Assembly (NCBI RefSeq): GCF_026967925.1
Contig: NZ_JAPVBI010000001.1
Location: 434,001-498,000 of the forward strand
DNA from: Modestobacter sp. VKM Ac-2985
Lineage (GTDB): Bacteria > Actinomycetota > Actinomycetes > Mycobacteriales > Geodermatophilaceae
Length of the DNA stretch: 64,000 nt
Direction of reading: 5' to 3'
Translations under genes and position numbers: made by a program
Notes under the pieces: model-generated
What the model saw: the letters and a program-made list of their open reading frames with translations, nothing else
Database searches by the model: none
Told to the model about the DNA's origin: nothing
Part shown: positions 1 to 64,000 of the stretch, piece after piece
How the letters are laid out: each line of letters opens with the position of its first letter
Numbering within the stretch: the stretch's first letter is position 1

Positions 1-1317
1 GAAGGCCCGTCCGGTGCCGAAGACCCGGCCCTCGGCCAGCAGGAGGCCCTGCGGGGCCGCACCGGCGACCAGGGCGGCCGAGCTCAGCCCCGGGGGCAGG
101 GCGCACCACAGGGAGAGCCCGCCCGACGGCGGGTGCACCCGCCACTCCGGCAGCCGGGCGGCCAGGTCGCCCAGCAGGGCACCGCGCTGGGTGCGGAGCT
201 GCTCGCGGCGCCAGCTCAGCACGGCGTCGAGGTCCTGCACCAGGGCGGTGGCCGCGAGCTGGTCCAGGAGGCCGACGGAGAGCTGGCGGCGTCCCAGCAC
301 CGCGCTCAGCCGTGCGGCCAGGGCGGCGTCGGTGCGCAGCCAGCCGATCCGCAACCCGCCCCAGACCGGCTTGGCCAGCCCGCCGACGGTCACCGTCGCT
401 GCGTCCGGCAGCCCGGCGGCGTACGGCGGCAGCGGGCCGTCGTCCAGGTGGAGCTCGGCGCACGACTCGTCCACCAGCGTCAGCACGCCCTGCTGCCACA
501 GCGTCGCGGCCAGCCGCCGGCGCCCGGCGGCCGACAGCCGGGCGCCGGTCGGGTTGGTGAAGTCGGGGATGAGCACGGCCATCCGCGCGCCGCTCTGCCG
601 CGCGGCGAGGTGCGCCGCCTCGACGAGGTCGTCGGGGTGGCGCTCGTCGACCGGGACCGGCACCAGCCGGGCGCCCACGCTCTCCACCAGCCGCAGCGCG
701 CCGGGGTAGCTGGGGTGCTCGACGAGCACCCGGTCACCCGGCTCCAGCAGCGCCTCGGCGACCACCGCCGAGGCGTCGCCGACGCCGGAGGTGACGACGA
801 CCTGGTCGGGGTCGGTCGGCAGGCCGCGAGCGGTGAACCGGTCGGCGATCGCGGCGCGCAGCTCGGGCAGGCCGCCCGGCGCGTACCCGTGGCCGGTGGT
901 GTACGCCGGGAGCCGGCGTACAGCCTGCTGGTAGGCCGGCTCCAGCTGCGGTGCCGCGGAGGGTGCCGCGTGTGCGAGGTCGATCAGACCGGGGACGTCG
1001 CGGGGCAGCCAGCCGGCCGAGGACGCGTCCCCGCCGGGCACCTCGACCACCGTGCCCGACCCCTGCCGGGTGCGCGCCCACCCCTCCTCGCGCAGCACCC
1101 GGTAGGCCGAGGCGATGGTGACCCGGCTGGTGGCCAGGGCCGTGGCGAGGTCGCGCTCGGCGGGCAGCCGGGTGCCCGCCGGGAGCTGACCGGCCAGCAC
1201 CAGCTCGCGGACCCGTCGGGCCAGCCCGGCGTACCGCGGACCCGGCAGGGCGGCGACCGGCCCGATGAGCGCGGCGACCTCGCGCGCCGACGTGGTCCGG
1301 GCTGCGACGACTGGCAT
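1..1317 (-). CDS. MocR/YczR-type transcriptional regulator (GntR HTH fused to aminotransferase-like domain), truncated by window edge
   Basis: The open frame starts at an ATG (1317-1315) and reaches base 1 without a stop, giving 439 codons; MocR proteins are usually 450-490 residues, so little is missing. The first ~80 residues form a winged-helix GntR domain (LPAERDLA, SRVTIASAYRVL). The rest is a fold-type I aminotransferase-like PLP domain (HPSYPGAL, DFTNPTG). The PLP-lysine region reads GGLAKPVWGGLRIGW, and the usual D-x-x-Y is VDESCAEL; both resemble the YczR subgroup. Such proteins normally sense PLP or an amino compound and regulate a neighbouring gene; no YczE-like partner is visible here. 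The divergent small ORF at 1378 shares its upstream region. Confidence 0.85.
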   Translation of the reverse strand, partial: MPVVAARTTSAREVAALIGPVAALPGPRYAGLARRVRELVLAGQLPAGTRLPAERDLATALATSRVTIASAYRVLREEGWARTRQGSGTVVEVPGGDASSAGWLPRDVPGLIDLAHAAPSAAPQLEPAYQQAVRRLPAYTTGHGYAPGGLPELRAAIADRFTARGLPTDPDQVVVTSGVGDASAVVAEALLEPGDRVLVEHPSYPGALRLVESVGARLVPVPVDERHPDDLVEAAHLAARQSGARMAVLIPDFTNPTGARLSAAGRRRLAATLWQQGVLTLVDESCAELHLDDGPLPPYAAGLPDAATVTVGGLAKPVWGGLRIGWLRTDAALAARLSAVLGRRQLSVGLLDQLAATALVQDLDAVLSWRREQLRTQRGALLGDLAARLPEWRVHPPSGGLSLWCALPPGLSSAALVAGAAPQGLLLAEGRVFGTGRAF

Positions 1318-1377
1318 GGGTCCACTGTGCCGGATTGGCCTGCTCCGTGGCGCTGCTCGCGGTGCCAGTGTCGCCTC

Positions 1378-1698
1378 ATGACAGCTGGAACCGGTTTCCT
1401 CGTGCTCATCGGACTGTTCCTGGCCCTGGGTGGCCTCGTCGGTCGCACCCTGCTGGTGACCGTGCGCGGTGGGCTGGGGCCCGCCGATCCGCCGGCCAGT
1501 CACCCGCGGGTCGACCCGGCCGGCTTCCCGACGCCGTCGGAGCCGCGGGGTGCGCTGCGCCGCCGTCCCCGGCCGGCCCGTCAGGCGGAGCGGCCCCGGC
1601 GCCACAGCCCGCTCGCTGCGGCGAGGGCGGCGGCCGCCGTCCACACCGCGCGCGAGAGCCGGACCGCCCGGCGGATGTCCCCCCGCGCGGGAGGCTGA
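1378..1698 (+). CDS. Small single-pass membrane protein, hypothetical
   Basis: This 106-residue frame starts with ATG. It has one hydrophobic segment near the N-terminus (about residues 6-28) followed by a proline- and arginine-rich tail. I do not recognise a family. The gene is divergent from the MocR-type regulator. Its last ~118 bases overlap the 3' end of cbiB on the opposite strand, so the real coding part could be shorter. The membrane segment is the main reason to believe it. Confidence 0.4.
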   Translation: MTAGTGFLVLIGLFLALGGLVGRTLLVTVRGGLGPADPPASHPRVDPAGFPTPSEPRGALRRRPRPARQAERPRRHSPLAAARAAAAVHTARESRTARRMSPRAGG

Positions 1699-2543
1699 CC
1701 GTCGCCCAGCGTCGGTCGCTCCTCCACCCGGGCGCCGTAGACGTTCCGGCCGCCCAGCCGCAGCCCGAGGGCGCCGGCCAGCGCGGCCTCGCACCGCCCG
1801 GCGTTCGGGCTCGGGTGGGCAGCGCCGTCCCGCTGCCAGGCCCGCCAGGCGCCGGCGGGCGACCCGCCGGCCACCGGCGCGACCGCCACGGTCAGCGCGG
1901 CGGTGAGCCGGGCCGGCAGCCAGTTCAGCACGTCGTCGACGCGGGCCGCGGCCCAGCCGAAGCGGGCGTACCGCGGCGACCGGTACCCGACCATCGCATC
2001 GAGGGTGTTGGCCGCGCGGTAGGCCAGCAGCCCCGGCAGGCCGGCGACCGCACCCCAGAACAGCGGGGCGACGGCGGCGTCGGAGGTGTTCTCCGCGACC
2101 GACTCCACGGTGGCCCGCACCAGCTCCGGCTCGCCCAGACCACTCGGGTCCCGGCCGGCCAGGGTCGGCAGGTGCGCCCGGGCGGCCGGCAGGTCCCCGG
2201 CGGCGAGGTGCCCGGCCATGGTGTCCGCCGCCCGGCCGAGTGAGGTGCCGCCCAGCACGGCCCAGGTGGCCCCCGCGGTCACCACCGTCCGGGCGATCGG
2301 CCGCGCCGCGGTCACCCGGTGCAGGCCGGCGCCCAGGGCGGCCGCCGCCCCGACGCACACCGCGGTGTGGCCGGCGCCCGCCACCCGTGAGTCCCGCCAG
2401 ACCGAGCGCTCCAGCGCGGCGGCCGCCCGCCCGAAGCCGGCGACCGGGTGCCCCCTTCGCGGATCGGCCAGCAGCAGGTCGGCGAGGGCGCCGAGCGCGA
2501 GCCCGGCGGCGGTCGGAGCGGGCCGGGTGCGCATCGCGGTCAC
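1581..2543 (-). CDS. cbiB: Adenosylcobinamide-phosphate synthase CbiB/CobD
   Basis: Membrane enzyme that attaches the aminopropanol (phosphate) side chain to adenosylcobyric acid, late in cobalamin synthesis. The 320-residue product has the usual family length. Family signatures include DPRRGHPVAGFG near the N-terminus, VESVAENTSDA in the middle, YRAANTLDAMVGYR, and HPSPNAGRCEAALAGALG near the C-terminus, between several hydrophobic helices. The frame begins at GTG 2543; an in-frame ATG three codons later (2534) is an equally good start, and neither has a strong ribosome site. It is divergent from def, 35 bases away, and lies near the cobL-cobM block. Confidence 0.93.
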   Translation of the reverse strand: MTAMRTRPAPTAAGLALGALADLLLADPRRGHPVAGFGRAAAALERSVWRDSRVAGAGHTAVCVGAAAALGAGLHRVTAARPIARTVVTAGATWAVLGGTSLGRAADTMAGHLAAGDLPAARAHLPTLAGRDPSGLGEPELVRATVESVAENTSDAAVAPLFWGAVAGLPGLLAYRAANTLDAMVGYRSPRYARFGWAAARVDDVLNWLPARLTAALTVAVAPVAGGSPAGAWRAWQRDGAAHPSPNAGRCEAALAGALGLRLGGRNVYGARVEERPTLGDGQPPARGDIRRAVRLSRAVWTAAAALAAASGLWRRGRSA

Positions 2544-2578
2544 TGTAGGCAGCGGGTGAGTCCCTAGGATCGACGGTC

Positions 2579-3136
2579 ATGCGCCTGCCCGGCCGTTACG
2601 ACGGCGTCGCCCGGCCGATCGTCACCTACGGCAGCAACCCGGTGCTGCACCGGCCGTGCGCGCCGGTGACCGAGTTCGACCGGGAGCTGCGGCACCTGCT
2701 GCTGGACATGTTCGCGAGCATGTCCGCCGCCGACGGCGTCGGGCTGGCGGCCAACCAGATCGGCGTCGACGCGCGGGTGTTCGTCATCGACTGCCCGGAC
2801 GCCGACGGGGAGGACGTCGTCGGCTACGTGGTGAACCCGGTGCTGACGGTGCTCGACCCGGTCGGCGACGAGCCGGCCGTCGAGCTGACCGAGGAGGGCT
2901 GCCTGTCGGTGCCGGGCCCCTACGCGGAGCTGGAGCGTGCCTTCCGTGCCCGGGTCGACGGCGTCGACGTGCACGGCCAGCCCACCGCGATCGAGGCGAC
3001 CGGCATGGCCGCGCGCTGCCTCCAGCACGAGGTGGACCACCTCGAGGGCACCGTCTACGTCGACCGGCTGCCGGCGGAACTGCGGGAGCGACTGCTGGCG
3101 GAGGCCGCCGGGCCCGAGGGGGACCTGCCCGCGTGA
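2579..3136 (+). CDS. def: Peptide deformylase
   Basis: Removes the N-formyl group from nascent proteins in the cytoplasm, using a metal-bound water. All three class motifs are intact in this 185-residue protein: GVGLAANQIG (motif 1), EGCLSVPG (motif 2, metal-binding Cys) and QHEVDHLEG (motif 3, two metal His and the catalytic Glu). The first ~10 residues precede the normal start of the family fold. It is followed by two copies of a 50-base direct repeat rather than by a coupled gene. A housekeeping gene that probably has its own promoter in the short gap shared with cbiB. Confidence 0.96.
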   Translation: MRLPGRYDGVARPIVTYGSNPVLHRPCAPVTEFDRELRHLLLDMFASMSAADGVGLAANQIGVDARVFVIDCPDADGEDVVGYVVNPVLTVLDPVGDEPAVELTEEGCLSVPGPYAELERAFRARVDGVDVHGQPTAIEATGMAARCLQHEVDHLEGTVYVDRLPAELRERLLAEAAGPEGDLPA

Positions 3137-3137
3137 G

Positions 3138-3187
3138 GGCCGAGGGAGCATCGCAGGGAGCGCCAGCGACCGAGGAGCGGACCGAGG
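3138..3187 (+). repeat. Direct repeat, copy 1 (50 bp)
   Basis: Begins one base after the def stop codon. Matches copy 2 (3219-3268) at 47 of 50 positions by eye. It contains short internal repetitions of a GCGAGC/GCGAGG type. Function unknown. Confidence 0.8.
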
Positions 3188-3218
3188 TCCGTCATCACGC
3201 TCTCGGGGGCACCGTGAC

Positions 3219-3268
3219 GGCCGAGGGAGCATCGCAGCGAGCGCCAGCGAGCGAGGAGCGGATCGAGG
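3219..3268 (+). repeat. Direct repeat, copy 2 (50 bp)
   Basis: Second copy, 81 bases downstream of the first and 28 bases before the cobL start. Three substitutions distinguish the copies. The 31-base spacer is not repeated. Confidence 0.8.
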
Positions 3269-3296
3269 CCGGTCCTCACGCCCTGGGCAGCTGGGC

Positions 3297-4508
3297 ATGA
3301 GCGGCTTCTCCGTCTCCGTCGTCGGCGTCGGCGCCGACGGCTGGGACGGCCTCTCCCCGGTCGCCCGCCGGCTGATCTCGGGGGCCGAGGTGCTGCGGGG
3401 GAGCGCTCGCCAGCTGGCGCTGGTGCCCGCGGACGTCGCCGCCGAGCGGGTGCCCTGGCCCTCGCCGATGGCGCCCGCCCTGGCCGCCTTGCCCGAGGCG
3501 CACCCGGGCCGGCGGGTGGCCGTGCTCGCCAGCGGCGACCCGATGCTCTCCGGCGTCGGCACCTCGCTGGTCCGGCTGTTCGGCGCCGACGCCGTCCAGG
3601 TCGTGCCGCACCCGTCGTCGGTCACCCTGGCCTGCGCCCGGCTGGGCTGGGCGGTGGAAGAGGCGACGGTGGTCTCCGTGGTCGGCCGGCCGGTGTCGCT
3701 GGTCCTCCCGCACGCCACGCCCGGCCGGCGGCTGCTGGTGCTGGGCTCGGACACCCGGACGCCGGCGGAGCTCGCCGCCCTGCTCGCCGGAGCCGGGTAC
3801 GGCGCCAGCCGGCTCACCGCGCTCGCCGAGCTCGGCGGCCCCGCCGAGCGCCGGTTCACCGGCACCGCGGCCGACTGGCCCCACCCGGAGACCGACCCGC
3901 TGGTGCTCACCGCCGTCGAGGTGGTCGCCGACCCCGGCACCGTGCCGCTGCCGACGGTGCCGGGCCTGCCGGACGACGCCTACTCCGCCGACGGGCAGCT
4001 GACCAAGCGCGACGTGCGGGCGGTGACGCTCTCCCGGCTGGCCCCGCTGCCCGGCCGGCTGCTCTGGGACGTCGGCGCGGGCGCCGGCTCGGTCGGCATC
4101 GAGTGGATGCGGGTGCACCCCTCCTGCCGGGCGATCGCGGTGGAGTCCGACCCGGTGCGCGCCCAGCGGATCGGCCGGAACGCCGGCCGGCTCGGGGTGC
4201 CCGACCTGCAGGTGGTCCAGGGCCGGGCGCCGGACGCGCTGCTCGGGCTGCCGCAGCCGGACGCCGTCTTCGTCGGGGGCGGGGCGACCACGCCGCTGCT
4301 GCTGGACACCGTCTGGGAGGCCCTCGCCCCGGGCGGCCGGCTGGTGGTCAACGCGGTCACGGTGCAGAGCGAGGCGGTGCTCGCCGAGTGGCACGGCCGC
4401 TGCGGCGGCTCGCTCACCCGGCTGTCGGTCGCCCAGGCCGAACCGGTCGGCGGCTTCACCGGCTGGAGGTCCGCCATGCCCGTGACGATCTGGAGCGTGA
4501 CCCGATGA
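3297..4508 (+). CDS. cobL: Precorrin-6Y C5,15-methyltransferase (decarboxylating) CobL
   Basis: Bifunctional enzyme of corrin synthesis: methylates C5 and C15 of precorrin-6B and decarboxylates the C12 acetate, using SAM. The 403-residue protein is a fusion of a CbiE-like tetrapyrrole methylase domain (about 1-200; VVGVGADGWDG, LASGDPMLSGVG) and a CbiT-like class I methyltransferase (about 220-403; SADGQLTKRDVRAVTLS, then the SAM loop WDVGAGAGSVGIEW). I chose ATG 3297 because the CbiE domain begins immediately after it; the frame is open further upstream, but only through the repeats and def. The stop overlaps the cobM start (ATGA), indicating translational coupling. Confidence 0.95.
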   Translation: MSGFSVSVVGVGADGWDGLSPVARRLISGAEVLRGSARQLALVPADVAAERVPWPSPMAPALAALPEAHPGRRVAVLASGDPMLSGVGTSLVRLFGADAVQVVPHPSSVTLACARLGWAVEEATVVSVVGRPVSLVLPHATPGRRLLVLGSDTRTPAELAALLAGAGYGASRLTALAELGGPAERRFTGTAADWPHPETDPLVLTAVEVVADPGTVPLPTVPGLPDDAYSADGQLTKRDVRAVTLSRLAPLPGRLLWDVGAGAGSVGIEWMRVHPSCRAIAVESDPVRAQRIGRNAGRLGVPDLQVVQGRAPDALLGLPQPDAVFVGGGATTPLLLDTVWEALAPGGRLVVNAVTVQSEAVLAEWHGRCGGSLTRLSVAQAEPVGGFTGWRSAMPVTIWSVTR

Positions 4509-5245
4509 CCGTCCACTTCATCGGCGCCGGGCCCGGTGCCGCCGATCTCGTCACGGTGCGGGCCGCGCGGCTGATCGCCACCTCGCCGGTCTGCCTCTAC
4601 GCCGGCGCACTCGTGCCCCGCGAGCTGCTGGACACCGCACCGGCGGGTGCCCGGCTGGTCGACACCGCCGACCTGGACCTGGACCTGATCACCGCCGAGC
4701 TCCTCGCCGCGCACGAGGCCGGGCTGGACGTCGCCCGGCTGCACTCCGGTGACCCCTCGGTGTACAGCGCCATGGCCGAGCAGATGCGCCGGCTGGACGC
4801 CGCCGGGGTGCCCTACGACGTCGTCCCCGGGGTGCCGGCGTTCGCCGCGGCGGCCGCGTCGCTGAAGCGCGAGCTGACGGTGCCGGGGGTGGCGCAGACC
4901 GTCGTCCTCACCCGGACGTCGGCGCGGTCGACGCCGATGCCACCGGGGGAGACCCTCGCCGCCTACGCGGCGACCGGCGCGACCCTGGTGCTGCACCTGG
5001 CCGTGCAGCGGATGGACGTCCTCGCCCCGGAGCTCGCCGTGCACTACGGCGCGGACTGCCCGGTCGCGGTGGTCGCCAAGGCAAGCCGGGACGACGAGCT
5101 GGTGCTGCGCGGCACGCTCGCCGACATCGCCCAGCAGGTCAGCGACGCCGGGGTGCGGCGGACGGCGGTGGTGGTCGTCGGCCGGGTGCTGGCCGCCGAG
5201 CAGTTCCTGGACAGCCACCTCTACTCGACGACGCGCCAACGCTGA
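4505..5245 (+). CDS. cobM: Precorrin-4 C11-methyltransferase CobM/CbiF
   Basis: SAM-dependent tetrapyrrole methylase that methylates C11 of (cobalt-)precorrin-4. The 246-residue length is typical. The N-terminus VHFIGAGPGAADLVTVRAA is the family glycine-rich signature, followed by LHSGDPSVYSA and VVPGVPAFAAAAA. The ATG overlaps the cobL stop by four bases, so it is translated in the same operon. It converges on cbiD, with a structured repeat between the two stops. Confidence 0.95.
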   Translation: MTVHFIGAGPGAADLVTVRAARLIATSPVCLYAGALVPRELLDTAPAGARLVDTADLDLDLITAELLAAHEAGLDVARLHSGDPSVYSAMAEQMRRLDAAGVPYDVVPGVPAFAAAAASLKRELTVPGVAQTVVLTRTSARSTPMPPGETLAAYAATGATLVLHLAVQRMDVLAPELAVHYGADCPVAVVAKASRDDELVLRGTLADIAQQVSDAGVRRTAVVVVGRVLAAEQFLDSHLYSTTRQR

Positions 5246-5250
5246 TGCCG

Positions 5251-5322
5251 AAGGACCTCCTGGCGGCCCCGCTGCAGGGGCCCGCCGCGAGCTCGCGAGT
5301 GGTGGGGGGCAGCGGGGTCCTT
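5251..5322 (-). repeat. Structured intergenic repeat (AAGGACC hairpin element), copy 1
   Basis: Sits between the convergent cobM and cbiD stops. The ends are inverted (AAGGACC at 5251-5257, GGTCCTT at 5316-5322). A 9-bp stem pairs 5267-5275 with 5309-5317 around a core containing CACCACTCGC (minus strand). A related element lies at 63250-63310. The position suggests a bidirectional terminator or a dispersed structured repeat. Confidence 0.65.
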
Positions 5323-5325
5323 CTA

Positions 5326-6408
5326 CTAGGCGCGGCCGACGATGGTGCCGGCGCGGTCGATCACCACGACGTCGACCTCGACCGGGGCGCCGAGCAGCAC
5401 GCCCTCCGCGGTGCGGCGCGCTCCGGCGGCGACCAGGTCGCCCAGCGGGAACCCGGCGGCGGTGCACTGGTGCAGCGCGTCCAGCGCGGTGTTCGCCTCC
5501 CGCACGCCCTCGACCAGCGCCGGTGCGGCGCCGGCCTCGGCGACCAGGGCGGCCAGCGCGGTGAACGACACCTGCGACCGGGCCGAGTGCAGGTCCAGGT
5601 GCCCCTCGGCGAGCTTGGCCAGCTTGCCGATGCCGCCGGCCACGGTCAGCCGGGGCACGGGGTGGCGGCGCAGGTACTTCAGCACCGCGCCGGCGAAGTC
5701 CCCCATGTCCAGCAGTGCGTCCTCGGGCAGGCCGTGCAGCTCCTGGGCCACCCGCTCGCTGGTCGAGCCGGTGCACCCGGCGACGTGCTCCCGCCCGGCG
5801 GCGCGGGCCACGTCGATGCCGCGGCGGATCGAGTCGATCCACGACGAGCACGAGTAGGGGACGACGACCCCCGTCGTCCCGAGGATCGACAGGCCGCCGA
5901 GGATGCCCAGCCGCGGGTTCCAGGTCTTGCGGGCCAGCTCGGCGCCGTTCTCCACCGACACCTCGACGAGGACGTCGCCGCTGCCGCCGTGCCGCCGCGC
6001 GACCGCGGTCACGTGCTCGCGGATGAACTGGCGCGGCATCGGGTTGATCGCCGGCTCGCCGACGGCCAGCGGGAGACCGGGCTTGGTCACCGTGCCCACG
6101 CCCTCGCCGGCCCGGAAGACCACGCCGCTGCCGGGCGCGCCGACGCACACCCGGGCGGAGACCAGCGCGCCGTGGGTGACGTCGGGGTCGTCGCCGGCGT
6201 CCTTCACGATGCTCGCGCTCGCCTCGTCGCCGGCCAGGTGCTCCTTCGCGAGCGCGAAGGCCGGGTGCCTGTCGTTGGGCAGGTCGATCGAGACCGGGTC
6301 CGGGAACTCGCCGGTCAGCAGCGCGGTGTAGGCCGCGGTGGTGGCCGCGGTCGCGCAGGCGCCCGTCGTCCAGCCGTGCCGCAGCCCTGCGCTGCCGTCC
6401 CTGCTCAC
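5326..6408 (-). CDS. cbiD: Cobalt-precorrin-5B C1-methyltransferase CbiD
   Basis: Methylates C1 of cobalt-precorrin-5B in the anaerobic-type corrin pathway. The 360-residue protein begins with the family signature GLRHGWTTGACATAA. It also carries GAGEGVGTVTKPGL-type and NPMPRQFIREHV segments and the late GGIGKLAKLAEGHLDLHS block. The GTG start at 6408 is the only start that keeps the N-terminus at the family position; upstream codons would run into the region before cobK. A GAGG sits about 8 bases before it. It diverges from cobK and ends opposite cobM. An anaerobic-pathway enzyme is notable because CobG and CobN, of the aerobic route, are also present. Confidence 0.94.
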   Translation of the reverse strand: MSRDGSAGLRHGWTTGACATAATTAAYTALLTGEFPDPVSIDLPNDRHPAFALAKEHLAGDEASASIVKDAGDDPDVTHGALVSARVCVGAPGSGVVFRAGEGVGTVTKPGLPLAVGEPAINPMPRQFIREHVTAVARRHGGSGDVLVEVSVENGAELARKTWNPRLGILGGLSILGTTGVVVPYSCSSWIDSIRRGIDVARAAGREHVAGCTGSTSERVAQELHGLPEDALLDMGDFAGAVLKYLRRHPVPRLTVAGGIGKLAKLAEGHLDLHSARSQVSFTALAALVAEAGAAPALVEGVREANTALDALHQCTAAGFPLGDLVAAGARRTAEGVLLGAPVEVDVVVIDRAGTIVGRA

Positions 6409-6503
6409 GGGACCATCCTCCACCGCGATCGACCGACGACCCGTCGACGCCTCGCTCGCCGGGCAGGCGTGCACCACCCGACACTCGGCGACGGGGGGAC
6501 GAC

Positions 6504-7271
6504 GTGACCGGTCAGGTGCTCCTCCTCGGGGGCACGGGGGAGGCCCGGCGGCTGGCTGCGGCGCTGGTCGCTGCGGGTGTCGACGTGCTGTCCTCGCTGG
6601 CGGGACGGGTCGCCGACCCGGTGCTGCCGCCGGGCGCCGTGCGGATCGGTGGGTTCGGCGGCGCCGACGGGCTGGCCGCCTGGCTGGCCGAGCACCGGCC
6701 GCGGGCGGTGGTCGACGCCACCCATCCGTTCGCCGCACAGATCACCGCGGCCGCAGCGGCCGCCGCGGCCGCGCACGGCACCCCGCTGCTGCGGCTGCAG
6801 CGGCCGGGCTGGACGCCGCAGCCCGGGGACACCTGGCGACATGTCGACTCGCTGGCCGCCGCGGCCGAGGCGGTGGCCGGGTACCGCAGCGTCTTCCTCA
6901 CCACCGGCCGGCAGGGCGTCGGCGCGTTCGCCGCCCTCCCTGGCCGGGTGCTGGTGCGCTCGGTCGACCCGCCGGACGAGCCGCTGCCGGCCGGGGCGAC
7001 CCTGCTGCTGGACCGCGGGCCGTTCAGCCTGGCCGACGAGCTGGCGCTGCTGCACGAGCACGACGTGGACGTCGTCGTCACCAAGGACTCCGGCGGCGCT
7101 CTGACCGAGGCCAAGCTCGTCGCCGCCCGCCAGCTCGGCCTGCCGGTCGTGCTGGTGCGCCGGCCACCGCTGCCGGCGGGAGTGCCGACCGTGGGGACCG
7201 TCGAGGAGGCGGTGGCCTGGCTGGAGGAGCGGCTCAGGCCCGCGGGCTCCGCTGGAACGCCCAGGCCGTGA
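6504..7271 (+). CDS. cobK: Precorrin-6A reductase CobK
   Basis: NAD(P)H-dependent reductase that saturates a double bond of precorrin-6A. The 255-residue protein starts with the nucleotide-binding LLLGGTGEARRLA, has VVDATHPFAAQIT and TTGRQGVGAF, and carries VVTKDSGGALTEAKL near the C-terminus, all CobK/CbiJ signatures. The GTG start at 6504 directly precedes the Rossmann strand. The last ~38 bases overlap the 3' end of the convergent membrane-protein gene. Confidence 0.93.
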   Translation: MTGQVLLLGGTGEARRLAAALVAAGVDVLSSLAGRVADPVLPPGAVRIGGFGGADGLAAWLAEHRPRAVVDATHPFAAQITAAAAAAAAAHGTPLLRLQRPGWTPQPGDTWRHVDSLAAAAEAVAGYRSVFLTTGRQGVGAFAALPGRVLVRSVDPPDEPLPAGATLLLDRGPFSLADELALLHEHDVDVVVTKDSGGALTEAKLVAARQLGLPVVLVRRPPLPAGVPTVGTVEEAVAWLEERLRPAGSAGTPRP

Positions 7272-7632
7272 GCCAGACGGTGCCGACCGCCAGGACGAGC
7301 GACCCGGGGACGTGGGCGGCCATGTTCCCGGCGTCGCCGATCCAGGCCTGCACGAAGCCGGCGACGAACACGGCGGCGGCCACGACCACCGGCCACCGCG
7401 CCCCGCCGGCGCGGGCGTGCAGCAGCGTCGCCACCACCAGCAGGCCGCCGACCACGTGCAGCGCGATCGCGCCGGCGCCGTGCGAGTCCATCGCGTCGGC
7501 CTCGGACATCAGCTGCCCGGCCGTCGCGAACTGCCAGAGCAGCACGACCACGGAGAGGACCGCCGTGGCCTGGACGGTTCGGATCGACCCGGCCTCACGC
7601 GCGGCGGGGGGCACGGGCTGGGTCCGGGTCAT
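7234..7632 (-). CDS. Four-helix small membrane protein (DUF6220-like)
   Basis: A 132-residue protein with four predicted membrane helices (about residues 20-38, 54-74, 78-98 and 104-126). Charged or polar ends and a loop SEADAMDSHGAG lie after the first helix. Size and layout resemble the actinobacterial DUF6220 family, of unknown function; this assignment is tentative. A GGAGG lies just upstream of the ATG. The promoter region is unusually A/T-rich for this DNA and holds a CTTG-N10-CAAG inverted repeat. It is divergent from the HAD gene. Confidence 0.75.
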   Translation of the reverse strand: MTRTQPVPPAAREAGSIRTVQATAVLSVVVLLWQFATAGQLMSEADAMDSHGAGAIALHVVGGLLVVATLLHARAGGARWPVVVAAAVFVAGFVQAWIGDAGNMAAHVPGSLVLAVGTVWLTAWAFQRSPRA

Positions 7633-7658
7633 CGCGAGGTCCCTCCAGAGGAGAACTA

Positions 7659-7676
7659 CTTGAAATCTCATACAAG
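7659..7676. promoter_or_regulatory. A/T-rich inverted repeat CTTG-N10-CAAG, possible operator
   Basis: Lies between the divergent membrane-protein and HAD genes, in one of the few A/T-rich stretches of the window. The half-sites are only four bases, so an operator role is a suggestion. A TTG codon at 7660 inside it could also start the HAD gene, because AGAGGAGA lies 5 bases upstream. Confidence 0.3.
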
Positions 7677-7716
7677 CAGGTCCGGTGGAGATGGGGAAGG
7701 GGGTGGTCGGCGACTG

Positions 7717-8349
7717 GTGCTCTTCGACCTCGACGGCACCCTGGTCGACTCGTCCCCGGGCATCTGGGCCTCGATCCGGGTCGCGGTCGCCGAGCTGGGC
7801 CTGCGCGAGCCGACCACCGACCAGCTGCGGTCGATGGTCGGGCCGCCGCTGTGGGAGGGGTTCGCCGGCGCCTTCGGCATCGGTGGGGACGACGTCGACC
7901 GGGCGGTGGCCGCCTACCGCGCGCACTACACGGCCGGGGCGATGCTGGCAGCGCCGGTCTACCCGGGCATCGCGGAGCTGCTGTCCGCGCTCCGGGCCGA
8001 CGGCGCCACGCTGGCCGTGGCGACCAGCAAGCCCGAGCCTTTCGCGCTGCGCATCCTGGCGCACGTGGGGCTGTTGCCGGAGTTCGCCAGCGTGCACGGC
8101 GCCACGCTGGACGGCGCCGTCCGGCACAAGGAGCAGGTGGTCGCCGCGGCGCTGGCCGCCCACCCGGACGGCGACCGGCCGGTGTTGATCGGCGACCGGT
8201 CGCACGACGTGCTGGGCGCCCGGGTGCACGGCCTGCCCTGCATCGGCGCCGGCTGGGGTCCGGCACCGCCCGGTGAGCTGGCCGCCGCCGGGGCCGCCGC
8301 GGTCGCGACGACCCCGGCCGACGTCCGGGCGGCGCTTACCGAGGTCTGA
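7717..8349 (+). CDS. HAD-family hydrolase, phosphoglycolate-phosphatase-like
   Basis: A 210-residue phosphatase of HAD subfamily IA. Motif I is FDLDGTLVDS (nucleophile Asp and acid/base Asp), motif II is VATSKPEPF, and motif IV is LIGDRSHDVLGA. A helical cap lies between motifs I and II. The substrate cannot be read from the sequence. The start is uncertain: GTG 7717 lies directly before the first beta strand, while TTG 7660 would add a 19-residue glycine-rich extension and has the better ribosome site (AGAGGAGA). No coupled neighbour. Confidence 0.85.
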   Translation: MLFDLDGTLVDSSPGIWASIRVAVAELGLREPTTDQLRSMVGPPLWEGFAGAFGIGGDDVDRAVAAYRAHYTAGAMLAAPVYPGIAELLSALRADGATLAVATSKPEPFALRILAHVGLLPEFASVHGATLDGAVRHKEQVVAAALAAHPDGDRPVLIGDRSHDVLGARVHGLPCIGAGWGPAPPGELAAAGAAAVATTPADVRAALTEV

Positions 8350-8435
8350 GCGCCGACGGCTGGTATGACGCGGTGTCCCGGCCGCGGACCGTCGGACCCA
8401 CGGTGCAGAGTGGGGGACGACGGAGGTGGTGTGCA

Positions 8436-8897
8436 GTGCTGGGCGAACCGCGGGCGGTCGACCTCGACCCGCTCGACCTGGAGAGCGCGCTGCTGCGCGC
8501 GGCGGTCGGTGACTATGCGGCCGAGGCGGCGGTGCTGCTGCTGGCCGACTCCGGCCACTGGCTGCCCCGGTTGCAGGTGGCCGGCCTGATCACCATCGCG
8601 CTCGACGCGGACGCGACCGACGGTGGGCCGTGGGCGGCCGTCCAGTGGGCCGACCTGGACGGCGCCCTCCGGTCGGGCGTGATCGGTGGCAGCGGTGGGC
8701 AGTTGCGGCTGCTGCGGGCGGCGGCGAGCCTGGCTGAGGGCCAGCCGCTCGACCTGGCCGACCTGACCGCGGGGCTCGACCGCGAGGAGCTGGTCCTCCT
8801 GCTGGCGGCGCTGTCCCACGCGGCCGGCAGCCACGAGCACGACGACGGTGACGGCGCCTCGGCCGGCCCGGTCGTGCCCTGGCCGCTGCGCGACTGA
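8436..8897 (+). CDS. Conserved hypothetical protein
   Basis: 153 residues, mostly helical, with a Leu/Ala-rich character, several acidic patches and a polar His/Asp-rich stretch (SHEHDDGDG) near the C-terminus. No signal peptide or membrane helix. I do not recognise the family. GTG 8436 is chosen over an earlier in-frame start because GGAGGT lies 8 bases upstream and the preceding residues look non-native. It lies 56 bases upstream of the GTPase pair and may be co-transcribed with it. Confidence 0.7.
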   Translation: MLGEPRAVDLDPLDLESALLRAAVGDYAAEAAVLLLADSGHWLPRLQVAGLITIALDADATDGGPWAAVQWADLDGALRSGVIGGSGGQLRLLRAAASLAEGQPLDLADLTAGLDREELVLLLAALSHAAGSHEHDDGDGASAGPVVPWPLRD

Positions 8898-8953
8898 CCG
8901 GACCCGACCCTGCCGAGGGGTGGGCGGTCGGCGTCCCGGGCAAGATCCCCGGC

Positions 8954-10654
8954 ATGACCTCCCCGCCCGGGCTGCCCGACGCCCTGCAGCAGCTGCGCGA
9001 TCAGGTCGCCTCGGCACCGCTCGGCCTGGCCGTCCCCGGCCGGGACACCGCCGCCCGCACCGCCCGCTCGGTCGTCGACCAGGTCGACGACTACCTGCTG
9101 CCCCGCCTGCGCGACCTGGACGCCCCGCTGCTCACCGTGGTCGGTGGCTCGACGGGCGCCGGCAAGTCCACCCTGGTCAACAGCGTGCTCGGCGCCCGGG
9201 TCACCACCCCCGGCGTGCTCCGCCCGACGACCCGCGCCCCGGTGCTGGTCTGCGCCCCCGCCGACCGGGCCGCGTTCGCCGGTGACCGGGTGCTGCCCGG
9301 GCTGACCCGCACCACCGGCGGGGAGGCCGGGCCCGGCGGGCTGCAGCTCGTCGTCTCCGAGTCGCTGCCGGCCGGGCTCGCCCTGGTCGACGCCCCGGAC
9401 GTCGACTCGGTGGTGGAGGCCAACCGCGACCTGGCCGGGCAGCTGCTGGCCGCTGCCGACCTGTGGGTCTTCGTGACGACGGCGGCCCGCTACGCCGACG
9501 CCGTCCCCTGGGACCTGCTGCGCACGGCCCAGGAGCGGGGGACGGCGCTGGCCATCGTGCTGGACCGGGTGCCGCCCGAGGCGGTGGTCGAGGTCGCCGA
9601 CGACCTGGCCGGGATGCTGCGCCGGGCCCGGTTGGAGAGCGCCCGGCTGTTCGTGGTCGAGGAGCGGCCGCTGGCCGACGGCTTCCTGCCCGAGGAGCAG
9701 GTCGCGCCACTGCGTGAGTGGCTGCACGCGCTCGCCGCCGACGCCGAGCAGCGGGCCGCGGTCATCCGGCAGACCCTGGCCGGGGCGCTGGAGAGCCTGC
9801 ACGACCGGGTGGACGTCGTCGTCGCCGGTGTCGTCGACCAGGCAGCCGCCGCCGAGGCGCTGCAGGCCGCCGCGGACGCCTCCTACGCCCGGGCGCGGGC
9901 GGCGATCGACGAGGGGGTCGGCAACGGCAGCCTGCTCCGCGGCGAGGTGCTGGCCCGCTGGCAGGAGTTCGTCGGCACCGGCGAGTGGATGCGCACCCTG
10001 CAGGGCCACGTGGGCCGACTGCGCGACCGGGTCACCGCCGCGTTCACCGGCAGGAGCAACCCGGCCGACGACCTTGCCGGGGCCCTGGAGTCGGGCGTCG
10101 AGCTGCTGCTGCGGGCCGAGGCGGACCGGGCCGCGGAGAAGACGGTCACCAGCTGGCGGACCCTCCCCGGTGGGATCGACCTGCTCGACGGCCGGGAGAC
10201 CGAGCTGGACGGCGTCTCGCCGTCGTTCGCCGGTGCCTCGGCCGACGAGGTCCGGGACTGGCAGGGTGCCGTGCTCGAGCTGGTGCGCAACGAGGGGGCG
10301 GGCAAGCGGTCGCGGGCGCGGCTGCTGTCCTGGGGCGTGAACGGCGCGGGCGCGGTGGTGATGGTCGCCGTCTTCGCGTCCACCGCAGGGCTCTCCGGCG
10401 CGGAGCTGGCTGTCGCCGGCGGCACGACCGCGGTCGGCCAGCGGGTGCTGGAGGCGGTGTTCGGGGACGCGGCCGTGCGCGAGCTGGCCGCCCGGGCACG
10501 GGCCGACCTGGACGCCCGCGCCGACCGGCTGCTGCGCGCCGAGCAGCGCCGCTTCGACGCGCTCCTCGCCGACGTCGCCCCGGCGCCCGGGGCCGACGTC
10601 GAGCTGCGGTCGGCCGCCCAGGCGCTGGCTGCCGCTCGTGGGGCCGGCGCGTGA
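8954..10654 (+). CDS. Dynamin-like GTPase, first of a coupled pair
   Basis: 566-residue P-loop GTPase. The G1 motif is GGSTGAGKST (about residue 65), with PTTRAPVLV as a likely switch I. The G3 position reads DAPDVDS instead of the classic DxxG, and the G4 position reads LDRVP rather than N/TKxD, so nucleotide specificity is unclear. Long helical regions follow, and a weakly hydrophobic stretch near residues 455-500 (GAVVMVAVFASTAGLSGAEL) may touch the membrane. The stop overlaps the start of the second GTPase (GTGA). Paired large GTPases of this kind resemble bacterial dynamin-like proteins in membrane remodelling; no direct evidence for that here. Confidence 0.85.
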   Translation: MTSPPGLPDALQQLRDQVASAPLGLAVPGRDTAARTARSVVDQVDDYLLPRLRDLDAPLLTVVGGSTGAGKSTLVNSVLGARVTTPGVLRPTTRAPVLVCAPADRAAFAGDRVLPGLTRTTGGEAGPGGLQLVVSESLPAGLALVDAPDVDSVVEANRDLAGQLLAAADLWVFVTTAARYADAVPWDLLRTAQERGTALAIVLDRVPPEAVVEVADDLAGMLRRARLESARLFVVEERPLADGFLPEEQVAPLREWLHALAADAEQRAAVIRQTLAGALESLHDRVDVVVAGVVDQAAAAEALQAAADASYARARAAIDEGVGNGSLLRGEVLARWQEFVGTGEWMRTLQGHVGRLRDRVTAAFTGRSNPADDLAGALESGVELLLRAEADRAAEKTVTSWRTLPGGIDLLDGRETELDGVSPSFAGASADEVRDWQGAVLELVRNEGAGKRSRARLLSWGVNGAGAVVMVAVFASTAGLSGAELAVAGGTTAVGQRVLEAVFGDAAVRELAARARADLDARADRLLRAEQRRFDALLADVAPAPGADVELRSAAQALAAARGAGA

Positions 10655-12243
10655 GGCTCGGACGGCGCAGCGACCTGTCCCTGACCGATCGGCTGGCCGC
10701 ACTGCGCGAGGCCGTCGAGGTCGCCGAGGAGCGGCTGGAGGTGCCCGAGGTCGGTGACGCCCGTGCCCTGCTGGCCAAGGCCGGCGCCCGGGAGGCGCTC
10801 GGTGACGCCACCGTCGTGGCGCTCGCCGGGGCGACCGGCAGCGGGAAGTCCACCTTGTTCAACGCGCTCAGCGGCAGCGAGGTGAGCACCCCGGGCGTGC
10901 GCCGGCCGACGACCGGGGTGGCGCACGCCAGCGTCTGGGGGGACCACGGGTCCGACCGGCTGCTGGACTGGCTGCAGGTGCCCCGCCGGCACCGGGTCGA
11001 GGCGGGTGACCCAGCGCTGGACGGGCTGGTGCTGCTCGACCTGCCCGACCACGACAGCGTCCGGCTGGAGAACCGGCTGGAGGTCGACCGGCTGGTGGAG
11101 CTGGTCGACGTGCTGGTGTGGGTGCTCGACCCGCAGAAGTACGCCGACGCCGCGGTGCACTCGCAGTACCTGGCGCCGCTGGCCGGGCACGCGGGCGTGC
11201 TGGTCGTGGTGCTGAACCAGGTGGACCGGCTCGATGAGCCGGCCGCCCGCGCCTGCCTGGCCGACCTGCGGGGGCTGCTGGACCGGGAGGGCCTCTCGGC
11301 GACCCCGGTGCTGCCCACTGCGGCCCGTACCGGTGCCGGCCTGCCCGAGCTGCGGGCCGAGCTGGGCCGCCGGGTGGCCGCCCGTCGGGCGGCGACCGAT
11401 CGGCTGGCCGCCGACGCCCGTGCCGCGGCGGGTGCGCTCGCCCAGCACTGCGCGCCCGACGCCGGCCCCGACCGCAGCCGGGACCCCGACGAGTGGGCCG
11501 GGCTGACCGAGGCGCTCGCCGACGCAGCCGGGGTGCCGGCCGTGGTCGGCGCCGTGGAGCGCTCGGCCCGCCGCCGCGGTGCCGCGCACACCGGGTGGCC
11601 GGTGCTGCGCTGGATGGGCAAGCTCCGGGCCGACCCGCTGGGCCGGCTGCACCTGGGCAACGAGGCGGCGCGCAGCTCGCTGCCCCCGGCCGGCGCGGTG
11701 CAGCAGGCCGCGCTCGTCGCGGCGCTGCGCCGGGCACGGGACGCCGCGGGGCAGGGGCTGCCGCAGGCCTGGCGGGACGAGCTGCGCCGCACCGCCGAGT
11801 TCTCCGAGGAGCGGCTGGCCGACCGGCTGGACCGAGCGGTCACCGGCACCGACCTCGGCCCGGACCGCACACCGCTGTGGCAGCGGGCCGTCGGCGGGTT
11901 GCAGTGGCTGCTCGTGCTGGCCGCGCTGGCCGGGGCGCTGTGGCTGCTCGGCCTCGTCGGCCTGGGGCTGCTCCAGCTGGACGACGTCGTCCCGCTGCCC
12001 CGGGTGGAGGGCATCCCGCTGCCGACGCTGCTGCTGGCCGGCGGCCTGCTCGCCGGCCTGTTGCTGGCGCTGCTGGCCCGGCCCCTGGTGCACGCCGGCG
12101 CGCGGAGACGAGCCAGACAGGTGCGGCGGCGGCTGCTGGACCGGGTCGGTGAGGTGACCGACGAGGAGGTGGTCGGGCCGCTCACCGAGGCGCGCGAGGA
12201 CCACTCCCGGTTCTGCGCGGCGGTGACCCGCGCCGGCAGCTGA
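10651..12243 (+). CDS. Dynamin/YfjP-like GTPase with two C-terminal membrane helices, second of the pair
   Basis: 530-residue GTPase. G1 is GATGSGKSTLFNALSG, G2 is RRPTTGVAHA, G3 is LLDLPDHDSV (DxxD rather than DxxG), G4 is NQVDRLD and G5 is PTAARTGAG. Two strong membrane helices (about residues 418-440 and 455-478) and a basic tail follow a helical middle part, a layout that anchors the GTPase to the inner membrane face. Starts with a GTG overlapping the previous stop, so the two proteins are probably made in equal amounts and act together. A strong hairpin follows the stop. Confidence 0.87.
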   Translation: MRLGRRSDLSLTDRLAALREAVEVAEERLEVPEVGDARALLAKAGAREALGDATVVALAGATGSGKSTLFNALSGSEVSTPGVRRPTTGVAHASVWGDHGSDRLLDWLQVPRRHRVEAGDPALDGLVLLDLPDHDSVRLENRLEVDRLVELVDVLVWVLDPQKYADAAVHSQYLAPLAGHAGVLVVVLNQVDRLDEPAARACLADLRGLLDREGLSATPVLPTAARTGAGLPELRAELGRRVAARRAATDRLAADARAAAGALAQHCAPDAGPDRSRDPDEWAGLTEALADAAGVPAVVGAVERSARRRGAAHTGWPVLRWMGKLRADPLGRLHLGNEAARSSLPPAGAVQQAALVAALRRARDAAGQGLPQAWRDELRRTAEFSEERLADRLDRAVTGTDLGPDRTPLWQRAVGGLQWLLVLAALAGALWLLGLVGLGLLQLDDVVPLPRVEGIPLPTLLLAGGLLAGLLLALLARPLVHAGARRRARQVRRRLLDRVGEVTDEEVVGPLTEAREDHSRFCAAVTRAGS

Positions 12244-12260
12244 ACCGAGGTCTCTCCCAC

Positions 12261-12305
12261 GCAGCTCGTGCTCTGCTCACTCCTGGTGAGCAGAGCACAA
12301 GCTGC
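12261..12305. terminator. Strong hairpin, likely bidirectional terminator (GCTCGTGCTCTGCTCAC family, copy A)
   Basis: A 20-bp stem (12261-12280 with 12286-12305, one mismatch) with a 5-base loop. Lies between the convergent GTPase and MFS stops. The inner 17 bp of the stem recur almost identically at 36700-36738. Confidence 0.8.
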
Positions 12306-12317
12306 GCAGGAGGGTGG

Positions 12318-13580
12318 TCACCGCTGGTCGAGCGCGGCGGCGGGAGCCCGGTGCACGGACTCCGGGACGGGCGCGGCGGGACGGCGGGCGTGCAGGGTCA
12401 GGCCGACCACCGCCAGCAGGGCCAGCACGATGACGGTCACGCCGTAGACCAGCGCCGTCCGCTCCAGCCCGACGAACCCGGCCGCCACCCCGGCGGCGAT
12501 CGCCGGGACGCTGAATGCCAGGTAGCTGGCGGTGAAGACCGCGGACAGCAGCGCGGCCCGCTGCCCGGGGGCGACGCCCTGGGTGACGGTGGCCATCGCG
12601 CCGAGGAACGCCGCCCCGAAGCCGAAGCCGGAGACGACCGCGGCGACGAAGAACAGCGGCAGCGAGCCGGCGGTCAGCGCGGCCACGGTGCCGGCCACCC
12701 CGACGGCGAAGACCAGGGCGCCGGCGACCATCGACCGGGCCGGCGCCACGGTGCGCATCGACAGCGAGCCGACCAGGCCGGTGCCGTTGAGCGCGAGGAT
12801 GACCAGGCTGCCCACCACGTGGTCCTGCACGCCGAAGACGCCGGCCACCAGCGACGGGCCGAGCGAGGCGTAGAGCCCGCCCAACGCCCAGGTGGCGACC
12901 AGGCAGGGCAGGACGACGACGAACGCGCGGCGCTGCGAGGCGGGCACCTGCACGCTGGGCCGCAGCGACCGCACCGCGCCGGGCAGCCGGGGGGAGGACT
13001 CCGGCAGGAACACCCACACCCCGGCGGCGGCGGCCACGCACAGCACGGTGAGCGCGCCGAAGACCCAGCTGGTCGGTGCGGGCAGGAACTCGACCGCCAG
13101 CCCGGCGCTCACCGCACCGACCGAGAGCCCCACTGCGGGGGACGCCGAGTTGACCAGGGCGCCCAGCGGCCGGTCCGGGCGCTGCAGGTCCAGCAGCGCC
13201 GCGCCGAACGCGCCGGTCAGCGCCCCGGTGGCCAGCCCCTGGACGATGCGGGCCAGCAGCAGCCACCCCACCCCGTCGGCGGTCAGGAACAGCACCATCG
13301 AGACGGCCTCGAGCAGCAGCGCGGCGGCGAGCACCGGGCGGCGGCCCACGTGGTCCGACAACGCCCCGACCACCAGCAGCGACAGCAGCAGGGCGAAGGC
13401 GTAGACGCCGAAGACGACGGTGATCAGGCCCGAACCGAAGCCGAACTCCTCGGCGTAGACCCGGTAGAGCGGTGAGGGCACCCCGGAGGCGGCGAGCATC
13501 AGGGTCAGCAGCACCGCCACCGACCAGAAGGCGGCGGGCCGCGCGAGCTCACGACGTGGCACGACGGTTGTCAAGGCCAT
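12318..13580 (-). CDS. MFS transporter, 12 predicted helices
   Basis: 420-residue membrane protein of the major facilitator family. The loop-2/3 signature is GALSDHVGRRPVL, and helix 4 has ARIVQGLATGAL, as in drug/sugar efflux members. Twelve hydrophobic segments can be counted. The frame is open to 13601, but ATG 13580 (MALTTVV) gives a normal N-terminus, and the extra codons fall in the palindrome. Substrate unknown. It follows cobIJ on the same strand after a perfect palindrome, so it may be separately transcribed. Confidence 0.87.
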   Translation of the reverse strand: MALTTVVPRRELARPAAFWSVAVLLTLMLAASGVPSPLYRVYAEEFGFGSGLITVVFGVYAFALLLSLLVVGALSDHVGRRPVLAAALLLEAVSMVLFLTADGVGWLLLARIVQGLATGALTGAFGAALLDLQRPDRPLGALVNSASPAVGLSVGAVSAGLAVEFLPAPTSWVFGALTVLCVAAAAGVWVFLPESSPRLPGAVRSLRPSVQVPASQRRAFVVVLPCLVATWALGGLYASLGPSLVAGVFGVQDHVVGSLVILALNGTGLVGSLSMRTVAPARSMVAGALVFAVGVAGTVAALTAGSLPLFFVAAVVSGFGFGAAFLGAMATVTQGVAPGQRAALLSAVFTASYLAFSVPAIAAGVAAGFVGLERTALVYGVTVIVLALLAVVGLTLHARRPAAPVPESVHRAPAAALDQR

Positions 13581-13600
13581 CGACGTCCCGTCCCTTCCCA

Positions 13601-13632
13601 CCGAGGGCAGAAATGGCCATTTCTGCCCTCGG
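13601..13632. repeat. Perfect 32-bp palindrome between cobIJ and the MFS gene
   Basis: Each 16-base half reads CCGAGGGCAGAAATGG inward, with no loop, four bases after the cobIJ stop. It could act as a terminator or be a palindromic repeat. Its centre AAATGGCCATTT is shared, slightly changed, with 15144-15167 at the other end of cobIJ. Confidence 0.75.
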
Positions 13633-13635
13633 GCG

Positions 13636-15171
13636 TCACCCGGGGTAGCGGCGGGAGGTGTAGACCTGGCCGGACGGCGTCACCCGGGTCTGGGTGGAGC
13701 CGATCATCACCAGGCAGCGCATGTCGACCATCTCGGGGTCGAACTCGCCGAGGGTGGTCACGGTGACCGACTCCTCCGCACCGCCGACGTCCCGGCCGAT
13801 GACGACGACGGTCTCCGGCTTCCTGACCTCCAGCAGCGCCTGGTGCGCCTCGCCCAGCTGGTGCGGCCGGGCCTTCGAGCGCGGGTTGTAGAGCGCGATC
13901 ACCAGGTCGGCGGCGGCCGCGTGCCGCAGCCGGTCGAGCACGACCTCCCACGGCTTGAGGACGTCGGACAGCGAGAGGATCGCGAAGTCGTGCCCGAGCG
14001 GCGCCCCCACGCGGGAGGCCACCGCCTGCGCGGCGGTGAGCCCGGGCAGCACCCGCACCTCCACGTCGGGGAAGTCCTCCGCCGCCACCTCGAGCACCGC
14101 GGCGGCCATCGCGAACACGCCGGGGTCGCCGCTGGAGACGACCGCCACCCGCCGTCCGGACTGCGCCAGCCGCAGCGCCGCCGCCGCCCGCTCGGCCTCC
14201 ACCCGGTTGTCGCTGGGGTGCCGGGTCTGCCGGGGGTTGACCTCCACCCGGTCCAGGTAGGGGCCGTAGCCGACCAGGTCGTCGGCGCGGGCCAGCGCCT
14301 CGGCGGCCTCCGGTGTCGTCCAGCTGCGCTGCCCGGGGCCCAGGCCGACGACCACGACGTCACCGCGTCGGGGCCCGTCGTCCTCGGCCCGTTCGGGGTG
14401 GTTGCCCGGCCCGGTGAGCTCGCTGGGCAGCAGGGCGAGCGAGAAGTACGGGACGGTGGCCGGGTCGACGTCGGCGAGCGGCTCGACCCGCTGCCGGTCG
14501 GTGGTGGCCCGCTCCACGTACCAGGCGCGGTCCAGCACGCCGGCGGCGTCGAACGCCTCGCGCACGTTGGTGAAGGTGCGGCCCAGCTTCATCACCGCAG
14601 CCGAGTCGGTGGTCGACAGCCACTCGGCGAGCTCGTCGGTGGGCAGCGTGCCGGGCAGCACGGTGAGCACCTCGTCCCGCTCCACCAGAGGCCGGCCGAG
14701 CACCGCAGCCGCACCGCTCACGCTGGTGACACCGGGGACGACCTCGGTGGGGTACCGGTGGGCCAGCCGCTTGTGCATGTGCATGTACGACCCGTAGAAG
14801 AACGGGTCGCCCTCGGCGAGGACGACGACGTCGCGGCCGGCGTCCAGGTGCGCTGCCAGCCGGGCGGCGGCGGCCTCGTAGAACTCGTCGATCGCCCCCT
14901 GGTAGCCGCCGGGGTGCGCGGTGGTCTCGGTGGTCACCGGGTAGACCAGCAGCTCCTCGACCTGGCCCTCGCGCAGGTAGGGCGCGGCCAGCCCGCGCGC
15001 GACCGAGCGGCCGTGCTGGGCGGCGTGGAAGGCGACGACGTCGGCCGCGCCGATCAGCCGGGCGGCCTTGACCGTCACCAGTTCCGGGTCCCCGGGCCCC
15101 AGCCCGACCCCGTACAGCCGCCCGGTCACCGGTGCCCCCCCGTCCACCAGAATGGCCATCTTGGTGGTCAT
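13636..15171 (-). CDS. cobIJ: CobI-CobJ fusion: precorrin-2 C20-methyltransferase / precorrin-3B C17-methyltransferase
   Basis: 511-residue fusion of two tetrapyrrole methylases acting before and after CobG. The CobI half (about 1-245) has [36 protein letters not shown] and [14 protein letters not shown] linker rich in acidic residues leads to the CobJ half (about 270-511) with [21 protein letters not shown] and LYNPRSKAR. CobJ performs the ring contraction step together with C17 methylation. CobIJ fusions are known in other actinobacteria. ATG 15171 overlaps the cobH stop (ATGA); a second ATG at 15159 is possible. Last gene of the cobG-cobH-cobIJ operon. Confidence 0.95.
15144..15167. repeat. 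Imperfect 24-bp palindrome at the cobIJ start
   Basis: Pairs CCACCAGAATGG with CCATCTTGGTGG (two mismatches). The centre AATGGCCAT matches that of the perfect palindrome at 13601-13632. It overlaps the first codons of cobIJ, so it may be chance or translational control. Confidence 0.35.
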
Positions 15172-15788
15172 TCGGCGGTGCTCGCGAGCGCGTTGACCGC
15201 GGCGGCGGTGATCGCGCTGCCGCCCCGGCGGCCGCGGACGGCGAGGAACTCCAGGTCGGCGGCGGCCAGCGCCTCCTTGGACTCGACCGCGCCGATGAAG
15301 CCCACCGGGATGCCGATGACGGCGGCCGGCCGCGGGGCGCCGTCGCGGACCATCTCCAGCAGGTGGAACAGCGCGGTCGGGGCGTTGCCGATCGCGACGA
15401 CGGCGCCGTCCAGCCGGTCGCCCCACAGGTGCATCGCCGCTGCGGTGCGGGTGGTGCCCATCTCCCGGGCCAGGTCGGGGGTGCGCGGGTCGTTGAGGGT
15501 GCAGACGACCTCGTTGAACGCCGGCAGTCGCTTGCGGGTCACCCCGGAGGCGACCATCTGGGAGTCGCACAGCACCGGGGCGCCGGACTCCAGCGCCTTG
15601 CGGCCGACCCGGACGACGTCGGGGGAGAAGGCCACGTCGGCGGCCAGGTCGACCTGCCCGCAGGCGTGGATCATCCGGACCGCGACCTGGGCGACGTCCT
15701 CGGGAAGGCCGGACAGGTCGGCCTCGGCCCGGATCATGGCGAAGGACTGCCGGTAGATCTCGGCGCCGTCGTGCTCGTAGGAGTACAT
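15168..15788 (-). CDS. cobH: Precorrin-8X methylmutase CobH/CbiC
   Basis: Moves the methyl group from C11 to C12, converting precorrin-8X to hydrogenobyrinic acid. 206 residues, usual for the family. Signatures: the N-terminal [34 protein letters not shown], which contains the catalytic His; [18 protein letters not shown]; and [14 protein letters not shown]. The ATG at 15788 overlaps the cobG stop by one base (TGATG), and the stop overlaps cobIJ, so the three genes form a tight translational unit. Confidence 0.95.
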
Positions 15789-16981
15789 CAGTCCTCTTCG
15801 ATCCGGAGTTCGTAGCCGGACGGTGTCGCGACGACGTCGACGACCCCGCCCTGCGGTCGGCCGCAGCGGCGTTCGCAGCCGGCCCAGTGCTGTCGGGCGC
15901 CACCGGCGGGCAGCGTCCGGGTGGAGACGGCGGTGACGGCGTCGGCGCGGACGTCGGCCAGCGACTTGGCGCAGCCCGGGCGGCCGGCGCAGGTGGTCAC
16001 CTGCAGCCAGGGGCTCGCCTCGTCGAACACCATGCCGGTGCGGAACAGGTCGACGGCGGCGTCGTCCACGGCGTCCTCGGCCAGGTCGGGCACGACCACG
16101 CTGCGCCACGGGGTCAGCTGCACCTCGTCGGCGAGCCGGGCGAGGAGGTCGGCCTGGTCGGCGGTCAGCCGGCCCAGCGGGACGACGCCGATCAGCGCCG
16201 TCCGGCCGTCGAGCTGCGTCGCCGCCCCGACCGGCCCCACCACCGCCGCCCCCGGCACCTCCACCGAGGGGCCGGAGTCGCGACCTCGGCCCCTGAGGCG
16301 GGTGGCGACGCGGGTGGGGCCGTCGGCGAGCTCGGCCAGCCGCCAGGCGGTCGAGCCCTGGACGGTGCGCTCGGCGAGGAAGGCGCGGGTGGCGTCCAGG
16401 GCGAGGGCGACCGCGTCGTCCGGGGCACAGCGCAGGCCGGAGTCCGCGCCGCCGAGCAGCAGGGCCACCGAGTCGGCGGACAGCGCCAGCAGGCCGACGT
16501 CCCCGCCGAGACCGGCGACGTCGCCCCGCCCGTCGTCCAGGGTCAGCAGGAAGCGGCCGGGCAGCTCGGCCAGCGCCGGGTCGGCGCGCAGCCCGGCGTC
16601 GAAGGCACCGACCCACGGCCGGACGTCGACGTGCCCGCCGGGGGTGCGCCCGGACAGCGTGCTGGCCAGCACGTTGCGCACCCGCTCGTGCGTGGCGCTG
16701 GGCAGCAGGCCGGCGGCGGCCAGCCGGTCGCCCAGCTCGGCCTCCGCGCCGGCCGGCAGCCCGCGCAGCTGCACGTTGCCCCGGCTGGTCAGCTCCAGGT
16801 GCCCGTTCCCGAGCTCACGGGCAGCCGCCGCGAGCGTCTGCAGCTGCTCGGCGCCGATCGCCCCGCCCGGCACCCGGACGCGGGCCAGCCCGCCGTCGGC
16901 GGCGGCGTGGGTCTGCAGCGCGCCGGGGCAGGCGTCGGCGCGCTCGCGCGGAGCGGGGAGGGAGGTCCCGGGGAAAGACAT
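15788..16981 (-). CDS. cobG: Precorrin-3B synthase CobG
   Basis: Oxygen-dependent monooxygenase of the aerobic cobalamin route that hydroxylates precorrin-3A and forms the lactone. The 397-residue protein has the nitrite/sulfite-reductase-like ferredoxin half-domain layout. The N-terminal half holds [17 protein letters not shown]. The C-terminal cysteines TCAGRPGC and GCERRC (C-x5-C, C-x3-C) are expected to bind a [4Fe-4S] cluster. It is shorter than some homologues but holds both halves. First gene of the cobG-cobH-cobIJ operon, preceded by a hairpin that separates it from the DUF4383 gene. Confidence 0.92.
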
Positions 16982-17002
16982 GGCGACCGCGAGGCTACTT
17001 CC

Positions 17003-17030
17003 CGACGGCCCCGCCGCACCGGGGCCGTCG
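17003..17030 (-). terminator. Hairpin terminator between the DUF4383 gene and cobG
   Basis: A perfect 10-bp GC-rich stem (17003-17012 with 17021-17030) with an 8-base loop. It lies after the DUF4383 stop and before the cobG start, both on the minus strand. No clear U-tract. Confidence 0.55.
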
Positions 17031-17046
17031 AGCCCGCCCCACCGGC

Positions 17047-17760
17047 TCAGGTCAGCGACGTCCGGTCGAAGGACATCCAGACGCGCCGGCGGTCGGCCCG
17101 GGTGCGCACCTTCGCCATCGCGTCCACCCGGCGCTGCTGCTCGGCGGTGGCGCGGTGCTCGACGACGGCGAGCTCGGCCTCCCGCATGTCGTGCTCGGCC
17201 GCCGCCTCCTCCGGGGTCTGCGGCAGCTGCGGGTCGAGGTCCTCGGGGGAGACCTCCGGGCCGGTGTCCTCCTTGTACGGGCTGTCGTCCGGCAGGTTGC
17301 CGCTGACCCGGCCGTAGGCGCCCAGCGTCAGCAGCACCAGGCCGGCGCCGATGGAGAAGATGACGTTGGCCATCGAGAACGCCAGCAGGTTGTACTCCGT
17401 CTCCAGCACGGCCAGGTTGGCCAGCGCGGAGATCAGGAACAGGATGCCGAGCACCAGCATCGTGTTCGACGCCGCGCGCGGCCCGAGGAACGCGGTGACG
17501 ACCAGCACCAGCGCGGTGACCACCGAGATCGTGGAGAGCAGGCCGTTGGAGGACAGGCCGGCCACCTCGCCGCCGTCGGTGGAGAAGTAGGCCAGCCCGT
17601 CGGCGAAGCCGAGCAGGCCGAAGGTGAGCAGGATCAGGGCGACCACCACCGCGCCGACGCGCTGCACGGTGTAGACCACCGACCCGCCGCCCTCGTCGGT
17701 CTGGTTCGCGTCGCCCGACCGGTTCGGCCGACGGTGTCGCAGGTTCTCGCGCACGCCCAT
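17047..17760 (-). CDS. DUF4383 family membrane protein
   Basis: 237 residues. Four hydrophobic helices (about 35-58, 75-98, 105-123 and 128-150) with the motif LLGFADGL in the first and GVRENLRHRR before it match the actinobacterial DUF4383 family, of unknown function. The acidic and Gln/Glu-rich C-terminal third is cytoplasmic and likely helical, ending in a basic stretch. ATG 17760. It diverges from the TPR gene at 17893. Confidence 0.85.
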   Translation of the reverse strand: MGVRENLRHRRPNRSGDANQTDEGGGSVVYTVQRVGAVVVALILLTFGLLGFADGLAYFSTDGGEVAGLSSNGLLSTISVVTALVLVVTAFLGPRAASNTMLVLGILFLISALANLAVLETEYNLLAFSMANVIFSIGAGLVLLTLGAYGRVSGNLPDDSPYKEDTGPEVSPEDLDPQLPQTPEEAAAEHDMREAELAVVEHRATAEQQRRVDAMAKVRTRADRRRVWMSFDRTSLT

Positions 17761-17892
17761 GGTTGCCTCCGTCGTGTGGATGACCAGACGTCGGTGCTTC
17801 GTCGGCGACGGCCCGGACGGATGCGCGGTGTGCTCGACACGCCGGGAAGAGTCCAGGGGACGGCGCCGTTGGCAGCCCGTGGAAGGAGCGTC

Positions 17893-18222
17893 ATGACCCA
17901 GCCGTACGAGATCGACCTGCACTCGGAGTACCTGCGCGCGGACCTCTTCTTCGCGATGGGACAGCCCGCGGAGGCCGCCCGCGTCCTGGAGGCGGTGCTC
18001 GCCGCCGAGCCGGAGAACCAGGCCGCGCTGGAGCTGCTGGCTCGCAGCTACTTCGGTTCGGCCCAGCTGAGCCGCGCGGAGGAGGCGCTGGCCCGGCTGG
18101 TGGAGCTGGCCCCGGCCAACGGGTGGGCCCGCCGTGCACTGGCCCGCACCCTGGAGCGGCAGAACCGCGGGGCGGACGCCGCCGTCCACCACCGCGTCGC
18201 CGACGCCCTCGGCGCCGCGTGA
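17893..18222 (+). CDS. Small tetratricopeptide-repeat protein
   Basis: 109 residues made of about three TPR-like helix pairs (AARVLEAVLAAEPENQAAL, LLARSYFGSAQLSRAEEAL, LVELAPANGWARRALARTL). No signal peptide. Such short TPR proteins act as protein-protein adaptors; the partner is unknown. The ATG at 17893 has a good GGAAGGAG five bases upstream, which decides it over earlier in-frame starts. A perfect hairpin follows the stop. Confidence 0.85.
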   Translation: MTQPYEIDLHSEYLRADLFFAMGQPAEAARVLEAVLAAEPENQAALELLARSYFGSAQLSRAEEALARLVELAPANGWARRALARTLERQNRGADAAVHHRVADALGAA

Positions 18223-18245
18223 CCGACGCTCGCTGAGCTCGTCGT

Positions 18246-18279
18246 CCGGCGGGTGCTCCCGGTCAGGAGCACCCGCCGG
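18246..18279. terminator. Perfect hairpin, likely bidirectional terminator
   Basis: A 14-bp perfect stem (18246-18259 with 18266-18279) and a 6-base loop, located between the convergent TPR and symporter stops. Confidence 0.8.
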
Positions 18280-18288
18280 AGCGACGGG

Positions 18289-19881
18289 TCAGCGGTCCTC
18301 GACCGAGGGCGGCGGGTTCGGGGTGCTGCCGTCGACGCCCGTGGTGGCGGCGGTGCTGCCGGTGGTCGGGGAGGGCTTGATGCCCCGCTCGGCGACCGGC
18401 AGGAGCGCCCCGTCGGCCAACCGCTCGCGGTAGCCGAAGAGCTCCCGCTTCACCACCCGGCTCAGGATGTAGAGCCCGATGATGTTCGGCAGCGACATCA
18501 GGAAGATCATGCTGTCGGAGAAGCCGATCACCGCGTCGAGGGTCGAGGAGGCCCCGATGACGACGAAGATGCAGAAGATCAGCTTCCAGGTCCGGTCCAC
18601 GAACATGGACTCGCCGAACAGGTAGGTCGACGCCTTCAGCCCGTAGTAGCTCCAGGCCAGCATGGTGGAGTAGGCGAAGAGGATCACCGCGATCGCCAGC
18701 ACGATCGGGAACCAGCCCGCCACCGTCTCGAAGGCGGCCGAGGTCGTCTCCACGCCCGGCGCACTCGCCTCGTCCGCCCAGGTGCCGGTGATCACGATGG
18801 CCAGCGCGGTCATCGTGCAGATGACGACGGTGTCGATGAACGGCTCCAGGACGGCGACGTGGCCCTCGGTCGCCGGCTCGTTCGTCTTCACCGCGGAGTG
18901 GGCGATCGCGGCCGATCCCAGCCCGGCCTCGTTGCTGAACGCCGCCCGCCGGAAGCCCTGGATGAGCACGCCGACGACGCCGCCGAACCCGGCCTCGGGG
19001 CTGAACGCCGTCCGGATGATCTCCCAGAGGGCATCGGGGATCTGGGTGAAGTTGGCGAACAGCACGGAGAGGCAGGCGATGACGTAGAAGACGGCCATGA
19101 ACGGGACGAGCTTGTCGGTGACGCGGGCGATGCTCCGGATCCCGCCGATGATCACCGCGCCGACCAGGATCGCGAGCACCAGGCCGAAGACCGCGCCGGC
19201 CGCCCCGAACCCGAGCCAGCCGTCCTCACCGCCGGTCACCGACTGGGCCTGGGCGAAGGCCTGGTTGGACTGGAACATGTTCCCGCCACCGACGGCCCCG
19301 CCCAGGGTGAAGATGCAGAACAGGACCGCGAGGACCTTGCCCAGCGTGCCCTTGCCCTTCTCCTTCAGCCCCTGGCTCAGGTAGTACATGGGGCCACCGG
19401 AGACCCGGCCGTCGGGGTACACCCGGCGGTACTTGACGCCGAGGGTGCACTCGACGCCCTTGGTGCACATGCCGACGAGGCCGGCGATGATCATCCAGAA
19501 GGTCGCCCCCGGTCCGCCGAGGGAGATCGCCACCGCGACCCCGGCGATGTTCCCGAGGCCCACCGTCCCGGAGACGGCGGTCGCCAGCGCCTGGAAGTGG
19601 GTCACCTCCCCGGCGTCGTTCGGGTCGTCGTACTTGCCCTTGATCAACTGGATCGCGTGACCGAAGGCCCGGAACTGGAAGCCCTTCAGGTAGATCGTGA
19701 AGAAGATCCCGGCCAGGACCAGCCAGACCACGATCAACGGCAGCACGACGCCCTCGTCGATGAAGGTCAGCGGGACGCTGTAGAAGACGATCCCGACGAT
19801 GAAGTCCGAGATCGGCGCGAAGACGTCGTTGACCTGCTCGTCGAACGTGGCGGCCTGCAGGGAGGAGAGCGACGTGTTCAC
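18289..19881 (-). CDS. Sodium:alanine (AGCS) symporter
   Basis: 530-residue membrane protein of the alanine/glycine:cation symporter family. The diagnostic stretch GTVGLGNIAGVAVAISLGG (about 104-122) is intact, as are GGPMYYL and FRRAAFSNEAGLGSA. About 10-11 membrane helices are visible, with a disordered Pro/Ser/Thr-rich C-terminus. It starts with GTG and overlaps the universal stress protein stop by four bases, so the two are co-translated. It likely imports a small neutral amino acid with sodium. Confidence 0.93.
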   Translation of the reverse strand: MNTSLSSLQAATFDEQVNDVFAPISDFIVGIVFYSVPLTFIDEGVVLPLIVVWLVLAGIFFTIYLKGFQFRAFGHAIQLIKGKYDDPNDAGEVTHFQALATAVSGTVGLGNIAGVAVAISLGGPGATFWMIIAGLVGMCTKGVECTLGVKYRRVYPDGRVSGGPMYYLSQGLKEKGKGTLGKVLAVLFCIFTLGGAVGGGNMFQSNQAFAQAQSVTGGEDGWLGFGAAGAVFGLVLAILVGAVIIGGIRSIARVTDKLVPFMAVFYVIACLSVLFANFTQIPDALWEIIRTAFSPEAGFGGVVGVLIQGFRRAAFSNEAGLGSAAIAHSAVKTNEPATEGHVAVLEPFIDTVVICTMTALAIVITGTWADEASAPGVETTSAAFETVAGWFPIVLAIAVILFAYSTMLAWSYYGLKASTYLFGESMFVDRTWKLIFCIFVVIGASSTLDAVIGFSDSMIFLMSLPNIIGLYILSRVVKRELFGYRERLADGALLPVAERGIKPSPTTGSTAATTGVDGSTPNPPPSVEDR

Positions 19882-20315
19882 GGGACCACCAGGACCGGGA
19901 TCGGGGACAGTTGGATGAGGCTGCTCGGGGTGGACCCGAACAGCAGCGTGCGCACCCGGCTCTGGCCGACCCGGCCGACGATGATCCAGGCGGCGTCCTC
20001 CTCGCGGGCGAGGGAGACGAGCGTCTCGGCGGGGTGTCCGTGCCGGACGACGCCCTCGACGGTCAGGTCGCCGGCGGCCGACAGCCGGGCGACCGCGGGG
20101 TCGAGCACCCGCTCGCGGGCCGACTTCGCCTCGCGTTCCTTGTCGATCGTGCGGCGTTCGTTCTCCTCCGCCGTGGAGAACGAGTAGGGCGACCAGGGGA
20201 CGACGCAGGCGAGCACCAGGCGCAGGTCGTGCCTGCGCGCCGCGTCGGCAGCGGCATCAGCCGCTCGCCCGCTCGCCTCGCTCCCGTCGAGCCCCACGAT
20301 GATCGATGCGGACAT
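19878..20315 (-). CDS. Universal stress protein (UspA family, ATP-binding type)
   Basis: 145 residues with one Usp domain. The N-terminus IIVGLDGSEASGRAADAA and the C-terminal G-x2-G-x9-G-S element (VGRVGQSRVRTLLFGSTPSSL) indicate an ATP-binding member. It is coupled to the downstream symporter by a GTGA overlap, which suggests that the Usp protein may modulate transport or is co-induced. ATG 20315; the upstream gap (20316-20503) separates it from the divergent FKBP gene and should hold both promoters. Confidence 0.92.
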   Translation of the reverse strand: MSASIIVGLDGSEASGRAADAAADAARRHDLRLVLACVVPWSPYSFSTAEENERRTIDKEREAKSARERVLDPAVARLSAAGDLTVEGVVRHGHPAETLVSLAREEDAAWIIVGRVGQSRVRTLLFGSTPSSLIQLSPIPVLVVP

Positions 20316-20503
20316 TGGGTGACCCCCAGCCGTCGCGGACGTTTCGGGAAAGCTAGTGGCAAGGAACGGCCCACCGCCAGACGGAAGAGGGCTTCACCGT
20401 CCAAGCTGTGATGTGCTGGGGACCGCGCGGCCGGCGTCCTGGACCGGCCCGCCGCGCCTGATGCCCGCCCCGACTCGAGCACCTGCTCGGCCAGGAGAAC
20501 CCC

Positions 20504-21016
20504 ATGGACCACCGCACCGTCCGTCGTACGCTGCTCGCCCTCCCGCTGTCGATCGCCCTGTCGCTCCCGCTCGCCGCCTGCGGGAACGAGGAGTCGGCCG
20601 GGTCGGCGGTCGGGGAGGTGGCGGCCGAGATCTCCACCGACCTCAGCGTGCGCCCCGAGGTGCCGGCGTCCGACGCGCCGGTGCCCACCGAGCTCGTGAC
20701 CGAGGACGTCGTCGTCGGGGACGGCGCCGAGGCCACCGAGGGCAGCACTGCGCAGGTCAAGTACGTCGGCGCCTTCTACGAGACCGGCGAGGAGTTCGAC
20801 GCCTCCTGGGACCGGGGCGAGGACGAGACCCTGCCGGTCCCCCTCGGCGCCGGCCTGGTGATCCCCGGCTTCGAGCAGGGGATCGAGGGCATGCAGGTCG
20901 GCGGCCGGCGGGTCATCACCATCCCCAGCGACCTCGCCTACGCCGACCAGCCCCCGGCGGGCATCCCCGTCGACGCTGACCTGGTGTTCGTCGTCGACCT
21001 CGTCTCGGTCGACTGA
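20504..21016 (+). CDS. FKBP-type peptidyl-prolyl isomerase, lipoprotein
   Basis: 170 residues. A signal peptide (residues 1-26) ends in the lipobox LAAC, so the protein is anchored outside the membrane. The FKBP domain (about 75-170) has VKYVGAFYETGEEFDASWDRG, LVIPGFEQGIEGMQVGGRR and IPSDLAYADQPP, with the typical active-site aromatic and Asp residues. It catalyses cis-trans proline isomerisation of exported proteins. The VanZ-like frame begins at its stop codon. Confidence 0.93.
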   Translation: MDHRTVRRTLLALPLSIALSLPLAACGNEESAGSAVGEVAAEISTDLSVRPEVPASDAPVPTELVTEDVVVGDGAEATEGSTAQVKYVGAFYETGEEFDASWDRGEDETLPVPLGAGLVIPGFEQGIEGMQVGGRRVITIPSDLAYADQPPAGIPVDADLVFVVDLVSVD

Positions 21017-21444
21017 ACCCGACCGCCGGGACGGACCGCCGTCCCAGCCGCGGCCGGTGGTGGGCCCGCGGGCTGCTCGTCGGCTACCTGGCCCTCGGTG
21101 CGTTCGTGACGTTGCGGCCCACCCCGATGGGCCGGTTCTCCGGCCCGATCACCCGGGCGGTGATCGAGGCCACCGACCTCCGCTGGTCGGTGGCCTTCCC
21201 GCTGGTCGAGCGCGGCGGGAACGTGCTGCTGTTCGTGCCGCTGGCGTTGCTGCTGTGCTGGTCGCTGCCCCGGTGGCCGCGGTGGGCGGTCTGGCTGCTG
21301 TGCGTGTCCGGCTCGGTGGGCATCGAGGTCGTCCAGGCGCTGTTCCTGCCGGCTCGGTACCCGTCGCTGGTCGACATCGGAACCAACAGCACCGGCGCCG
21401 CGATCGGCGTCGGGCTGCACTGGCTGCTCACCCGCCGCCGCTGA
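21013..21444 (+). CDS. VanZ-like membrane protein, start codon unusual
   Basis: Coding frame for a VanZ-like domain: FVTLRPTPMG, then three hydrophobic helices with GGNVLLFVPLALLLC, GIEVVQALFLPARYPSLVDIGTN-type residues and a C-terminal TGAAIGVGL helix. The first membrane helix (WARGLLVGYLALGAF) lies before the first GTG (21106), and no ATG, GTG or TTG exists in frame before it. The most likely explanation is a CTG start at 21013 overlapping the FKBP stop (CTGA); starting at 21106 would remove helix 1. The start is therefore unresolved. Confidence 0.7.
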   Translation: MNPTAGTDRRPSRGRWWARGLLVGYLALGAFVTLRPTPMGRFSGPITRAVIEATDLRWSVAFPLVERGGNVLLFVPLALLLCWSLPRWPRWAVWLLCVSGSVGIEVVQALFLPARYPSLVDIGTNSTGAAIGVGLHWLLTRRR

Positions 21445-21454
21445 GCCCCGGCCG

Positions 21455-22054
21455 TCAGGACGCCGGCTGGTGCCCGGGAGCGACCGCGGCCAGCAGCGCA
21501 TCGAGGACCTCCCGGCGCAGGAACGCCAGCCGCGCGCGCTTGGTCGGCAACTCCACCTCCGGACCGAGCTCGAAGCCGGTCCGGCGCAGCCGCTCCAGGG
21601 CGACCTCGTTGGCCGCGTCGGGCTCGACGACGACGCGTCGGATGGTCGGGTCCGCGAGCGCGACCGCGCCGAGGGCGGCGGCGAGCCGGAGGGTGAAGCC
21701 CGGCTCCGGGGTGGTCGCGGGGGCCAGCAGCACGTGGACACCGAGGTCACCCGGTTCGACGTCGTACACCTCACCCACCGGGTCGGCGGCCGGCTGGTAG
21801 GTCTGCAGCAGCCCGACGGGCCGGTCGTCCACGGACACCAGCCAGGCGTGGTGGGTGTCCAGCGAGTCGACGTAGGCGTAGATGTCGCGCACCTGCTCCT
21901 CGGTGTGGTCGGTCATCCCCCAGAACCGGGCGCGGTCCTCGCGCACCCAGGAGTGCACGAGCGGGGCGTCGCGGTCGGGGTCCAGGCGGCGCACCTCGAG
22001 GGTGCGGCCGTCCCCGAAGGGGTGGGTGCCCTCGGCGAGGCGGGCATCGGTCAC
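21455..22054 (-). CDS. GNAT acyltransferase of the siderophore operon (IucB/AlcB-like)
   Basis: 199 residues with one GNAT domain of the siderophore type. The conserved WVREDRARFWGM near residue 40 is the usual N-acyl-hydroxylamine acyltransferase motif, followed by LGVHVLLAP and VVVEPDAANEVALERLRRTGF. It should acylate an N-hydroxy-diamine from acyl-CoA. It is the last gene of the operon, with a GTG overlapping the acylase stop and GGAGGAG upstream. It is a second acyltransferase besides the DesC-like one at 26018 and only distantly similar to it. Confidence 0.87.
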   Translation of the reverse strand: MTDARLAEGTHPFGDGRTLEVRRLDPDRDAPLVHSWVREDRARFWGMTDHTEEQVRDIYAYVDSLDTHHAWLVSVDDRPVGLLQTYQPAADPVGEVYDVEPGDLGVHVLLAPATTPEPGFTLRLAAALGAVALADPTIRRVVVEPDAANEVALERLRRTGFELGPEVELPTKRARLAFLRREVLDALLAAVAPGHQPAS

Positions 22055-24189
22055 GGGATCTCCTCCGGTCGGGCGGGTGGGACGGGGACGAGGTCGGCGG
22101 GCGGGACGGGGATCAGGGAGCCGCGGGCCCAGAGCGGGGTCTGGTCCTCGGCGTGCGGGCCGGGCACACCGTCGGCACCCAGCGGCACGACCCAGCGGCT
22201 GGCGTCGCGGTCGGCGAGGTCCCAGACGTAGCGGGCCACCGGTCCGCGCAGGCACCGGTCGGTGAGCCCGGGCAGGCTCGCGGTCGCCAGGACGCAGGTG
22301 GTGTCGCCGGACAGCGGCAGCCCGTCGGCGGGCCGGACGACGGTCTCCTCCCAGCCGGTGCCGTCGAGGGAGTGCACGGTGAGCAGCCGGTGCGTCGACC
22401 CCCAGGCCGGCGCGGGGGTGGTCGCCGCGTCGGCGAGGGCGTCCTGGAGGAGCGCGTCGAGGTCGACGCCGTGCCGCGGGAGGACGTCGAGCAGTCGCTC
22501 CAGTGCCGTCCCGACCCGTTCGACGGGGGAGAGCCACGGGGCCAGCACCTCGGGGGCGCCGGTCGGGTGGTGCAGCGGGGCCAGCAGCGGCAGCTCCAGG
22601 ACCCGCCGGACCAGGGCGCTGCGCCAGGCGGCGAAGGCCCCGGCGCCGTGGCTGTCGGCGTCCATCCGGCCGTCCCAGGCCAGCAGCTCCGCGCGCAGCC
22701 GGGCGGCGGTGGTGCCCGTCTCGGGCGCGGTGGCCCGGCGGAGGGCGTCGAGCAGCCCGGTGGCGGGTGAGGCGGTGTCGACCAGCAGCTCGGCGAGGTC
22801 GTCGACCCGCAGACCGGTGCGGTCGCCGACGAGGGCGCGGAGCCGGGCGGCGCGGTGCGGTGCGGCGAAGACCGTGCCGTACGGGACGACGTCCGGGCGC
22901 GCGTCGTTGGCGGTCACCGCGACGCCGTCCCACGGTGCGCCGTCGGAGACGCGCAGCCCCGCCGGGGGAGGGCAGGTGCCGCGCCAGGCGTGCGCGCGGT
23001 CCCACGCCGGGACCGGGTGCCAGCGGTTGGCCGCCGCCCGGTCGGGGACCCGGCCGGCGACCAGCTGGCGCACGTCGCCGGTCGTGTCGGCGACCAGCAC
23101 GCTGTTCACCGGCTCGACCCAGGAGGCGAGGGCGGCCTCGACGTCCCCGGCGATCCGCGCGCGCAGCAGCCGCGGCAGCGCCTCGAACCCGAGGCCGGCG
23201 TCCACTCGGCTCGGGGCCCGCAGGCTCAGCGCCTCGGGCACCTCGCCCCCGGACCAGGACGGCACGACCACCGGTCCGCGGGCGGTCTCCACGGTCTCCA
23301 CGGTCACCGGCTCGCCGTCGCGGACGGCCAGCCGGACCGTCGCCGTCTCGGCCGGCTCCCAGCCGTCCGGCCCGAGGGCCAGCAGCCGGTCACCGTCGCG
23401 GCGCAGCCGCTCCCGGTAGAGGTCCTGGTGCACGGCCATCGCGTTGGTCACCGCCCAGGCCACCGTGCCGGTGTGCCCGAAGTGCGCGACCCCCGGGACG
23501 CCGGGGAAGGCGAGCCCGACCACGTCGAGGGCCTCGGGCCCGTCGACCACCAGGTGCACCTGCTGGTAGACGCCGGGGCGCTCCAGCACCCGGTGTGGGT
23601 CGCCGGCGACCAGGGGCAGCCCGGACGCCGTCCGGGAGCCGGTCACCGCGACCGCGTTGCTGCCGTCCGGCGGCCCCAGGCCGAGCGCGGCGGCGAGGTC
23701 GGGCCCGAGCCGCGGCCCGAACGAGCGCAGCAGGTGCCCCCGCCAGACCGTCGTCCCCAGCGACCCGAACAGCACGTGGTGGACCAGGAAGATGCCCAGC
23801 GGGGTCCACGGCTGCCAGCCGCCGTGCCCGCCCCGGGGCAGGCCGAGCGCCTGCAGCTCGGGCGACCGCGCGGCGCCCTCGGCCAGGCCGTCGCGCACGC
23901 CCGCCACGTAGGCGGCGACCCAGCACCGGGTGTCCGGGTCGAGGGCGTCGTGGCAGCGACGGGCGGTGTCGTCGAGCCGGGCGCGGGCGGCGAAGGTGTC
24001 CCAGGACAGCCCGGCGGCGCCGACGTGCGCGGCCAGCGTCGCCTCGCTCCGCCAGCGCTCCACCTCCAGCTGCCACGCCCGGTCGACGGCGGTGACCCGC
24101 CCCTGCGCCCAGGCGAGGTCGTCCAGCGAGCCGGCCCGCACGGTCGGCACGCCCCACGGGTCGCGGGTCACCCCGGCCGGTGCGGTCAC
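22051..24189 (-). CDS. Penicillin-acylase-family N-terminal-nucleophile hydrolase
   Basis: 712 residues. The protein starts with RDPWGVPTVRA, as mature penicillin acylases do, and has no signal peptide. The autocatalytic cleavage and nucleophile site is DGSNAVAV, with Ser177 predicted to be the first residue of the beta chain; GDPHR follows, as in the family. The alpha part is therefore ~176 residues. The family includes PvdQ, which removes the fatty acid from a pyoverdine precursor outside the cytoplasm; here the enzyme appears cytoplasmic. Starts with GTG overlapping the desD stop, inside the siderophore operon, so it likely edits or matures the siderophore; that role is inference. Confidence 0.9.
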   Translation of the reverse strand: MTAPAGVTRDPWGVPTVRAGSLDDLAWAQGRVTAVDRAWQLEVERWRSEATLAAHVGAAGLSWDTFAARARLDDTARRCHDALDPDTRCWVAAYVAGVRDGLAEGAARSPELQALGLPRGGHGGWQPWTPLGIFLVHHVLFGSLGTTVWRGHLLRSFGPRLGPDLAAALGLGPPDGSNAVAVTGSRTASGLPLVAGDPHRVLERPGVYQQVHLVVDGPEALDVVGLAFPGVPGVAHFGHTGTVAWAVTNAMAVHQDLYRERLRRDGDRLLALGPDGWEPAETATVRLAVRDGEPVTVETVETARGPVVVPSWSGGEVPEALSLRAPSRVDAGLGFEALPRLLRARIAGDVEAALASWVEPVNSVLVADTTGDVRQLVAGRVPDRAAANRWHPVPAWDRAHAWRGTCPPPAGLRVSDGAPWDGVAVTANDARPDVVPYGTVFAAPHRAARLRALVGDRTGLRVDDLAELLVDTASPATGLLDALRRATAPETGTTAARLRAELLAWDGRMDADSHGAGAFAAWRSALVRRVLELPLLAPLHHPTGAPEVLAPWLSPVERVGTALERLLDVLPRHGVDLDALLQDALADAATTPAPAWGSTHRLLTVHSLDGTGWEETVVRPADGLPLSGDTTCVLATASLPGLTDRCLRGPVARYVWDLADRDASRWVVPLGADGVPGPHAEDQTPLWARGSLIPVPPADLVPVPPARPEEIP

Positions 24190-26021
24190 CGGTGCGGGGC
24201 CGGTGCGTGCGGGGCGACCGGGTTGGCCAGCGTCCCGGCGTACAGCAGCGAGGACGCCTGATCGGCCAGGTCGACCATCTGGGTCGTGTTGCGCAGCTGC
24301 AGCCGGTTCAGGCAGGAGTGCTGGAACTCTCGGGTGAAGAGGTCGAAGCGCCGGTGCAGGTCCGGATGGGCGTCCCGGTGCCCCAGCAGGCAGTCGGCGA
24401 CGCAGCCCCAGACCTCCTCGGCGTCCAGCAGCCCGTCGGCGTCCAGCACGCCGGCGAGGTACCGGAGGAACCCGTCGAAGACGTCGGTGAAGACCGACAG
24501 CAGCCGCACGTCGTCGTCGTAGGTGACGCGCACCCGCTCGACGCCCGGGGGCAGCGGCCGGTCACCGAAGACGGCGACCTCCTCCCCGACGTCCTTCATC
24601 AGGACCCGGCTCGGCACCGAACCGTCGAGCACGAGGATGACGTTCTCCCCGTGCGGCATGAAGGCGAGGTCCTGGGCGAGCAGGCAGTGCACGACCGGGC
24701 GGAGGTAGGCGTCGAGGTAGCGCCGCAGCCAGCTGCGCGGGTCCAGGCCCGAGTCGGCGACCAGGCCGCTCACCAGGGAGCGGCCCTCGGCGTCCCGGTG
24801 CAGCAGCGCCGCCATCGTCATCGTCCGCTCGCCCGGCGCCAGCCGCGGCACCGGGCTCTCCCGCCAGAGTGCGGCGACCATCCGCTGGTACGGCGAGCGC
24901 AGCCCGCGGGCGGCCATCCGGTGGTAGGCGTCGCCGGTGTAGCCCACTGACGCGAGCTCGCGCAGCACCCCAAACCCGCTGGCCACCAGCTCGGGGTCGC
25001 CGGTGACGACCTCGGCGACCCAGTCGTTGATCGCCGGGGTCGCTCGCATGTAGGCCGGCGAGAGCCCGCGCAGGAACCCCATGTTCTGGATCGCCAGCGC
25101 CGTCTTGACGTAGTGCCGGTCGGGGCGGTCGAGGTCGAAGAACGTCCGGATCGACTGCTGGGCCTGGTAGCGGTCCTCGCTGTGGCCGACCGGCACGAGG
25201 TCGTGCCGGCCGACGTCGGCGGCGAAGGTGACCGCCAGCCGGTGCTCCCACTGCCACGGGTGCACGGGCAGGTAGAGGTGGTCGGCGGGGTCCAGGCCCA
25301 GCGACCGCAGCCGGTCGGCGAAGCGCGCGAGCAGCTCCTCGCCGAGCTGGCTCTCGTACAGCTGCTGCTCCTCGACGCCCTCGCCACAGGCGAGGTGGGT
25401 GTGCTCCCGGCGGGCCGCCAGCCAGACCAGCCGGACCGGGGCCCCGGACTCGGGGGCGTAGGCGGCGGTGTCGGCCAGCCCGAAGCCGATCCGCCCGTTG
25501 TTGGCGACGAACGCCGGGTGCCCCTCGGTCATCGAGCGCTCGACGGTCTGCAGGTCGGCGCGGGCCAGCTCCCGGGCGTCGGTGCGGCGGTGGTGCAGCT
25601 TCCAGGCCACCCCGGCGAGGGTGGCGCTGACCTCCTCCAGGTAGGTGCCCAGCAGCTGGTCGGGGATCCCGAGGTCGTGCTGCAGCTCGTCGACGAGGGC
25701 GAGTGCGTCCAGGGGTGCGTCGGCGCCGTCGACGGTGCGGGTCACCGAGGTCGGGTCGACGTCCCAGTGCTCGAGCGGCAGCACCCGCGCGGCGAACCGG
25801 TAGCGGACCCCGGGGGCGGTGCGCAGCGACCACCAGGTCCGCCGCAGGTCGTCGGCCTGGCCGCCGTCCGCCTCGGGGGTGATCAGCCGCTCGTGGCTGA
25901 ACTCCGACAGCGCCTTGGTGACGACGTGCCGGTGCGCCCGGGCCATCGCCACCGGCTCGAGGTGGTCGGCGCCGAGCGGGACGGCGTCCGCCGACGTCAG
26001 CTCGGTCGTGGCCGCGCTCAT
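24186..26021 (-). CDS. desD: IucA/IucC-family NIS siderophore synthetase (DesD-like)
   Basis: ATP-dependent NRPS-independent synthetase, 611 residues, that joins acylated hydroxy-diamines into a hydroxamate siderophore. Signatures: EGHPAFVANNGRIGF (166-180), VHPWQWEH (253-260), then MGFLRGLSPAYMRATPAIND and FMPHGENVIL, which form the adenylation site. Length and motifs match DesD of the desferrioxamine pathway. The ATG at 26021 overlaps the desC stop (ATGA), and the stop overlaps the acylase start. Expected to be repressed by iron together with the rest of the operon. Confidence 0.93.
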   Translation of the reverse strand: MSAATTELTSADAVPLGADHLEPVAMARAHRHVVTKALSEFSHERLITPEADGGQADDLRRTWWSLRTAPGVRYRFAARVLPLEHWDVDPTSVTRTVDGADAPLDALALVDELQHDLGIPDQLLGTYLEEVSATLAGVAWKLHHRRTDARELARADLQTVERSMTEGHPAFVANNGRIGFGLADTAAYAPESGAPVRLVWLAARREHTHLACGEGVEEQQLYESQLGEELLARFADRLRSLGLDPADHLYLPVHPWQWEHRLAVTFAADVGRHDLVPVGHSEDRYQAQQSIRTFFDLDRPDRHYVKTALAIQNMGFLRGLSPAYMRATPAINDWVAEVVTGDPELVASGFGVLRELASVGYTGDAYHRMAARGLRSPYQRMVAALWRESPVPRLAPGERTMTMAALLHRDAEGRSLVSGLVADSGLDPRSWLRRYLDAYLRPVVHCLLAQDLAFMPHGENVILVLDGSVPSRVLMKDVGEEVAVFGDRPLPPGVERVRVTYDDDVRLLSVFTDVFDGFLRYLAGVLDADGLLDAEEVWGCVADCLLGHRDAHPDLHRRFDLFTREFQHSCLNRLQLRNTTQMVDLADQASSLLYAGTLANPVAPHAPAPHR

Positions 26022-26611
26022 GCCAGCACCCCGCCCAGCTCGCTCGCCGCGAAGGACGCCGGCGTGCAGGTGCTCAGCGCCGCCGTCTTGTGCCCCAGGT
26101 CGACCAGGCCGTGCTCGACGAACCCCGCGGCCCGGTTCTTGGCCCGGATCGCCGCGTTGCGCGCGTCCGGCTCGACGACGACCCGGCGTGCACCCGGGCG
26201 GTCCAGGCTGAAGCGCACGACCGCCGCCATCACGGCCGAGGTCAGGCCGCGGACGGGCGGGGCGCCCTCGGCCGGCGGGGCGACGAGGACGTGCATCCCG
26301 ACGTCGCCGGGTTCGGCCGCCCAGACGCCGACGAGCTCCCGGTGGCGGGGGTCGTAGGTCTCGGCGAGGAACGCCGGGGCCCCGTCGACCCGGCCGAGCC
26401 ACGCGTCGTGGTGCGGGTCGGCGGTGATCGCGGCGTAGGCGGTGTGCACCGCGTCCGGTTCGGCGTCCTGCATCAGCCAGTAGACCGAGCGCGGGTGGGT
26501 GACCCAGGCGTGCAGCAGGTCCAGGTCGCGGTCGAGGTCCAGCGGTTCCAGGGTCAGCACCCCGACGGGCGTGCGGACCGACCAGGGGGGCGCGGCGGGG
26601 ACGGTGCTCAT
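26018..26611 (-). CDS. desC: Hydroxy-diamine acyltransferase (DesC-like GNAT)
   Basis: 197 residues, GNAT fold. WVTHPRSVYWLM near residue 36, GVWAAEPGDVGMHVLVAP, VVVEPDARNAAIRAKNRAAGF and a final helical stretch fit acyltransferases that acylate N-hydroxycadaverine from acetyl- or succinyl-CoA. ATG 26611, overlapping the desB stop. Position between desB and desD is as in desferrioxamine clusters. Confidence 0.9.
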   Translation of the reverse strand: MSTVPAAPPWSVRTPVGVLTLEPLDLDRDLDLLHAWVTHPRSVYWLMQDAEPDAVHTAYAAITADPHHDAWLGRVDGAPAFLAETYDPRHRELVGVWAAEPGDVGMHVLVAPPAEGAPPVRGLTSAVMAAVVRFSLDRPGARRVVVEPDARNAAIRAKNRAAGFVEHGLVDLGHKTAALSTCTPASFAASELGGVLA

Positions 26612-27960
26612 CGCAGGGCCCCGGTCGCCGTCAGCCCCGCCTCGTCGGGCAGCCCGTCGGCGTCCTCGAGCTCCACCCCGAACTCCTGGTAGGCGATGTG
26701 CTCCTCGACCGGGTAGACCTCCCGGCCGCACATCGCGTTGACGATCACCGAGTTCCGGTAGGGGCCCATGCCCAGGTCGGGCGCGGTGAGGCTGTGGGTG
26801 TGCTCCTCGGCGTTCTGCACGAAGACCTCCCCGCCGGTGACGTCCACGGCGTAGTCCAGCGCCACGTCGTACCGGCCGCGCGCGTCCCAGCGGATCCGGT
26901 CGCGCACCGGGTCGAGGAACGCGGGCACCCGGGACCGGTAGCCGGTCGCCAGGACCAGCCCCCGGGTCGGGCGGGTGACCGTGCGCCCCTGCTCGGCGTG
27001 GTGCAGCCGCAGCTCGTAGCGCCGCTGGTCGGCGTCCCAGGAGGCGCCGACCACCTCGACGCCGGTGTGCAGCGACGAGGGCACCGCACCGCGCCGTCCC
27101 GTGCGGTAGAGGGTGTCGTAGATGGTGTCCACCAGGGTGCCGCTGATGCCCTTGTAGAGGTGGCGCTGCTCGCGGGCGAGGGCGTCGCGCCGCCCCATCG
27201 GCAGGGCGTGGTGGTAACGGGCGTACTCCGGGGAGGTCATCTCCAGGGTCAGCTTCGTGTACTCCATGGGGAAGAACCGGGGCGAGCGGGTGAGCCAGTC
27301 GACCCGGTACCCGAGCCGGTCGGCGTCGGTGAGCAGGTCCAGGTACACCTCCGCGGCGCTCTGCCCGCTGCCGACGACGGTCACGTGCCCGAGGGTCTGC
27401 AGCTCCTCCTTGTGCGCCAGGTAGTGCGAGCTGTGCCAGGCCGGGCCGGGCAGGTCCCGCACCGGCTCGGGGACCCACGGCGCCGTCCCGACGCCGAGCA
27501 CCAGCCGCCGGCCCAGGTGCACCTCCGGCTCCCCGGTGCGGACGTCGCGGGCGTGCACCCGGTAGGCGCCGGCGGCGGCGTCGTGCTCGATCCGCTCGAC
27601 GCGCCGCCCCCACCGCAGCCCGGGCACCCGCTCGGCGACCCAGCGGCAGTAGGCGTCGTACTCGGCGCGCAGCGGGTGGAAGTCCTCGCGGATGTAGAAG
27701 GGGTAGAGCCGGCCGGTCGCCTTGAGGTGCGCCAGGAAGGAGTACGGCGACGTCGGGTCGGCCATGGTCACCAGGTCGGCGAGGAACGGGACCTGGAGCG
27801 TGGTGCCCTCGATCATCATCCCGGGGTGCCAGGAGAACTCCTCGTGCTCGTCGAGGAAGACGCCGGACAGGTCGGGCACCGGGGCGGTGAGCGCGGCCAG
27901 GCCGAGGTTGAACGGCCCGATCCCGATGGCGACGAAGTCGTGCACGGGGATGCCGCTCAT
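26608..27960 (-). CDS. desB: Lysine/diamine N6-monooxygenase (DesB-like)
   Basis: Flavin-dependent N-hydroxylase, 450 residues. FAD-binding AIGIGPFNLGLAA (11-23), NADPH-binding VVGSGQSAAEVYLDLL (195-210) and the C-terminal ATGY (LVLATGYRSR) are all present. It hydroxylates the terminal amine of cadaverine or lysine before acylation. ATG 27960 overlaps the desA stop (ATGA). Confidence 0.94.
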   Translation of the reverse strand: MSGIPVHDFVAIGIGPFNLGLAALTAPVPDLSGVFLDEHEEFSWHPGMMIEGTTLQVPFLADLVTMADPTSPYSFLAHLKATGRLYPFYIREDFHPLRAEYDAYCRWVAERVPGLRWGRRVERIEHDAAAGAYRVHARDVRTGEPEVHLGRRLVLGVGTAPWVPEPVRDLPGPAWHSSHYLAHKEELQTLGHVTVVGSGQSAAEVYLDLLTDADRLGYRVDWLTRSPRFFPMEYTKLTLEMTSPEYARYHHALPMGRRDALAREQRHLYKGISGTLVDTIYDTLYRTGRRGAVPSSLHTGVEVVGASWDADQRRYELRLHHAEQGRTVTRPTRGLVLATGYRSRVPAFLDPVRDRIRWDARGRYDVALDYAVDVTGGEVFVQNAEEHTHSLTAPDLGMGPYRNSVIVNAMCGREVYPVEEHIAYQEFGVELEDADGLPDEAGLTATGALR

Positions 27961-29468
27961 GCCCCGACCCGCCCGCCGGCGAGGGCCAGCGCCGCCGGGG
28001 CCGCCGTGGACCCCGCCAGCAGGTCCTCGCCTGCCGCGCGGACGAGCTCGACGACCGCGCGGACGTCGGCCCGGGTGGTCGCCGGGTTCAGCAGGGTCAG
28101 CTTCAGCCACGGGCGCCCGTCGATGACGGTGCGCGCGACGACCGCCTCCCCCTCCTCGAACAGCCGCTCGCGGATGCCGGCGACCAGCTGGTCGGCGGCG
28201 GCCGGGTCGAGCGGGCCGTCCGGGCCGAGGGGGCGGTGCCGGAACAGGACGGTGCTCAGCGTCGGTTCGCTGTGCACCTCGATGTCCGGGTCGGCGCACA
28301 GGTCCTCGTGCACCTGGACGGCCAGGTCCAGGCACGCGTCGAAGGCCGCACCGATCGCGTCGGCCCCCATGGCGCGCAGCGTCACCCACAGCTTGAGCGC
28401 GTCGAAGCGCCGGGTGGTCTGCAGGCTGCGGTCGACCTGGTTCGGCGCCCGCTCGCCGCGCGGGTTGAGGTAGGCGGCGTGGTGGGTGACGTGCCGCAGC
28501 GTGGCGGCGTCGCGCACCAGCACCGCCGAGGACGCCACCGGCTGGAAGAAGGTCTTGTGGAAGTCCACGGTGACCGAGTCGGCGCGCTCGATGCCGTCGA
28601 GCAGGTCCCGCCGGCGGCGGGACACCAGCAGCCCGCCGCCGTACGCGGCGTCGACGTGCAGCCACGCGCCGATCTCCGCGCAGACGTCGGCCACCGCGGA
28701 GAGCGGGTCGATCCGGCCGAGGTCCGTGGTGCCGGCGGTGACGGACACCGCCATGACGACGTCGCCGGCGGCGCGGACCCCCGCGGCGACCTGCCGCAGC
28801 GCGGCCGGGTCCATCCGGTGCCGGGCGTCGGTGGCGACCGGCAGCACCGCGTCGGCGCCGAGCCCGAGCAGGCGGGCGGCCTTGCCGACGCTGAAGTGCG
28901 CCTGGTCGGTGGCGAGGACCCGCAGCCGGGCGCCCGGGGCCAGCACGCCGCCCGGCAGTGCGGCCAGCGCCTCGTCGCGGGCCAGCAGCAGCGCGTGCAG
29001 GTTGGACTGGGTGCCGCCGCTGGTGAACACCCCGTCCGCGTCGGGGCCCAGGCCCGCGCGGTCGGCGGCCCAGGCGATCAGCCGGCGCTCGATGAGGGTG
29101 GCCGTCGTCGACTGGTCGTAGGTGTCGACCGAGGTGTTGACCGCGGAGGCGAGCAGGTCGGCCGCCAGCGCGGGGATCGCGACCGGGCAGTTGAGGTGGG
29201 CCACGTAGCCGGGCTCGTGGAACCACACCGCGTGCTCGAGGTAGAGCCGGGAGGTCTCCTTGAGGGCGGAGAACGTGTCACCGAGGGGCGCGTCCAGGTC
29301 GACGCCGGCCACGAGCTCCTCGAGGTCCTGCTGCGGCGCCCCCGACCGGGGGCGGCGGACCACCCGCACGCGGTCGGTCAGCGCGCCCAGCGCCGCGGTG
29401 ACGACCGCGGCGTAGTGGTCGACCGTCGACCCCGAGAACAGGTGTGCGGTCGGCGTGTGCTCCGTCAC
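27957..29468 (-). CDS. desA: PLP-dependent lysine/diaminobutyrate-type decarboxylase (DesA-like)
   Basis: First gene of the siderophore operon; should make cadaverine from lysine. 503 residues of group II decarboxylase type. TSGGTQSN (149-156), the PLP-stacking His191, HVDAAYGGG (271-279) and the Schiff-base Lys305 in VDFHKTFFQPV are all intact. GTG 29468 is chosen over an upstream ATG because the longer version would read through the iron box, and GAAGGGG lies just before the GTG. The iron box at 29483-29501 begins 15 bases upstream and should block transcription when iron is plentiful. Confidence 0.93.
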   Translation of the reverse strand: MTEHTPTAHLFSGSTVDHYAAVVTAALGALTDRVRVVRRPRSGAPQQDLEELVAGVDLDAPLGDTFSALKETSRLYLEHAVWFHEPGYVAHLNCPVAIPALAADLLASAVNTSVDTYDQSTTATLIERRLIAWAADRAGLGPDADGVFTSGGTQSNLHALLLARDEALAALPGGVLAPGARLRVLATDQAHFSVGKAARLLGLGADAVLPVATDARHRMDPAALRQVAAGVRAAGDVVMAVSVTAGTTDLGRIDPLSAVADVCAEIGAWLHVDAAYGGGLLVSRRRRDLLDGIERADSVTVDFHKTFFQPVASSAVLVRDAATLRHVTHHAAYLNPRGERAPNQVDRSLQTTRRFDALKLWVTLRAMGADAIGAAFDACLDLAVQVHEDLCADPDIEVHSEPTLSTVLFRHRPLGPDGPLDPAAADQLVAGIRERLFEEGEAVVARTVIDGRPWLKLTLLNPATTRADVRAVVELVRAAGEDLLAGSTAAPAALALAGGRVGA

Positions 29469-29482
29469 GAACGAGCCCCTTC

Positions 29483-29501
29483 GTAGGTTAGCCTCCCCTA
29501 A
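29483..29501. promoter_or_regulatory. Iron box (IdeR/DmdR-type operator)
   Basis: GTAGGTTAGCCTCCCCTAA matches the TTAGGTTAGSCTAACCTAA consensus at 16 of 19 positions, counting S as matched. It lies between divergent desA and the siderophore-interacting protein gene, so it can repress both directions. It is the only such site seen in the window. Confidence 0.85.
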
Positions 29502-29576
29502 ACACGGCGGACGGTACACGGGGCTCGGACCCGGTGCGCGGGGGTCCTGCCGGGGTCACGGCGAGAGGGACGAGCG

Positions 29577-30308
29577 ATGCAGCACGGCTGGGAGGGCGTG
29601 GTCCTCAAGGCGATGCGCGGTAAGGACTTCGTCCTCACCGTGCGCGGGAACGAGCGGGTCAGCGAGCAGTACCAGCGGGTCCGGGTCTCCGACGGCGGGC
29701 TGCTCGCCGCCTGCCCGCCGCACCCCGCGATGTGGGTCCGGCTGTGGTTCTCCCATGACGGGCGACCCCACCAGCGGGCCTACACGCTCGTCGACCCGGA
29801 CCCGGTGGCGGGCACCTTCGACCTCGAGTTCGCCCTCCACGACGGCCCGGCCGCGGACTGGTCCGTCGCGGTGCAGCCCGGCAGCACCATCGAGGCGACG
29901 GTGCAGGGCACCCGCGAGGCCCAGCCGCCGTCGGCGACCCGGGTGGTGCACCTCGTCGGTGACCCGGCGTCCCTGCCGGCGGTGAACTCGCTGTTGGACG
30001 CCCACCCGACGACGCCCGCGCGGGTCTGGCTCGAGGCCGGCCACCCGGCCGACCGCGACCTCCCCGTGCGCGCCCGGGCCGGGCACGAGGTGGTGTGGGT
30101 CGACCGCGACGGCGCCGCTCCGGGTGAGGCGCTGCAGGCCGCCGTGACGGGTGCCTGGGCCGCGGACGCGGCAGCCGACCCGGCGCAGGACTGGTTCTGG
30201 GTGGCCTGCGAGGCAACCGCCACCCGGGCGCTGACCCGGCACCTGCGCCGCGACCTGGGCGTCGGCAAGGACCGCGTGTCCGCACTCGCCTACTGGCGCA
30301 CGACGTGA
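29577..30308 (+). CDS. Siderophore-interacting protein (FAD ferric-siderophore reductase)
   Basis: 243 residues, SIP/ViuB family. The FAD-binding HQRAYTLVDPDP lies in the N-terminal barrel, and the C-terminal NAD(P)-like half ends with the family signature SALAYWR. It releases iron in the cytoplasm by reducing ferric siderophore. First gene of the uptake/export operon, 76 bases downstream of the iron box; its stop overlaps the next start (GTGA). Confidence 0.93.
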   Translation: MQHGWEGVVLKAMRGKDFVLTVRGNERVSEQYQRVRVSDGGLLAACPPHPAMWVRLWFSHDGRPHQRAYTLVDPDPVAGTFDLEFALHDGPAADWSVAVQPGSTIEATVQGTREAQPPSATRVVHLVGDPASLPAVNSLLDAHPTTPARVWLEAGHPADRDLPVRARAGHEVVWVDRDGAAPGEALQAAVTGAWAADAAADPAQDWFWVACEATATRALTRHLRRDLGVGKDRVSALAYWRTT

Positions 30309-31549
30309 CCGCCCCGTCCACACCCGCCGTCGCCGAGACCTCGCCGGTGGCGGCGGGCCGACCGCCGTGGGCGCTGCTCACGACCCTGTGGGTCACCCAG
30401 TACGTCGGCATCGGCTTCCTCACCGTCGGGCTGGTCGCGATCCTGCGGGCCGACGGCGTCTCCCTCGCCGACCTCTCGCTCATCTCGCTGCTCGGCCTGG
30501 CCTGGCCGCTCAAGCTGCTCTGGGCGCCGCTGCTGGACCGGTACGGGTCCCGGCGGCTCGGGCACCACCGCTCCTGGCTGCTGGTCCTGCAGAGCGGCAT
30601 GGTGCTCGCACTCCTCGCGCTCCTGCCGTTCGACGACCCGGCCGCCTCGCTCGGCCCGCTCGTCGTCGTCTGCGCCGTCTACGTGCTGCTGTCGGCGACC
30701 CAGGACGTGGCGGCCGACGCCCTGGCCGTGCGGCTGCTGCGCCCGCAGGACCGCGGGCTCGGCAACGGCGTGCAGGTGGGCGCCAGCTACCTGGGCACCG
30801 TGCTCGGCGGCGGTCTCTGCGTCCTGGTGTACGACCGCGCAGGGTGGACCGCGGCGGTGCTGCTGCTCGCGGCCCTCACCGTGGTCGCGCTCGCGGTGGT
30901 GCTCCGGTTCCGTGAGCCGGCCCGCGACCCGCGGCCACCGGGCAACGCCGCCTGGGCCGCGTTGATCGGGGTGTTCCGCCGCCCCGGCGTGCCGGTGTGG
31001 GCGCTGGGCGTCGTGCCGCTCGTCTACGGCGGTGCAGCCGGGGTGTACGCCCTGCCCAGTGCCGCGCTGGTGGACGCCGGGTGGTCGCTCACCCGCATCG
31101 GCGTGGTCACCGGCGTCGTGATCAGCGTGCCCGCGGCGCTGGCCGGCCCGCTCGCGGGGTGGCTGGTCCGCCGCTGGGGCCGGGCGGCGGTGCTCGTCGG
31201 CGGCGGTGCCGCGCTGGCGGTCTCGACGGCCGGACTGGTCCCGCTGCTGCTGGGGTCGGCGCCGCTGGTCGGCACGGTCGTGGCGCTCAGCGGCTTCCTC
31301 GTCGCCTACACCGCGCTCAACGTCGTGGTCTACACGGTGAGCATGGACCTCTCCCGCCCGGCCACGGCGGGCACCGACTTCACCACGCTGACCACGGTCC
31401 CGCTGCTCGCCTCCTTCCTCACCGCCTCCGCCGCGCTCGCCACGGCGGCGCTCGTCGGGTACGTCGCCTCGGCGGCCGTGTGGTGCGGGGTCACCCTGCT
31501 CGGCGTCGCCCTGGGCGTGCGGTGGCTGCGAGCCGCACCTCTCCGGTGA
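30305..31549 (+). CDS. MFS siderophore transporter, RhtX/FptX-like
   Basis: 414 residues, 12 membrane helices. WAPLLDRYGSRRLGHHRSWL and TQDVAADALAVRLL are typical of the AmpG/RhtX/FptX branch, single-protein importers of ferric siderophores. Starts with a GTG overlapping the SIP stop. Import is inferred from family and context; the alternative is muropeptide transport, which fits the context less well. Confidence 0.85.
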   Translation: MTAPSTPAVAETSPVAAGRPPWALLTTLWVTQYVGIGFLTVGLVAILRADGVSLADLSLISLLGLAWPLKLLWAPLLDRYGSRRLGHHRSWLLVLQSGMVLALLALLPFDDPAASLGPLVVVCAVYVLLSATQDVAADALAVRLLRPQDRGLGNGVQVGASYLGTVLGGGLCVLVYDRAGWTAAVLLLAALTVVALAVVLRFREPARDPRPPGNAAWAALIGVFRRPGVPVWALGVVPLVYGGAAGVYALPSAALVDAGWSLTRIGVVTGVVISVPAALAGPLAGWLVRRWGRAAVLVGGGAALAVSTAGLVPLLLGSAPLVGTVVALSGFLVAYTALNVVVYTVSMDLSRPATAGTDFTTLTTVPLLASFLTASAALATAALVGYVASAAVWCGVTLLGVALGVRWLRAAPLR

Positions 31550-32889
31550 CCGCCGCCCCCAGCGAGCGGCCTGCCGTCCGGCCCCGGCGGCTGCCGCTGC
31601 TCGCGGTCGAGGCGGCGACGTTGCTCTCCGGCACGGCCAACGGGGTCACCGCCGTCGTCCTGCCGTGGCTGGTCCTCGAGCGCGGCGGCGGCGCGGCCGG
31701 CGCCGGCCTGGTCGCCGCCGGGACGGCGCTGCCGCTGGTGCTCACCGCGGTGCTCGCGGGCGTCGTCGTCGACCGGGTCGGCCGGCGCCGGGTGTCGGTG
31801 GTCTCCGACGTCGTCTCCGCGGCGGCGGTCGCCGCCATCCCGCTGCTGGAGCTGGCGACGGGCGGGCTGGGGCTGGGGACGGTCGTCGCGCTGGCCGCCC
31901 TCGGGGCACTGCTCGACCCGGCCGGGGTGACCGCGCGCGAGGCGATGCTCCCGGAGGCCGCTGCGGCCGCCCGGCTCCCGCTCTCCCGGGTCAACGGCGT
32001 CCACGAGGCGGTGTGGGGGTCGGCGTTCTTCATCGGGCCGGCGATCGGTGGCGTGCTGATCGGCCTCGTCGGCACGGTCCCGGCGCTGTGGGCCACGACG
32101 GTCGCCTTCGGGCTGTCGGCCGTCGTCGTCGCCCTCGTCCGGGTCCCCGGCGGAGGGCGCCCGGACCCCCGGGCGGAGTCCTCCGGCAGCGCGGTCCGGC
32201 GGGTCCTCACCGACACCGCCGAGGGGATCGCGGTGCTCCGCAACGACCGGCTCGTGCGGTGCGCCGCCCTGGTCGCCGTCCTCGTCTCGGCGACGTACCT
32301 GCCGATCTCGGCGGTGCTGCTGCCGGTGCTGTTCGAGGAGCAGGGCGCCCCCGGCCGGCTCGGCCTGCTGCTCCTGGTGATGAGCGGCGGCTGGGTGCTC
32401 GGGAGCCTGCTGCAGGGGGCGCTGGGCCACCGGCTGCCCCGCAGCCTCGTGCTGCGGGTCGCCACCGTGGGGGCGTCGGTCGCGCTCGTGCCGTTCGTGG
32501 CGCTGCCGCCCTACCCGGTGCTGCTCGGCTGCGGTGCGCTCGCCGGGCTGCTGTTCGGCCCGATCAACCCGCTGGTCAACCTGGCGTTCCAGCGGCGGGT
32601 GCCGCCGCACCTGCGCGGTCGGGTGCTGGGGATCGTCGCCTCCGGCGCCTACGCCGCCGGGCCGGCGGGGCACGTCGCGGCCGGCGTGCTGGTCGACACC
32701 ACCGGGCTGCGCACGGCCTTCGCCGTGTTCGTCGGCGCCGTCGTCCTGGCCGGGCTGTCGGTGCTGGTGATGCGCCCGCTCCGCGAGCTCGACGACCTGC
32801 CGGACGGGGAGGTGCTGCCGGTGAACGGGCCCGTTCCCGGCGGGATCGAACCGGTGCTGCCCGGGTCCCGGGAGCCTGCGGCCCGGTAG
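31546..32889 (+). CDS. MFS transporter, probable siderophore exporter (EntS-like)
   Basis: 447 residues, 12 membrane helices, of the MFS_3/EntS branch. VVVDRVGRRRVSVVSD, DPAGVTAREAMLPE and GPINPLVNLAFQRRVPPHLRGRV are typical of that group, which exports enterobactin and other siderophores. The GTG start overlaps the previous stop. Last gene before the cobalamin riboswitch; no clear terminator is visible between them. Confidence 0.85.
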   Translation: MTAAPSERPAVRPRRLPLLAVEAATLLSGTANGVTAVVLPWLVLERGGGAAGAGLVAAGTALPLVLTAVLAGVVVDRVGRRRVSVVSDVVSAAAVAAIPLLELATGGLGLGTVVALAALGALLDPAGVTAREAMLPEAAAAARLPLSRVNGVHEAVWGSAFFIGPAIGGVLIGLVGTVPALWATTVAFGLSAVVVALVRVPGGGRPDPRAESSGSAVRRVLTDTAEGIAVLRNDRLVRCAALVAVLVSATYLPISAVLLPVLFEEQGAPGRLGLLLLVMSGGWVLGSLLQGALGHRLPRSLVLRVATVGASVALVPFVALPPYPVLLGCGALAGLLFGPINPLVNLAFQRRVPPHLRGRVLGIVASGAYAAGPAGHVAAGVLVDTTGLRTAFAVFVGAVVLAGLSVLVMRPLRELDDLPDGEVLPVNGPVPGGIEPVLPGSREPAAR

Positions 32890-32899
32890 CGTCACCGGC

Positions 32900-33046
32900 A
32901 CATCACGGCAGTGCGCGAGGAAGCCGGTGCGAACCCGGCGCGGTCCCGCCACTGTGAGCCTCGGCGTCGACGACGCGGAGGCGAGCCAGACACTCCGGCT
33001 GCCGTGCTCGACGACCCGGGGCGCGGACCCCGAGGGAGGCACTGCC
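32900..33046 (+). promoter_or_regulatory. Cobalamin (adenosylcobalamin) riboswitch upstream of cobN
   Basis: The core GAGGAAGCCGGTGCGAACCC, then CGCGGTCCCGCCACTGTGA and later GAGCCAGA, match the conserved B12 aptamer. The closing stem pairs 32904-32911 (CACGGCAG) with 32999-33006 (CTGCCGTG). Part of the same left strand (32907-32914) is fully complementary to 33039-33046, the bases between the ribosome site and the cobN TTG start. This suggests control of translation by alternative pairing. Confidence 0.92.
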
Positions 33047-36000
33047 TTGAGCGCACGCACCTTCACCCTGCTCTCCACCTCCGACACCGACCTGCTCTCG
33101 GCCCGGGCCAGCGCGTCGGACTGGAAGCTCGGCAACCCCTACCGGGTCGGCACCGGTGAGCTCGCCGAGTTCGCCGCGGGCACCGACCTGGTCGTCGTCC
33201 GGATCCTCGGGGCCGCCCGCAAGTACGAGGACATGCTGCGGCCGTTGCTCGACAGCGGCCTGCCGGTCGTCGTGCTGGGCGGGGAGCAGCTGCCCGACGC
33301 CGAGCTGATGGCGCTGTCCACCGTGCCGATGGGCGTGGCCACCGACGCGCACGCCTACCTGGCCCAGGGCGGGCCCGACAACATCGTGGAGCTGCACCGG
33401 TTCCTGGCCGACACCGTGCTGCTGGACGGCGAGGGCTTCGACGCCCCGGCCGTCGCGCCGGACTGGGGGCTGCTCGACCGCCCCAGCACCGCGACCGGCC
33501 CGCGGGTCGCCGTCCTCTACTACCGGGCGCACCACCTGGCCGGGAACACCGCGTTCGTGCACACGCTGTGCGAGGCGATCGAGACCGCCGGCGGCGTGCC
33601 GGTGCCGGTCTACTGCGCCTCGCTGCGCGCGGTGGCCCCGGAGATGCTCGACGTGCTGCGCACCGTGGACGCGATGGTCGTCACGGTGCTGGCGGCCGGC
33701 GGCTCCAAGCCCGCCACCGCCTCCGCCGGTGGGGACGACGGCGCCTGGGACGTCGGCGAGCTGGCCCGCCTCGACGTCCCGGTGATCCAGGGTCTGGTGC
33801 TCGGCACCCCGCGGGCGACGTGGGCGGCCAACGACGACGGGCTCTCCCCGCTGGACGTGGGCAACCAGGTCGCGATCCCGGAGTTCGACGGCCGGATCAT
33901 CAGCGTGCCGTTCTCCTTCAAGGAGGTCGACGACGAGGGCCTGACCTCCTACGTGCCCGACCCGGAGCGGGCTGCCCGGGTGGCCGGCACCGCCGTCGCG
34001 CACGCCCGGCTGCGGCACACCGCACCGGCCGACCGGAAGATCGTGGTGATGCTGTCGGCGTACCCGACCAAGCACGCCCGGATCGGCAACGCGGTCGGCC
34101 TGGACACCCCCGCCTCGGTGGTCCGGCTGCTGGCCGCGATGGCCGGGCAGGGCTACGACATCGGCCCGTTCGACGGCGAGGGCTCGTTGCCCGGCGTCGC
34201 CGACCTGGACGGCGACCGGCTGGTGCACGCGCTGATCGAGGCCGGCGGCCAGGACCCGGACTGGCTGACCGCCGAGCAGCTGTCCGGCAACCCGGTGCGC
34301 ATCCCGGCCGCGGAGTACCGCCGGTTCTTCGACACGCTCCCCGCCGAGCTGACCGACCGGATGGTGGAGCACTGGGGGCCGCCGCCCGGTGAGCTGTTCG
34401 TGGACCCGACCGACGACTGCATCGTGTTCGCGGCACTGCGGGCCGGCAACGTCGTGGTGATGGTCCAGCCGCCGCGCGGGTTCGGGGAGAACCCGATCGC
34501 CATCTACCACGACCCGGACCTGCCGCCGTCCCACCACTACCTGGCCGCCTACCACTGGCTGCGCTCGTCCTTCGGCGCGCACGCGGTCGTCCACGTGGGC
34601 AAGCACGGCAACCTGGAGTGGATGCCCGGCAAGACCGTCGGGCTCTCGGCGTCCTGCGCCCCGGACGCCGCGCTGGGCGACCTGCCGATGGTCTACCCGT
34701 TCCTGGTCAACGACCCCGGTGAGGGCTCGCAGGCCAAGCGCCGGGCGCACGCGGTGCTGATCGACCACATGGTGCCGCCGATGGCCCGTGCCGAGACCTA
34801 CGGCGACATCGCCCGGCTGGAGCAGCTGCTCGACGAGCACGCCAACATCGCCGCGATGGACCCGCCCAAGCTGCCCGCCGTCCGGCAGCAGATCTGGACG
34901 CTGATCCAGGCCGCCAAGCTCGACCACGACCTGGGCCTGGACGACCGGCCGCACGACGCCGAGTTCGACGAGATGATCCTGCACGTCGACGGCTGGCTCT
35001 GCGCCATCAAGGACAGCCAGATCCGTGACGGCCTGCACGTCTTCGGCTCCCCACCGGAGGGCGACGCGCGCGTGGGCCTGGTGCTGGCGATCCTGCGGGC
35101 CCGGCAGATCTGGGGCGGCTCGGTCGCGATGCCCGGCCTGCGCGAGGCGCTCGGCCTGGTGGAGGACGGCTCGGCGGGGCTGCACGAGACCGACGAGGTC
35201 GAGGCCCGGGCGCTGGCCCTGGTCACCGCCATGGAGGCGGCCGGCTGGACCGCCGACGCCGTCGCGCCGACCGTCGCCGAGGTGCTGGGCGGGCCGCACG
35301 CCGAGGTCAGCCGGGTGCTGGACTTCGCGGTCGCCGAGGTCGTGCCGCGGCTGGCGAAGACGACCGACGAGATCGACATGGCCCTGCACGCCCTGGACGG
35401 CGGGTACGTGCCCGCCGGGCCGTCGGGCTCGCCGCTGCGCGGGCTGGTCAACGTGCTGCCGACCGGGCGCAACTTCTACTCCGTCGACCCGCGCGCGGTG
35501 CCCTCCCGACTGGCCTGGGAGACCGGGCAGGGCCTGGCCGAGTCCCTGGTCGAGCGGTACGTCTCCGAGACCGGGGAGCACCCGCGCTCGGTCGGGCTCT
35601 CGGTGTGGGGCACCTCGGCGATGCGCACCTCCGGCGACGACGTCGCCCAGGTGCTCGCGCTGCTCGGGGTCCGGCCGGTCTGGGACGAGGCGTCCCGCCG
35701 GGTGACGACGCTGGAGCCGATCCCGCTGGGGGAGCTCGGCCGGCCGCGGATCGACGTCACGGTGCGCATCTCCGGGTTCTTCCGGGACGCCTTCCCGCAC
35801 GTGGTGACCATGCTCGACGACGCCGTCACCCTGGCCGCCGGGCTGGAGGAGACGCCGGAGCAGAACTACGTGAAGGCGCACGTGGACGCCGACGTCGCCG
35901 AGCACGGCGACCGCCGGCGCGCCACCACCCGGGTGTTCGGCTCCAAGCCCGGTGCCTACGGGGCCGGGCTGCTGTCGCTGATCGACAGCCGGGACTGGCG

Positions 36001-36670
36001 CACCGACGCCGACCTGGCCGAGGTCTACGCGGTGTGGGGCGGCTACGCCTACGGCCGCGGTCTGGACGGTGTCGCGGCCCGGGCGGACATGGAGACCTCC
36101 TACCGGCGGATCGCGGTGGCGGCCAAGAACATCGACACCCGCGAGCACGACATCGCCGACTCCGACGACTACTTCCAGTACCACGGCGGCATGGTCGCCA
36201 CGGTGCGCGCGCTGACCGGCTCGTCGCCGAAGGCCTACATCGGCGACTCGACCCGCCCCGAGCACGTGCGCACCCGCTCGCTGGTGGAGGAGACCTCGCG
36301 GGTGTTCCGCGCCCGGGTGGTCAACCCCAAGTGGCTGGCCGCGATGCGCCGGCACGGCTACAAGGGCGCCTTCGAGATGGCCGCGACGGTGGACTACCTG
36401 TTCGGCTACGACGCCACCACCGGCGTCGTCGCCGACTGGATGTACGAGAAGCTCGCGCAGAGCTACGTGCTGGACCCGGAGAACCGGGAGTTCATGGAGC
36501 AGTCGAACCCCTGGGCGCTGCACGGCATCGCCGAGCGGCTGCTGGAGGCGGTCGACCGGAAGATGTGGGCCGAGCCGGACCCGGCGCTGCTGGCCGAGCT
36601 GCAGCAGGCCTACCTGGACACCGAGGGCGATCTCGAGGGCGGCGAGACGCCGGCCCAGCAGCCGGTCTGA
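33047..36670 (+). CDS. cobN: Cobaltochelatase subunit CobN
   Basis: Large subunit of the ATP-dependent aerobic cobalt chelatase that inserts cobalt into hydrogenobyrinic acid a,c-diamide. 1207 residues, the usual length. The central VHVGKHGNLEWMPGKTVGLS (about residue 515) and the region around SDDYFQYHGGMVATVRALTG are family signatures. TTG 33047 is chosen because GGGAGG lies 7 bases upstream, and the protein then begins as other CobN proteins do (RTFTLLSTSDTDLLSARAS). The small subunits CobS(T)-type/CobT are not in the window. Expression should fall when cobalamin is sufficient. Confidence 0.95.
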   Translation: MSARTFTLLSTSDTDLLSARASASDWKLGNPYRVGTGELAEFAAGTDLVVVRILGAARKYEDMLRPLLDSGLPVVVLGGEQLPDAELMALSTVPMGVATDAHAYLAQGGPDNIVELHRFLADTVLLDGEGFDAPAVAPDWGLLDRPSTATGPRVAVLYYRAHHLAGNTAFVHTLCEAIETAGGVPVPVYCASLRAVAPEMLDVLRTVDAMVVTVLAAGGSKPATASAGGDDGAWDVGELARLDVPVIQGLVLGTPRATWAANDDGLSPLDVGNQVAIPEFDGRIISVPFSFKEVDDEGLTSYVPDPERAARVAGTAVAHARLRHTAPADRKIVVMLSAYPTKHARIGNAVGLDTPASVVRLLAAMAGQGYDIGPFDGEGSLPGVADLDGDRLVHALIEAGGQDPDWLTAEQLSGNPVRIPAAEYRRFFDTLPAELTDRMVEHWGPPPGELFVDPTDDCIVFAALRAGNVVVMVQPPRGFGENPIAIYHDPDLPPSHHYLAAYHWLRSSFGAHAVVHVGKHGNLEWMPGKTVGLSASCAPDAALGDLPMVYPFLVNDPGEGSQAKRRAHAVLIDHMVPPMARAETYGDIARLEQLLDEHANIAAMDPPKLPAVRQQIWTLIQAAKLDHDLGLDDRPHDAEFDEMILHVDGWLCAIKDSQIRDGLHVFGSPPEGDARVGLVLAILRARQIWGGSVAMPGLREALGLVEDGSAGLHETDEVEARALALVTAMEAAGWTADAVAPTVAEVLGGPHAEVSRVLDFAVAEVVPRLAKTTDEIDMALHALDGGYVPAGPSGSPLRGLVNVLPTGRNFYSVDPRAVPSRLAWETGQGLAESLVERYVSETGEHPRSVGLSVWGTSAMRTSGDDVAQVLALLGVRPVWDEASRRVTTLEPIPLGELGRPRIDVTVRISGFFRDAFPHVVTMLDDAVTLAAGLEETPEQNYVKAHVDADVAEHGDRRRATTRVFGSKPGAYGAGLLSLIDSRDWRTDADLAEVYAVWGGYAYGRGLDGVAARADMETSYRRIAVAAKNIDTREHDIADSDDYFQYHGGMVATVRALTGSSPKAYIGDSTRPEHVRTRSLVEETSRVFRARVVNPKWLAAMRRHGYKGAFEMAATVDYLFGYDATTGVVADWMYEKLAQSYVLDPENREFMEQSNPWALHGIAERLLEAVDRKMWAEPDPALLAELQQAYLDTEGDLEGGETPAQQPV

Positions 36671-36699
36671 GCGCCGGCCGACAGGTGGGGAGCCGAGAG

Positions 36700-36738
36700 G
36701 CTCGTGCTCTGCTCACCCCCAGTGAGCAGAGCACGAGC
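36700..36738. terminator. Strong hairpin after cobN (GCTCGTGCTCTGCTCAC family, copy B)
   Basis: A perfect 17-bp stem (36700-36716 with 36722-36738) and 5-base loop, 29 bases after the cobN stop. Stem sequence nearly identical to the hairpin at 12261-12305, with a different loop. Confidence 0.8.
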
Positions 36739-36804
36739 TCCGTCGAGGTGAACTCCGCGGGATCAGGCCGATGAATCCGTCGGTGTCCGGCGGTCTACTG
36801 GTGC

Positions 36805-37884
36805 ATGGCGACGACTCTGCTGGCGATCGGCACGCGCAAGGGGCTCTGGCTCGCGACGAGCGAGGACCGGCGCGACTGGTCGCTGTCCGCACCGCACTTC
36901 CTGATGACCGAGGTGCCGAGCATCGGCATCGACACCCGCGACGGGCGCCGACGGCTGATGGTCGGCGTCCGGTCGGAGCACTTCGGGCCCACGGTCCTGC
37001 ACTCCGACGACCTGGGCGAGACGTGGGACGAACCGGCCGGCGGCGCCATCGGCTTCCCGGCCGACACCGGTGCCGCCGTGGAGCGGATCTGGCAGCTGCA
37101 GCCGGACTCCGCCGACCGGCCCGGCGTGGTCTGGGCCGGCTGCGAGCCGATCTCGGTGTGGCGCTCGGACGACGGCGGCGAGCACTTCGAGCTGTGCCGC
37201 GGGCTCTGGGACCACCCGCACCGCGCTGAGTGGGGCGCCGGCTACGGCGGGGCGGCGGCGCACTCCGTCGTCCCCGGGCCCGAGGGCACGGTGCACGTCG
37301 CGATGAGCACCGGCGGCGTCTACCGGACGCGGGATGGCGGGGGCTCGTGGCAGCCGCGCAACTCCGGCATCTCGGCGTACTTCATGCCCGGACCGACGCC
37401 GGAGTTCGGGCAGTGCGTGCACAAGATCGCCCGGGACGCCGCCGACCCGCGGCGGCTGTACGCGCAGAACCACCACGGCGTGTACCGGTCCGACGACGAC
37501 GGTGACTCGTGGACGTCGATCTCCGACGGGCTGCCGTCGGACTTCGGGTTCGCGATGCTCGCCGACCCCCGCCGGGGCGGGCGGATCTGGGTGGTCCCGC
37601 TGGTCGCCGACGGGGAGCGGATCCCGCCGGGCGGCGAGCTGGCCGTGCACCGCAGCGACGACGCCGGTGCGACCTGGCGGCGGCTGGCCACCGGGCTGCC
37701 CACCCACGAGTACAACGCGGTGCTGCGGGACGCCGCCTGCGTGGACGTCGGCGACCCGGTGGGCGTCTACGTCGGCACCCGCGGGGGTGAGGTGTACGCC
37801 AGCGCGGACGAGGGGGAGTCGTTCCGCACCGTCGCCTCCCACCTGCCCGACGTGCTCTGCGTGCGGGCGGCGGTGCTGCCGTGA
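36805..37884 (+). CDS. BNR/sialidase-like beta-propeller protein
   Basis: 359 residues with repeated Asp-box motifs (S-x-D-x-G-x-T/S-W): LHSDDLGETWD, WRSDDGGEHF, YRTRDGGGSW, YRSDDDGDSW, HRSDDAGATW and YASADEGESF. The set predicts a six-bladed propeller like exo-alpha-sialidase or YCF48-type proteins. There is no signal peptide and no sialidase arginine triad that I can see, so it is probably cytoplasmic and non-sialidase. The stop overlaps the start of the MoaD/ThiS-like gene, so the two proteins probably work together. Confidence 0.88.
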   Translation: MATTLLAIGTRKGLWLATSEDRRDWSLSAPHFLMTEVPSIGIDTRDGRRRLMVGVRSEHFGPTVLHSDDLGETWDEPAGGAIGFPADTGAAVERIWQLQPDSADRPGVVWAGCEPISVWRSDDGGEHFELCRGLWDHPHRAEWGAGYGGAAAHSVVPGPEGTVHVAMSTGGVYRTRDGGGSWQPRNSGISAYFMPGPTPEFGQCVHKIARDAADPRRLYAQNHHGVYRSDDDGDSWTSISDGLPSDFGFAMLADPRRGGRIWVVPLVADGERIPPGGELAVHRSDDAGATWRRLATGLPTHEYNAVLRDAACVDVGDPVGVYVGTRGGEVYASADEGESFRTVASHLPDVLCVRAAVLP

Positions 37885-38165
37885 CCGTCCGGGTGCTGCT
37901 GCCGCGGCTGCTGGCCGACTGCACCGGCGGCCGGACGTCGATGTCGCTGGACCTGCCCGCCGACGTCACCGTCCGCGCGCTGCTGGACGTCCTCGCCGTC
38001 GAGCACCCGGTGTTCGACCGCCGGGTGCGGGACGAGACCGGCGCGCTGCGCCGGCACGTCAACGTCTACGTCGACGGGGAGGAGGTCCGGCGGCTGGCCG
38101 GCCTGGTCACCCCCGTACCTGCGGGGGCCGAGGTGATGGTCGTGCAGTCCGTCGCCGGCGGCTGA
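37881..38165 (+). CDS. MoaD/ThiS-family ubiquitin-like protein
   Basis: 94 residues with a beta-grasp pattern (VRVLLPRLL, HVNVYVDGEEVRRL, TPVPAGAEVMVVQSVAGG). It ends in Gly-Gly, as sulfur carrier proteins do, so C-terminal adenylation and thiocarboxylate formation are possible. No activating E1-like gene or molybdopterin/thiamine gene lies in the window. GTG start overlaps the BNR gene stop; this BNR-MoaD pairing is the main clue to function. Confidence 0.85.
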   Translation: MTVRVLLPRLLADCTGGRTSMSLDLPADVTVRALLDVLAVEHPVFDRRVRDETGALRRHVNVYVDGEEVRRLAGLVTPVPAGAEVMVVQSVAGG

Positions 38166-38167
38166 CC

Positions 38168-38962
38168 TCAGCCGAGCAGGACGGCGGCGGAGAGCAGGGT
38201 GACCGCCGCCGTCACCTCGCCCATGGCGCCCATGACGTCGCCGTTCACCCCGCCCAGCCGGGTGCGGGCCCGGGAGAACAGGGCCTCCGACGACCCCAGC
38301 CCGGCGGCGACGGCGGCGATCAGCCCGAGGGCGGCGACGGGGCCGTCCCGGCCGACGAGCAGCGCGCCCCCGGCGGCGAGCGCGGCGGTGACCAGCGCCG
38401 CCCCCGCCAGCCAGCCCCGGGAGACGGTGCCGGCCACCGCCTGGCCCAGCGACGAGCCCTGGGCGATCGGCACCCCCGGCAGGCCGGTGCGGGCCATCGC
38501 CACGCGGGCTGCGACGGTCGCCACCGGCAGGGCCAGCCAGCCGCCGTCCAGCGTGAGCAGGTGCGCCAGGCAGCCGACCTGCAGCAGCAGGGTGAGCACC
38601 AGGGTGACGACGCCGAAGGGGCCGACGTCCCCGGCGCGCATCACCGCCAGGGCCTTCTCCCGGCCGCGCAGCGGACCCAGCCCGTCGGCGGTGTCGGCCA
38701 GCCCGTCCAGGTGCAGCCCTCGGGTGAGCGCGGCCAGCACGGCGATCGCGAGCACCGCGCCGACCAGCGGGCTGACGGCGCGGCCGGCGGCCCAGGCGGC
38801 TGCGGCCGCCGCGCCGCCGAGGACCAGGCCGACCAGCGGCGCCCAGGGCAGCACGCCACGGGCCGAGGTCGCTGCCGGCACCCGCAGGCTGGTCAGCAGG
38901 GCGAACGACTCCGCCGGCCCGGTCCAGGGGCGGCGGGTCGCCGGCTGGTCCGGGGGGCTCAT
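38168..38962 (-). CDS. cobS: Adenosylcobinamide-GDP ribazoletransferase (cobalamin synthase) CobS
   Basis: Membrane enzyme that joins adenosylcobinamide-GDP to alpha-ribazole (phosphate), the final assembly step. 264 residues with several helices. The family motif RGLHLDGLADTADGL is followed by MRAGDVGPFGVVTLVL, and GGVNGDVMGAMGE lies near the C-terminus. The ATG (38962) overlaps the cobU stop (ATGA). The gene ends two bases from the MoaD-like stop, tail to tail. Confidence 0.94.
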   Translation of the reverse strand: MSPPDQPATRRPWTGPAESFALLTSLRVPAATSARGVLPWAPLVGLVLGGAAAAAAWAAGRAVSPLVGAVLAIAVLAALTRGLHLDGLADTADGLGPLRGREKALAVMRAGDVGPFGVVTLVLTLLLQVGCLAHLLTLDGGWLALPVATVAARVAMARTGLPGVPIAQGSSLGQAVAGTVSRGWLAGAALVTAALAAGGALLVGRDGPVAALGLIAAVAAGLGSSEALFSRARTRLGGVNGDVMGAMGEVTAAVTLLSAAVLLG

Positions 38963-39522
38963 CGCAACCGCTGGGGCAGCCCGGCGACCACGAACCACAC
39001 CTCGTCGGCGGTCGCGGCCAGTCGCTGGTTCACCGTGCCCAGGGTGTCCCGGAACAGCCGGCCGGCCCGGGTCTCGGGCACCACGCCCAGGCCGACCTCG
39101 TCGCTGACCGCGACCACGTGCGCCGGCGTCATCACCCAGCTGTCGACCAGTGCGTCGCAGCGCTGGGCGAGCCGGTCCCGGGCCGCGGCGGCGTCCGTGG
39201 GCGAGCCGGCGGCGTGCGCGCCGGTCGCGTCGACGGCGTCCCAGATGCCGGTCTGGTCCATCAGCGCGGCCACCCAGGTGGTCACGCTGTCGACCAGCAC
39301 CGCTCCGGAGCGCAGCAGCTCCGAGGGCGCGGTGGTCTCCACCGTCGTCCACCCGGCCGGGCGGCGGGCGCGGTGCGCGGCGACCCGGGCCGACCACTCG
39401 GCGTCGGTCTCGTCGACGACGGAGGTGGCCAGGTAGGTGACCTCCGCCCGGTCCGCCAGCAGGTGCTCGGCGTGCGCCGACTTGCCCGAGCGGGAGCCGC
39501 CGAGCACCAGGACCCTGCTCAC
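38959..39522 (-). CDS. cobU: Adenosylcobinamide kinase / guanylyltransferase CobU
   Basis: 187 residues. The P-loop LVLGGSRSGKSAHAEHLL begins at residue 5, with TYLATSVVDETDAEW, the VDSVTTWVAALM Walker-B-like strand, VSDEVGLGVVPETRAGRLFRD and LGTVNQRLA, all CobU signatures. It phosphorylates adenosylcobinamide and transfers GMP to it. The GTG start overlaps the upstream phosphatase stop. In a three-gene operon with cobC-like and cobS. Confidence 0.95.
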   Translation of the reverse strand: MSRVLVLGGSRSGKSAHAEHLLADRAEVTYLATSVVDETDAEWSARVAAHRARRPAGWTTVETTAPSELLRSGAVLVDSVTTWVAALMDQTGIWDAVDATGAHAAGSPTDAAAARDRLAQRCDALVDSWVMTPAHVVAVSDEVGLGVVPETRAGRLFRDTLGTVNQRLAATADEVWFVVAGLPQRLR

Positions 39523-40082
39523 GTCAGCACCAGCGTCGTGACCGTGCCGTTGTGCGGGGTGACCGCCGGCATCTGGTCCGGCCCCAGACCGGCCACCACC
39601 GCCTGCAGGGCCCGGATGGTGTCCCCGTGGGTGACCAGGGCGACGACCGGGGCCGGCGGGTCGGCGCGCAGCCGGTCGAGGTAGCCGGCGACCCGGGCGT
39701 GCAGCTGGGCGAGGCTCTCCCCGCCCTCGGCCGACCAGTGGGGGTCGGTCCAGTCGACGACGTCCCACAGCTCGCGGGAGGGTCGCCCTTCGAGCACGCC
39801 GTAGCCCTGTTCGCGCAACGCCGGCGTGGTGGTGAGCGGCAGCCCGGTGGCGGCGGCGCAGTGCTCGGCGGTCTGCACGGCACGGTGCAGGTCGCTGGAG
39901 ACGAGGGCGCCGGGACCTCTGCCGTCCCGGGTCAGCGCGGCGAGCTCGGCGGCGGCCTGCGCGGCCTGCTGGTGGCCGAGCTCGGTCAGCGGCACGTGGG
40001 GGGTCTGCCCCTGCATCAGGCCGGCGGCGTTCCACTCGCTCTGACCGTGGCGGACGAGCAGCAACGTCAGCGGTCCGGCCAT
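39519..40082 (-). CDS. cobC: Histidine phosphatase, probable alpha-ribazole phosphatase (CobC-like)
   Basis: 187 residues, phosphoglycerate-mutase-like fold. LLLVRHGQSEWN carries the catalytic RHG near the N-terminus, LVSSDLHRAVQTAE follows, and the second catalytic His is in VALVTHGDT. Position as first gene of the cobC-cobU-cobS operon supports dephosphorylation of alpha-ribazole phosphate; by sequence alone it could be another phosphatase. Confidence 0.88.
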   Translation of the reverse strand: MAGPLTLLLVRHGQSEWNAAGLMQGQTPHVPLTELGHQQAAQAAAELAALTRDGRGPGALVSSDLHRAVQTAEHCAAATGLPLTTTPALREQGYGVLEGRPSRELWDVVDWTDPHWSAEGGESLAQLHARVAGYLDRLRADPPAPVVALVTHGDTIRALQAVVAGLGPDQMPAVTPHNGTVTTLVLT

Positions 40083-40183
40083 CGTGTCCAGCCTAGGCGG
40101 CGGGCCGGCAGCTGCCCTCCGAGGGCCGATCCTGGTCAGGAACGTTCAAGCCGGCGGACCCGCGGAGGAGGGATGGTGGCGGG

Positions 40184-40576
40184 ATGACGACACCCGCTCC
40201 GGTGAACCTGACCGACGCCCTGGCCACCTTCGACGAGGTCTACAGCCCACGCATCGTGGCCCGGGTCAACGACTACGACGTCCGGATCGCGCACACGGCG
40301 GGCGAGCACGTCTGGCACGTGCACGAGGCCACCGACGAGTTCTTCCTCGTCCTGGACGGCCGGTTCGACGTGGCGCTGCGCGACCCCGACGGCACCGAGA
40401 CCACGGTGCGGTTGCACCGGGGCGACACGTTCGTGGTGCCGCGCGGCACCGAGCACAAGCCGTCCTCGCCCGGCGGCGCGATCCTGATGTTCGAGCCGAC
40501 CGGCACGGTGACCACCGGGGACACCGACGTCACCCTCCCCGCGCACGTGGACCGGACCGCCGGCCACCAGCTCTGA
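40184..40576 (+). CDS. Cupin-domain protein
   Basis: 130 residues, single cupin. Motif 1 is HVWHVHEATDEFFLVLDG (metal-binding His/His/Glu) and motif 2 is HRGDTFVVPRGTEHKP (His). Likely a small metal-binding enzyme or sensor of unknown substrate. ATG 40184. No operon partner. Confidence 0.88.
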   Translation: MTTPAPVNLTDALATFDEVYSPRIVARVNDYDVRIAHTAGEHVWHVHEATDEFFLVLDGRFDVALRDPDGTETTVRLHRGDTFVVPRGTEHKPSSPGGAILMFEPTGTVTTGDTDVTLPAHVDRTAGHQL

Positions 40577-40628
40577 GCGCGGGTGGGCGGTCGATGACCA
40601 GCGGGGCGCGGCTCGTACCGTCGCAGGC

Positions 40629-41426
40629 GTGACGATCCCGCTGCGCCCCGGCGCCGGCCGAGCCCCGGCACCCGCGGCCCGCCCGGCCGGCCCCGACCCG
40701 CTCGCCCCGCTGCTGGAGCTGCCCGGCGTCGCCGCGGCGGCCGAGGACGCGCGTGCCGCGGTGGACCGGCTGCTCGGCCACAAGGTGCTGCGCCGCGAGT
40801 CCGCCGGGGTGAGCGCGGAGTCGGCGCTGCGCGGTGCCCGGGCGTCCGCTGCCCTGCAGGGCGTGGACCGGCCGCTGGCGGACCTGCGCGCCGGTGAGGT
40901 CACCGACCCGGTCGTGCAGGGCGCGCTGCGGGTCTCGGTGGGCCTCGGCTCGATGGTGGAGACCTGGGAGCGGGCGCCCGGGCAGGTGCTCGCCCGGCTG
41001 CACGTCCTGGCCGCCACCGACCTCGCCGAGCCGGCCGACCTGGGCCGCCCCAGCGGTTCGGCCGGTCCGCGGCTGGGCGGGCTGTTCTCGCTCATCACCG
41101 GCGCGACGACGGTGCCGGCGGTCGTCGTGGCCGGGGTGGTGCACGGCGAGCTGGCCGCGCTGGCGCCCTTCGGGGTGCAGGACGGCGTGGTCGCCCGCGC
41201 CGCCGGCCGGCTGGTCATCATCAGCCGGGGCCTGGACCGCAAGGCAGTCTCGGTGCCCGAGGTCGGGTTCGCCGAGCTGGGCCGGGACGCCTACGACGCC
41301 GCGCTGGCGGGCTACCGCACCGGCGGACCGGCGGGGGTGGCCGGCTGGCTCGTGCACTGCTGCCGGGCCACCGAGCACGGCGCCACCGAGGGCCTGGCGA
41401 TCTGCGAGAGCCTGCTCCGCGGCTGA
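40629..41426 (+). CDS. Fic-like protein with degenerate active-site motif
   Basis: 265 residues, mostly helical. The region VVVAGVVHGELAALAPFGVQ followed by DGVVARAAGRL aligns with the Fic core HPFxxGNGRxxR, but the catalytic His is Ala and the GNG loop is altered, so AMP transfer is unlikely. Similar actinobacterial proteins near HAD-IB/tad genes are often labelled oxidoreductase or Fic. GTG 40629 start. Function unknown; a binding role is possible. Confidence 0.6.
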   Translation: MTIPLRPGAGRAPAPAARPAGPDPLAPLLELPGVAAAAEDARAAVDRLLGHKVLRRESAGVSAESALRGARASAALQGVDRPLADLRAGEVTDPVVQGALRVSVGLGSMVETWERAPGQVLARLHVLAATDLAEPADLGRPSGSAGPRLGGLFSLITGATTVPAVVVAGVVHGELAALAPFGVQDGVVARAAGRLVIISRGLDRKAVSVPEVGFAELGRDAYDAALAGYRTGGPAGVAGWLVHCCRATEHGATEGLAICESLLRG

Positions 41427-41477
41427 GCGCGGCGGCGCCGTCCTGCGCCGCCGCGGCAGCGCGACCAGACTGGGCGG

Positions 41478-42467
41478 ATGCGCTTCCTCGAGGTCGATGG
41501 TCTGGGACAGGTCAGCCGGGTCGGACTGGGCACCTGGCAGTTCGGCTCCCGCGAGTGGGGCTACGGCGACGAGTACGCCGTGGGCGCGGCGCGCGACATC
41601 GTCCGGCGGGCCCGGGAGCTCGGGGTCACGCTCTTCGACACCGCCGAGGTGTACGGCTTCGGCCGCAGCGAGAAGATCCTCGCCGAGGCGCTCGGTGCCG
41701 ACCGGGCCGAGGTGGTCGTCGCCAGCAAGGTCTTCCCGGTGGCGCCGTTCCCTGCGGTCGTCCGCAACCGCGCGACCGCCAGCGCCCGCCGGCTGCAGCT
41801 GGAGAGGATCCCGCTCTACCAGGTCCACCAGGCCAACCCGCTGGTGCCGGACTCGGTGATCATGCCGGGCATGCGCGCCCTCCTCGACGAGGGCGTGATC
41901 GGGGCCGTCGGGGTCTCCAACTACTCGCTGGACCGCTGGCAGGCGGCCGACCGCGCGCTGGGCAGCCCGGTGGTGAGCAACCAGGTGCAGTTCTCCCTGG
42001 CCCACGCCGGGCCTCTGGCCGACCTGGTGCCCTTCGCCGAGCGCGAGGGCCGGGTGGTCATCGCCTACAGCCCGCTCGCCCAGGGCCTGCTGGGTGGCAG
42101 GTACTCGGCGGAGAACCGCCCCGGGGGCGTCCGGTCGATGAACCCGCTCTTCGGCACCGAGAACCTGCGCCGGGCCGAGCCGCTGCTCCAGTTGCTCCGG
42201 GACGTGGCCGCCGCGCACCAGGCGAAGCCGGCCCAGGTGGCGCTGGCCTGGCTCCTCGGCCTGCCGCAGGTGGTGGTCATCCCGGGGGCGTCCAGCGTCG
42301 AGCAGCTGGAGTCCAACGTGGCCGCCGCCGAGCTGGAGCTGACGCCGGAGGAGCAGCAGGCGCTGACCACCGCGGCGCAGGACTTCCAGCCGGTCTCCAC
42401 CAGCCGCACGGTGCTGGACCAGGTGCGCGAGAAGGTCACCGAGGTGCGCAGCCGCGTCGGCGGCTGA
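41478..42467 (+). CDS. Aldo/keto reductase
   Basis: 329 residues, AKR superfamily. The tetrad is visible as LFDTAEVYGFGRSE (Asp and Tyr), VVASKV (Lys) and LYQVHQAN (His). GVSNYSLDRW and VVIPGASSVEQLESN follow, the latter binding NADPH. ATG 41478. Substrate unknown. It converges on the HAD-IB gene. Confidence 0.93.
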   Translation: MRFLEVDGLGQVSRVGLGTWQFGSREWGYGDEYAVGAARDIVRRARELGVTLFDTAEVYGFGRSEKILAEALGADRAEVVVASKVFPVAPFPAVVRNRATASARRLQLERIPLYQVHQANPLVPDSVIMPGMRALLDEGVIGAVGVSNYSLDRWQAADRALGSPVVSNQVQFSLAHAGPLADLVPFAEREGRVVIAYSPLAQGLLGGRYSAENRPGGVRSMNPLFGTENLRRAEPLLQLLRDVAAAHQAKPAQVALAWLLGLPQVVVIPGASSVEQLESNVAAAELELTPEEQQALTTAAQDFQPVSTSRTVLDQVREKVTEVRSRVGG

Positions 42468-42493
42468 GCGCCCGGCGGGGGCCGAGCCGGCGG

Positions 42494-43357
42494 TCAGGCG
42501 CCGCGGCGCCGACGGCGACCGGCGGGGGGCACCACGACCGAGGCGGCGCGCCCGCTGCCGGCAGCCGGGAGGGCGCGCAGTGTGCGCCGCCGGGCGTACC
42601 AGGCCAGCCCGGCCATGGCGGCCCCGACGCCGACCGCAGCGCTGGTCACCACCGGCGTCCGGGAGCCGGAGAACCGCGAGCGCAGGGTGACCGGGCGGGT
42701 GAACTCCAGCACCGGCCAGCCGCGCTCGACGGCGGCCCGTCGTAGTCCCTTGTCGGGGTTGACGGCGGTGGGGTGCCCGACGGCCGCCAGCATCGGCAGG
42801 TCGGTGATCGAGTCGCTGTAGGCCCAGCAGTCGGCCAGGTCCCAGCCCTTCTCGGCGGCCACCTCCCGCATCGCTGCGGCCTTGTTCTCGCCGTAGGCGT
42901 AGAAGTCGATCTCGCCGGTGTACTTTCCGTCGACGGTGACCATCCGGGTGGCGACCACCCGGTCCACCCCGAGCATCTCGCCGATCGGCTCGACCATCTC
43001 CGCACCGCTGCTGGAGACGATCACGATCTCCCGGCCGGCCGCCTGGTGCGCCTCGATCAGGTCGGCGGCCTCGGCGTAGACCAGTGGGTCGACGATGCCG
43101 TGCAGTGTCTCCCGGACGATCTCGTGCACGACGGCGACGTCCCACCCCGTGGTCATCGCGGTGATCTGGCTCCGCATCCGCTCCATCTGGTCGGCGTCCG
43201 CGCCGGCCAGGGAGAAGACGAACTGCGCGTAGGCGCCCTTGAGGACGGCTCGCCGGTTGATCAGCCCACCCTGGAAGAACGGTCGTCCGAAGGCCAGCGT
43301 GCTGGACTTCGCGATGACCGTCTTGTCCAGGTCGAAGAACGCCGCAGCGCGGGTCAC
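42494..43357 (-). CDS. HAD-IB family phosphatase with C-terminal membrane helix (SerB-like)
   Basis: 287 residues. Motif I FFDLDKTVIAKSS (catalytic Asp pair), motif II VIVSSSGAEMVEP and motif IV CWAYSDSITDLPML are typical of HAD-IB hydrolases. A single hydrophobic segment near residues 243-262 and a very basic tail suggest membrane attachment. Start GTG 43357. Adjacent and divergent to ssd/tad, as Rv3661 is to Rv3660c in M. tuberculosis. The shared promoter region holds a TCCACA-N13-TCCACA motif. Confidence 0.9.
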   Translation of the reverse strand: MTRAAAFFDLDKTVIAKSSTLAFGRPFFQGGLINRRAVLKGAYAQFVFSLAGADADQMERMRSQITAMTTGWDVAVVHEIVRETLHGIVDPLVYAEAADLIEAHQAAGREIVIVSSSGAEMVEPIGEMLGVDRVVATRMVTVDGKYTGEIDFYAYGENKAAAMREVAAEKGWDLADCWAYSDSITDLPMLAAVGHPTAVNPDKGLRRAAVERGWPVLEFTRPVTLRSRFSGSRTPVVTSAAVGVGAAMAGLAWYARRRTLRALPAAGSGRAASVVVPPAGRRRRRGA

Positions 43358-43407
43358 ATCGCACACGGTAAGGGGATCGGCAGTCCGGGCGGGCGGGCGC
43401 ACCGTCG

Positions 43408-43432
43408 TCCACACCCGGACGGGTCGTCCACA
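43408..43432. promoter_or_regulatory. TCCACA-N13-TCCACA motif, copy 1 (HAD-IB / ssd intergenic)
   Basis: Two identical hexamers start 19 bases apart (43408, 43427). The site is 51 bases from both divergent starts. The same motif and spacing occur at 47292 and, inverted, at 55332. Confidence 0.55.
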
Positions 43433-43482
43433 GATGCCCGCCGGGGCTGGGCCGGGCCCGGCCGGCCCGCTGGGCTGGGCAG

Positions 43483-44577
43483 GTGTCTGCTGCCTCGCGC
43501 GCCCTCGGCTCCGCGCCCCCCGCCCCCGCCCACCCGCTGGTCCTGAGCACCGATCCCGACCTGCTCGACGACCTGCTCCGGCTGCTCGCCGCCGCCGGCG
43601 CGACCGCCGAGCTGGCCACCGGGGGAGGTGCGCTCCGCCGCGCCCACCGGGACGCGCCGCTGGTCCTCCTCGGTGCCGAGGTGCTGGGCAGTGCGCCGGT
43701 GCGGGCGTTGCCGCGGCGCCCGGGTCTGCTGGTCGTCGCCACCGGTGAACCCGCCGCCGAGGTGTGGCCGGCGGCCGTCGAGCTCGGCGCCGAACGGGTG
43801 GTGGTGCTGCCCCGGGACGAGACGTGGCTGGTGGAGCGGGTGGCTGCGGCGGTGCAGGCGCCCGCCCGGCCGGGGTGGCTGACCGTGGTCGGCGGCGCCT
43901 GCGGTGGTGCCGGGGCGAGCACCCTGGCGACGGCGCTCGCGGTGGCTGCGGCCGGTGCCGCCGACGGCGGGGTGCTGCTGGTGGACGGCGACGGCTGGGG
44001 CGCCGGGCTGGACCTGCTGCTCGGGGCCGAGCGGGAGCCCGGGCTGCGCTGGCCCGAGCTGGTCGGGGTGAGCGGACGGGTGGCCGGGCCGGCGCTCGCC
44101 GCCGCGCTGCCCGAGGCCGCCGGGGTGGCGGTGCTGTCCGCCTCCCGGGAGGACCCGCAGGAGCCGCCGGCCGAGGCGCTGCTCGCCGTCTGCGCGGGTG
44201 CCCGGGCCAGCGGGTGCGCCGTCGTGCTCGACCTGCCCGTCCGGAGCCCGGCCGCCGAGGCGCTGCTCGCCGAGGCCGACCTCGGTGTCCTGCTCGTCCC
44301 GGCCCGGCTGCGGGCGGGGGCCGCCGCCCGCGCCCTGCTGGAGGGCGATCCACGGCCCTGGTCGGCGGCGCGCGTGGTCAGCCGGCCCGTCCCCGGTGGG
44401 CTCAGCCGCGGCCAGGTGGCCGACGTGGTCGGTCGTCCGGTCTTCGCCGAGCTCGCCGCCGACCGGTCGGCGGCGCCTCGGAGCGAACGGGGCGAACCGC
44501 CGTCCGTGGCCGCCCGGTCCCCGCTCGGTGGGCTCAGCCGACTGCTCCTCGCCGAGCTGGCCGGGCGGGCGGCGTGA
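43483..44577 (+). CDS. ssd: Septum-site-determining / CpaE-like protein of the tad operon (Ssd)
   Basis: 364 residues. N-terminal ~120 residues resemble a receiver-like domain without the phosphorylation Asp pattern; the C-terminal part is a MinD/ParA-like ATPase fold. The P-loop is GGACGGAGASTLA, with no signature Lys, as is usual for actinobacterial Ssd proteins, so ATP hydrolysis is uncertain. VLLVDGDGWGAGLDLLLG is the expected Walker-A-prime strand. It localises or regulates the pilus machine or septum in homologues. GTG 43483; the stop overlaps tadA. Confidence 0.88.
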   Translation: MSAASRALGSAPPAPAHPLVLSTDPDLLDDLLRLLAAAGATAELATGGGALRRAHRDAPLVLLGAEVLGSAPVRALPRRPGLLVVATGEPAAEVWPAAVELGAERVVVLPRDETWLVERVAAAVQAPARPGWLTVVGGACGGAGASTLATALAVAAAGAADGGVLLVDGDGWGAGLDLLLGAEREPGLRWPELVGVSGRVAGPALAAALPEAAGVAVLSASREDPQEPPAEALLAVCAGARASGCAVVLDLPVRSPAAEALLAEADLGVLLVPARLRAGAAARALLEGDPRPWSAARVVSRPVPGGLSRGQVADVVGRPVFAELAADRSAAPRSERGEPPSVAARSPLGGLSRLLLAELAGRAA

Positions 44578-45728
44578 CCGCGGTGTCGGCGCCACCGTTG
44601 GTGGAGCGGGTGCGCGCCCGGCTCGCCACCGGTGTCGGCGCCCCCAGCCCGGCGGCCGTGGCGGCCCTGGTCCGGGAGGAGTCCGGCGGCCTGCTGGGCG
44701 ACCGCGGGGTGCTCGACGCCGTCCGGGCCGCCACCGACGAGCTCGCCGGGGCCGGCGTCCTGGAGCCGTTGCTGCGCACGCCCGGGGTCACAGACGTGCT
44801 GGTCAACGGGCCGGGCGAGGTGTGGGTCGACCGCGGCGAGGGCCTGGAGCCGGTCGACGTGCGGTTCCCGGACGAGGCCGCCGTCCGCCGGCTCGCGGTC
44901 CGGCTGGCCGCCGCTGCCGGCCGCCGGCTCGACGACGCCGCGCCGTGGGTCGACGCCGGGCTGCCCGACGGCACGCGGCTGCACGCCGTCCTGCCGCCGG
45001 TGTCGGGGTCGGGTACCTGCCTGTCCCTGCGGGTGCTGCGCCGGGCGGTGCTCTCCTTCGCCGACCTCTCCGCCCGGGGCGCCCTGCCCGGCGCCAGCGC
45101 CGACCTGCTCGCCGCCGCCGTCCGGGAGCGGCTGGCGTTCCTGGTCACCGGCGGCACGGGCACCGGGAAGACGACGGTGCTCTCCGCGCTGCTCGGGCTG
45201 GTCGACCCCGGGGAACGCCTGGTGCTCTGCGAGGACGCACCCGAGCTCACCCCGCAGCACCCGCACGTCGTCCGGCTGCTCACCCGGCCGCCCAACGTCG
45301 AGGCCGCCGGTGCCGTCACGCTGCGGGACCTGGTGCGCCAGGCCCTGCGGATGCGCCCGGACCGGCTGGTCGTCGGTGAGGTCCGCGGGGCCGAGGTGGT
45401 CGACCTGCTCGCCGCCCTGAACACCGGCCACGACGGTGGCTGCGGCACGGTGCACGTGAACCGGGCAGCGGACCTGCCGGCCCGGCTGGAGGCCCTCGGC
45501 GGTGCGGCCGGCCTGGGCCGGGCTGCGGTGCACAGCCAGGCGGCGGCCGCGCTCGCGCTCGTGGTGCACCTGCGGCGCAGCCCGGCGGGGCGGGGCGTGG
45601 CCGAGCTGGGCGTGGTCCGGCGGCAGGGGGAGCTGATCGAGGTGGCCGCCGGGTGGCGGGCCGACGGCGGGCCCGCCCCGGCGCGCGGGGAGCTGGCCGA
45701 CCTGCTCGGCGTGCGGGTGCCCGGATGA
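44574..45728 (+). CDS. tadA: Flp pilus secretion ATPase TadA/CpaF
   Basis: 384-residue type II/IV secretion ATPase. Walker A GGTGTGKTT (about residue 197), Asp box LCEDAPEL, Walker B RLVVGEVRGAEVVDLL and His box TGHDGGCGTVHVN are intact. It powers pilin export/assembly at the inner membrane. GTG start overlaps the ssd stop, and the stop overlaps tadB. Confidence 0.94.
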   Translation: MTAVSAPPLVERVRARLATGVGAPSPAAVAALVREESGGLLGDRGVLDAVRAATDELAGAGVLEPLLRTPGVTDVLVNGPGEVWVDRGEGLEPVDVRFPDEAAVRRLAVRLAAAAGRRLDDAAPWVDAGLPDGTRLHAVLPPVSGSGTCLSLRVLRRAVLSFADLSARGALPGASADLLAAAVRERLAFLVTGGTGTGKTTVLSALLGLVDPGERLVLCEDAPELTPQHPHVVRLLTRPPNVEAAGAVTLRDLVRQALRMRPDRLVVGEVRGAEVVDLLAALNTGHDGGCGTVHVNRAADLPARLEALGGAAGLGRAAVHSQAAAALALVVHLRRSPAGRGVAELGVVRRQGELIEVAAGWRADGGPAPARGELADLLGVRVPG

Positions 45729-46522
45729 GCCCGGTGCTGCTGCTCCTGGGGGCCGCGCTGCTGACCTGGCCCTCCGGCGCCGCCGCCCGGTCGCGACGGC
45801 TCACGGTGCCGGGGCGGGGCGGGGTGCGCCCGGACCTCCGTGCTCTGGCCGGGGGACCGGGTGGGCCGTGGGCGTTCGCGCTGGCGGGCGGGGGAGCCGC
45901 GGCGCTGCTGTCCACCCCGGTCGTGGCCGCGCTCGCGGCCGGCTGCGGTGCCGTCGCCGGCCGGGCCCTCCGGGCGCGAGGCCGGACGGCCGCCGCCGAC
46001 CGGCGGACCCGGGCCCTCGTGGAGGCCCTCGGAGTGCTGGCCGCAGAGGTGCGCGCCGGGCGGCCGCTCCGGGAGGCGGCCGAGGCCGCGGTCGGCGGCT
46101 GCCCGGACCCCGGCACCGCCCGGGCGCTCGAGCCGGTCCTGCGGCTGGGCGCCCCGCCGGCGGGACCGGCGGACGACGAGTCGAGCCGCGCGCTCGTGCG
46201 GATCGCGGCCGCGGTGCGGCTGAGCACCCGCACCGGGTGCTCACTGGCCGGCGTGGTCACCGCCGTCGAGGACGACCTGCGGGCCCGGCTGCGGGCCGGG
46301 GAGGAGCTGCGCTCGGCGGTCGCCGGACCGCGGGCCAGCGCCACCGTGCTCGCCGGGCTGCCCCTGCTCGGCCTGCTGATGGGCAGCGGGGTGGGCGCCG
46401 ATCCGTGGCGGGTGCTCACGACCACCGCCGCCGGGACGGCGCTCCTGGTGCTGGGCGTGGCGCTGGAACTGGCCGGGCTGACCTGGTCGGCCCGGTTGGT
46501 CCGGCAGGCGGTGGCCCGGTGA
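45725..46522 (+). CDS. tadB: Flp pilus inner-membrane protein TadB
   Basis: 265 residues with a type II secretion F domain (about 100-225, RTRALVEALGVLAAEVRAGRPL and STRTGCSLAGVVTAVEDDL) between membrane helices near residues 1-20, 48-75, 203-220 and 232-252. It is the platform protein working with TadC and TadA. The ATG overlaps the tadA stop. Confidence 0.9.
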   Translation: MSPVLLLLGAALLTWPSGAAARSRRLTVPGRGGVRPDLRALAGGPGGPWAFALAGGGAAALLSTPVVAALAAGCGAVAGRALRARGRTAAADRRTRALVEALGVLAAEVRAGRPLREAAEAAVGGCPDPGTARALEPVLRLGAPPAGPADDESSRALVRIAAAVRLSTRTGCSLAGVVTAVEDDLRARLRAGEELRSAVAGPRASATVLAGLPLLGLLMGSGVGADPWRVLTTTAAGTALLVLGVALELAGLTWSARLVRQAVAR

Positions 46523-47259
46523 ACGCGGCCCTGTCGGTCCTGGTCCTGGCCGGTGCGGTGCTGCTGTGGGTGCCGCCTGGGGTCGGCCGCCGGGACCGGC
46601 TGCGGTCGCTGCTCGCCGCTCCCGGGGAGGGCGGTCGGTCCTGGCCGACCCGTCGGGCGACCGGCCCGCCGGGGACGGCGCGACGGCGGGTGGAGGCGGG
46701 CCTGGGTGGGCTGGCGGCCTTCCTGGTGCTCGGGGCGGGGCTGCCGGCCGCGCTCGTCGGGCTGGGCCTGGCCGCCGGGCTGGACCGGCTGCTGCGCCAG
46801 TCCGGTGCGCCACCGTCCGAGGCCGACTCCCTCGCCCGGGACCTGCCGGTGGCCTGCGACCTGCTGGCCGTCTGCCTGGCGGCCGGCACCCCGGTCGGGG
46901 CAGCCGTCGCGGCCGTCGGGGAGTCGGTCCCGGGTCCGCTCGGCGACCGGCTGGTCGAGGTGGGCGCGCTGTACCGGCTGGGCGCCGCCCCTTCTCGGGC
47001 CTGGGCCGGGGCGCCGCCGCCGGTCGACGCACTGGCCCGGACGGTGGTGCGGGCCGGGGAGTCGGGGTCGGCCGTCGTCCCCGCCCTGCAGCGGCTCGCG
47101 GGCGACCTGCGCAGCGCCGGTCGCAGCCGGACCGAGGCCGCGGTGCAGCGGGCTGGGGTCTGGGTGCTGGCGCCGCTCGGGCTGTGCTTCCTGCCGGCGT
47201 TCCTCTGCCTGGGCGTCGTCCCGATGGTGCTGGGCATCGCCGGTGCGGTGTTCGGCTGA
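46519..47259 (+). CDS. tadC: Flp pilus inner-membrane protein TadC
   Basis: 246 residues, second F-domain platform protein. LARDLPVACDLLAVCLAAGT and VRAGESGSAVVPALQRLAGDL are F-domain signatures, with helices at both ends. GTG start overlaps the tadB stop. The downstream gap of 142 bases holds the TCCACA motif, so the pilin genes may have their own promoter. Confidence 0.9.
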   Translation: MNAALSVLVLAGAVLLWVPPGVGRRDRLRSLLAAPGEGGRSWPTRRATGPPGTARRRVEAGLGGLAAFLVLGAGLPAALVGLGLAAGLDRLLRQSGAPPSEADSLARDLPVACDLLAVCLAAGTPVGAAVAAVGESVPGPLGDRLVEVGALYRLGAAPSRAWAGAPPPVDALARTVVRAGESGSAVVPALQRLAGDLRSAGRSRTEAAVQRAGVWVLAPLGLCFLPAFLCLGVVPMVLGIAGAVFG

Positions 47260-47291
47260 GCAACGGCCTCGGGGCTCGGTGCCGCTCGGTG

Positions 47292-47316
47292 TCCACAACA
47301 GGGGGCGCTCTCCACA
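47292..47316. promoter_or_regulatory. TCCACA-N13-TCCACA motif, copy 2 (upstream of the pilin gene)
   Basis: Hexamers start at 47292 and 47311, 19 bases apart, 86 bases before the pilin ATG. The right half and its flank (CGCTCTCCACAACC) are identical to those of copy 3. Confidence 0.55.
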
Positions 47317-47401
47317 ACCTGGCCGCGGTGGCCGGCGAGCGGCACCGCCGGCAGCAGGCTCGGGTCGACGGACCGGCAGGCGGTCCGGCGGAGGAGGGGA
47401 C

Positions 47402-47632
47402 ATGGACCAGCAGTCGCAGGTCGAGGAGCGACCCGGCCGGCGGGCCGCACGGGCCCGGAGGTGGGCGGCGGCCCAGGCGGCGGGCGAAGAAGGGATGAGC
47501 ACCGCGGAGTACGCCGTCGGGACGGTGGCCGCCTGCGCGTTCGCCGCCGTGCTCTACCAGGTGGTGACCGGTGGATCGGTGGTCGCGGCGCTCGGCGAGC
47601 TCGTCCAGACCGCGCTCGCCACGCTCGCCTGA
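47402..47632 (+). CDS. flp: Flp-type pilin (DUF4244)
   Basis: 76-residue prepilin. A basic leader of ~32 residues ends in GEEG-MSTAEYAVG, the prepilin peptidase cleavage site with the Glu5 required for assembly. A hydrophobic helix follows (VAACAFAAVLYQVVTGGSVV). GAGGAGGGGA precedes the ATG. It matches the DUF4244 family found in actinobacterial tad operons (Rv3656c type). No prepilin peptidase is in the window. Confidence 0.92.
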   Translation: MDQQSQVEERPGRRAARARRWAAAQAAGEEGMSTAEYAVGTVAACAFAAVLYQVVTGGSVVAALGELVQTALATLA

Positions 47633-47638
47633 GTCGAC

Positions 47639-48025
47639 GTGTCGACACCCGGCCGCGGCCGGCGGGCCGGTGCCTCCCGGGAGGCCGGGATGGTGACCGC
47701 GGAGACGGCCGTGGTGCTGCCCGTGCTCCTGCTGGTGCTGGCCGCTGCGGTGTCGGCGGTCGTCGTGGTCGGCGCCCAGCTGCGCTGTGTGGACGCCGCC
47801 CGGGAGGGGGCTCGGGCGGCGGCCCGCGGTGAGCCGGTGGCCGCAGTGCACGAGCTGGCGGCGCACGCCGCGCCCGACGGTGCGACGACGGATCTGGACG
47901 TGGGGGAGACGGTGCGCGTGACCGTCGCAGCGACGGTCGAGCCGCTCGGGCCACTGCTCTGGCGGATCGAGGTCTCGGCGACGGCGACGGGCCTGCGTGA
48001 ACCGGCAGCGGGCGGCTCGCCGTGA
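47639..48025 (+). CDS. tadE: TadE-like pseudopilin
   Basis: 128 residues. Leader then GMVTAETAVVLPVLLLVLAA, the TadE-type N-terminal membrane helix with the conserved Glu, and a beta-rich outer domain. GTG start six bases after the pilin stop; the stop overlaps the next gene. Confidence 0.9.
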   Translation: MSTPGRGRRAGASREAGMVTAETAVVLPVLLLVLAAAVSAVVVVGAQLRCVDAAREGARAAARGEPVAAVHELAAHAAPDGATTDLDVGETVRVTVAATVEPLGPLLWRIEVSATATGLREPAAGGSP

Positions 48026-48786
48026 CCGGCCACGAGCCGGCGGACCACGGTGAGCGCGGTTCCGCCACCGTGTGGGTGGTCGCGCTGGCGGGGCTGCTCG
48101 CCCTGCTCGGCGCGGCCACGCTCCTCGTCGGTGCCGCCGTCGTGGCCCGGCACCGCGCCACCTCGGCTGCCGACCTCGCGGCCCTGGCCGCCGCCGGTCG
48201 GGCCGTGCTGGGCGACCCGGCGGCCTGCACGGTCGCCCAGGAGATCGCCGCGGCGAACAGCGCGACGCTCGACTCCTGTCAGGTCGATGCGGGTGCCGTG
48301 GTGGAGGTCCACCTGCACGTCCCGGTGCGGCTGGGTCCGCTCGGCGTGCTCGACGCCCCGGCCCGGGCCCGCGCCGGCCCGGCGCCGCCGGGGACCGGGT
48401 CAGAAGACGAGGTCGTCGGGGTCGGCACCGGCCGCGCCGGTGTCGGCGACCGGATCGGTCCCGGCCGGGGCGCGCGAAACCGTCGCCCCCGGGTTGCCGT
48501 CCCGACCACGATCATCGCCGCCCCGGTGTCCGGGTGCACAGCGCTAACGCATGAGCATCCAACTCAGGTGTCTCCTTCGGCTGTGCAGAACCCATATCCG
48601 AAGCCCGTGGCAGGTCCCGGGCGGCGAGAGCGCAAGTTCCCTTGCCCGAAGCTGCTTGGGAACCTTGGCCAGGTGACCTATGCACCTTCTGGGCGTGCAC
48701 CTATTGGCAAGGCCGAAGGCGTTGCGCGCGTACGTCTCGAAGACCATGCTGTCCACCATTGCCCGGCGCGGTTCCTACCGACCTAG
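48022..48786 (+). CDS. TadE/TadG-like protein (Rv3654c type) with a chimeric C-terminus
   Basis: The first ~125 residues are a normal member of the helicase-neighbouring TadE-like family: ERGSATVWVVALAGLLALLG membrane helix, then RHRATSAADLAALAAAGRA and the VEVHLHVPV strand. From about base 48399 the frame runs through an inverted remnant of the helicase gene and then into low-GC insert DNA, ending at residue 254 with unrelated sequence. Homologues stop near residue 120-130, so the tail is an accident of the insertion. Starts with GTG overlapping tadE. Confidence 0.75.
   Translation: MTGHEPADHGERGSATVWVVALAGLLALLGAATLLVGAAVVARHRATSAADLAALAAAGRAVLGDPAACTVAQEIAAANSATLDSCQVDAGAVVEVHLHVPVRLGPLGVLDAPARARAGPAPPGTGSEDEVVGVGTGRAGVGDRIGPGRGARNRRPRVAVPTTIIAAPVSGCTALTHEHPTQVSPSAVQNPYPKPVAGPGRRERKFPCPKLLGNLGQVTYAPSGRAPIGKAEGVARVRLEDHAVHHCPARFLPT
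48399..48434. repeat. Duplicated helicase 3' end, left copy
   Basis: 36 bases matching 50347-50382 except for two substitutions, same orientation. Both encode, on the minus strand, the helicase C-terminal DLVF and TGA stop. Confidence 0.85.
48400..48543 (-). pseudogene. Remnant of a helicase 3' end with internal deletion
   Basis: The minus strand carries two pieces of a helicase gene like that at 50348: bases 48504-48543 match 50717-50756 (36 of 40), encoding HPDTGAAMIVV, and 48400-48434 match its last codons. They are separated by 69 bases here but 334 in the intact gene, so about 265 bases are lost and the frame is broken. It marks where the helicase originally ended, beside the tad operon. 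Confidence 0.8.
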
Positions 48787-48846
48787 AGTTGGTGGTGGGC
48801 CAGCCGCGTAGCTCTATGAGTATCGCATCTGCGCCGAGGAGTGTTC

Positions 48847-49500
48847 ATGGGACTGTTCGGCAGGCGCGAAAGGAAGCAGGGCACCTCTGGGAGGCCGATA
48901 GCGGGTTTCAACGAGCCACGCCCTCCTGTGGCGGCCCCACCGCCGGATGCGAGTCCCGTGGTGCCGCCAGCTGAGCTGGATGCCATCACAAAGTGGATAG
49001 CCCATATCGGCGCCTGGCGTTCTGGAGATGACTCCCTTAGATCGGGACTCATTGAGTCAGCTGGACCATTTCCAGTTCAAACCCAGGCAGGCTTCGAGGA
49101 GGCCCTGCGCCAGATCCGGTCCCAGTTGAGTGAGGCTCAGGAAACGTGGTCTAAACTTTTTCGCCTGCCTCGGGAAATAGTCCAAGGTGAGCTCAATGCG
49201 ATCGACTTTTGGGAATCTGTAGAGGGCATATTCGAGAGCGCCTACAGTGACTGGCTGCGCGAGGCGGCGGCTCGGGACAGAGATGCAAGTGTTCGACAGG
49301 AGGTTGGTAGAGAAGTTGCCCGTCGGCTGCAGATAGTCGCCGGTTTCAAGAAGGGATCCGACGATCAGGCGAAGGCTGTGCGGTCCATGCTCCGGTATCT
49401 CGACGATCTCGACGATCTCGACGATCTCGACGATCTCGGGGCCGAGGTGCGGGTAGAGGTCACGTTGGCTCGCGGCCGTCTGTTTGCTCTGCTCAACTAA
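48847..49500 (+). CDS. Island protein of unknown function with DDL repeats
   Basis: 217 residues, not recognised. A basic N-terminus (MGLFGRRERKQG) and a Pro-rich linker (about 25-42) precede an amphipathic helical region with many Trp/Phe (WIAHIGAWRSGD, FWESVEGIFESAY). Near the C-terminus lies a perfect run of Asp-Asp-Leu repeats. No membrane helix. The ATG at 48847 is chosen for the GAGGAG six bases upstream. Codons such as ATA, TTT and CTT, rare elsewhere, indicate foreign origin. Confidence 0.7.
   Translation: MGLFGRRERKQGTSGRPIAGFNEPRPPVAAPPPDASPVVPPAELDAITKWIAHIGAWRSGDDSLRSGLIESAGPFPVQTQAGFEEALRQIRSQLSEAQETWSKLFRLPREIVQGELNAIDFWESVEGIFESAYSDWLREAAARDRDASVRQEVGREVARRLQIVAGFKKGSDDQAKAVRSMLRYLDDLDDLDDLDDLGAEVRVEVTLARGRLFALLN
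49399..49438 (+). repeat. 9-bp tandem repeat (CTCGACGAT x4.4)
   Basis: Four perfect copies plus a partial one, encoding Leu-Asp-Asp repeats within the island protein. Copy number changes here would not shift the frame. Confidence 0.9.
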
Positions 49501-49839
49501 GTGGCAGCGCTGAGCTCAGTGCGTATGCAAAGACCATCGCGGCGGTCTGCTGCCAGTGTCGCCAGTGTATTGGGCCCGCTGCTCTCGACCTTCAGTGCGG
49601 CCCGCCCGGCGTCCAATCCAGCCTTGACGTCGGCGCGGCAGTCGTCTAGGAGCACCGTGGTGCGGCCGCCCCCGCCTCTGGGGCTGTTGGGTGCTTGCAG
49701 TGTCCGTCCGCGCGGTGCCACCAGGATGCGTGAGCAGTGCGTCGGGACCTATGTCGAGGCATTGCCATCGGGCCGTCTGACTGACAGGCTTCGCATCCGT
49801 CGTTTCGATGCTCGTACGCCAACCTCCTGGGGAGTCTAG
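49501..49839 (+). CDS. Doubtful island ORF
   Basis: A GTG-started frame of 112 codons directly abuts the stop of the previous gene and ends where the next begins, with fairly high G/C in third positions. The product is Ser/Arg-rich with no recognisable feature. On the opposite strand, 49497-49721 (LLDDCRADVKAGLDAGRAAL) looks at least as protein-like. Either or neither may be real. Confidence 0.25.
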   Translation: MAALSSVRMQRPSRRSAASVASVLGPLLSTFSAARPASNPALTSARQSSRSTVVRPPPPLGLLGACSVRPRGATRMREQCVGTYVEALPSGRLTDRLRIRRFDARTPTSWGV

Positions 49840-50049
49840 GTGGCAGCAGTCCTGTTCCTTGCACTCCTCGTGCTGTGCATTTATGTGATCGTCAATCACT
49901 TCTACGGCATTCGACCTGAGGCGTACACGATCTCAGACTGCTCGAATTGTGGGCAACGCTTCCGGCCGGTGGACATTCCCGGGGACTGGGACGTGCGGGC
50001 CATCTTCTGCAAGAAGTGCATCGAGAGGGGGGTGGCTGACTCGTTTTAG
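49840..50049 (+). CDS. Small membrane-anchored zinc-ribbon protein
   Basis: 69 residues. One N-terminal membrane helix (AAVLFLALLVLCIYVIVNHF) followed by a zinc-ribbon-like pair of CxxC motifs (CSNCGQRF and FCKKCI, 24 residues apart). GTG start, with GGGGAG just upstream. It belongs to the low-GC insert and lies upstream of the 45-residue Cys-rich gene. Family not recognised. Confidence 0.65.
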   Translation: MAAVLFLALLVLCIYVIVNHFYGIRPEAYTISDCSNCGQRFRPVDIPGDWDVRAIFCKKCIERGVADSF

Positions 50050-50101
50050 TCAACCTTCGCCCACTCGCTGGACAGCGCAGCCGGTCAATCGAGGAGTGCA
50101 T

Positions 50102-50239
50102 GTGAACTGCAAGAAGTGCAATGCCCGTGTCCAGACCTGTCCGGGGTGTGGGGGGACCGGGGGAGGATCTCGGCACAACTGCAGCAAATGCAACAACACG
50201 GGTCAAATTTGTCCGAGTCATGGCGGCTACTGGAGCTAG
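50102..50239 (+). CDS. 45-residue Cys-rich protein resembling a DnaJ zinc finger
   Basis: The sequence consists almost entirely of zinc-binding motifs: CKKC near the N-terminus, CPGCGGTGGG, CSKCNNTG and a final ICPSHGG. The CxxCxGxG pattern is that of the DnaJ central domain. The GTG at 50102 has GAGGAG five bases upstream, the same leader sequence (GAGGAGTG) seen before the 217-residue gene, which supports translation. No larger DnaJ part exists nearby. Confidence 0.6.
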   Translation: MNCKKCNARVQTCPGCGGTGGGSRHNCSKCNNTGQICPSHGGYWS

Positions 50240-50346
50240 TCGCCAGGCGTCTCGGCCGTTCGGCGAGTTCTTTGCTCCGCCGGCCCTGTGCTCGTTCGTG
50301 TCTGATGGACGGCTGATGACCGGGGCGTCGGCGTTCGAGCCTGGAC

Positions 50347-50382
50347 GTCAGAAGACGAGGTCGGCGGGGTCGGGACCGGCCG
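50347..50382. repeat. Duplicated helicase 3' end, right copy (within the intact gene)
   Basis: Right member of the 36-base direct repeat described at 48399-48434; it is the natural 3' end of the intact helicase gene. Confidence 0.85.
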
Positions 50383-52870
50383 TCCCCGCCTCGGTGCCGG
50401 GGTCGGCCTCCGTCGTGGTGGGGGTGCTGGCGCCGGGGAGGGCGGGCCGGAGCGCCGGCCTCCGGGTCACCTCCAGCTCCTCGGCCGTCAGCTCCGGGGC
50501 GTGCGCCAGCTCGTCGAGCACGACGTCGAGCACCCGCACGGCCCCGGCCTTGTCCAGCGGGTCGTTGCCGTTACCGCACTTGGGCGACTGCACGCACGAC
50601 GGGCAGCCGGACTCGCACTCACAGCTGGCCACCGTCGCCCGGGTCGCCTGCAGCCAGTCCCGGAGCACCGCGTACCCGCGCTCGGCGAAACCGGCGCCGC
50701 CCGGGTGCCCGTCGTAGACCACGATCGTCGCCGCGCCGGTGTCCGGGTGCAGGGCGGTGGAGACCCCGCCGAGGTCCCAGCGGTCGCAGGTGGCCAGCAG
50801 CGGCAGCAGCCCGATCGAGGCGTGCTCGGCGGCGTGCAGCGAGCCGGGCAGGGCGGCGTCGTCGACGTCGGCGCGGTCGATCGCCCGCTCGTCCAGCGTC
50901 AGCCACACCGCCCGGGTCCGCAGCTGGCGAGGTGGCAGGTCGAGCGGGAACTCGGCGAGCACCTCGCCGGTGCCCAGCCGCCGTCGCTGGTAGGCGACGA
51001 CCTGGTTGGTGACGTCCACGACGCCGGTGTGTGCGGTGACGGCGCCCAGCCGGCGGGTGCGGTCGGTGGAGACGATCGACAGGTCGACGGTGTCGCGGGC
51101 CACCGTCGTCCACTCCGGGCTCTCGGGGTGCACCACGGCGCAGGCGTCCTCGACGTCGAGCTCGTCGACCACGTAGGTCTCGCCGCGGTGCACGTAGAGC
51201 GCGCCGGTGTGCACGGTGGCGTGCGAGGCATCGCCGTCGACGGTGCCCAGCAGCCGGCCGGTCGCGCCCTCGACGATCGACACCGGCGCTGCGCCGCTGC
51301 CGCGGATGTCCACGTCCGGTCGGCCCCGTCCGGCCCAGTACCAGCCGGTGGGGCGGGTGCGCAGCAGTCCCTCGGCGACCAGCTCCCCGACCTGCGCCTC
51401 GGCCACCTCGCCGCCGAAGTCCGCCAGGTCGGCGTGGGTCAGGGGCAGCTCGGCGGCGGCGCAGCACAGCTGCGGGCCCAGCACGTAGGGGTTGGCCGGG
51501 TCGGTGACGGTCGCCTCGACGGGCCGGCCGAACACCGCGCGCGGGTGGTGGGCCAGGTAGTGGTCCAGCGGGTCGTCCCGGGCGACGAACACGACGAGCG
51601 ACTCGCGCTGGGCCCGCCCGGCGCGCCCGGCCTGCTGCCACATCGAGGCCAGGGTGCCGGGGTAGCCGGCGAGCACGACGGCGTCGAGCCCGGCGATGTC
51701 GATCCCCAGCTCGAGGGCGTTCGTGGTCGCCACGCCCAGCAGGTCGCCGGTCGACAGAGCCCGCTCCAGCTCCCGGCGCTCCTCGGGCAGGTAGCCACCC
51801 CGGTAGGAGTCCACCCGGGACACCAGGTCGCCCCGGCCGCGGGACCGCAGGATCGCCCGCGCCTGCTCGGCGACGGACTCCGCGCCGCGGCGGGAGCGCA
51901 CGAACGCCAGCGTGCGGGCGTTCTGCTCGACCAGGTCCGCCAGCAGCCCGGCGGCGTCCGCCGCGGCCGAGCGGCGCAGCGGCGCACCGTGCTCGCCGGT
52001 CCGCTCGGTCAGCGGCGGCTCCCACAGCGCGAAGGTCGCGCCCGGACGCGGCGAGCCGTCCTCGGTCACCGCCGTCACCGGGGCACCGACCAGCCGGCCG
52101 GCGGCCAGCGCGGGGTCCGCCACGGTCGCCGACGCCAGGACGAACACCGGCTCGGCGCCGTACCGGCGGCAGATCCGCCGCAGCCGGCGCAGCACGTGCC
52201 CGACGTGCGAGCCGAACACCCCTCGGTAGGCGTGGCACTCGTCCACGACCACGTAGGCGACCCGGCGCAGCGTGCTCGACCACTTCTGGTGGGCCGGGAG
52301 CACACCCCGGTGCAGCATGTCGGGGTTGGTCACGATCCAGCGCGAGTGCCGCCGCACCCACTCGCGCTCTTCCATCGGGGTGTCGCCGTCGTAGGCCGCC
52401 GGCCGCACCGAGGGGTCGGCCAGGGCAGCGACGGAGGCCAGCTGGTCCCGGGCCAGGGCCTTGGTGGGGGCGAGGTAGAGGACGCACGCCCGCGGGTCGT
52501 CGGCGAGCGCGGTCAGCGCGGGCAGCTGGTAGGCCAGGGACTTGCCCGACGCCGTCCCGGTGGCGACGACGACGTGGCTGCCGGCCCGGGCCAGCTCTGC
52601 CGCTTCGACCTGGTGGCTGAACGGCGCCGGCACCCCGCGCTCGGCCAGCCGGTCCCGCAGCGGCGCGCCGACCCAGTCGGGCCATGCCGCCAGCCGGCTG
52701 GGGCGGGCCGGCAGCCGGTGGACGTGGGTCACGGGGTCGTCGTCGGCATCGGTGCCGGACAGCAGGGCCTCGAGCAGGTCGGTGCCCGGCAGTGCGCCAC
52801 CGGCCGGGTCGGGCATCGGCTCCGGCGGCACGTCCGCGGATCGCTGGACGGAGCGCAGGGACGTCACCAC
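50348..52870 (-). CDS. DEAD/DEAH-box helicase with DUF1998 (MrfA-like, Rv3649 type)
   Basis: 840-residue superfamily 2 helicase. Motifs I (VVATGTASGKSLAYQLP), Ia (APTKALARDQ), II (VVDECHAYRG), III (VLASATVADP), V (TNALELGIDI) and VI (QQAGRAGRAQ) are all present. The C-terminal DUF1998 part ends in a four-Cys metal motif (CECESGCPSCVQSPKCGNGN). This layout is that of MrfA, a mitomycin-lesion repair helicase of Bacillus; the repair role here is inference. Starts with one of two adjacent GTG codons. A CRP-type site lies 60 bases upstream. Confidence 0.93.
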   Translation of the reverse strand: MVTSLRSVQRSADVPPEPMPDPAGGALPGTDLLEALLSGTDADDDPVTHVHRLPARPSRLAAWPDWVGAPLRDRLAERGVPAPFSHQVEAAELARAGSHVVVATGTASGKSLAYQLPALTALADDPRACVLYLAPTKALARDQLASVAALADPSVRPAAYDGDTPMEEREWVRRHSRWIVTNPDMLHRGVLPAHQKWSSTLRRVAYVVVDECHAYRGVFGSHVGHVLRRLRRICRRYGAEPVFVLASATVADPALAAGRLVGAPVTAVTEDGSPRPGATFALWEPPLTERTGEHGAPLRRSAAADAAGLLADLVEQNARTLAFVRSRRGAESVAEQARAILRSRGRGDLVSRVDSYRGGYLPEERRELERALSTGDLLGVATTNALELGIDIAGLDAVVLAGYPGTLASMWQQAGRAGRAQRESLVVFVARDDPLDHYLAHHPRAVFGRPVEATVTDPANPYVLGPQLCCAAAELPLTHADLADFGGEVAEAQVGELVAEGLLRTRPTGWYWAGRGRPDVDIRGSGAAPVSIVEGATGRLLGTVDGDASHATVHTGALYVHRGETYVVDELDVEDACAVVHPESPEWTTVARDTVDLSIVSTDRTRRLGAVTAHTGVVDVTNQVVAYQRRRLGTGEVLAEFPLDLPPRQLRTRAVWLTLDERAIDRADVDDAALPGSLHAAEHASIGLLPLLATCDRWDLGGVSTALHPDTGAATIVVYDGHPGGAGFAERGYAVLRDWLQATRATVASCECESGCPSCVQSPKCGNGNDPLDKAGAVRVLDVVLDELAHAPELTAEELEVTRRPALRPALPGASTPTTTEADPGTEAGTAGPDPADLVF

Positions 52871-52929
52871 CCCACTGTCACACCGGCGTGCAAGCCGCTG
52901 CCCGGGACAGCGGACCGAATGACGGCGAG

Positions 52930-52945
52930 TGTGAACGGGATCACA
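52930..52945. promoter_or_regulatory. CRP/GlxR-type operator (TGTGA-N6-TCACA)
   Basis: TGTGAACGGGATCACA is a perfect palindromic match to the CRP half-sites with the correct 6-base spacer. It lies between the divergent helicase (60 bases from its start) and hppA (118 bases from its start) genes, and is the only such site noticed in an intergenic region here. Confidence 0.7.
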
Positions 52946-53063
52946 TCAAAGCCTGGCGGCAGGACCACGTCCTACGGCACAGTGCGTCCCACGCCGGGCC
53001 CTCCCGAGCGAGAGCCCGGGGGTGGCTGGCCGGTGCGCGCCCCGCCTCGCCTCGGAGGAACAC

Positions 53064-55325
53064 ATGCCCGACACCGACCTGTCCGGAGGGGACCTCGCCC
53101 TGGTGGCGATCGCTCTCCTCATCTCCCTCGCCGCCCTCGGCTTCGCCGCCTGGCTGGTCCGCGCCGTCCTGGCCGCAGATCAGGGCACGGCGTCGATGCA
53201 GGAGATCGCGAAGGCGATCCAGGAGGGTGCCGGGGCCTATCTGAGACGGCAGTACCGGACGCTCGCCGTGTTCGCCGTCATCGTCTTCGGGTTGCTGCTC
53301 CTGCTCCCGGTCGCCGAGGGCGGGCTGGGCACCCGGTTGGGTCGCGCGGCCTTCTTCCTCGTCGGTGCCGGGTTCTCCGCCGCGGTCGGGTTCATCGGGA
53401 TGACCCTGGCCACCCGCGGCAACGTCCGGGTGGCGGCCGCCGCGGCCGCCGGCGGGCACCGGCCGGCCTTCCGCATCGCGTTCCGCACCGGTGGCGTCTG
53501 CGGGATGATCACCGTCGGCCTGGGGCTGTTCGGGGCCTCGCTGGCCCTGCTGCTCTTCCAGGAGACCGCCCCGATCGTGCTGGAGGGGTTCGGCTTCGGC
53601 GGGGCGCTGCTGGCGATGTTCATGCGCGTCGGGGGTGGCATCTTCACCAAGGCCGCCGACGTCGGTGCCGACCTGGTCGGCAAGGTCGAGGCCGGCATCC
53701 CGGAGGACGACCCGCGCAACGCCGCGACGATCGCGGACAACGTCGGGGACAACGTCGGCGACTGCGCCGGCATGGCCGCCGACCTGTTCGAGTCCTACGC
53801 CGTGACGCTGGTGGCCGCGCTGATCCTCGGCCAGATCTTCTTCGGTCCCGTGGGCATGGTCTTCCCGCTGGTGGTGGCCGCGATCGGGGTGATCGCCTCC
53901 GTGGTCGGCATCCTGGCCAGCAACCCCAGCAGCAACGACCGGAACTGGATGGCCCCGATCAACCGCGGCTTCTTCCTCTCCGCCGCCGTCTCCCTGGTGC
54001 TGGTCGCCGCGGCCTCCTTCACCATCCTGCCGACGATCTCCGACGGTCTGGACATCGCGGTCAGCCCGCAGGTGCTCGGCTTCCTCTCCGTGCTCATCGG
54101 CATCGTGCTGGCCGCCGCGATCCAGCAGCTCACCGGCTACTTCACCGAGACCTCCCGCCGGCCCGTCCGCGACGTGACCCGCAGCTCGCTCACCGGCCCG
54201 GCCACCGTGATCCTCTCCGGCATCTCCCTGGGCCTGGAGTCTGCGGTCTACGCGGCGCTGCTCATCGGCACCGCCGTCTACGGCGCCTTCCTCATCGGCG
54301 GCGCCGCGGCCCTCTACGCGGTCGCGCTGGCCGGCTGCGGGCTGCTCACCACCGCCGGGGTGATCGTCTCGATGGACACCTTCGGCCCGGTCAGCGACAA
54401 CGCGCAGGGCATCGCGGAGATGTCCGGGGACATCGACGCCGAGGGCGCGCAGGTGCTCACCGACCTGGACGCGGTCGGCAACACCACCAAGGCGATCACC
54501 AAGGGCATCGCGATCGCCACCGCCGTGCTCGCGGCCACCGCCCTGTTCGGCTCCTACAACGCCAGCCTGATCGTCGCGCTGGACGAAGCCGGGTCAGACC
54601 TCGGGAACGCCCTCACCCTGGTGTCGCCGAACAACGTCGTCGGCGCCGTCGTCGGCGCCGCCGTCGTCTTCCTCTTCTCCGGGCTGGCGATCAACGCGGT
54701 GTCGCGTGCCGCAGGCCGGGTCGTGTTCGAGGTGCGCGAGCAGTTCCGCACGCACCCCGGGATCATGGACTACAGCGAGCGCCCCGACTACAGCCGTGTG
54801 GTCGACATCTGCACCCGGGACTCGCTGCGGGAACTGACCACCCCTGGCCTGCTCGCCGTCCTGGCGCCGGTCGCGGTCGGCTTCGGGCTCGGGTTCGGCC
54901 CGCTGGCCGCCTACCTGGTCGGTGCGATCGCCACCGGCACCCTGATGGCCGTGTTCCTGGCCAACTCCGGCGGCGCCTGGGACAACGCCAAGAAGATGGT
55001 CGAGGACGGCGCGCACGGCGGGAAGGGCAGCCCGGCACACGAGGCGACCATCATCGGCGACACCGTGGGCGACCCGTTCAAGGACACCGCCGGTCCGGCC
55101 ATCAACCCGTTGCTCAAGGTGATGAACCTGGTCGCGCTGCTGATCGCCCCGGCCGTCGTCGGACTGTCCGTCGGCGAGGGCGCCAACACCGCGCTGCGGC
55201 TGTCGATCGCCATCGGTGCGGTCCTGGTGATCGTGGTGGCCATCGTGGTCAGCAAGCGGCGGTCCAGCGTCGTGGGCGGCGAGACCGACACCCCGGCCGA
55301 GACGCTCACCGAGCAGGCGTTCTGA
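53064..55325 (+). CDS. hppA: Membrane-bound proton-pumping pyrophosphatase (K+-independent type)
   Basis: 753-residue integral membrane enzyme that couples pyrophosphate hydrolysis to H+ pumping. Catalytic DVGADLVGKVEAGIPEDDPR and NVGDNVGDCAGMAADLFE, and the later GDTVGDPFKDTAGPAINPL, are intact, as are about 15-16 helices. At the ion-selectivity site the sequence is VGNTTKAITKG, with Lys476 where K+-dependent enzymes have Ala, so a K+-independent H+ pump is predicted. ATG 53064 with GGAGGA upstream. The leader holds an imperfect hairpin (52994-53019). Confidence 0.95.
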   Translation: MPDTDLSGGDLALVAIALLISLAALGFAAWLVRAVLAADQGTASMQEIAKAIQEGAGAYLRRQYRTLAVFAVIVFGLLLLLPVAEGGLGTRLGRAAFFLVGAGFSAAVGFIGMTLATRGNVRVAAAAAAGGHRPAFRIAFRTGGVCGMITVGLGLFGASLALLLFQETAPIVLEGFGFGGALLAMFMRVGGGIFTKAADVGADLVGKVEAGIPEDDPRNAATIADNVGDNVGDCAGMAADLFESYAVTLVAALILGQIFFGPVGMVFPLVVAAIGVIASVVGILASNPSSNDRNWMAPINRGFFLSAAVSLVLVAAASFTILPTISDGLDIAVSPQVLGFLSVLIGIVLAAAIQQLTGYFTETSRRPVRDVTRSSLTGPATVILSGISLGLESAVYAALLIGTAVYGAFLIGGAAALYAVALAGCGLLTTAGVIVSMDTFGPVSDNAQGIAEMSGDIDAEGAQVLTDLDAVGNTTKAITKGIAIATAVLAATALFGSYNASLIVALDEAGSDLGNALTLVSPNNVVGAVVGAAVVFLFSGLAINAVSRAAGRVVFEVREQFRTHPGIMDYSERPDYSRVVDICTRDSLRELTTPGLLAVLAPVAVGFGLGFGPLAAYLVGAIATGTLMAVFLANSGGAWDNAKKMVEDGAHGGKGSPAHEATIIGDTVGDPFKDTAGPAINPLLKVMNLVALLIAPAVVGLSVGEGANTALRLSIAIGAVLVIVVAIVVSKRRSSVVGGETDTPAETLTEQAF

Positions 55326-55331
55326 CCGGGT

Positions 55332-55356
55332 TGTGGAGAGCGGCACCGGGTGTGGA
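55332..55356. promoter_or_regulatory. TCCACA-N13-TCCACA motif, copy 3 (inverted, TGTGGA-N13-TGTGGA)
   Basis: TGTGGA hexamers at 55332 and 55351, again 19 bases apart, between hppA and the helical-hairpin gene. On the opposite strand it shares CGTCCACACCCGG with copy 1 and CGCTCTCCACAACC with copy 2. Confidence 0.55.
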
Positions 55357-55443
55357 CGACGGGCCCCGGGACGTGTGCCGAGCTCCCTAGCGTCCCTCCC
55401 GCCGGTCCCGCCCGGGGCCGTGGTCCGCCGCCGGGAGGCACGT

Positions 55444-55779
55444 GTGTCCGATCTGATCGACGTCCACCTCGATGCCCTCGGGGCCCTGCTCGGGGAGCTG
55501 ACCGCGCTGGGCGCAGAGCTCGGGGAGGAGGCTCGACTGTGCGCCTCGGCGGGGCGGGCGCTGGGCACCGCGCTGGAGGGGGAGGTGGGGGAGGCGGTGG
55601 CCGCCACGGGTGCGGCGTGGACCGACCTGGTCACCGCGCTCGCCGCGCGCACCCTGGCCGTCGCCGCCAGCCTGGCGACCGCGCTGGAGTCCTACCGGGT
55701 CGTCGACGTCGGCCTCGCCGAGCAGCTCGGCGGTGGTGGTGCCGGTGACGGCCGTGGCCGGGTCCGGGTGCCGCGGTGA
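55444..55779 (+). CDS. Small helical-hairpin protein, possible type VII (ESX/EspC-like) substrate
   Basis: 111 residues forecast as two long helices (LDALGALLGELTALGAELG and WTDLVTALAARTLAVAAS) plus a glycine-rich end. LESYRVVDVGLAEQL fits the YxxxD/E secretion signal of WXG100/EspC-type substrates. No signal peptide. GTG 55444 with GGGAGG upstream. Overlaps the next gene by GTGA, forming a substrate-partner-like pair. No ESX core gene lies in the window. Confidence 0.6.
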   Translation: MSDLIDVHLDALGALLGELTALGAELGEEARLCASAGRALGTALEGEVGEAVAATGAAWTDLVTALAARTLAVAASLATALESYRVVDVGLAEQLGGGGAGDGRGRVRVPR

Positions 55780-57296
55780 CGACGACGGCAGCCCTCGCCG
55801 GCTGGGACGTCCCGCAGCTGCGGGGCGCGGTGGTCACCCTCGGGGTGCTGGCCGATCGACTGGTGCCCTGGCGGGGGCGGCTGGACGAGCTGGGTCGTGA
55901 GCTCGGGGCCGCGGGGTCCTGGTCCGGCCCGGCTGGCACGGCGGCCGCCGCAGCGCTCGTCGAGCTCTCCACGATCACCTCCGGCGTCGGTGGGGCGCTG
56001 GACACGTCGCTGGTCGACCTCACCGGGCTGTCCGCCGCGGCGGACCAGGCGCAGGAGCTGGCCGTCGAGGCCCTGGCGGTCGCCGCGGCCGGCGGGGTCG
56101 GCCTGGACGGCACCGGTCGGGCGGTCGGGGTCCCCGCCCCACCCCACCCGGCCATGGCACCGGACCAGCTGGCCGACGTGGAGACCGCCCGCAGCGCCGC
56201 GGTGCGCGCCGAGGCCAGGGCCGAGGAGGCCCACCTCGCGGCGGCTCGGGCGGCGGCGTGCGCCCGAGCCGCGCTGCAGCCACTGCGTCGGCTCGGTGTG
56301 GTCGCCGTCCCGGTGCCGGACCGCTTCGCCGACCTGGTGGACCGGTTGCTGCCGGTCCGCCCACCGCAGGTCCCGGTCGCCGCCGGCCCTCAGCGCGCCG
56401 CGGCCTGGTGGGCCGGGCTGACGGCGGCCGGGCAGCTGCAGGCGATCGACGGGCAACCGGGGGCGGTCGGCGCCCTGGACGGTCTGCCGGCCTGGGCTCG
56501 CGACCGGGCGAACCGGGCCGACCTGGCTGCGGCGCTGCAGCACCTGCCACCGGGGTCGGTCGGCCACGACACCGCCCGCAGCGTGCAGCGCACCTTGGCC
56601 GAGCTGGTGGGCGGCGGCTCGGTGGCCCAGCTCCTGGTGTTCGACCCGGCGGCCGGCCTGGTGGCGCTGTCCGTCGGCGACCTGGACACCGCTGCCGCCG
56701 TCGGGGTCCTGGTCCCGGGGGTCGAGACCACGGTCGGCGACGACCTGGCGGGGCTGGTCGGTGACGCCCGGGACGTCGCGGCGGCCGCTGCGGTGGCTGC
56801 CCCGGGCCTGGCCGTGGCGACGGTCGCCTGGCTGGGCTACCGGACACCCCGGTGGTTCACCTCGGTCTCCGAGCACGCCTCCCGGCGCGGGGGCCGCGAC
56901 CTGGACATCGCGCTGGACGGGCTGGCCGCCAGTCGGGCCGCCGGGCCGGCGCCGCGGACGACCGTGCTGGCGCACAGCTACGGCACCGTCGTCACCGGGC
57001 AGGCGGCGCGAGCACCGGGCCGGCTGGCGGCGGACGCCGTCGTCCTGCTGGGCAGCCCGGGCACGGGCACGGGGACGGCGGAGGGGCTGGAGGCGGCGGA
57101 GGTCTACGGCGCCTCGTCGACGGCCGATCCGGTCGCCTGGTCCGGCTGGTACGGGGCCGGCCCGTTCGACACGAGGTTCGGCGACGTCCCCCTGCCGACC
57201 GAGCCGACCCAGGGACACACCCAGTACTACGACCGGGACCGACCGACCCTGGCCGCCGTCGGTGCGGTCGTGGCCGGCCCGTGGGCGCCGCGATGA
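55776..57296 (+). CDS. Alpha/beta hydrolase, DUF1023 family, with WXG-like N-terminus
   Basis: 506 residues. The first ~110 residues form a helical bundle with WSGPAGTAAAAAL, reminiscent of WXG100 proteins, followed by a coiled-coil-like stretch (residues 133-180). The C-terminal DUF1023 hydrolase has the nucleophile elbow VLAHSYGTVV and a later QYYDRDRPTL region with the likely catalytic His. The substrate is unknown. GTG start overlaps the upstream gene, so the two proteins probably interact, perhaps for export. Confidence 0.85.
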   Translation: MTTTAALAGWDVPQLRGAVVTLGVLADRLVPWRGRLDELGRELGAAGSWSGPAGTAAAAALVELSTITSGVGGALDTSLVDLTGLSAAADQAQELAVEALAVAAAGGVGLDGTGRAVGVPAPPHPAMAPDQLADVETARSAAVRAEARAEEAHLAAARAAACARAALQPLRRLGVVAVPVPDRFADLVDRLLPVRPPQVPVAAGPQRAAAWWAGLTAAGQLQAIDGQPGAVGALDGLPAWARDRANRADLAAALQHLPPGSVGHDTARSVQRTLAELVGGGSVAQLLVFDPAAGLVALSVGDLDTAAAVGVLVPGVETTVGDDLAGLVGDARDVAAAAAVAAPGLAVATVAWLGYRTPRWFTSVSEHASRRGGRDLDIALDGLAASRAAGPAPRTTVLAHSYGTVVTGQAARAPGRLAADAVVLLGSPGTGTGTAEGLEAAEVYGASSTADPVAWSGWYGAGPFDTRFGDVPLPTEPTQGHTQYYDRDRPTLAAVGAVVAGPWAPR

Positions 57297-57413
57297 CCTG
57301 CGGATCGGTGCCGGGAACAGTGAGCGACGTCATCCGTTGGAGGTGGACCAGCCGGGGCGTCCCGGTTCACCGCTCGGCCTCCTGGTCCGGTCGTGGCCTA
57401 CCGTGGCGTCGCC

Positions 57414-57432
57414 GAGCGGGTACAGCCCGCTC
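57414..57432. other. Small hairpin upstream of topA
   Basis: Perfect 7-bp stem (57414-57420 with 57426-57432) and 5-base loop, 61 bases before the topA start. May end transcription of the hydrolase gene or lie in the topA leader. Nothing else is seen in 57297-57492. Confidence 0.3.
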
Positions 57433-57492
57433 TGCCCCGTGCGCCGCCGGGTCCACCCCGGTGCATGCACCAGCACCCTCGACAGGAGCACC

Positions 57493-60357
57493 GTGCCGCC
57501 CACCAAGACCACGAAGTCAGCCCCCAGCACCGGCGACCGCGCGCCGCGCAAGCGTGCCGCCGCGGCCGGAGGCAAGCCCCTGGTCATCGTGGAGTCGCCG
57601 ACCAAGGCGAACAAGATCGCGAGCTACCTCGGCAGTGACTACGTCGTCGAGGCCAGCGTCGGCCACATCCGTGACCTCCCGCGCAACGCCGCCGACGTGC
57701 CCGCCGCGCACAAGGGCGAGTCCTGGGCCCGGCTCGGCGTCGACGTCGACAACGGCTTCGCCCCGCTGTACGTGGTCAGCCCCGACCGCAAGCAGCAGGT
57801 CACCCGGCTCAAGCAGCTGGTGAAGGAAGCGAGCGAGATCTACCTCGCCACCGACGAGGACCGCGAGGGCGAGGCCATCGCCTGGCACCTGATCGACACG
57901 CTCAAGCCCACCGTGCCCATCCGCCGGATGGTGTTCCACGAGATCACCCGCGAGGCGATCGCCCGCGCCGTGGCGAACCCGCGGGAGCTGGACACCGCCC
58001 TGGTCGACGCGCAGGAGACCCGCCGCATCCTCGACCGGCTCTACGGCTACGAGGTCTCCCCGGTGCTGTGGAAGAAGGTGCTCCCCAAGCTGTCGGCCGG
58101 CCGGGTGCAGTCGGTCGCCACCCGCATCGTCGTGGAGCGCGAGCGCGCCCGGATGCGGTTCACCGCCGCGGACTACTGGAGCCTTGACGGCGTCTTCGAG
58201 GTCGCCGAGCAGCGCACAGCGACCGACGCGGGCGAGCCGACGACCCTGCGGGCCCGGCTGGTGACCGTGGACGACAGCCGGGTCGCCACCGGCCGTGACT
58301 TCGACGCCGACACCGGCACCGTGACCAGCAACGTCGTCCACCTGGACGAGGCCGGTGCCCGCGGTCTGGCGGCACGCCTGGAGGGCCGGCCGGTCTCGGT
58401 CAGCCGGGTCGACGAGCGGGACTACACCCGCAAGCCCTACGCCCCCTTCATCACCTCCAGCCTGCAGATGGAGGCCGGCCGGAAGCTCGGCTGGTCGTCG
58501 GCCCAGGTCATGCGGGTGGCCCAGCGGCTGTACGAGAACGGCCACATCACCTACATGCGGACCGACTCGACCAACCTGTCGAACGAGGCGATCACCGCCG
58601 CCCGCCGGCAGGCCGCCGAGCTGTACGGCGACGCCTACGTGCCGGCGGAGCCGCGCCGCTACGACAAGAAGGCCAAGGGCGCCCAGGAGGCGCACGAGGC
58701 GATCCGCCCGGCGGGTGACTCCTTCCGCACCCCCGGGCAGCTGGCCGGCCAGCTCGCCCGCGACGAGTTCCGGCTCTACGAGCTGATCTGGCAGCGCACC
58801 ATCGCCTCCCAGATGGCCAACGCCGTGGGCAAGACGCTGAGCATCCGGCTCGCCGGCAGCTCCAGCACCGGCGAGGCCGTGGAGTTCACCGCCTCCGGGC
58901 GGACCATCACCTTCCCCGGTTTCCTGCGGGCCTACGTCGAGGGCAAGGACGAGGGCTCCGGCAACGACGACGAGGCCGACGACAGCGAGCGCCGGCTGCC
59001 GCGCGTCGAGCAGGGGCAGCGGCTGGACACGAGGGAGCTGGACCCCAAGGGGCACACCACCAGCCCGCCGGCGCGCTACACCGAGCCGAGCCTCACCGCC
59101 CGCCTCCAGGAACTGGAGATCGGCCGGCCCTCGACATACGCGTCGATCATGCAGACGATCCAGGACCGGGGGTACGTCTGGAAGAAGGGCTCGGCGCTGG
59201 TCCCGTCCTTCGTCGCCTTCGCCGTGGTGAACCTGCTCGAGCAGCACTTCGCCCAGCTGGTCGACTACGACTTCACCGCGTCGCTGGAACGCGAGCTCGA
59301 CGAGATCGCCGCCGGGCAGCTGGGCCGGGTCGACTGGCTCACCGAGTTCTACTTCGGTGGCGAGGGCCAGCACGCCGGTGGCATCGGTGCGTCCGGTGGG
59401 CTGAAGTCCGTCGTCGGCCAGCGGCTGGAGGAGATCGACGCGCGCGGCGTCAACTCCATCCCGCTGCGGGCGCTGGCGCCCGGCGGCGAGCCGGTGGTCG
59501 TGCGGGTCGGCCGCTACGGCCCCTACCTGCAGGCCGGCGGTGAGGACGGCGCGCGGGTGAGCATCCCCGAGGACATCGCGCCCGACGAGCTGACGACCGA
59601 GCGGGTCACCGAGCTGCTGAACGCCCCCTCCTCGGACCGGGAGCTGGGCACCGACCCGGAGTCCGGGTTCCCGGTGGCGGTGAAGGCGGGCCGCTACGGC
59701 CCCTACGTCACCACCGTGGTGCCCGAGGGCAGCAAGGAGGCCTCGCGGACGGCCAGCCTGTTCAAGACGATGACGCCGGAGACGGTCACCCTGGAGCAGG
59801 CGCTGCAGCTGCTCACCCTGCCGCGCACCATCGGCAAGGACGCCGAAGGGGCGGAGATCCAGGCGCTCAACGGCCGGTACGGGCCCTACATCAAGAAGGG
59901 CACCGACTCGCGCTCGCTGGAGAGCGAGGACGCGCTCTTCACGATCACCCTCGACGAGGCGCTGGCGATCTTCGCGCAGCCCAAGCAGCGGGGCCGGGCC
60001 GCGGCCAAGGCGCCGCTCAAGGAGCTGGGTGCCGACCCGGTCAGCCAGGGGCAGGTCACGGTGCGCGAGGGCCGCTTCGGCCCCTACGTCACCGACGGCG
60101 AGCACAACGCCAGCCTGCGCAAGGGCGACGAGGTCGAGACGATCACCTTGGAGCGCGCGGCCGAGCTGCTCGCCGACCGCCGCGAGCGGGCGCCGGTGAA
60201 GAAGAAGGCGGCCAAGAAGACCGCTGCGAAGAAGGCGCCGGCGAAGAAGGCCACCGCCAAGAAGGCCACCGCGAGGAAGACGACGGCGAAGAAGACGGCC
60301 GCCGAGCCGGCACAGGCCGCCTCCGAGGCCGAGGAGCGGGTCCCGGCCGGCAGCTGA
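57493..60357 (+). CDS. topA: DNA topoisomerase I
   Basis: 954 residues, type IA topoisomerase relaxing negative supercoils. TOPRIM domain with VIVESPTKANKIASYLG and DEDREGEAIAWHL; catalytic Tyr354 in ITYMRTDSTNLS. The C-terminal part has repeated GRYGPY modules instead of zinc fingers and ends in a Lys/Ala-rich tail (KKxAAKK type), as in other actinobacteria. GTG 57493 with AGGAG upstream. Confidence 0.97.
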   Translation: MPPTKTTKSAPSTGDRAPRKRAAAAGGKPLVIVESPTKANKIASYLGSDYVVEASVGHIRDLPRNAADVPAAHKGESWARLGVDVDNGFAPLYVVSPDRKQQVTRLKQLVKEASEIYLATDEDREGEAIAWHLIDTLKPTVPIRRMVFHEITREAIARAVANPRELDTALVDAQETRRILDRLYGYEVSPVLWKKVLPKLSAGRVQSVATRIVVERERARMRFTAADYWSLDGVFEVAEQRTATDAGEPTTLRARLVTVDDSRVATGRDFDADTGTVTSNVVHLDEAGARGLAARLEGRPVSVSRVDERDYTRKPYAPFITSSLQMEAGRKLGWSSAQVMRVAQRLYENGHITYMRTDSTNLSNEAITAARRQAAELYGDAYVPAEPRRYDKKAKGAQEAHEAIRPAGDSFRTPGQLAGQLARDEFRLYELIWQRTIASQMANAVGKTLSIRLAGSSSTGEAVEFTASGRTITFPGFLRAYVEGKDEGSGNDDEADDSERRLPRVEQGQRLDTRELDPKGHTTSPPARYTEPSLTARLQELEIGRPSTYASIMQTIQDRGYVWKKGSALVPSFVAFAVVNLLEQHFAQLVDYDFTASLERELDEIAAGQLGRVDWLTEFYFGGEGQHAGGIGASGGLKSVVGQRLEEIDARGVNSIPLRALAPGGEPVVVRVGRYGPYLQAGGEDGARVSIPEDIAPDELTTERVTELLNAPSSDRELGTDPESGFPVAVKAGRYGPYVTTVVPEGSKEASRTASLFKTMTPETVTLEQALQLLTLPRTIGKDAEGAEIQALNGRYGPYIKKGTDSRSLESEDALFTITLDEALAIFAQPKQRGRAAAKAPLKELGADPVSQGQVTVREGRFGPYVTDGEHNASLRKGDEVETITLERAAELLADRRERAPVKKKAAKKTAAKKAPAKKATAKKATARKTTAKKTAAEPAQAASEAEERVPAGS

Positions 60358-60382
60358 CGGAGCCGGACGGGCAGTTCGGAGA

Positions 60383-60679
60383 GGGGTCGGGACCGGCCTG
60401 CTCACCGACCGGCTGGTGGCCGCCGGGCACGAGGTGGTGGCCGTCGGCCTGTCCGGGGAGCTGCTGGCGCAGCTGCGCGAGCGGCTGCCCCGGGTGCGGG
60501 TGGCCAGCGGGGGAGCGGAGTCGGTCCCGCTGCATCGGCACCCGCAGCCACGTCGCGACGATGGACGGCGACCGACGGGCGGGGTCCGGGCACTGCTGTC
60601 CAGCCACCCCGACACGCGCGGCCGCACCGAACTGGAGCTGCCGTGCGCCACCCGCGCCCACCGGCTCTCCCCGCGCTGA
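60383..60679 (+). pseudogene. Decayed SAM-dependent methyltransferase
   Basis: In one frame the DNA encodes VGTGLLTDRLVAAGHEVVAV, the SAM-binding motif I region of a class I methyltransferase, then LRERLPRVRVASGGAESVPL (motif II region). After about 30 unrelated residues it continues with a typical family C-terminus (ELPCATRAHRLSPR and stop). The N-terminal start and about 100 central residues are missing, so it is a remnant with an internal deletion. Confidence 0.7.
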
Positions 60680-60977
60680 GCCCAGCACGCGAACGGGTCG
60701 GACAGCCGGGGGCGCGTGACCCGGACGAGTCGTCGACCGGACGGATTCGTCGGTCCGGACCGGTACGGTGACCTCGCCGAGGCCATGACACGGCCATGTC
60801 CCGCGGCGCTCCGGTGCCGCCACACCCCGGGGGTCCCCGATCAGCTCCGACCCGACGGGTCACCGTCCCGCGGACGACCCGTCCGCCGACCGGCCGTCTC
60901 CCGACGGCCCGCTGGCGGCCGCACCCGGCGGCGGCCTCGACGGCACCACCGGCGACGGTGTCGCCGGTCCCGCGCCC
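60680..60977. other. Region upstream of the MFS-dTMP kinase gene
   Basis: No separate gene seen. From 60789 the frame of the downstream fusion gene is already open, with a Pro/Asp/Gly-rich composition like its N-terminus, but without ATG, GTG or TTG before 60978. Promoter expected in 60680-60790; none stands out. Confidence 0.4.
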
Positions 60978-63251
60978 GTGGCCCCGGGCGACGGCCTGCC
61001 GCCCGCCGGGGTGCCGACCCCGGGGGACGCCGCGACCCCGCCACTGGCCGGGCTGACCGACGGCCTCCCGGCGGACGGACCGCAACCCTCCGGCGCCGAG
61101 GCCCCGTCCGAGGACGCAGGCCAGGACGGCGCGGACCTCGACGAGCCGGCGCACGCCGGTGCGGGCGGGGTCGGGCTGATGGCCCGCATCCGGGCGGTGC
61201 TCCGAGTCCGCGACTTCCGCAAGCTGTGGCTGTCGATGTCGCTGTCCAGCTTCGGCGACTGGCTCGGCCTGCTGGCGATCACCGCGACCGCCACCACGCT
61301 GGTCGACGGCTACATGGCCAGCAACCTGGCACTCAGCGGCGTCCTGCTCTTCCGGCTGCTGCCGGCACTCGTGCTCGGGCCGCTGGCCGGGGTCTTCGCC
61401 GACCGGTTCGACCGGCGCAAGACGATGGTGGTCACCGACCTGTTCCGGTTCGGCCTGTTCGCCTCGATCCCGGTGGTCGACAACCTGGTCTGGCTGTTCA
61501 TCGCGCAGTTCCTGATCGAGGTGGTCAGCCTCTTCTGGACCCCGGCCAAGGACGCCGCCGTCCCGAACATGCTCCGCAAGGACCAGTTGGAGCCGGCCAA
61601 CCAGTTGTCGCTGGTCACCACCTACGGGATCACCCCGGTGCTCGCCGGTGGCGTCTACGCGGTGCTGAACACCTCGGGTGGCCGGCTGAGCCAGTTGTTC
61701 CCCGGGCTGGACCAGATCGCCCTCGCCCTGTACCTGAACGCGCTGACCTTCCTGGTCGCGGCCGTCGTCATCTGGAACCTCCCCTCGATCAGCGGTCGCC
61801 GGGCCACCCGGCCCGAGGTGCCGCAGGAGAGCTTCCTCGGCTCGCTGAAGGCGGGCTTCTCCTTCGCCGGGCACACCCGCCTGGTCCGCGGGCTGATCCT
61901 CGGGATCGCCGGGGCCTTCGCCGCTGCCGGTGCGATCATCGCGACCGGGCAGTTCTACGTGAACGCCCTGGGTGGGGGGCAGGCGGCCTACGGGCTGCTG
62001 TTCGGGGCCGTCTTCGTCGGCCTCGGTCTGGGCATCGCCGTGGGCCCCAGCATCGCCCACGACCTGGCCCGGGAGCGGATCTTCGGGCTGGCCATCGTCG
62101 GCGCCGGGATCGCCGTGCTGTTCATGTCGTGGATCGCCACCTTGTGGGTGGCGCTGCTGCTGGTCGTGTTGATGGGCTTCTTCGCCGGCATCGCCTACCT
62201 GGCCGGCTTCACCCTCCTCGGCACGGAGGTCGACGACGCGATCCGCGGCCGCACGTTCGCGATCGTCCAGTCCCTCGTCCGCGCCTCGTTGATCCTCTCC
62301 CTCGCGACGGTGCCGATCGGCGTGGGCGTGATCGGTCAGAACCAGGTCGACGTCGGCGTCCTGACGCTGGCGGTCACCGGGGAGCGGGTCATGCTGTTCG
62401 TCGCCGGCCTGCTGGCCGTGGGCGTCGGCGTGGTCGCCTACCGGCAGATGGACGACGGCCGCCCGGTGCCGCTGCTGGCCGACGTGGTGACCGCACTGCG
62501 CCGGGACACCACCGCACGCCGCCGGCTGGCCCGCGGCGGGGTGTTCATCGCCTTCGAGGGCGGCGAGGGGGCGGGCAAGTCGACGCAGGTGCGCCGCCTC
62601 CAGGAGTGGCTGACGGGGGAGGGGCTGGTCGCCCGGACCACCCGTGAACCGGGTGGGACGGCGCTGGGCGGGAAGGTCCGGGCGCTGCTGCTGGACCCGG
62701 CCAGCGCCGGGCTGTCGCCGCGGGCCGAGGCGCTCATGTACGCCGCCGACCGCGCGCAGCACGTGCACGACGTCCTCCGCCCCGCACTGGACGCCGGCGA
62801 GGTGGTGATCACCGACCGGTTCGTGGACAGCTCGCTGGCCTACCAGGGCGCCGGCCGCACGATCCCGATGGACGACGTCCGCTCGATCTCCCGCTGGGCC
62901 ACCCAGGGGCTGCGGCCCGACCTCACCCTGCTGCTGGACCTGCCACCCGAGGTCGGCCTGGCCCGGGCCCGGGGGCGGGCCGCCGCCGACCGGCTGGAGT
63001 CGGAGTCGCTGGACTTCCACCAGCGGGTGCGCCGGACGTTCCTCGCCCTGGCCGAGGCCGAGCCCGACCGCTACCTGGTGCTCGACGCCCGCCGGTCGCC
63101 GGAGGAGATCGCCGCCGCCATCCGCACCCGGGTGAGCGTGCTGCTCGAGGGCCTGCCGCTGCAGCAGCTCCCGGCCGACGTGCCGGTGCCGCACAGCCGC
63201 CGCGGCAGCGACCACCTGCAGACGGGGCCGACCCCGCAGTTGCACCCCTGA
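60978..63251 (+). CDS. tmk: MFS transporter - dTMP kinase fusion
   Basis: 757 residues. After a disordered Pro/Gly/Asp-rich N-terminus (~65 residues), a complete MFS domain (about 70-500) with FADRFDRRKTMVVTD is followed by a full thymidylate kinase (about 520-757). The kinase has P-loop FEGGEGAGKST, TREPGGT, YAADRAQHV, DRFVDSSLAYQGAGR and LLDLPPEVGLARARGR. It makes dTDP for DNA synthesis and is probably tethered to the membrane. Such fusions are known in actinobacteria. Start uncertain: GTG 60978 has no ribosome site, and ATG 61179 just before the MFS part is an alternative. Confidence 0.93.
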   Translation: MAPGDGLPPAGVPTPGDAATPPLAGLTDGLPADGPQPSGAEAPSEDAGQDGADLDEPAHAGAGGVGLMARIRAVLRVRDFRKLWLSMSLSSFGDWLGLLAITATATTLVDGYMASNLALSGVLLFRLLPALVLGPLAGVFADRFDRRKTMVVTDLFRFGLFASIPVVDNLVWLFIAQFLIEVVSLFWTPAKDAAVPNMLRKDQLEPANQLSLVTTYGITPVLAGGVYAVLNTSGGRLSQLFPGLDQIALALYLNALTFLVAAVVIWNLPSISGRRATRPEVPQESFLGSLKAGFSFAGHTRLVRGLILGIAGAFAAAGAIIATGQFYVNALGGGQAAYGLLFGAVFVGLGLGIAVGPSIAHDLARERIFGLAIVGAGIAVLFMSWIATLWVALLLVVLMGFFAGIAYLAGFTLLGTEVDDAIRGRTFAIVQSLVRASLILSLATVPIGVGVIGQNQVDVGVLTLAVTGERVMLFVAGLLAVGVGVVAYRQMDDGRPVPLLADVVTALRRDTTARRRLARGGVFIAFEGGEGAGKSTQVRRLQEWLTGEGLVARTTREPGGTALGGKVRALLLDPASAGLSPRAEALMYAADRAQHVHDVLRPALDAGEVVITDRFVDSSLAYQGAGRTIPMDDVRSISRWATQGLRPDLTLLLDLPPEVGLARARGRAAADRLESESLDFHQRVRRTFLALAEAEPDRYLVLDARRSPEEIAAAIRTRVSVLLEGLPLQQLPADVPVPHSRRGSDHLQTGPTPQLHP

Positions 63252-63310
63252 AGGACCCGTCCTCCGCACCACTCGCAGGCTCGGGGTGAGCCTCTGGACG
63301 GGGCCGGCAC
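63250..63310 (+). repeat. Structured intergenic repeat (AAGGACC hairpin element), copy 2
   Basis: Shares GAAGGACCC, the core CACCACTCGC and GGGCCGG with the minus strand of 5251-5322. A 7-bp stem pairs 63256-63262 with 63296-63302, different in sequence from copy 1 but in the same place. Begins at the tmk stop codon. Confidence 0.6.
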
Positions 63311-63332
63311 CGGCTGAGGGAGGATGGGCCAC

Positions 63333-64000
63333 GTGACGGTCGGTGGGGTGTGGGCCGATGTGGTGGGGCAGCCGGCCGTGGTGGCCGAGCTGCAGGCCGC
63401 GGTGGCCCAGCCGGCGGCGATGACGCACGCCTGGCTGTTCACCGGGCCGCCCGGCTCCGGTCGATCGGTGGCCGCCCGCGCCTTCGCTGCCGCGCTGCAG
63501 TGCCCGGCCGGCGGCGACGGCACCTGCCACGCCTGCCGCACCGTGCTGGCCGGCAGTCACGCCGACGTGCACCGGGTGGTGCCCGAGGGGCTGTCCATCG
63601 GGGTCGCCGAGGTACGGCAGATCGTCCGGACCGCGGGCCGGGCGCCGTCGCAGGGGCGTTGGCAGATCGTGGTCGTCGAGGACGCCGACCGGATGACCGA
63701 GCAGGCCTCCAACACGGTGCTCAAGATGCTGGAGGAGCCACCGCCGCGGACGGTCTTCCTCCTCTGCGCGCCCTCGCTGCACCCCGACGACGTGCCGGTC
63801 ACCATCCGCTCCCGGTGCCGGGTGGTGGCCCTGCGCGCCCCGCGGATCGAGGCGGTCACCGAGGTGCTGGTCCGCCGGGACGGCATCGACCCGGCGCTGG
63901 CCGCCTGGTCGGCGGCGGCCGCCGGCGGGCACGTCGGCCGGGCCCGGCACCTCGCCCGGGACGAGTCGGCCCGGCTGGCCCGCAAGGCGGTGCTGGACAT
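63333..64000 (+). CDS. holB: DNA polymerase III subunit delta' (HolB), truncated by window edge
   Basis: Clamp-loader subunit. 222 codons are visible. P-loop FTGPPGSGRSVAARAF has Arg for Lys, as expected for the non-ATPase delta' subunit. The zinc-binding cysteines (CPAGGDGTCHAC), VVVEDADRMTEQASNTVLKM, EEPPPRTVFLL and IRSRCR match the family. GTG 63333 is chosen over ATG 63324 because AGGGAGG directly abuts the ATG. No stop before the right edge. Order topA-tmk-holB is conserved in actinobacteria. Confidence 0.94.
   Translation, partial: MTVGGVWADVVGQPAVVAELQAAVAQPAAMTHAWLFTGPPGSGRSVAARAFAAALQCPAGGDGTCHACRTVLAGSHADVHRVVPEGLSIGVAEVRQIVRTAGRAPSQGRWQIVVVEDADRMTEQASNTVLKMLEEPPPRTVFLLCAPSLHPDDVPVTIRSRCRVVALRAPRIEAVTEVLVRRDGIDPALAAWSAAAAGGHVGRARHLARDESARLARKAVLD

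Follow-up and report, generated by a model that had tools for sequence, protein, structure and literature searches.

A paired TCCACA element precedes a probable competence gene set in Geodermatophilaceae

Introduction

Competence regulons with a defined cis-element include those of the ComX/sigma-X CIN box, the ComK box and the CRP-S sites. Transformation of Micrococcus luteus, which we compare here through the literature alone, resembles the case described below in its ComEA, ComEC, DprA and Tad/Flp genes, and its comEA/EC promoter is most active under nutrient limitation; the available portions of these reports describe neither a cis-element nor a regulon (PMC4322843, PMC12849477, PMC8467076). 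According to the accessible part of a 2026 paper, the M. luteus competence regulon and cascade are currently unknown (PMC12849477). The control of competence in high-GC Gram-positives is still poorly understood, and the DNA element analysed in this study offers a concrete, mutable target. We found it in a 64-kb stretch of the Modestobacter sp. VKM Ac-2985 genome, hereafter the window.

Results

An exact pair of hexamers in intergenic DNA

The first-pass annotation of the window had proposed that three exact copies of TCCACA-N13-TCCACA, non-coding, 51-88 bases from start codons and with partly shared flanks, act as a regulatory element. All three copies are present, at 43408-43432 (+), 47292-47316 (+) and 55332-55356 (-), with none expected from 100 dinucleotide shuffles. 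By the ORF caller, their distances to the gene starts are 50, 85 and 87 nt (the earlier figure includes the first base of the start codon), and the shared flanks are part of a wider consensus, approximately GYCGTCCACAGSC...GYYGTCCACAGAT. The genome-wide search that the annotation had proposed returned 17 exact sites in the source genome and none for the reversed control. All 17 are intergenic (the intergenic share of the window is 9.3%), thus the motif is not equally frequent inside genes, and we judge the regulatory reading to be right. When up to one mismatch was allowed, 29 sites were obtained in this genome against 6 for the reversed control. The spacing is also specific: a gap of 13 accounts for 17 of the 26 hexamer pairs with gaps of 4 to 34, the remaining nine being scattered over the other 30 gaps, and the reversed control gave 14 pairs summed over all these gaps. 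The commonest form of a single box is (C/T)(C/T)GTCCACA, and box 2 is extended by GAT in 71 of 146 Geodermatophilaceae sites.

Copy 1 lies in the divergent intergenic region between a HAD-IB hydrolase gene (42494..43357, -; TIGR01490), which starts 50 nt from the pair and has a -10-like TACCGT on its side at 37 nt, and ssd (CpaE-like; 43483..44577, +; TIGR03815), the first gene of the Tad operon, which starts 50 nt after box 2. The tadA ATPase, tadB and tadC genes occupy 44574..47259 (+), with PF00437 T2SSE at 44574-45728 and, in the tadB/tadC region, PF00482 T2SSF at 46519-47259 and a second match below the cut-off at 45725-46522. Copy 2 is found upstream of the Flp pilin gene (DUF4244; start at 47402, 85 nt away), located with TadE-like and TadE/G-like genes at 47402..48786 (+; PF14029, PF07811, PF13400). 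Copy 3 is inverted relative to a gene pair (55444..57296, +) encoding a small, putative WXG-like protein (start at 55444, 87 nt away) and a 506-aa alpha/beta hydrolase-domain protein (PF06259 Abhydrolase_8); the -10-like TAGCGT of this promoter is at 55388..55393 (+), 31 nt from the inverted pair. A Pfam search of the small protein gave no family match, the WXG label being our reading.

Conservation within Geodermatophilaceae

Pairs are present in 74 of 76 Geodermatophilaceae genomes, where control matches number 5 in total. In the sampled genomes they adjoin the same genes, and the element is not lost from orthologous promoters within the family. Recurrent neighbours were counted at 167 sites from 16 genomes, the source genome and 15 others picked to span genera; this set omits 12 one-mismatch loci (L018-L029) and lacks 8 known sites (1 of G334 and 7 of G296), and one comparison set of 80 loci was used without 2 incomplete ones (L321, L372). 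The most frequent neighbours are DUF559/AbiEi (17 sites), SSB-a (13) and RecA (12), followed by Ssd, CpaB, ComEA, YraN and DUF4192 (11 each), SSB-b (10) and HAD-IB (9). The pilin gene lies downstream of 9 sites, and 9 are inverted sites 83-87 nt upstream of the WXG-like gene family. Overlap with a predicted gene occurs at 7 of the 167.

The genes behind the boxes

Judging from domain matches, sites in the source genome precede genes for ComEA, SSB, RecA, UPF0102/YraN and DUF4192, and further targets are a second SSB, CpaB/RcpC, ComM and Ssd. ComEC and DprA are encoded in the same operons (comEA-comEC and yraN-comM-dprA). As would be expected of a competence regulon, one element is thus common to DNA-uptake and recombination genes (comEA, yraN-comM-dprA, recA, ssb and tad) and it is kept with those genes in relatives. 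The box-marked genes therefore very probably form a competence (natural transformation) regulon, controlled by an activator with the pair as its operator; the cells themselves are presumably competent. The annotation had suggested that one undescribed regulon may link the pilus genes and the type VII-like pair. This link holds, and our literature search found no published account of the regulon or the element, but the proposal was too narrow, the set being in all probability that of competence. DUF4192, DUF559/AbiEi-type proteins and an M23 peptidase would be accessory members, and the WXG/type VII-like genes would join through inverted copies. Against a pure competence set, genes for ParB (L267), an SMC-like protein (L291) and UvrD (L262), not needed there, are added in some lineages. 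It also counts against the competence reading that, to our knowledge, the conserved members DUF4192, DUF559 and FAD oxidoreductase have no role in transformation. A sequence search with DUF4192 found no solved-structure relative at E up to 0.1.

The element in other actinomycete families

Some other families show the same gene set with a different box-to-box step: 26, 28/29 or 22/32, the last figure being both the step of G046 and the upper limit of the variable-step search. The earlier argument that a 19-base step, close to two helical turns, reflects a regulator binding one DNA face fails to generalise: with steps of 26, 28/29 and 32 in other families, two-turn binding to one face does not hold universally. 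The exact 19-step pair is rare outside Geodermatophilaceae, 93 of 296 class genomes having any, mostly one or two.

We then consider two non-random draws from the class, the 30 best-scoring yraN matches of the 140 genomes with a match and 23 comEA loci from 36 chosen genomes; the latter were 30 PF12836 loci before 7 (L396-L402, with open frames of 826-929 aa and unlikely to encode ComEA) were dropped. TCCACA occurs upstream in 23/30 yraN and 19/23 comEA regions, no exact box being found in the other 7 and 4; the yraN regions include L208, shortened on one side (1988 bases) with an incomplete upstream region and no TCCACA in the oriented strand. Pairs with a gap of up to 34 were detected in 11/30 yraN and 8/23 comEA regions and not in the remaining 19 and 15, while five control hexamers gave pairs in 0-1 of these loci. 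Variable-gap enrichment is absent in some genomes (6 against 7 for controls in G054, 11 against 10 in G292 and 2 against 2 in G086).

Candidate readers of the boxes

An XRE-type regulator gene (L020) has a one-mismatch site 50 nt upstream. Among 15 oriented XRE loci, 2 carry an exact and 2 a one-mismatch pair upstream, and several more in Geodermatophilaceae have a lone TCCACA at about the distance of box 2, so that the XRE gene looks like a regulon member in this family, where its product could also act as the regulator. As a class-wide reader it was rejected: matches were found in 14 of 33 genomes, and in none of the tested f31, f16 and f4 genomes that carry the element or variants. A NarL/LuxR-type response regulator encoded beside yraN-dprA (L193:4623-5330) could likewise act within Geodermatophilaceae; its copies in two other members tested are 84% identical, while elsewhere identity is 27-39% among the matches listed. 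It was also rejected for the class, the best matches of G028, G046, G079, G064, G013 and G054 not lying beside yraN.

It is possible, although we consider it unlikely, that the reader is the replication initiator DnaA, in which case paired DnaA boxes would tie competence and recombination genes directly to the replication state. The core GTCCACA is the core of TTGTCCACA, which the available part of one report gives for M. tuberculosis and S. coelicolor as the DnaA box of high affinity (PMC4285127); the 9-mer is thus like the box of high-GC actinobacteria. Boxes of the same form lie near dnaA, for example TCGTCCACAGG and CCGTCCACAGG in genome G000 and CCATCCACAGG and TTGTCCACAGG in genome G249. 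Moreover, ParB, SMC, UvrD, RecA and SSB are fitting targets for DnaA, and neither of the two dedicated candidates was found across lineages. Each of 8 genomes encodes exactly one DnaA domain IV protein, thus a paralogue is neither needed nor seen, and a DnaA paralogue as reader was rejected on the same count (one PF08299 match per genome). The spacing speaks against DnaA: E. coli DnaA favours boxes 2-3 bp apart, a step of 11-12, as far as the accessible text of that study goes (PMC11317965), whereas the step at competence genes is 19 in Geodermatophilaceae and 16-33 elsewhere. A 12-bp-step pair does lie near dnaA in 5/5 Geodermatophilaceae inspected, and of the two such pairs in the source genome one is at dnaA. 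In addition, GAT after box 2 was not seen as a regular feature of the boxes inspected at the dnaA locus, and a 5' TT is in the minority among Geodermatophilaceae sites. A wider version, in which rigidly spaced DnaA-type boxes across Actinomycetes let DnaA switch on, along with uptake, RecA/SSB and DprA, a module of WXG/type VII and cell-wall-hydrolase genes that would release the DNA of neighbours, seems to us quite doubtful.

The A/G balance at position -1 varies by lineage at both competence and dnaA boxes, for which G+C content could account.

Promoter geometry and mode of action

In 90 of 137 sites a -10-like A...T is present 38 nt beyond box 2, with the A at +64 and the T at +68; at other offsets the same A...T is found in 1.6 sites on average and 12 at most. 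The start codon falls 50-52 nt after box 2 in 67 of 167 sites, and no -35 element stands out in the aligned promoters. As read from these alignments, the constant is the position of box 2 relative to the predicted -10 element, often also to the start codon. The most likely explanation is an activator that binds both boxes. A candidate protein reading GTCCACAG would bind two head-to-tail copies and recruit RNA polymerase, or position it, at a promoter whose -10 is good (TAGCGT type) but which shows no clear -35; the predicted transcription start lies about 51-56 bp downstream of box 2. Many of the transcripts would lack a leader and begin at a start codon located 50-52 nt beyond box 2. Switching on would provide the Tad/Flp DNA-uptake pilus, ComEA-ComEC, SSBs, DprA, ComM and RecA at the same time and so cover both uptake and recombination.

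Activation rather than repression is suggested by this same geometry. If the pair were a repressor operator, genes with a strong -10 would be held off until a signal frees the repressor. Such an arrangement might suit the inverted copies before the WXG genes, whose near-perfect TAGCGT is 30-31 nt away, a distance unlike that elsewhere, as if orientation and a precise polymerase contact mattered less; the -10-like hexamer starts at this distance in 10/10 inverted loci inspected, one being weaker (GAGGGT). But the pair otherwise sits 38 nt upstream of the -10 in a nearly invariant register where no -35 stands out, as expected of an activator site, and a distance of 50-54 nt from box 2 to the start recurs in other families (12/47 sites), all of which makes a repressor improbable. 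Least credible, and very improbable indeed, is that the pair is the -35/-10-like couple of an alternative sigma factor. In its favour are the constant distance between two short conserved blocks close to starts, a sigma-70-type gene read as WhiG-like near dprA and the use of an alternative sigma factor in S. pneumoniae competence, per the available part of one source (PMC8467076). Such a promoter, however, calls for two different blocks at constant spacing, of which the second would lie some 10 bp from the start. Here one hexamer is repeated in one orientation, the step shifts from 19 to 26, 28/29 and 32 from family to family, and the -10-like element is a separate feature found 38 nt downstream.

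Discussion

The activator-controlled competence regulon that we favour comes with some 20 listed sites in one genome and with a comparison of actinomycete families. From the element one can predict strains that may be transformable, and DUF4192 and DUF559/AbiEi, whose function is unknown, become likely components of transformation. An evolutionary question also becomes testable, namely why the distance between the boxes differs by family when box 2 appears fixed on the promoter.

As in the known competence regulons, of which that of ComX is described in the accessible part of one report (PMC8467076), one DNA element stands before uptake, pilus, ssb, dprA and recA genes; here the phylum and the element differ, box spacing is lineage-specific, and the pilus is of the Tad/Flp type instead of the com type IV pilus. 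The double DnaA box of E. coli, as far as the available text describes it, also consists of two close TCCACA-type copies before replication and DNA repair genes (PMC11317965), but its step is 11-12, whereas the present pair has a step of 19 (16-33 elsewhere), a fixed promoter register and GAT after box 2. Finally, the portion available of a study of Vibrio cholerae links competence to type VI neighbour predation, DNA-uptake genes being co-controlled with a secretion system (PMC6783263); the counterpart in our case would be the WXG/type VII-like genes, which inverted sites precede.

The spaced pair is intergenic throughout the genome

The three TCCACA-N13-TCCACA copies that the first-pass annotation had described in the window (43408-43432 and 47292-47316 on the forward strand, 55332-55356 on the reverse strand) were all exact as described, and none arose in 100 shuffles. 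The 4.72-Mb genome, in 9 contigs, contained 17 sites versus 0 for the reversed control motif; among gaps of 4-34 nt, the 13-nt gap accounted for 17 pairs versus 9 for all other gaps combined. The intergenic position noted in the window extended to the entire genome: with our own ORF caller, all 17 exact pairs were intergenic and none fell inside a gene, the intergenic share of the window being about 9%. Fifteen aim at a gene starting 50-91 nt downstream; the remaining two (loci L003 and L013) are inverted relative to WXG-type genes.

The target genes are of the kind expected for natural transformation

Family searches assigned the targets to SSB (twice), ComEA (HHH_3 and SLBB domains), RecA, UPF0102 (YraN), ComM-type Mg_chelatase, RcpC/CpaB, DUF4192, DUF2786, AbiEi_4 and DUF559 proteins, an FAD oxidoreductase, an FHA-bearing protein and WXG100, together with Ssd (NCBIfam match). 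The FHA-bearing target is a full-length FtsK/SpoIIIE-type (EccC-like) protein, and the 98-aa target at L008 had no family match in these searches, NCBIfam included. ComEC and DprA are encoded downstream in the same operons as pair-preceded genes. One-mismatch sites in this genome add an M23 peptidase (start 51 nt away), an XRE regulator (50 nt) and what we read as another AbiEi/DUF559-like protein (44 nt). Judged by its predicted proteins, the list is of the kind expected for natural transformation via a Tad/Flp pilus.

Several other features were observed around these genes. ComEC (Competence, Lactamase_B) and the DNA polymerase III delta C-terminal domain share one 1151-aa frame (L192:2820-6272), where comEC and holA appear to be fused. 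The commonest family beside the pair was AbiEi_4/DUF559-type (17 of 167 exact-pair sites: L009, L011, L012 and 14 others); we know of no role for these proteins in transformation. Proteins that we read as DUF4262-like adjoin the pair in two genomes (L063, L168), and PF14081 (DUF4262-like) occurs near dprA in the Modestobacter genome (L193:11826-12272). An MrfA-like helicase gene adjoins the tad genes (window 50348-52870); two further genomes (L045, L140) have a pair by WXG genes that points at a putative MrfA-like helicase, by our reading.

The pair keeps a fixed distance to a predicted -10 element

The pair-aligned consensus was about GYCGTCCACAGSC-N-GYYGTCCACAGAT. A second signal was apparent far 3' of the pair, an A at +64 and a T at +68, counted from where box 1 begins, occurring together in 90 of the 137 sites with a start within 130 nt; at other offsets the same couple averaged 1.6 sites, with a maximum of 12. 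We read this signal as a putative TAGCGT-type -10 lying 38 nt beyond box 2, and no -35 was evident in the pair-aligned promoters. In 67/167 sites the start codon lies 50-52 nt past box 2, where transcription is predicted to begin, which suggests that the mRNAs are leaderless at such sites. Inverted copies keep their own -10 distance: 30-31 nt at the WXG pair (10/10 loci, one weak hexamer) and before WXG100 (6/6), 36-37 nt before HAD-IB (8/9).

Spread of the pair and variation of its step

Matches were present in 74 of 76 Geodermatophilaceae genomes (control matches, 5 in total), including every one of the 68 of near-complete, low-contamination quality, which had 3 to 22 each. In an even draw of the class, 93/296 genomes had the exact pair, typically in one or two copies. 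The same gene families recur beside the pair (167 sites, 16 genomes), also in two other families of the same order.

Most of the Geodermatophilaceae inspected have the pair in their DUF4192 promoter, in exact form at 37 of 58 counted loci of named genomes; many of those lacking the exact pair have two boxes at step 18 (box start to box start) instead of 19. Exact pairs also occur there in single species of Actinopolyspora, Longimycelium, Umezawaea, Actinokineospora and Saccharopolyspora. The best match to the Modestobacter DUF4192 protein in the named-genome scan (91%) was from Modestobacter sp. VKM Ac-2984. DUF4192 is mentioned in one paper of the literature searched, and a sequence search returned no solved relative; with such a promoter, it is a strong candidate for a transformation protein of a new kind. 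The record named UNVERIFIED_ORG Bacillus sp. AZ43 (L352) appears to come from the Geodermatophilaceae, with 59% DUF4192 identity and an exact pair.

Other lineages were scanned for two boxes with a variable gap, counted against the control. Matches exceeded controls in G028 (12 vs 0, 9 at step 26), G046 (16 vs 0, 7 at step 32 and 2 at step 22), G079 (16 vs 3, 8 at step 29 and 4 at step 18) and G013 (8 vs 1, 4 at step 28); enrichment was weak in G064 (8 vs 3), G093 (7 vs 4) and G107 (11 vs 5), and there was none in G054 (6 vs 7), G292 (11 vs 10) and G086 (2 vs 2). Where readable, changed-step sites adjoin Ssd, pilin, CpaB, ComEA, YraN, RecA, both SSBs, DUF4192 and DUF559, and also genes outside the shared set. 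Two genomes combine steps that lie about one helical turn apart (18 and 29 in G079, 22 and 32 in G046); the phase of the step is not constant between families. Of 47 sites whose step is typical of their lineage, 12 again had box 2 at 50-54 nt from the start.

Among the best-scoring loci across the class, TCCACA occurred upstream of yraN in 23/30 and comEA in 19/23, and pairs in 11/30 and 8/23, five control hexamers giving 0-1 pairs. In genomes with a pair at both promoters, the yraN and comEA steps were identical or almost so: 29 and 29 (G048), 22 and 22 (G058), 26 and 26 (G028), 33 and 32 (G115), 29 and 28 (G013).

Other box arrangements were also seen: tandem 19-bp repeats with TCCACA in each (G038:C1:3095462-3095544, another family); five consecutive TCCACA boxes, stepping by 15-16 bp, ahead of the gene for a 182-aa protein (L285, G046:C12:165439-165507); and, in other lineages, single pairs before parB, an SMC-like gene, a uvrD-like helicase and a PdtaS-type kinase (L267, L291, L262 and L273), most at a lineage-typical step.

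Candidate readers of the pair

A fixed register to the -10 combined with a poor -35 typifies activator sites, and an activator is the reading that we favour for the pair. Box 2 would be the part touching the promoter; a second subunit would sit on box 1, its linker or dimer geometry presumably varying by family.

It is rather unlikely that this protein is DnaA. DnaA was present in 8/8 genomes looked at, and its boxes resemble those of the pair, both at the dnaA loci of the same genomes and in excerpts of PMC4285127; however, the usual E. coli step, as given in part of PMC11317965, is 11-12, unlike the pair. A 12-bp-step pair resembling the double DnaA box of E. coli lies near dnaA in 5/5 Geodermatophilaceae inspected (L188:10266 and 10278; same region in G323, G298, G297 and G329) but was not seen at competence genes.

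As the general activator, neither the XRE regulator nor the NarL-type regulator beside dprA fits, since neither is present across the lineages carrying the element; each could act within Geodermatophilaceae. In many members of that family, the XRE gene is preceded by a pair, exact or with one mismatch, or by box 2 alone (L020, L301-L315) and may encode a family-level (auto)regulator. The NarL-type gene, beside yraN-dprA (L193:4623-5330), has a 99% identical copy on another contig (G000:C1:648587-649294), reflecting either recent duplication or misassembly.

Comparison with known competence systems

We found neither this element nor such a regulon in the literature searched, which took in few subscription journals. 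Competence regulons as such are known; the novelty of the present one lies in its phylum, its element, its genes and its variable geometry. In Micrococcus luteus, the known parts of transformation include, in the portion of PMC4322843 consulted, ComEA, ComEC, DprA and two tad clusters; ComEA, ComEC, DprA and Tad/Flp genes are common to that set and to the pair targets here. Excerpts of PMC6783263 describe competence coupled to attack on neighbours through Vibrio type VI secretion, which the WXG/type VII genes at inverted sites, the alpha/beta hydrolase and the M23 peptidase recall, a resemblance of gene content.
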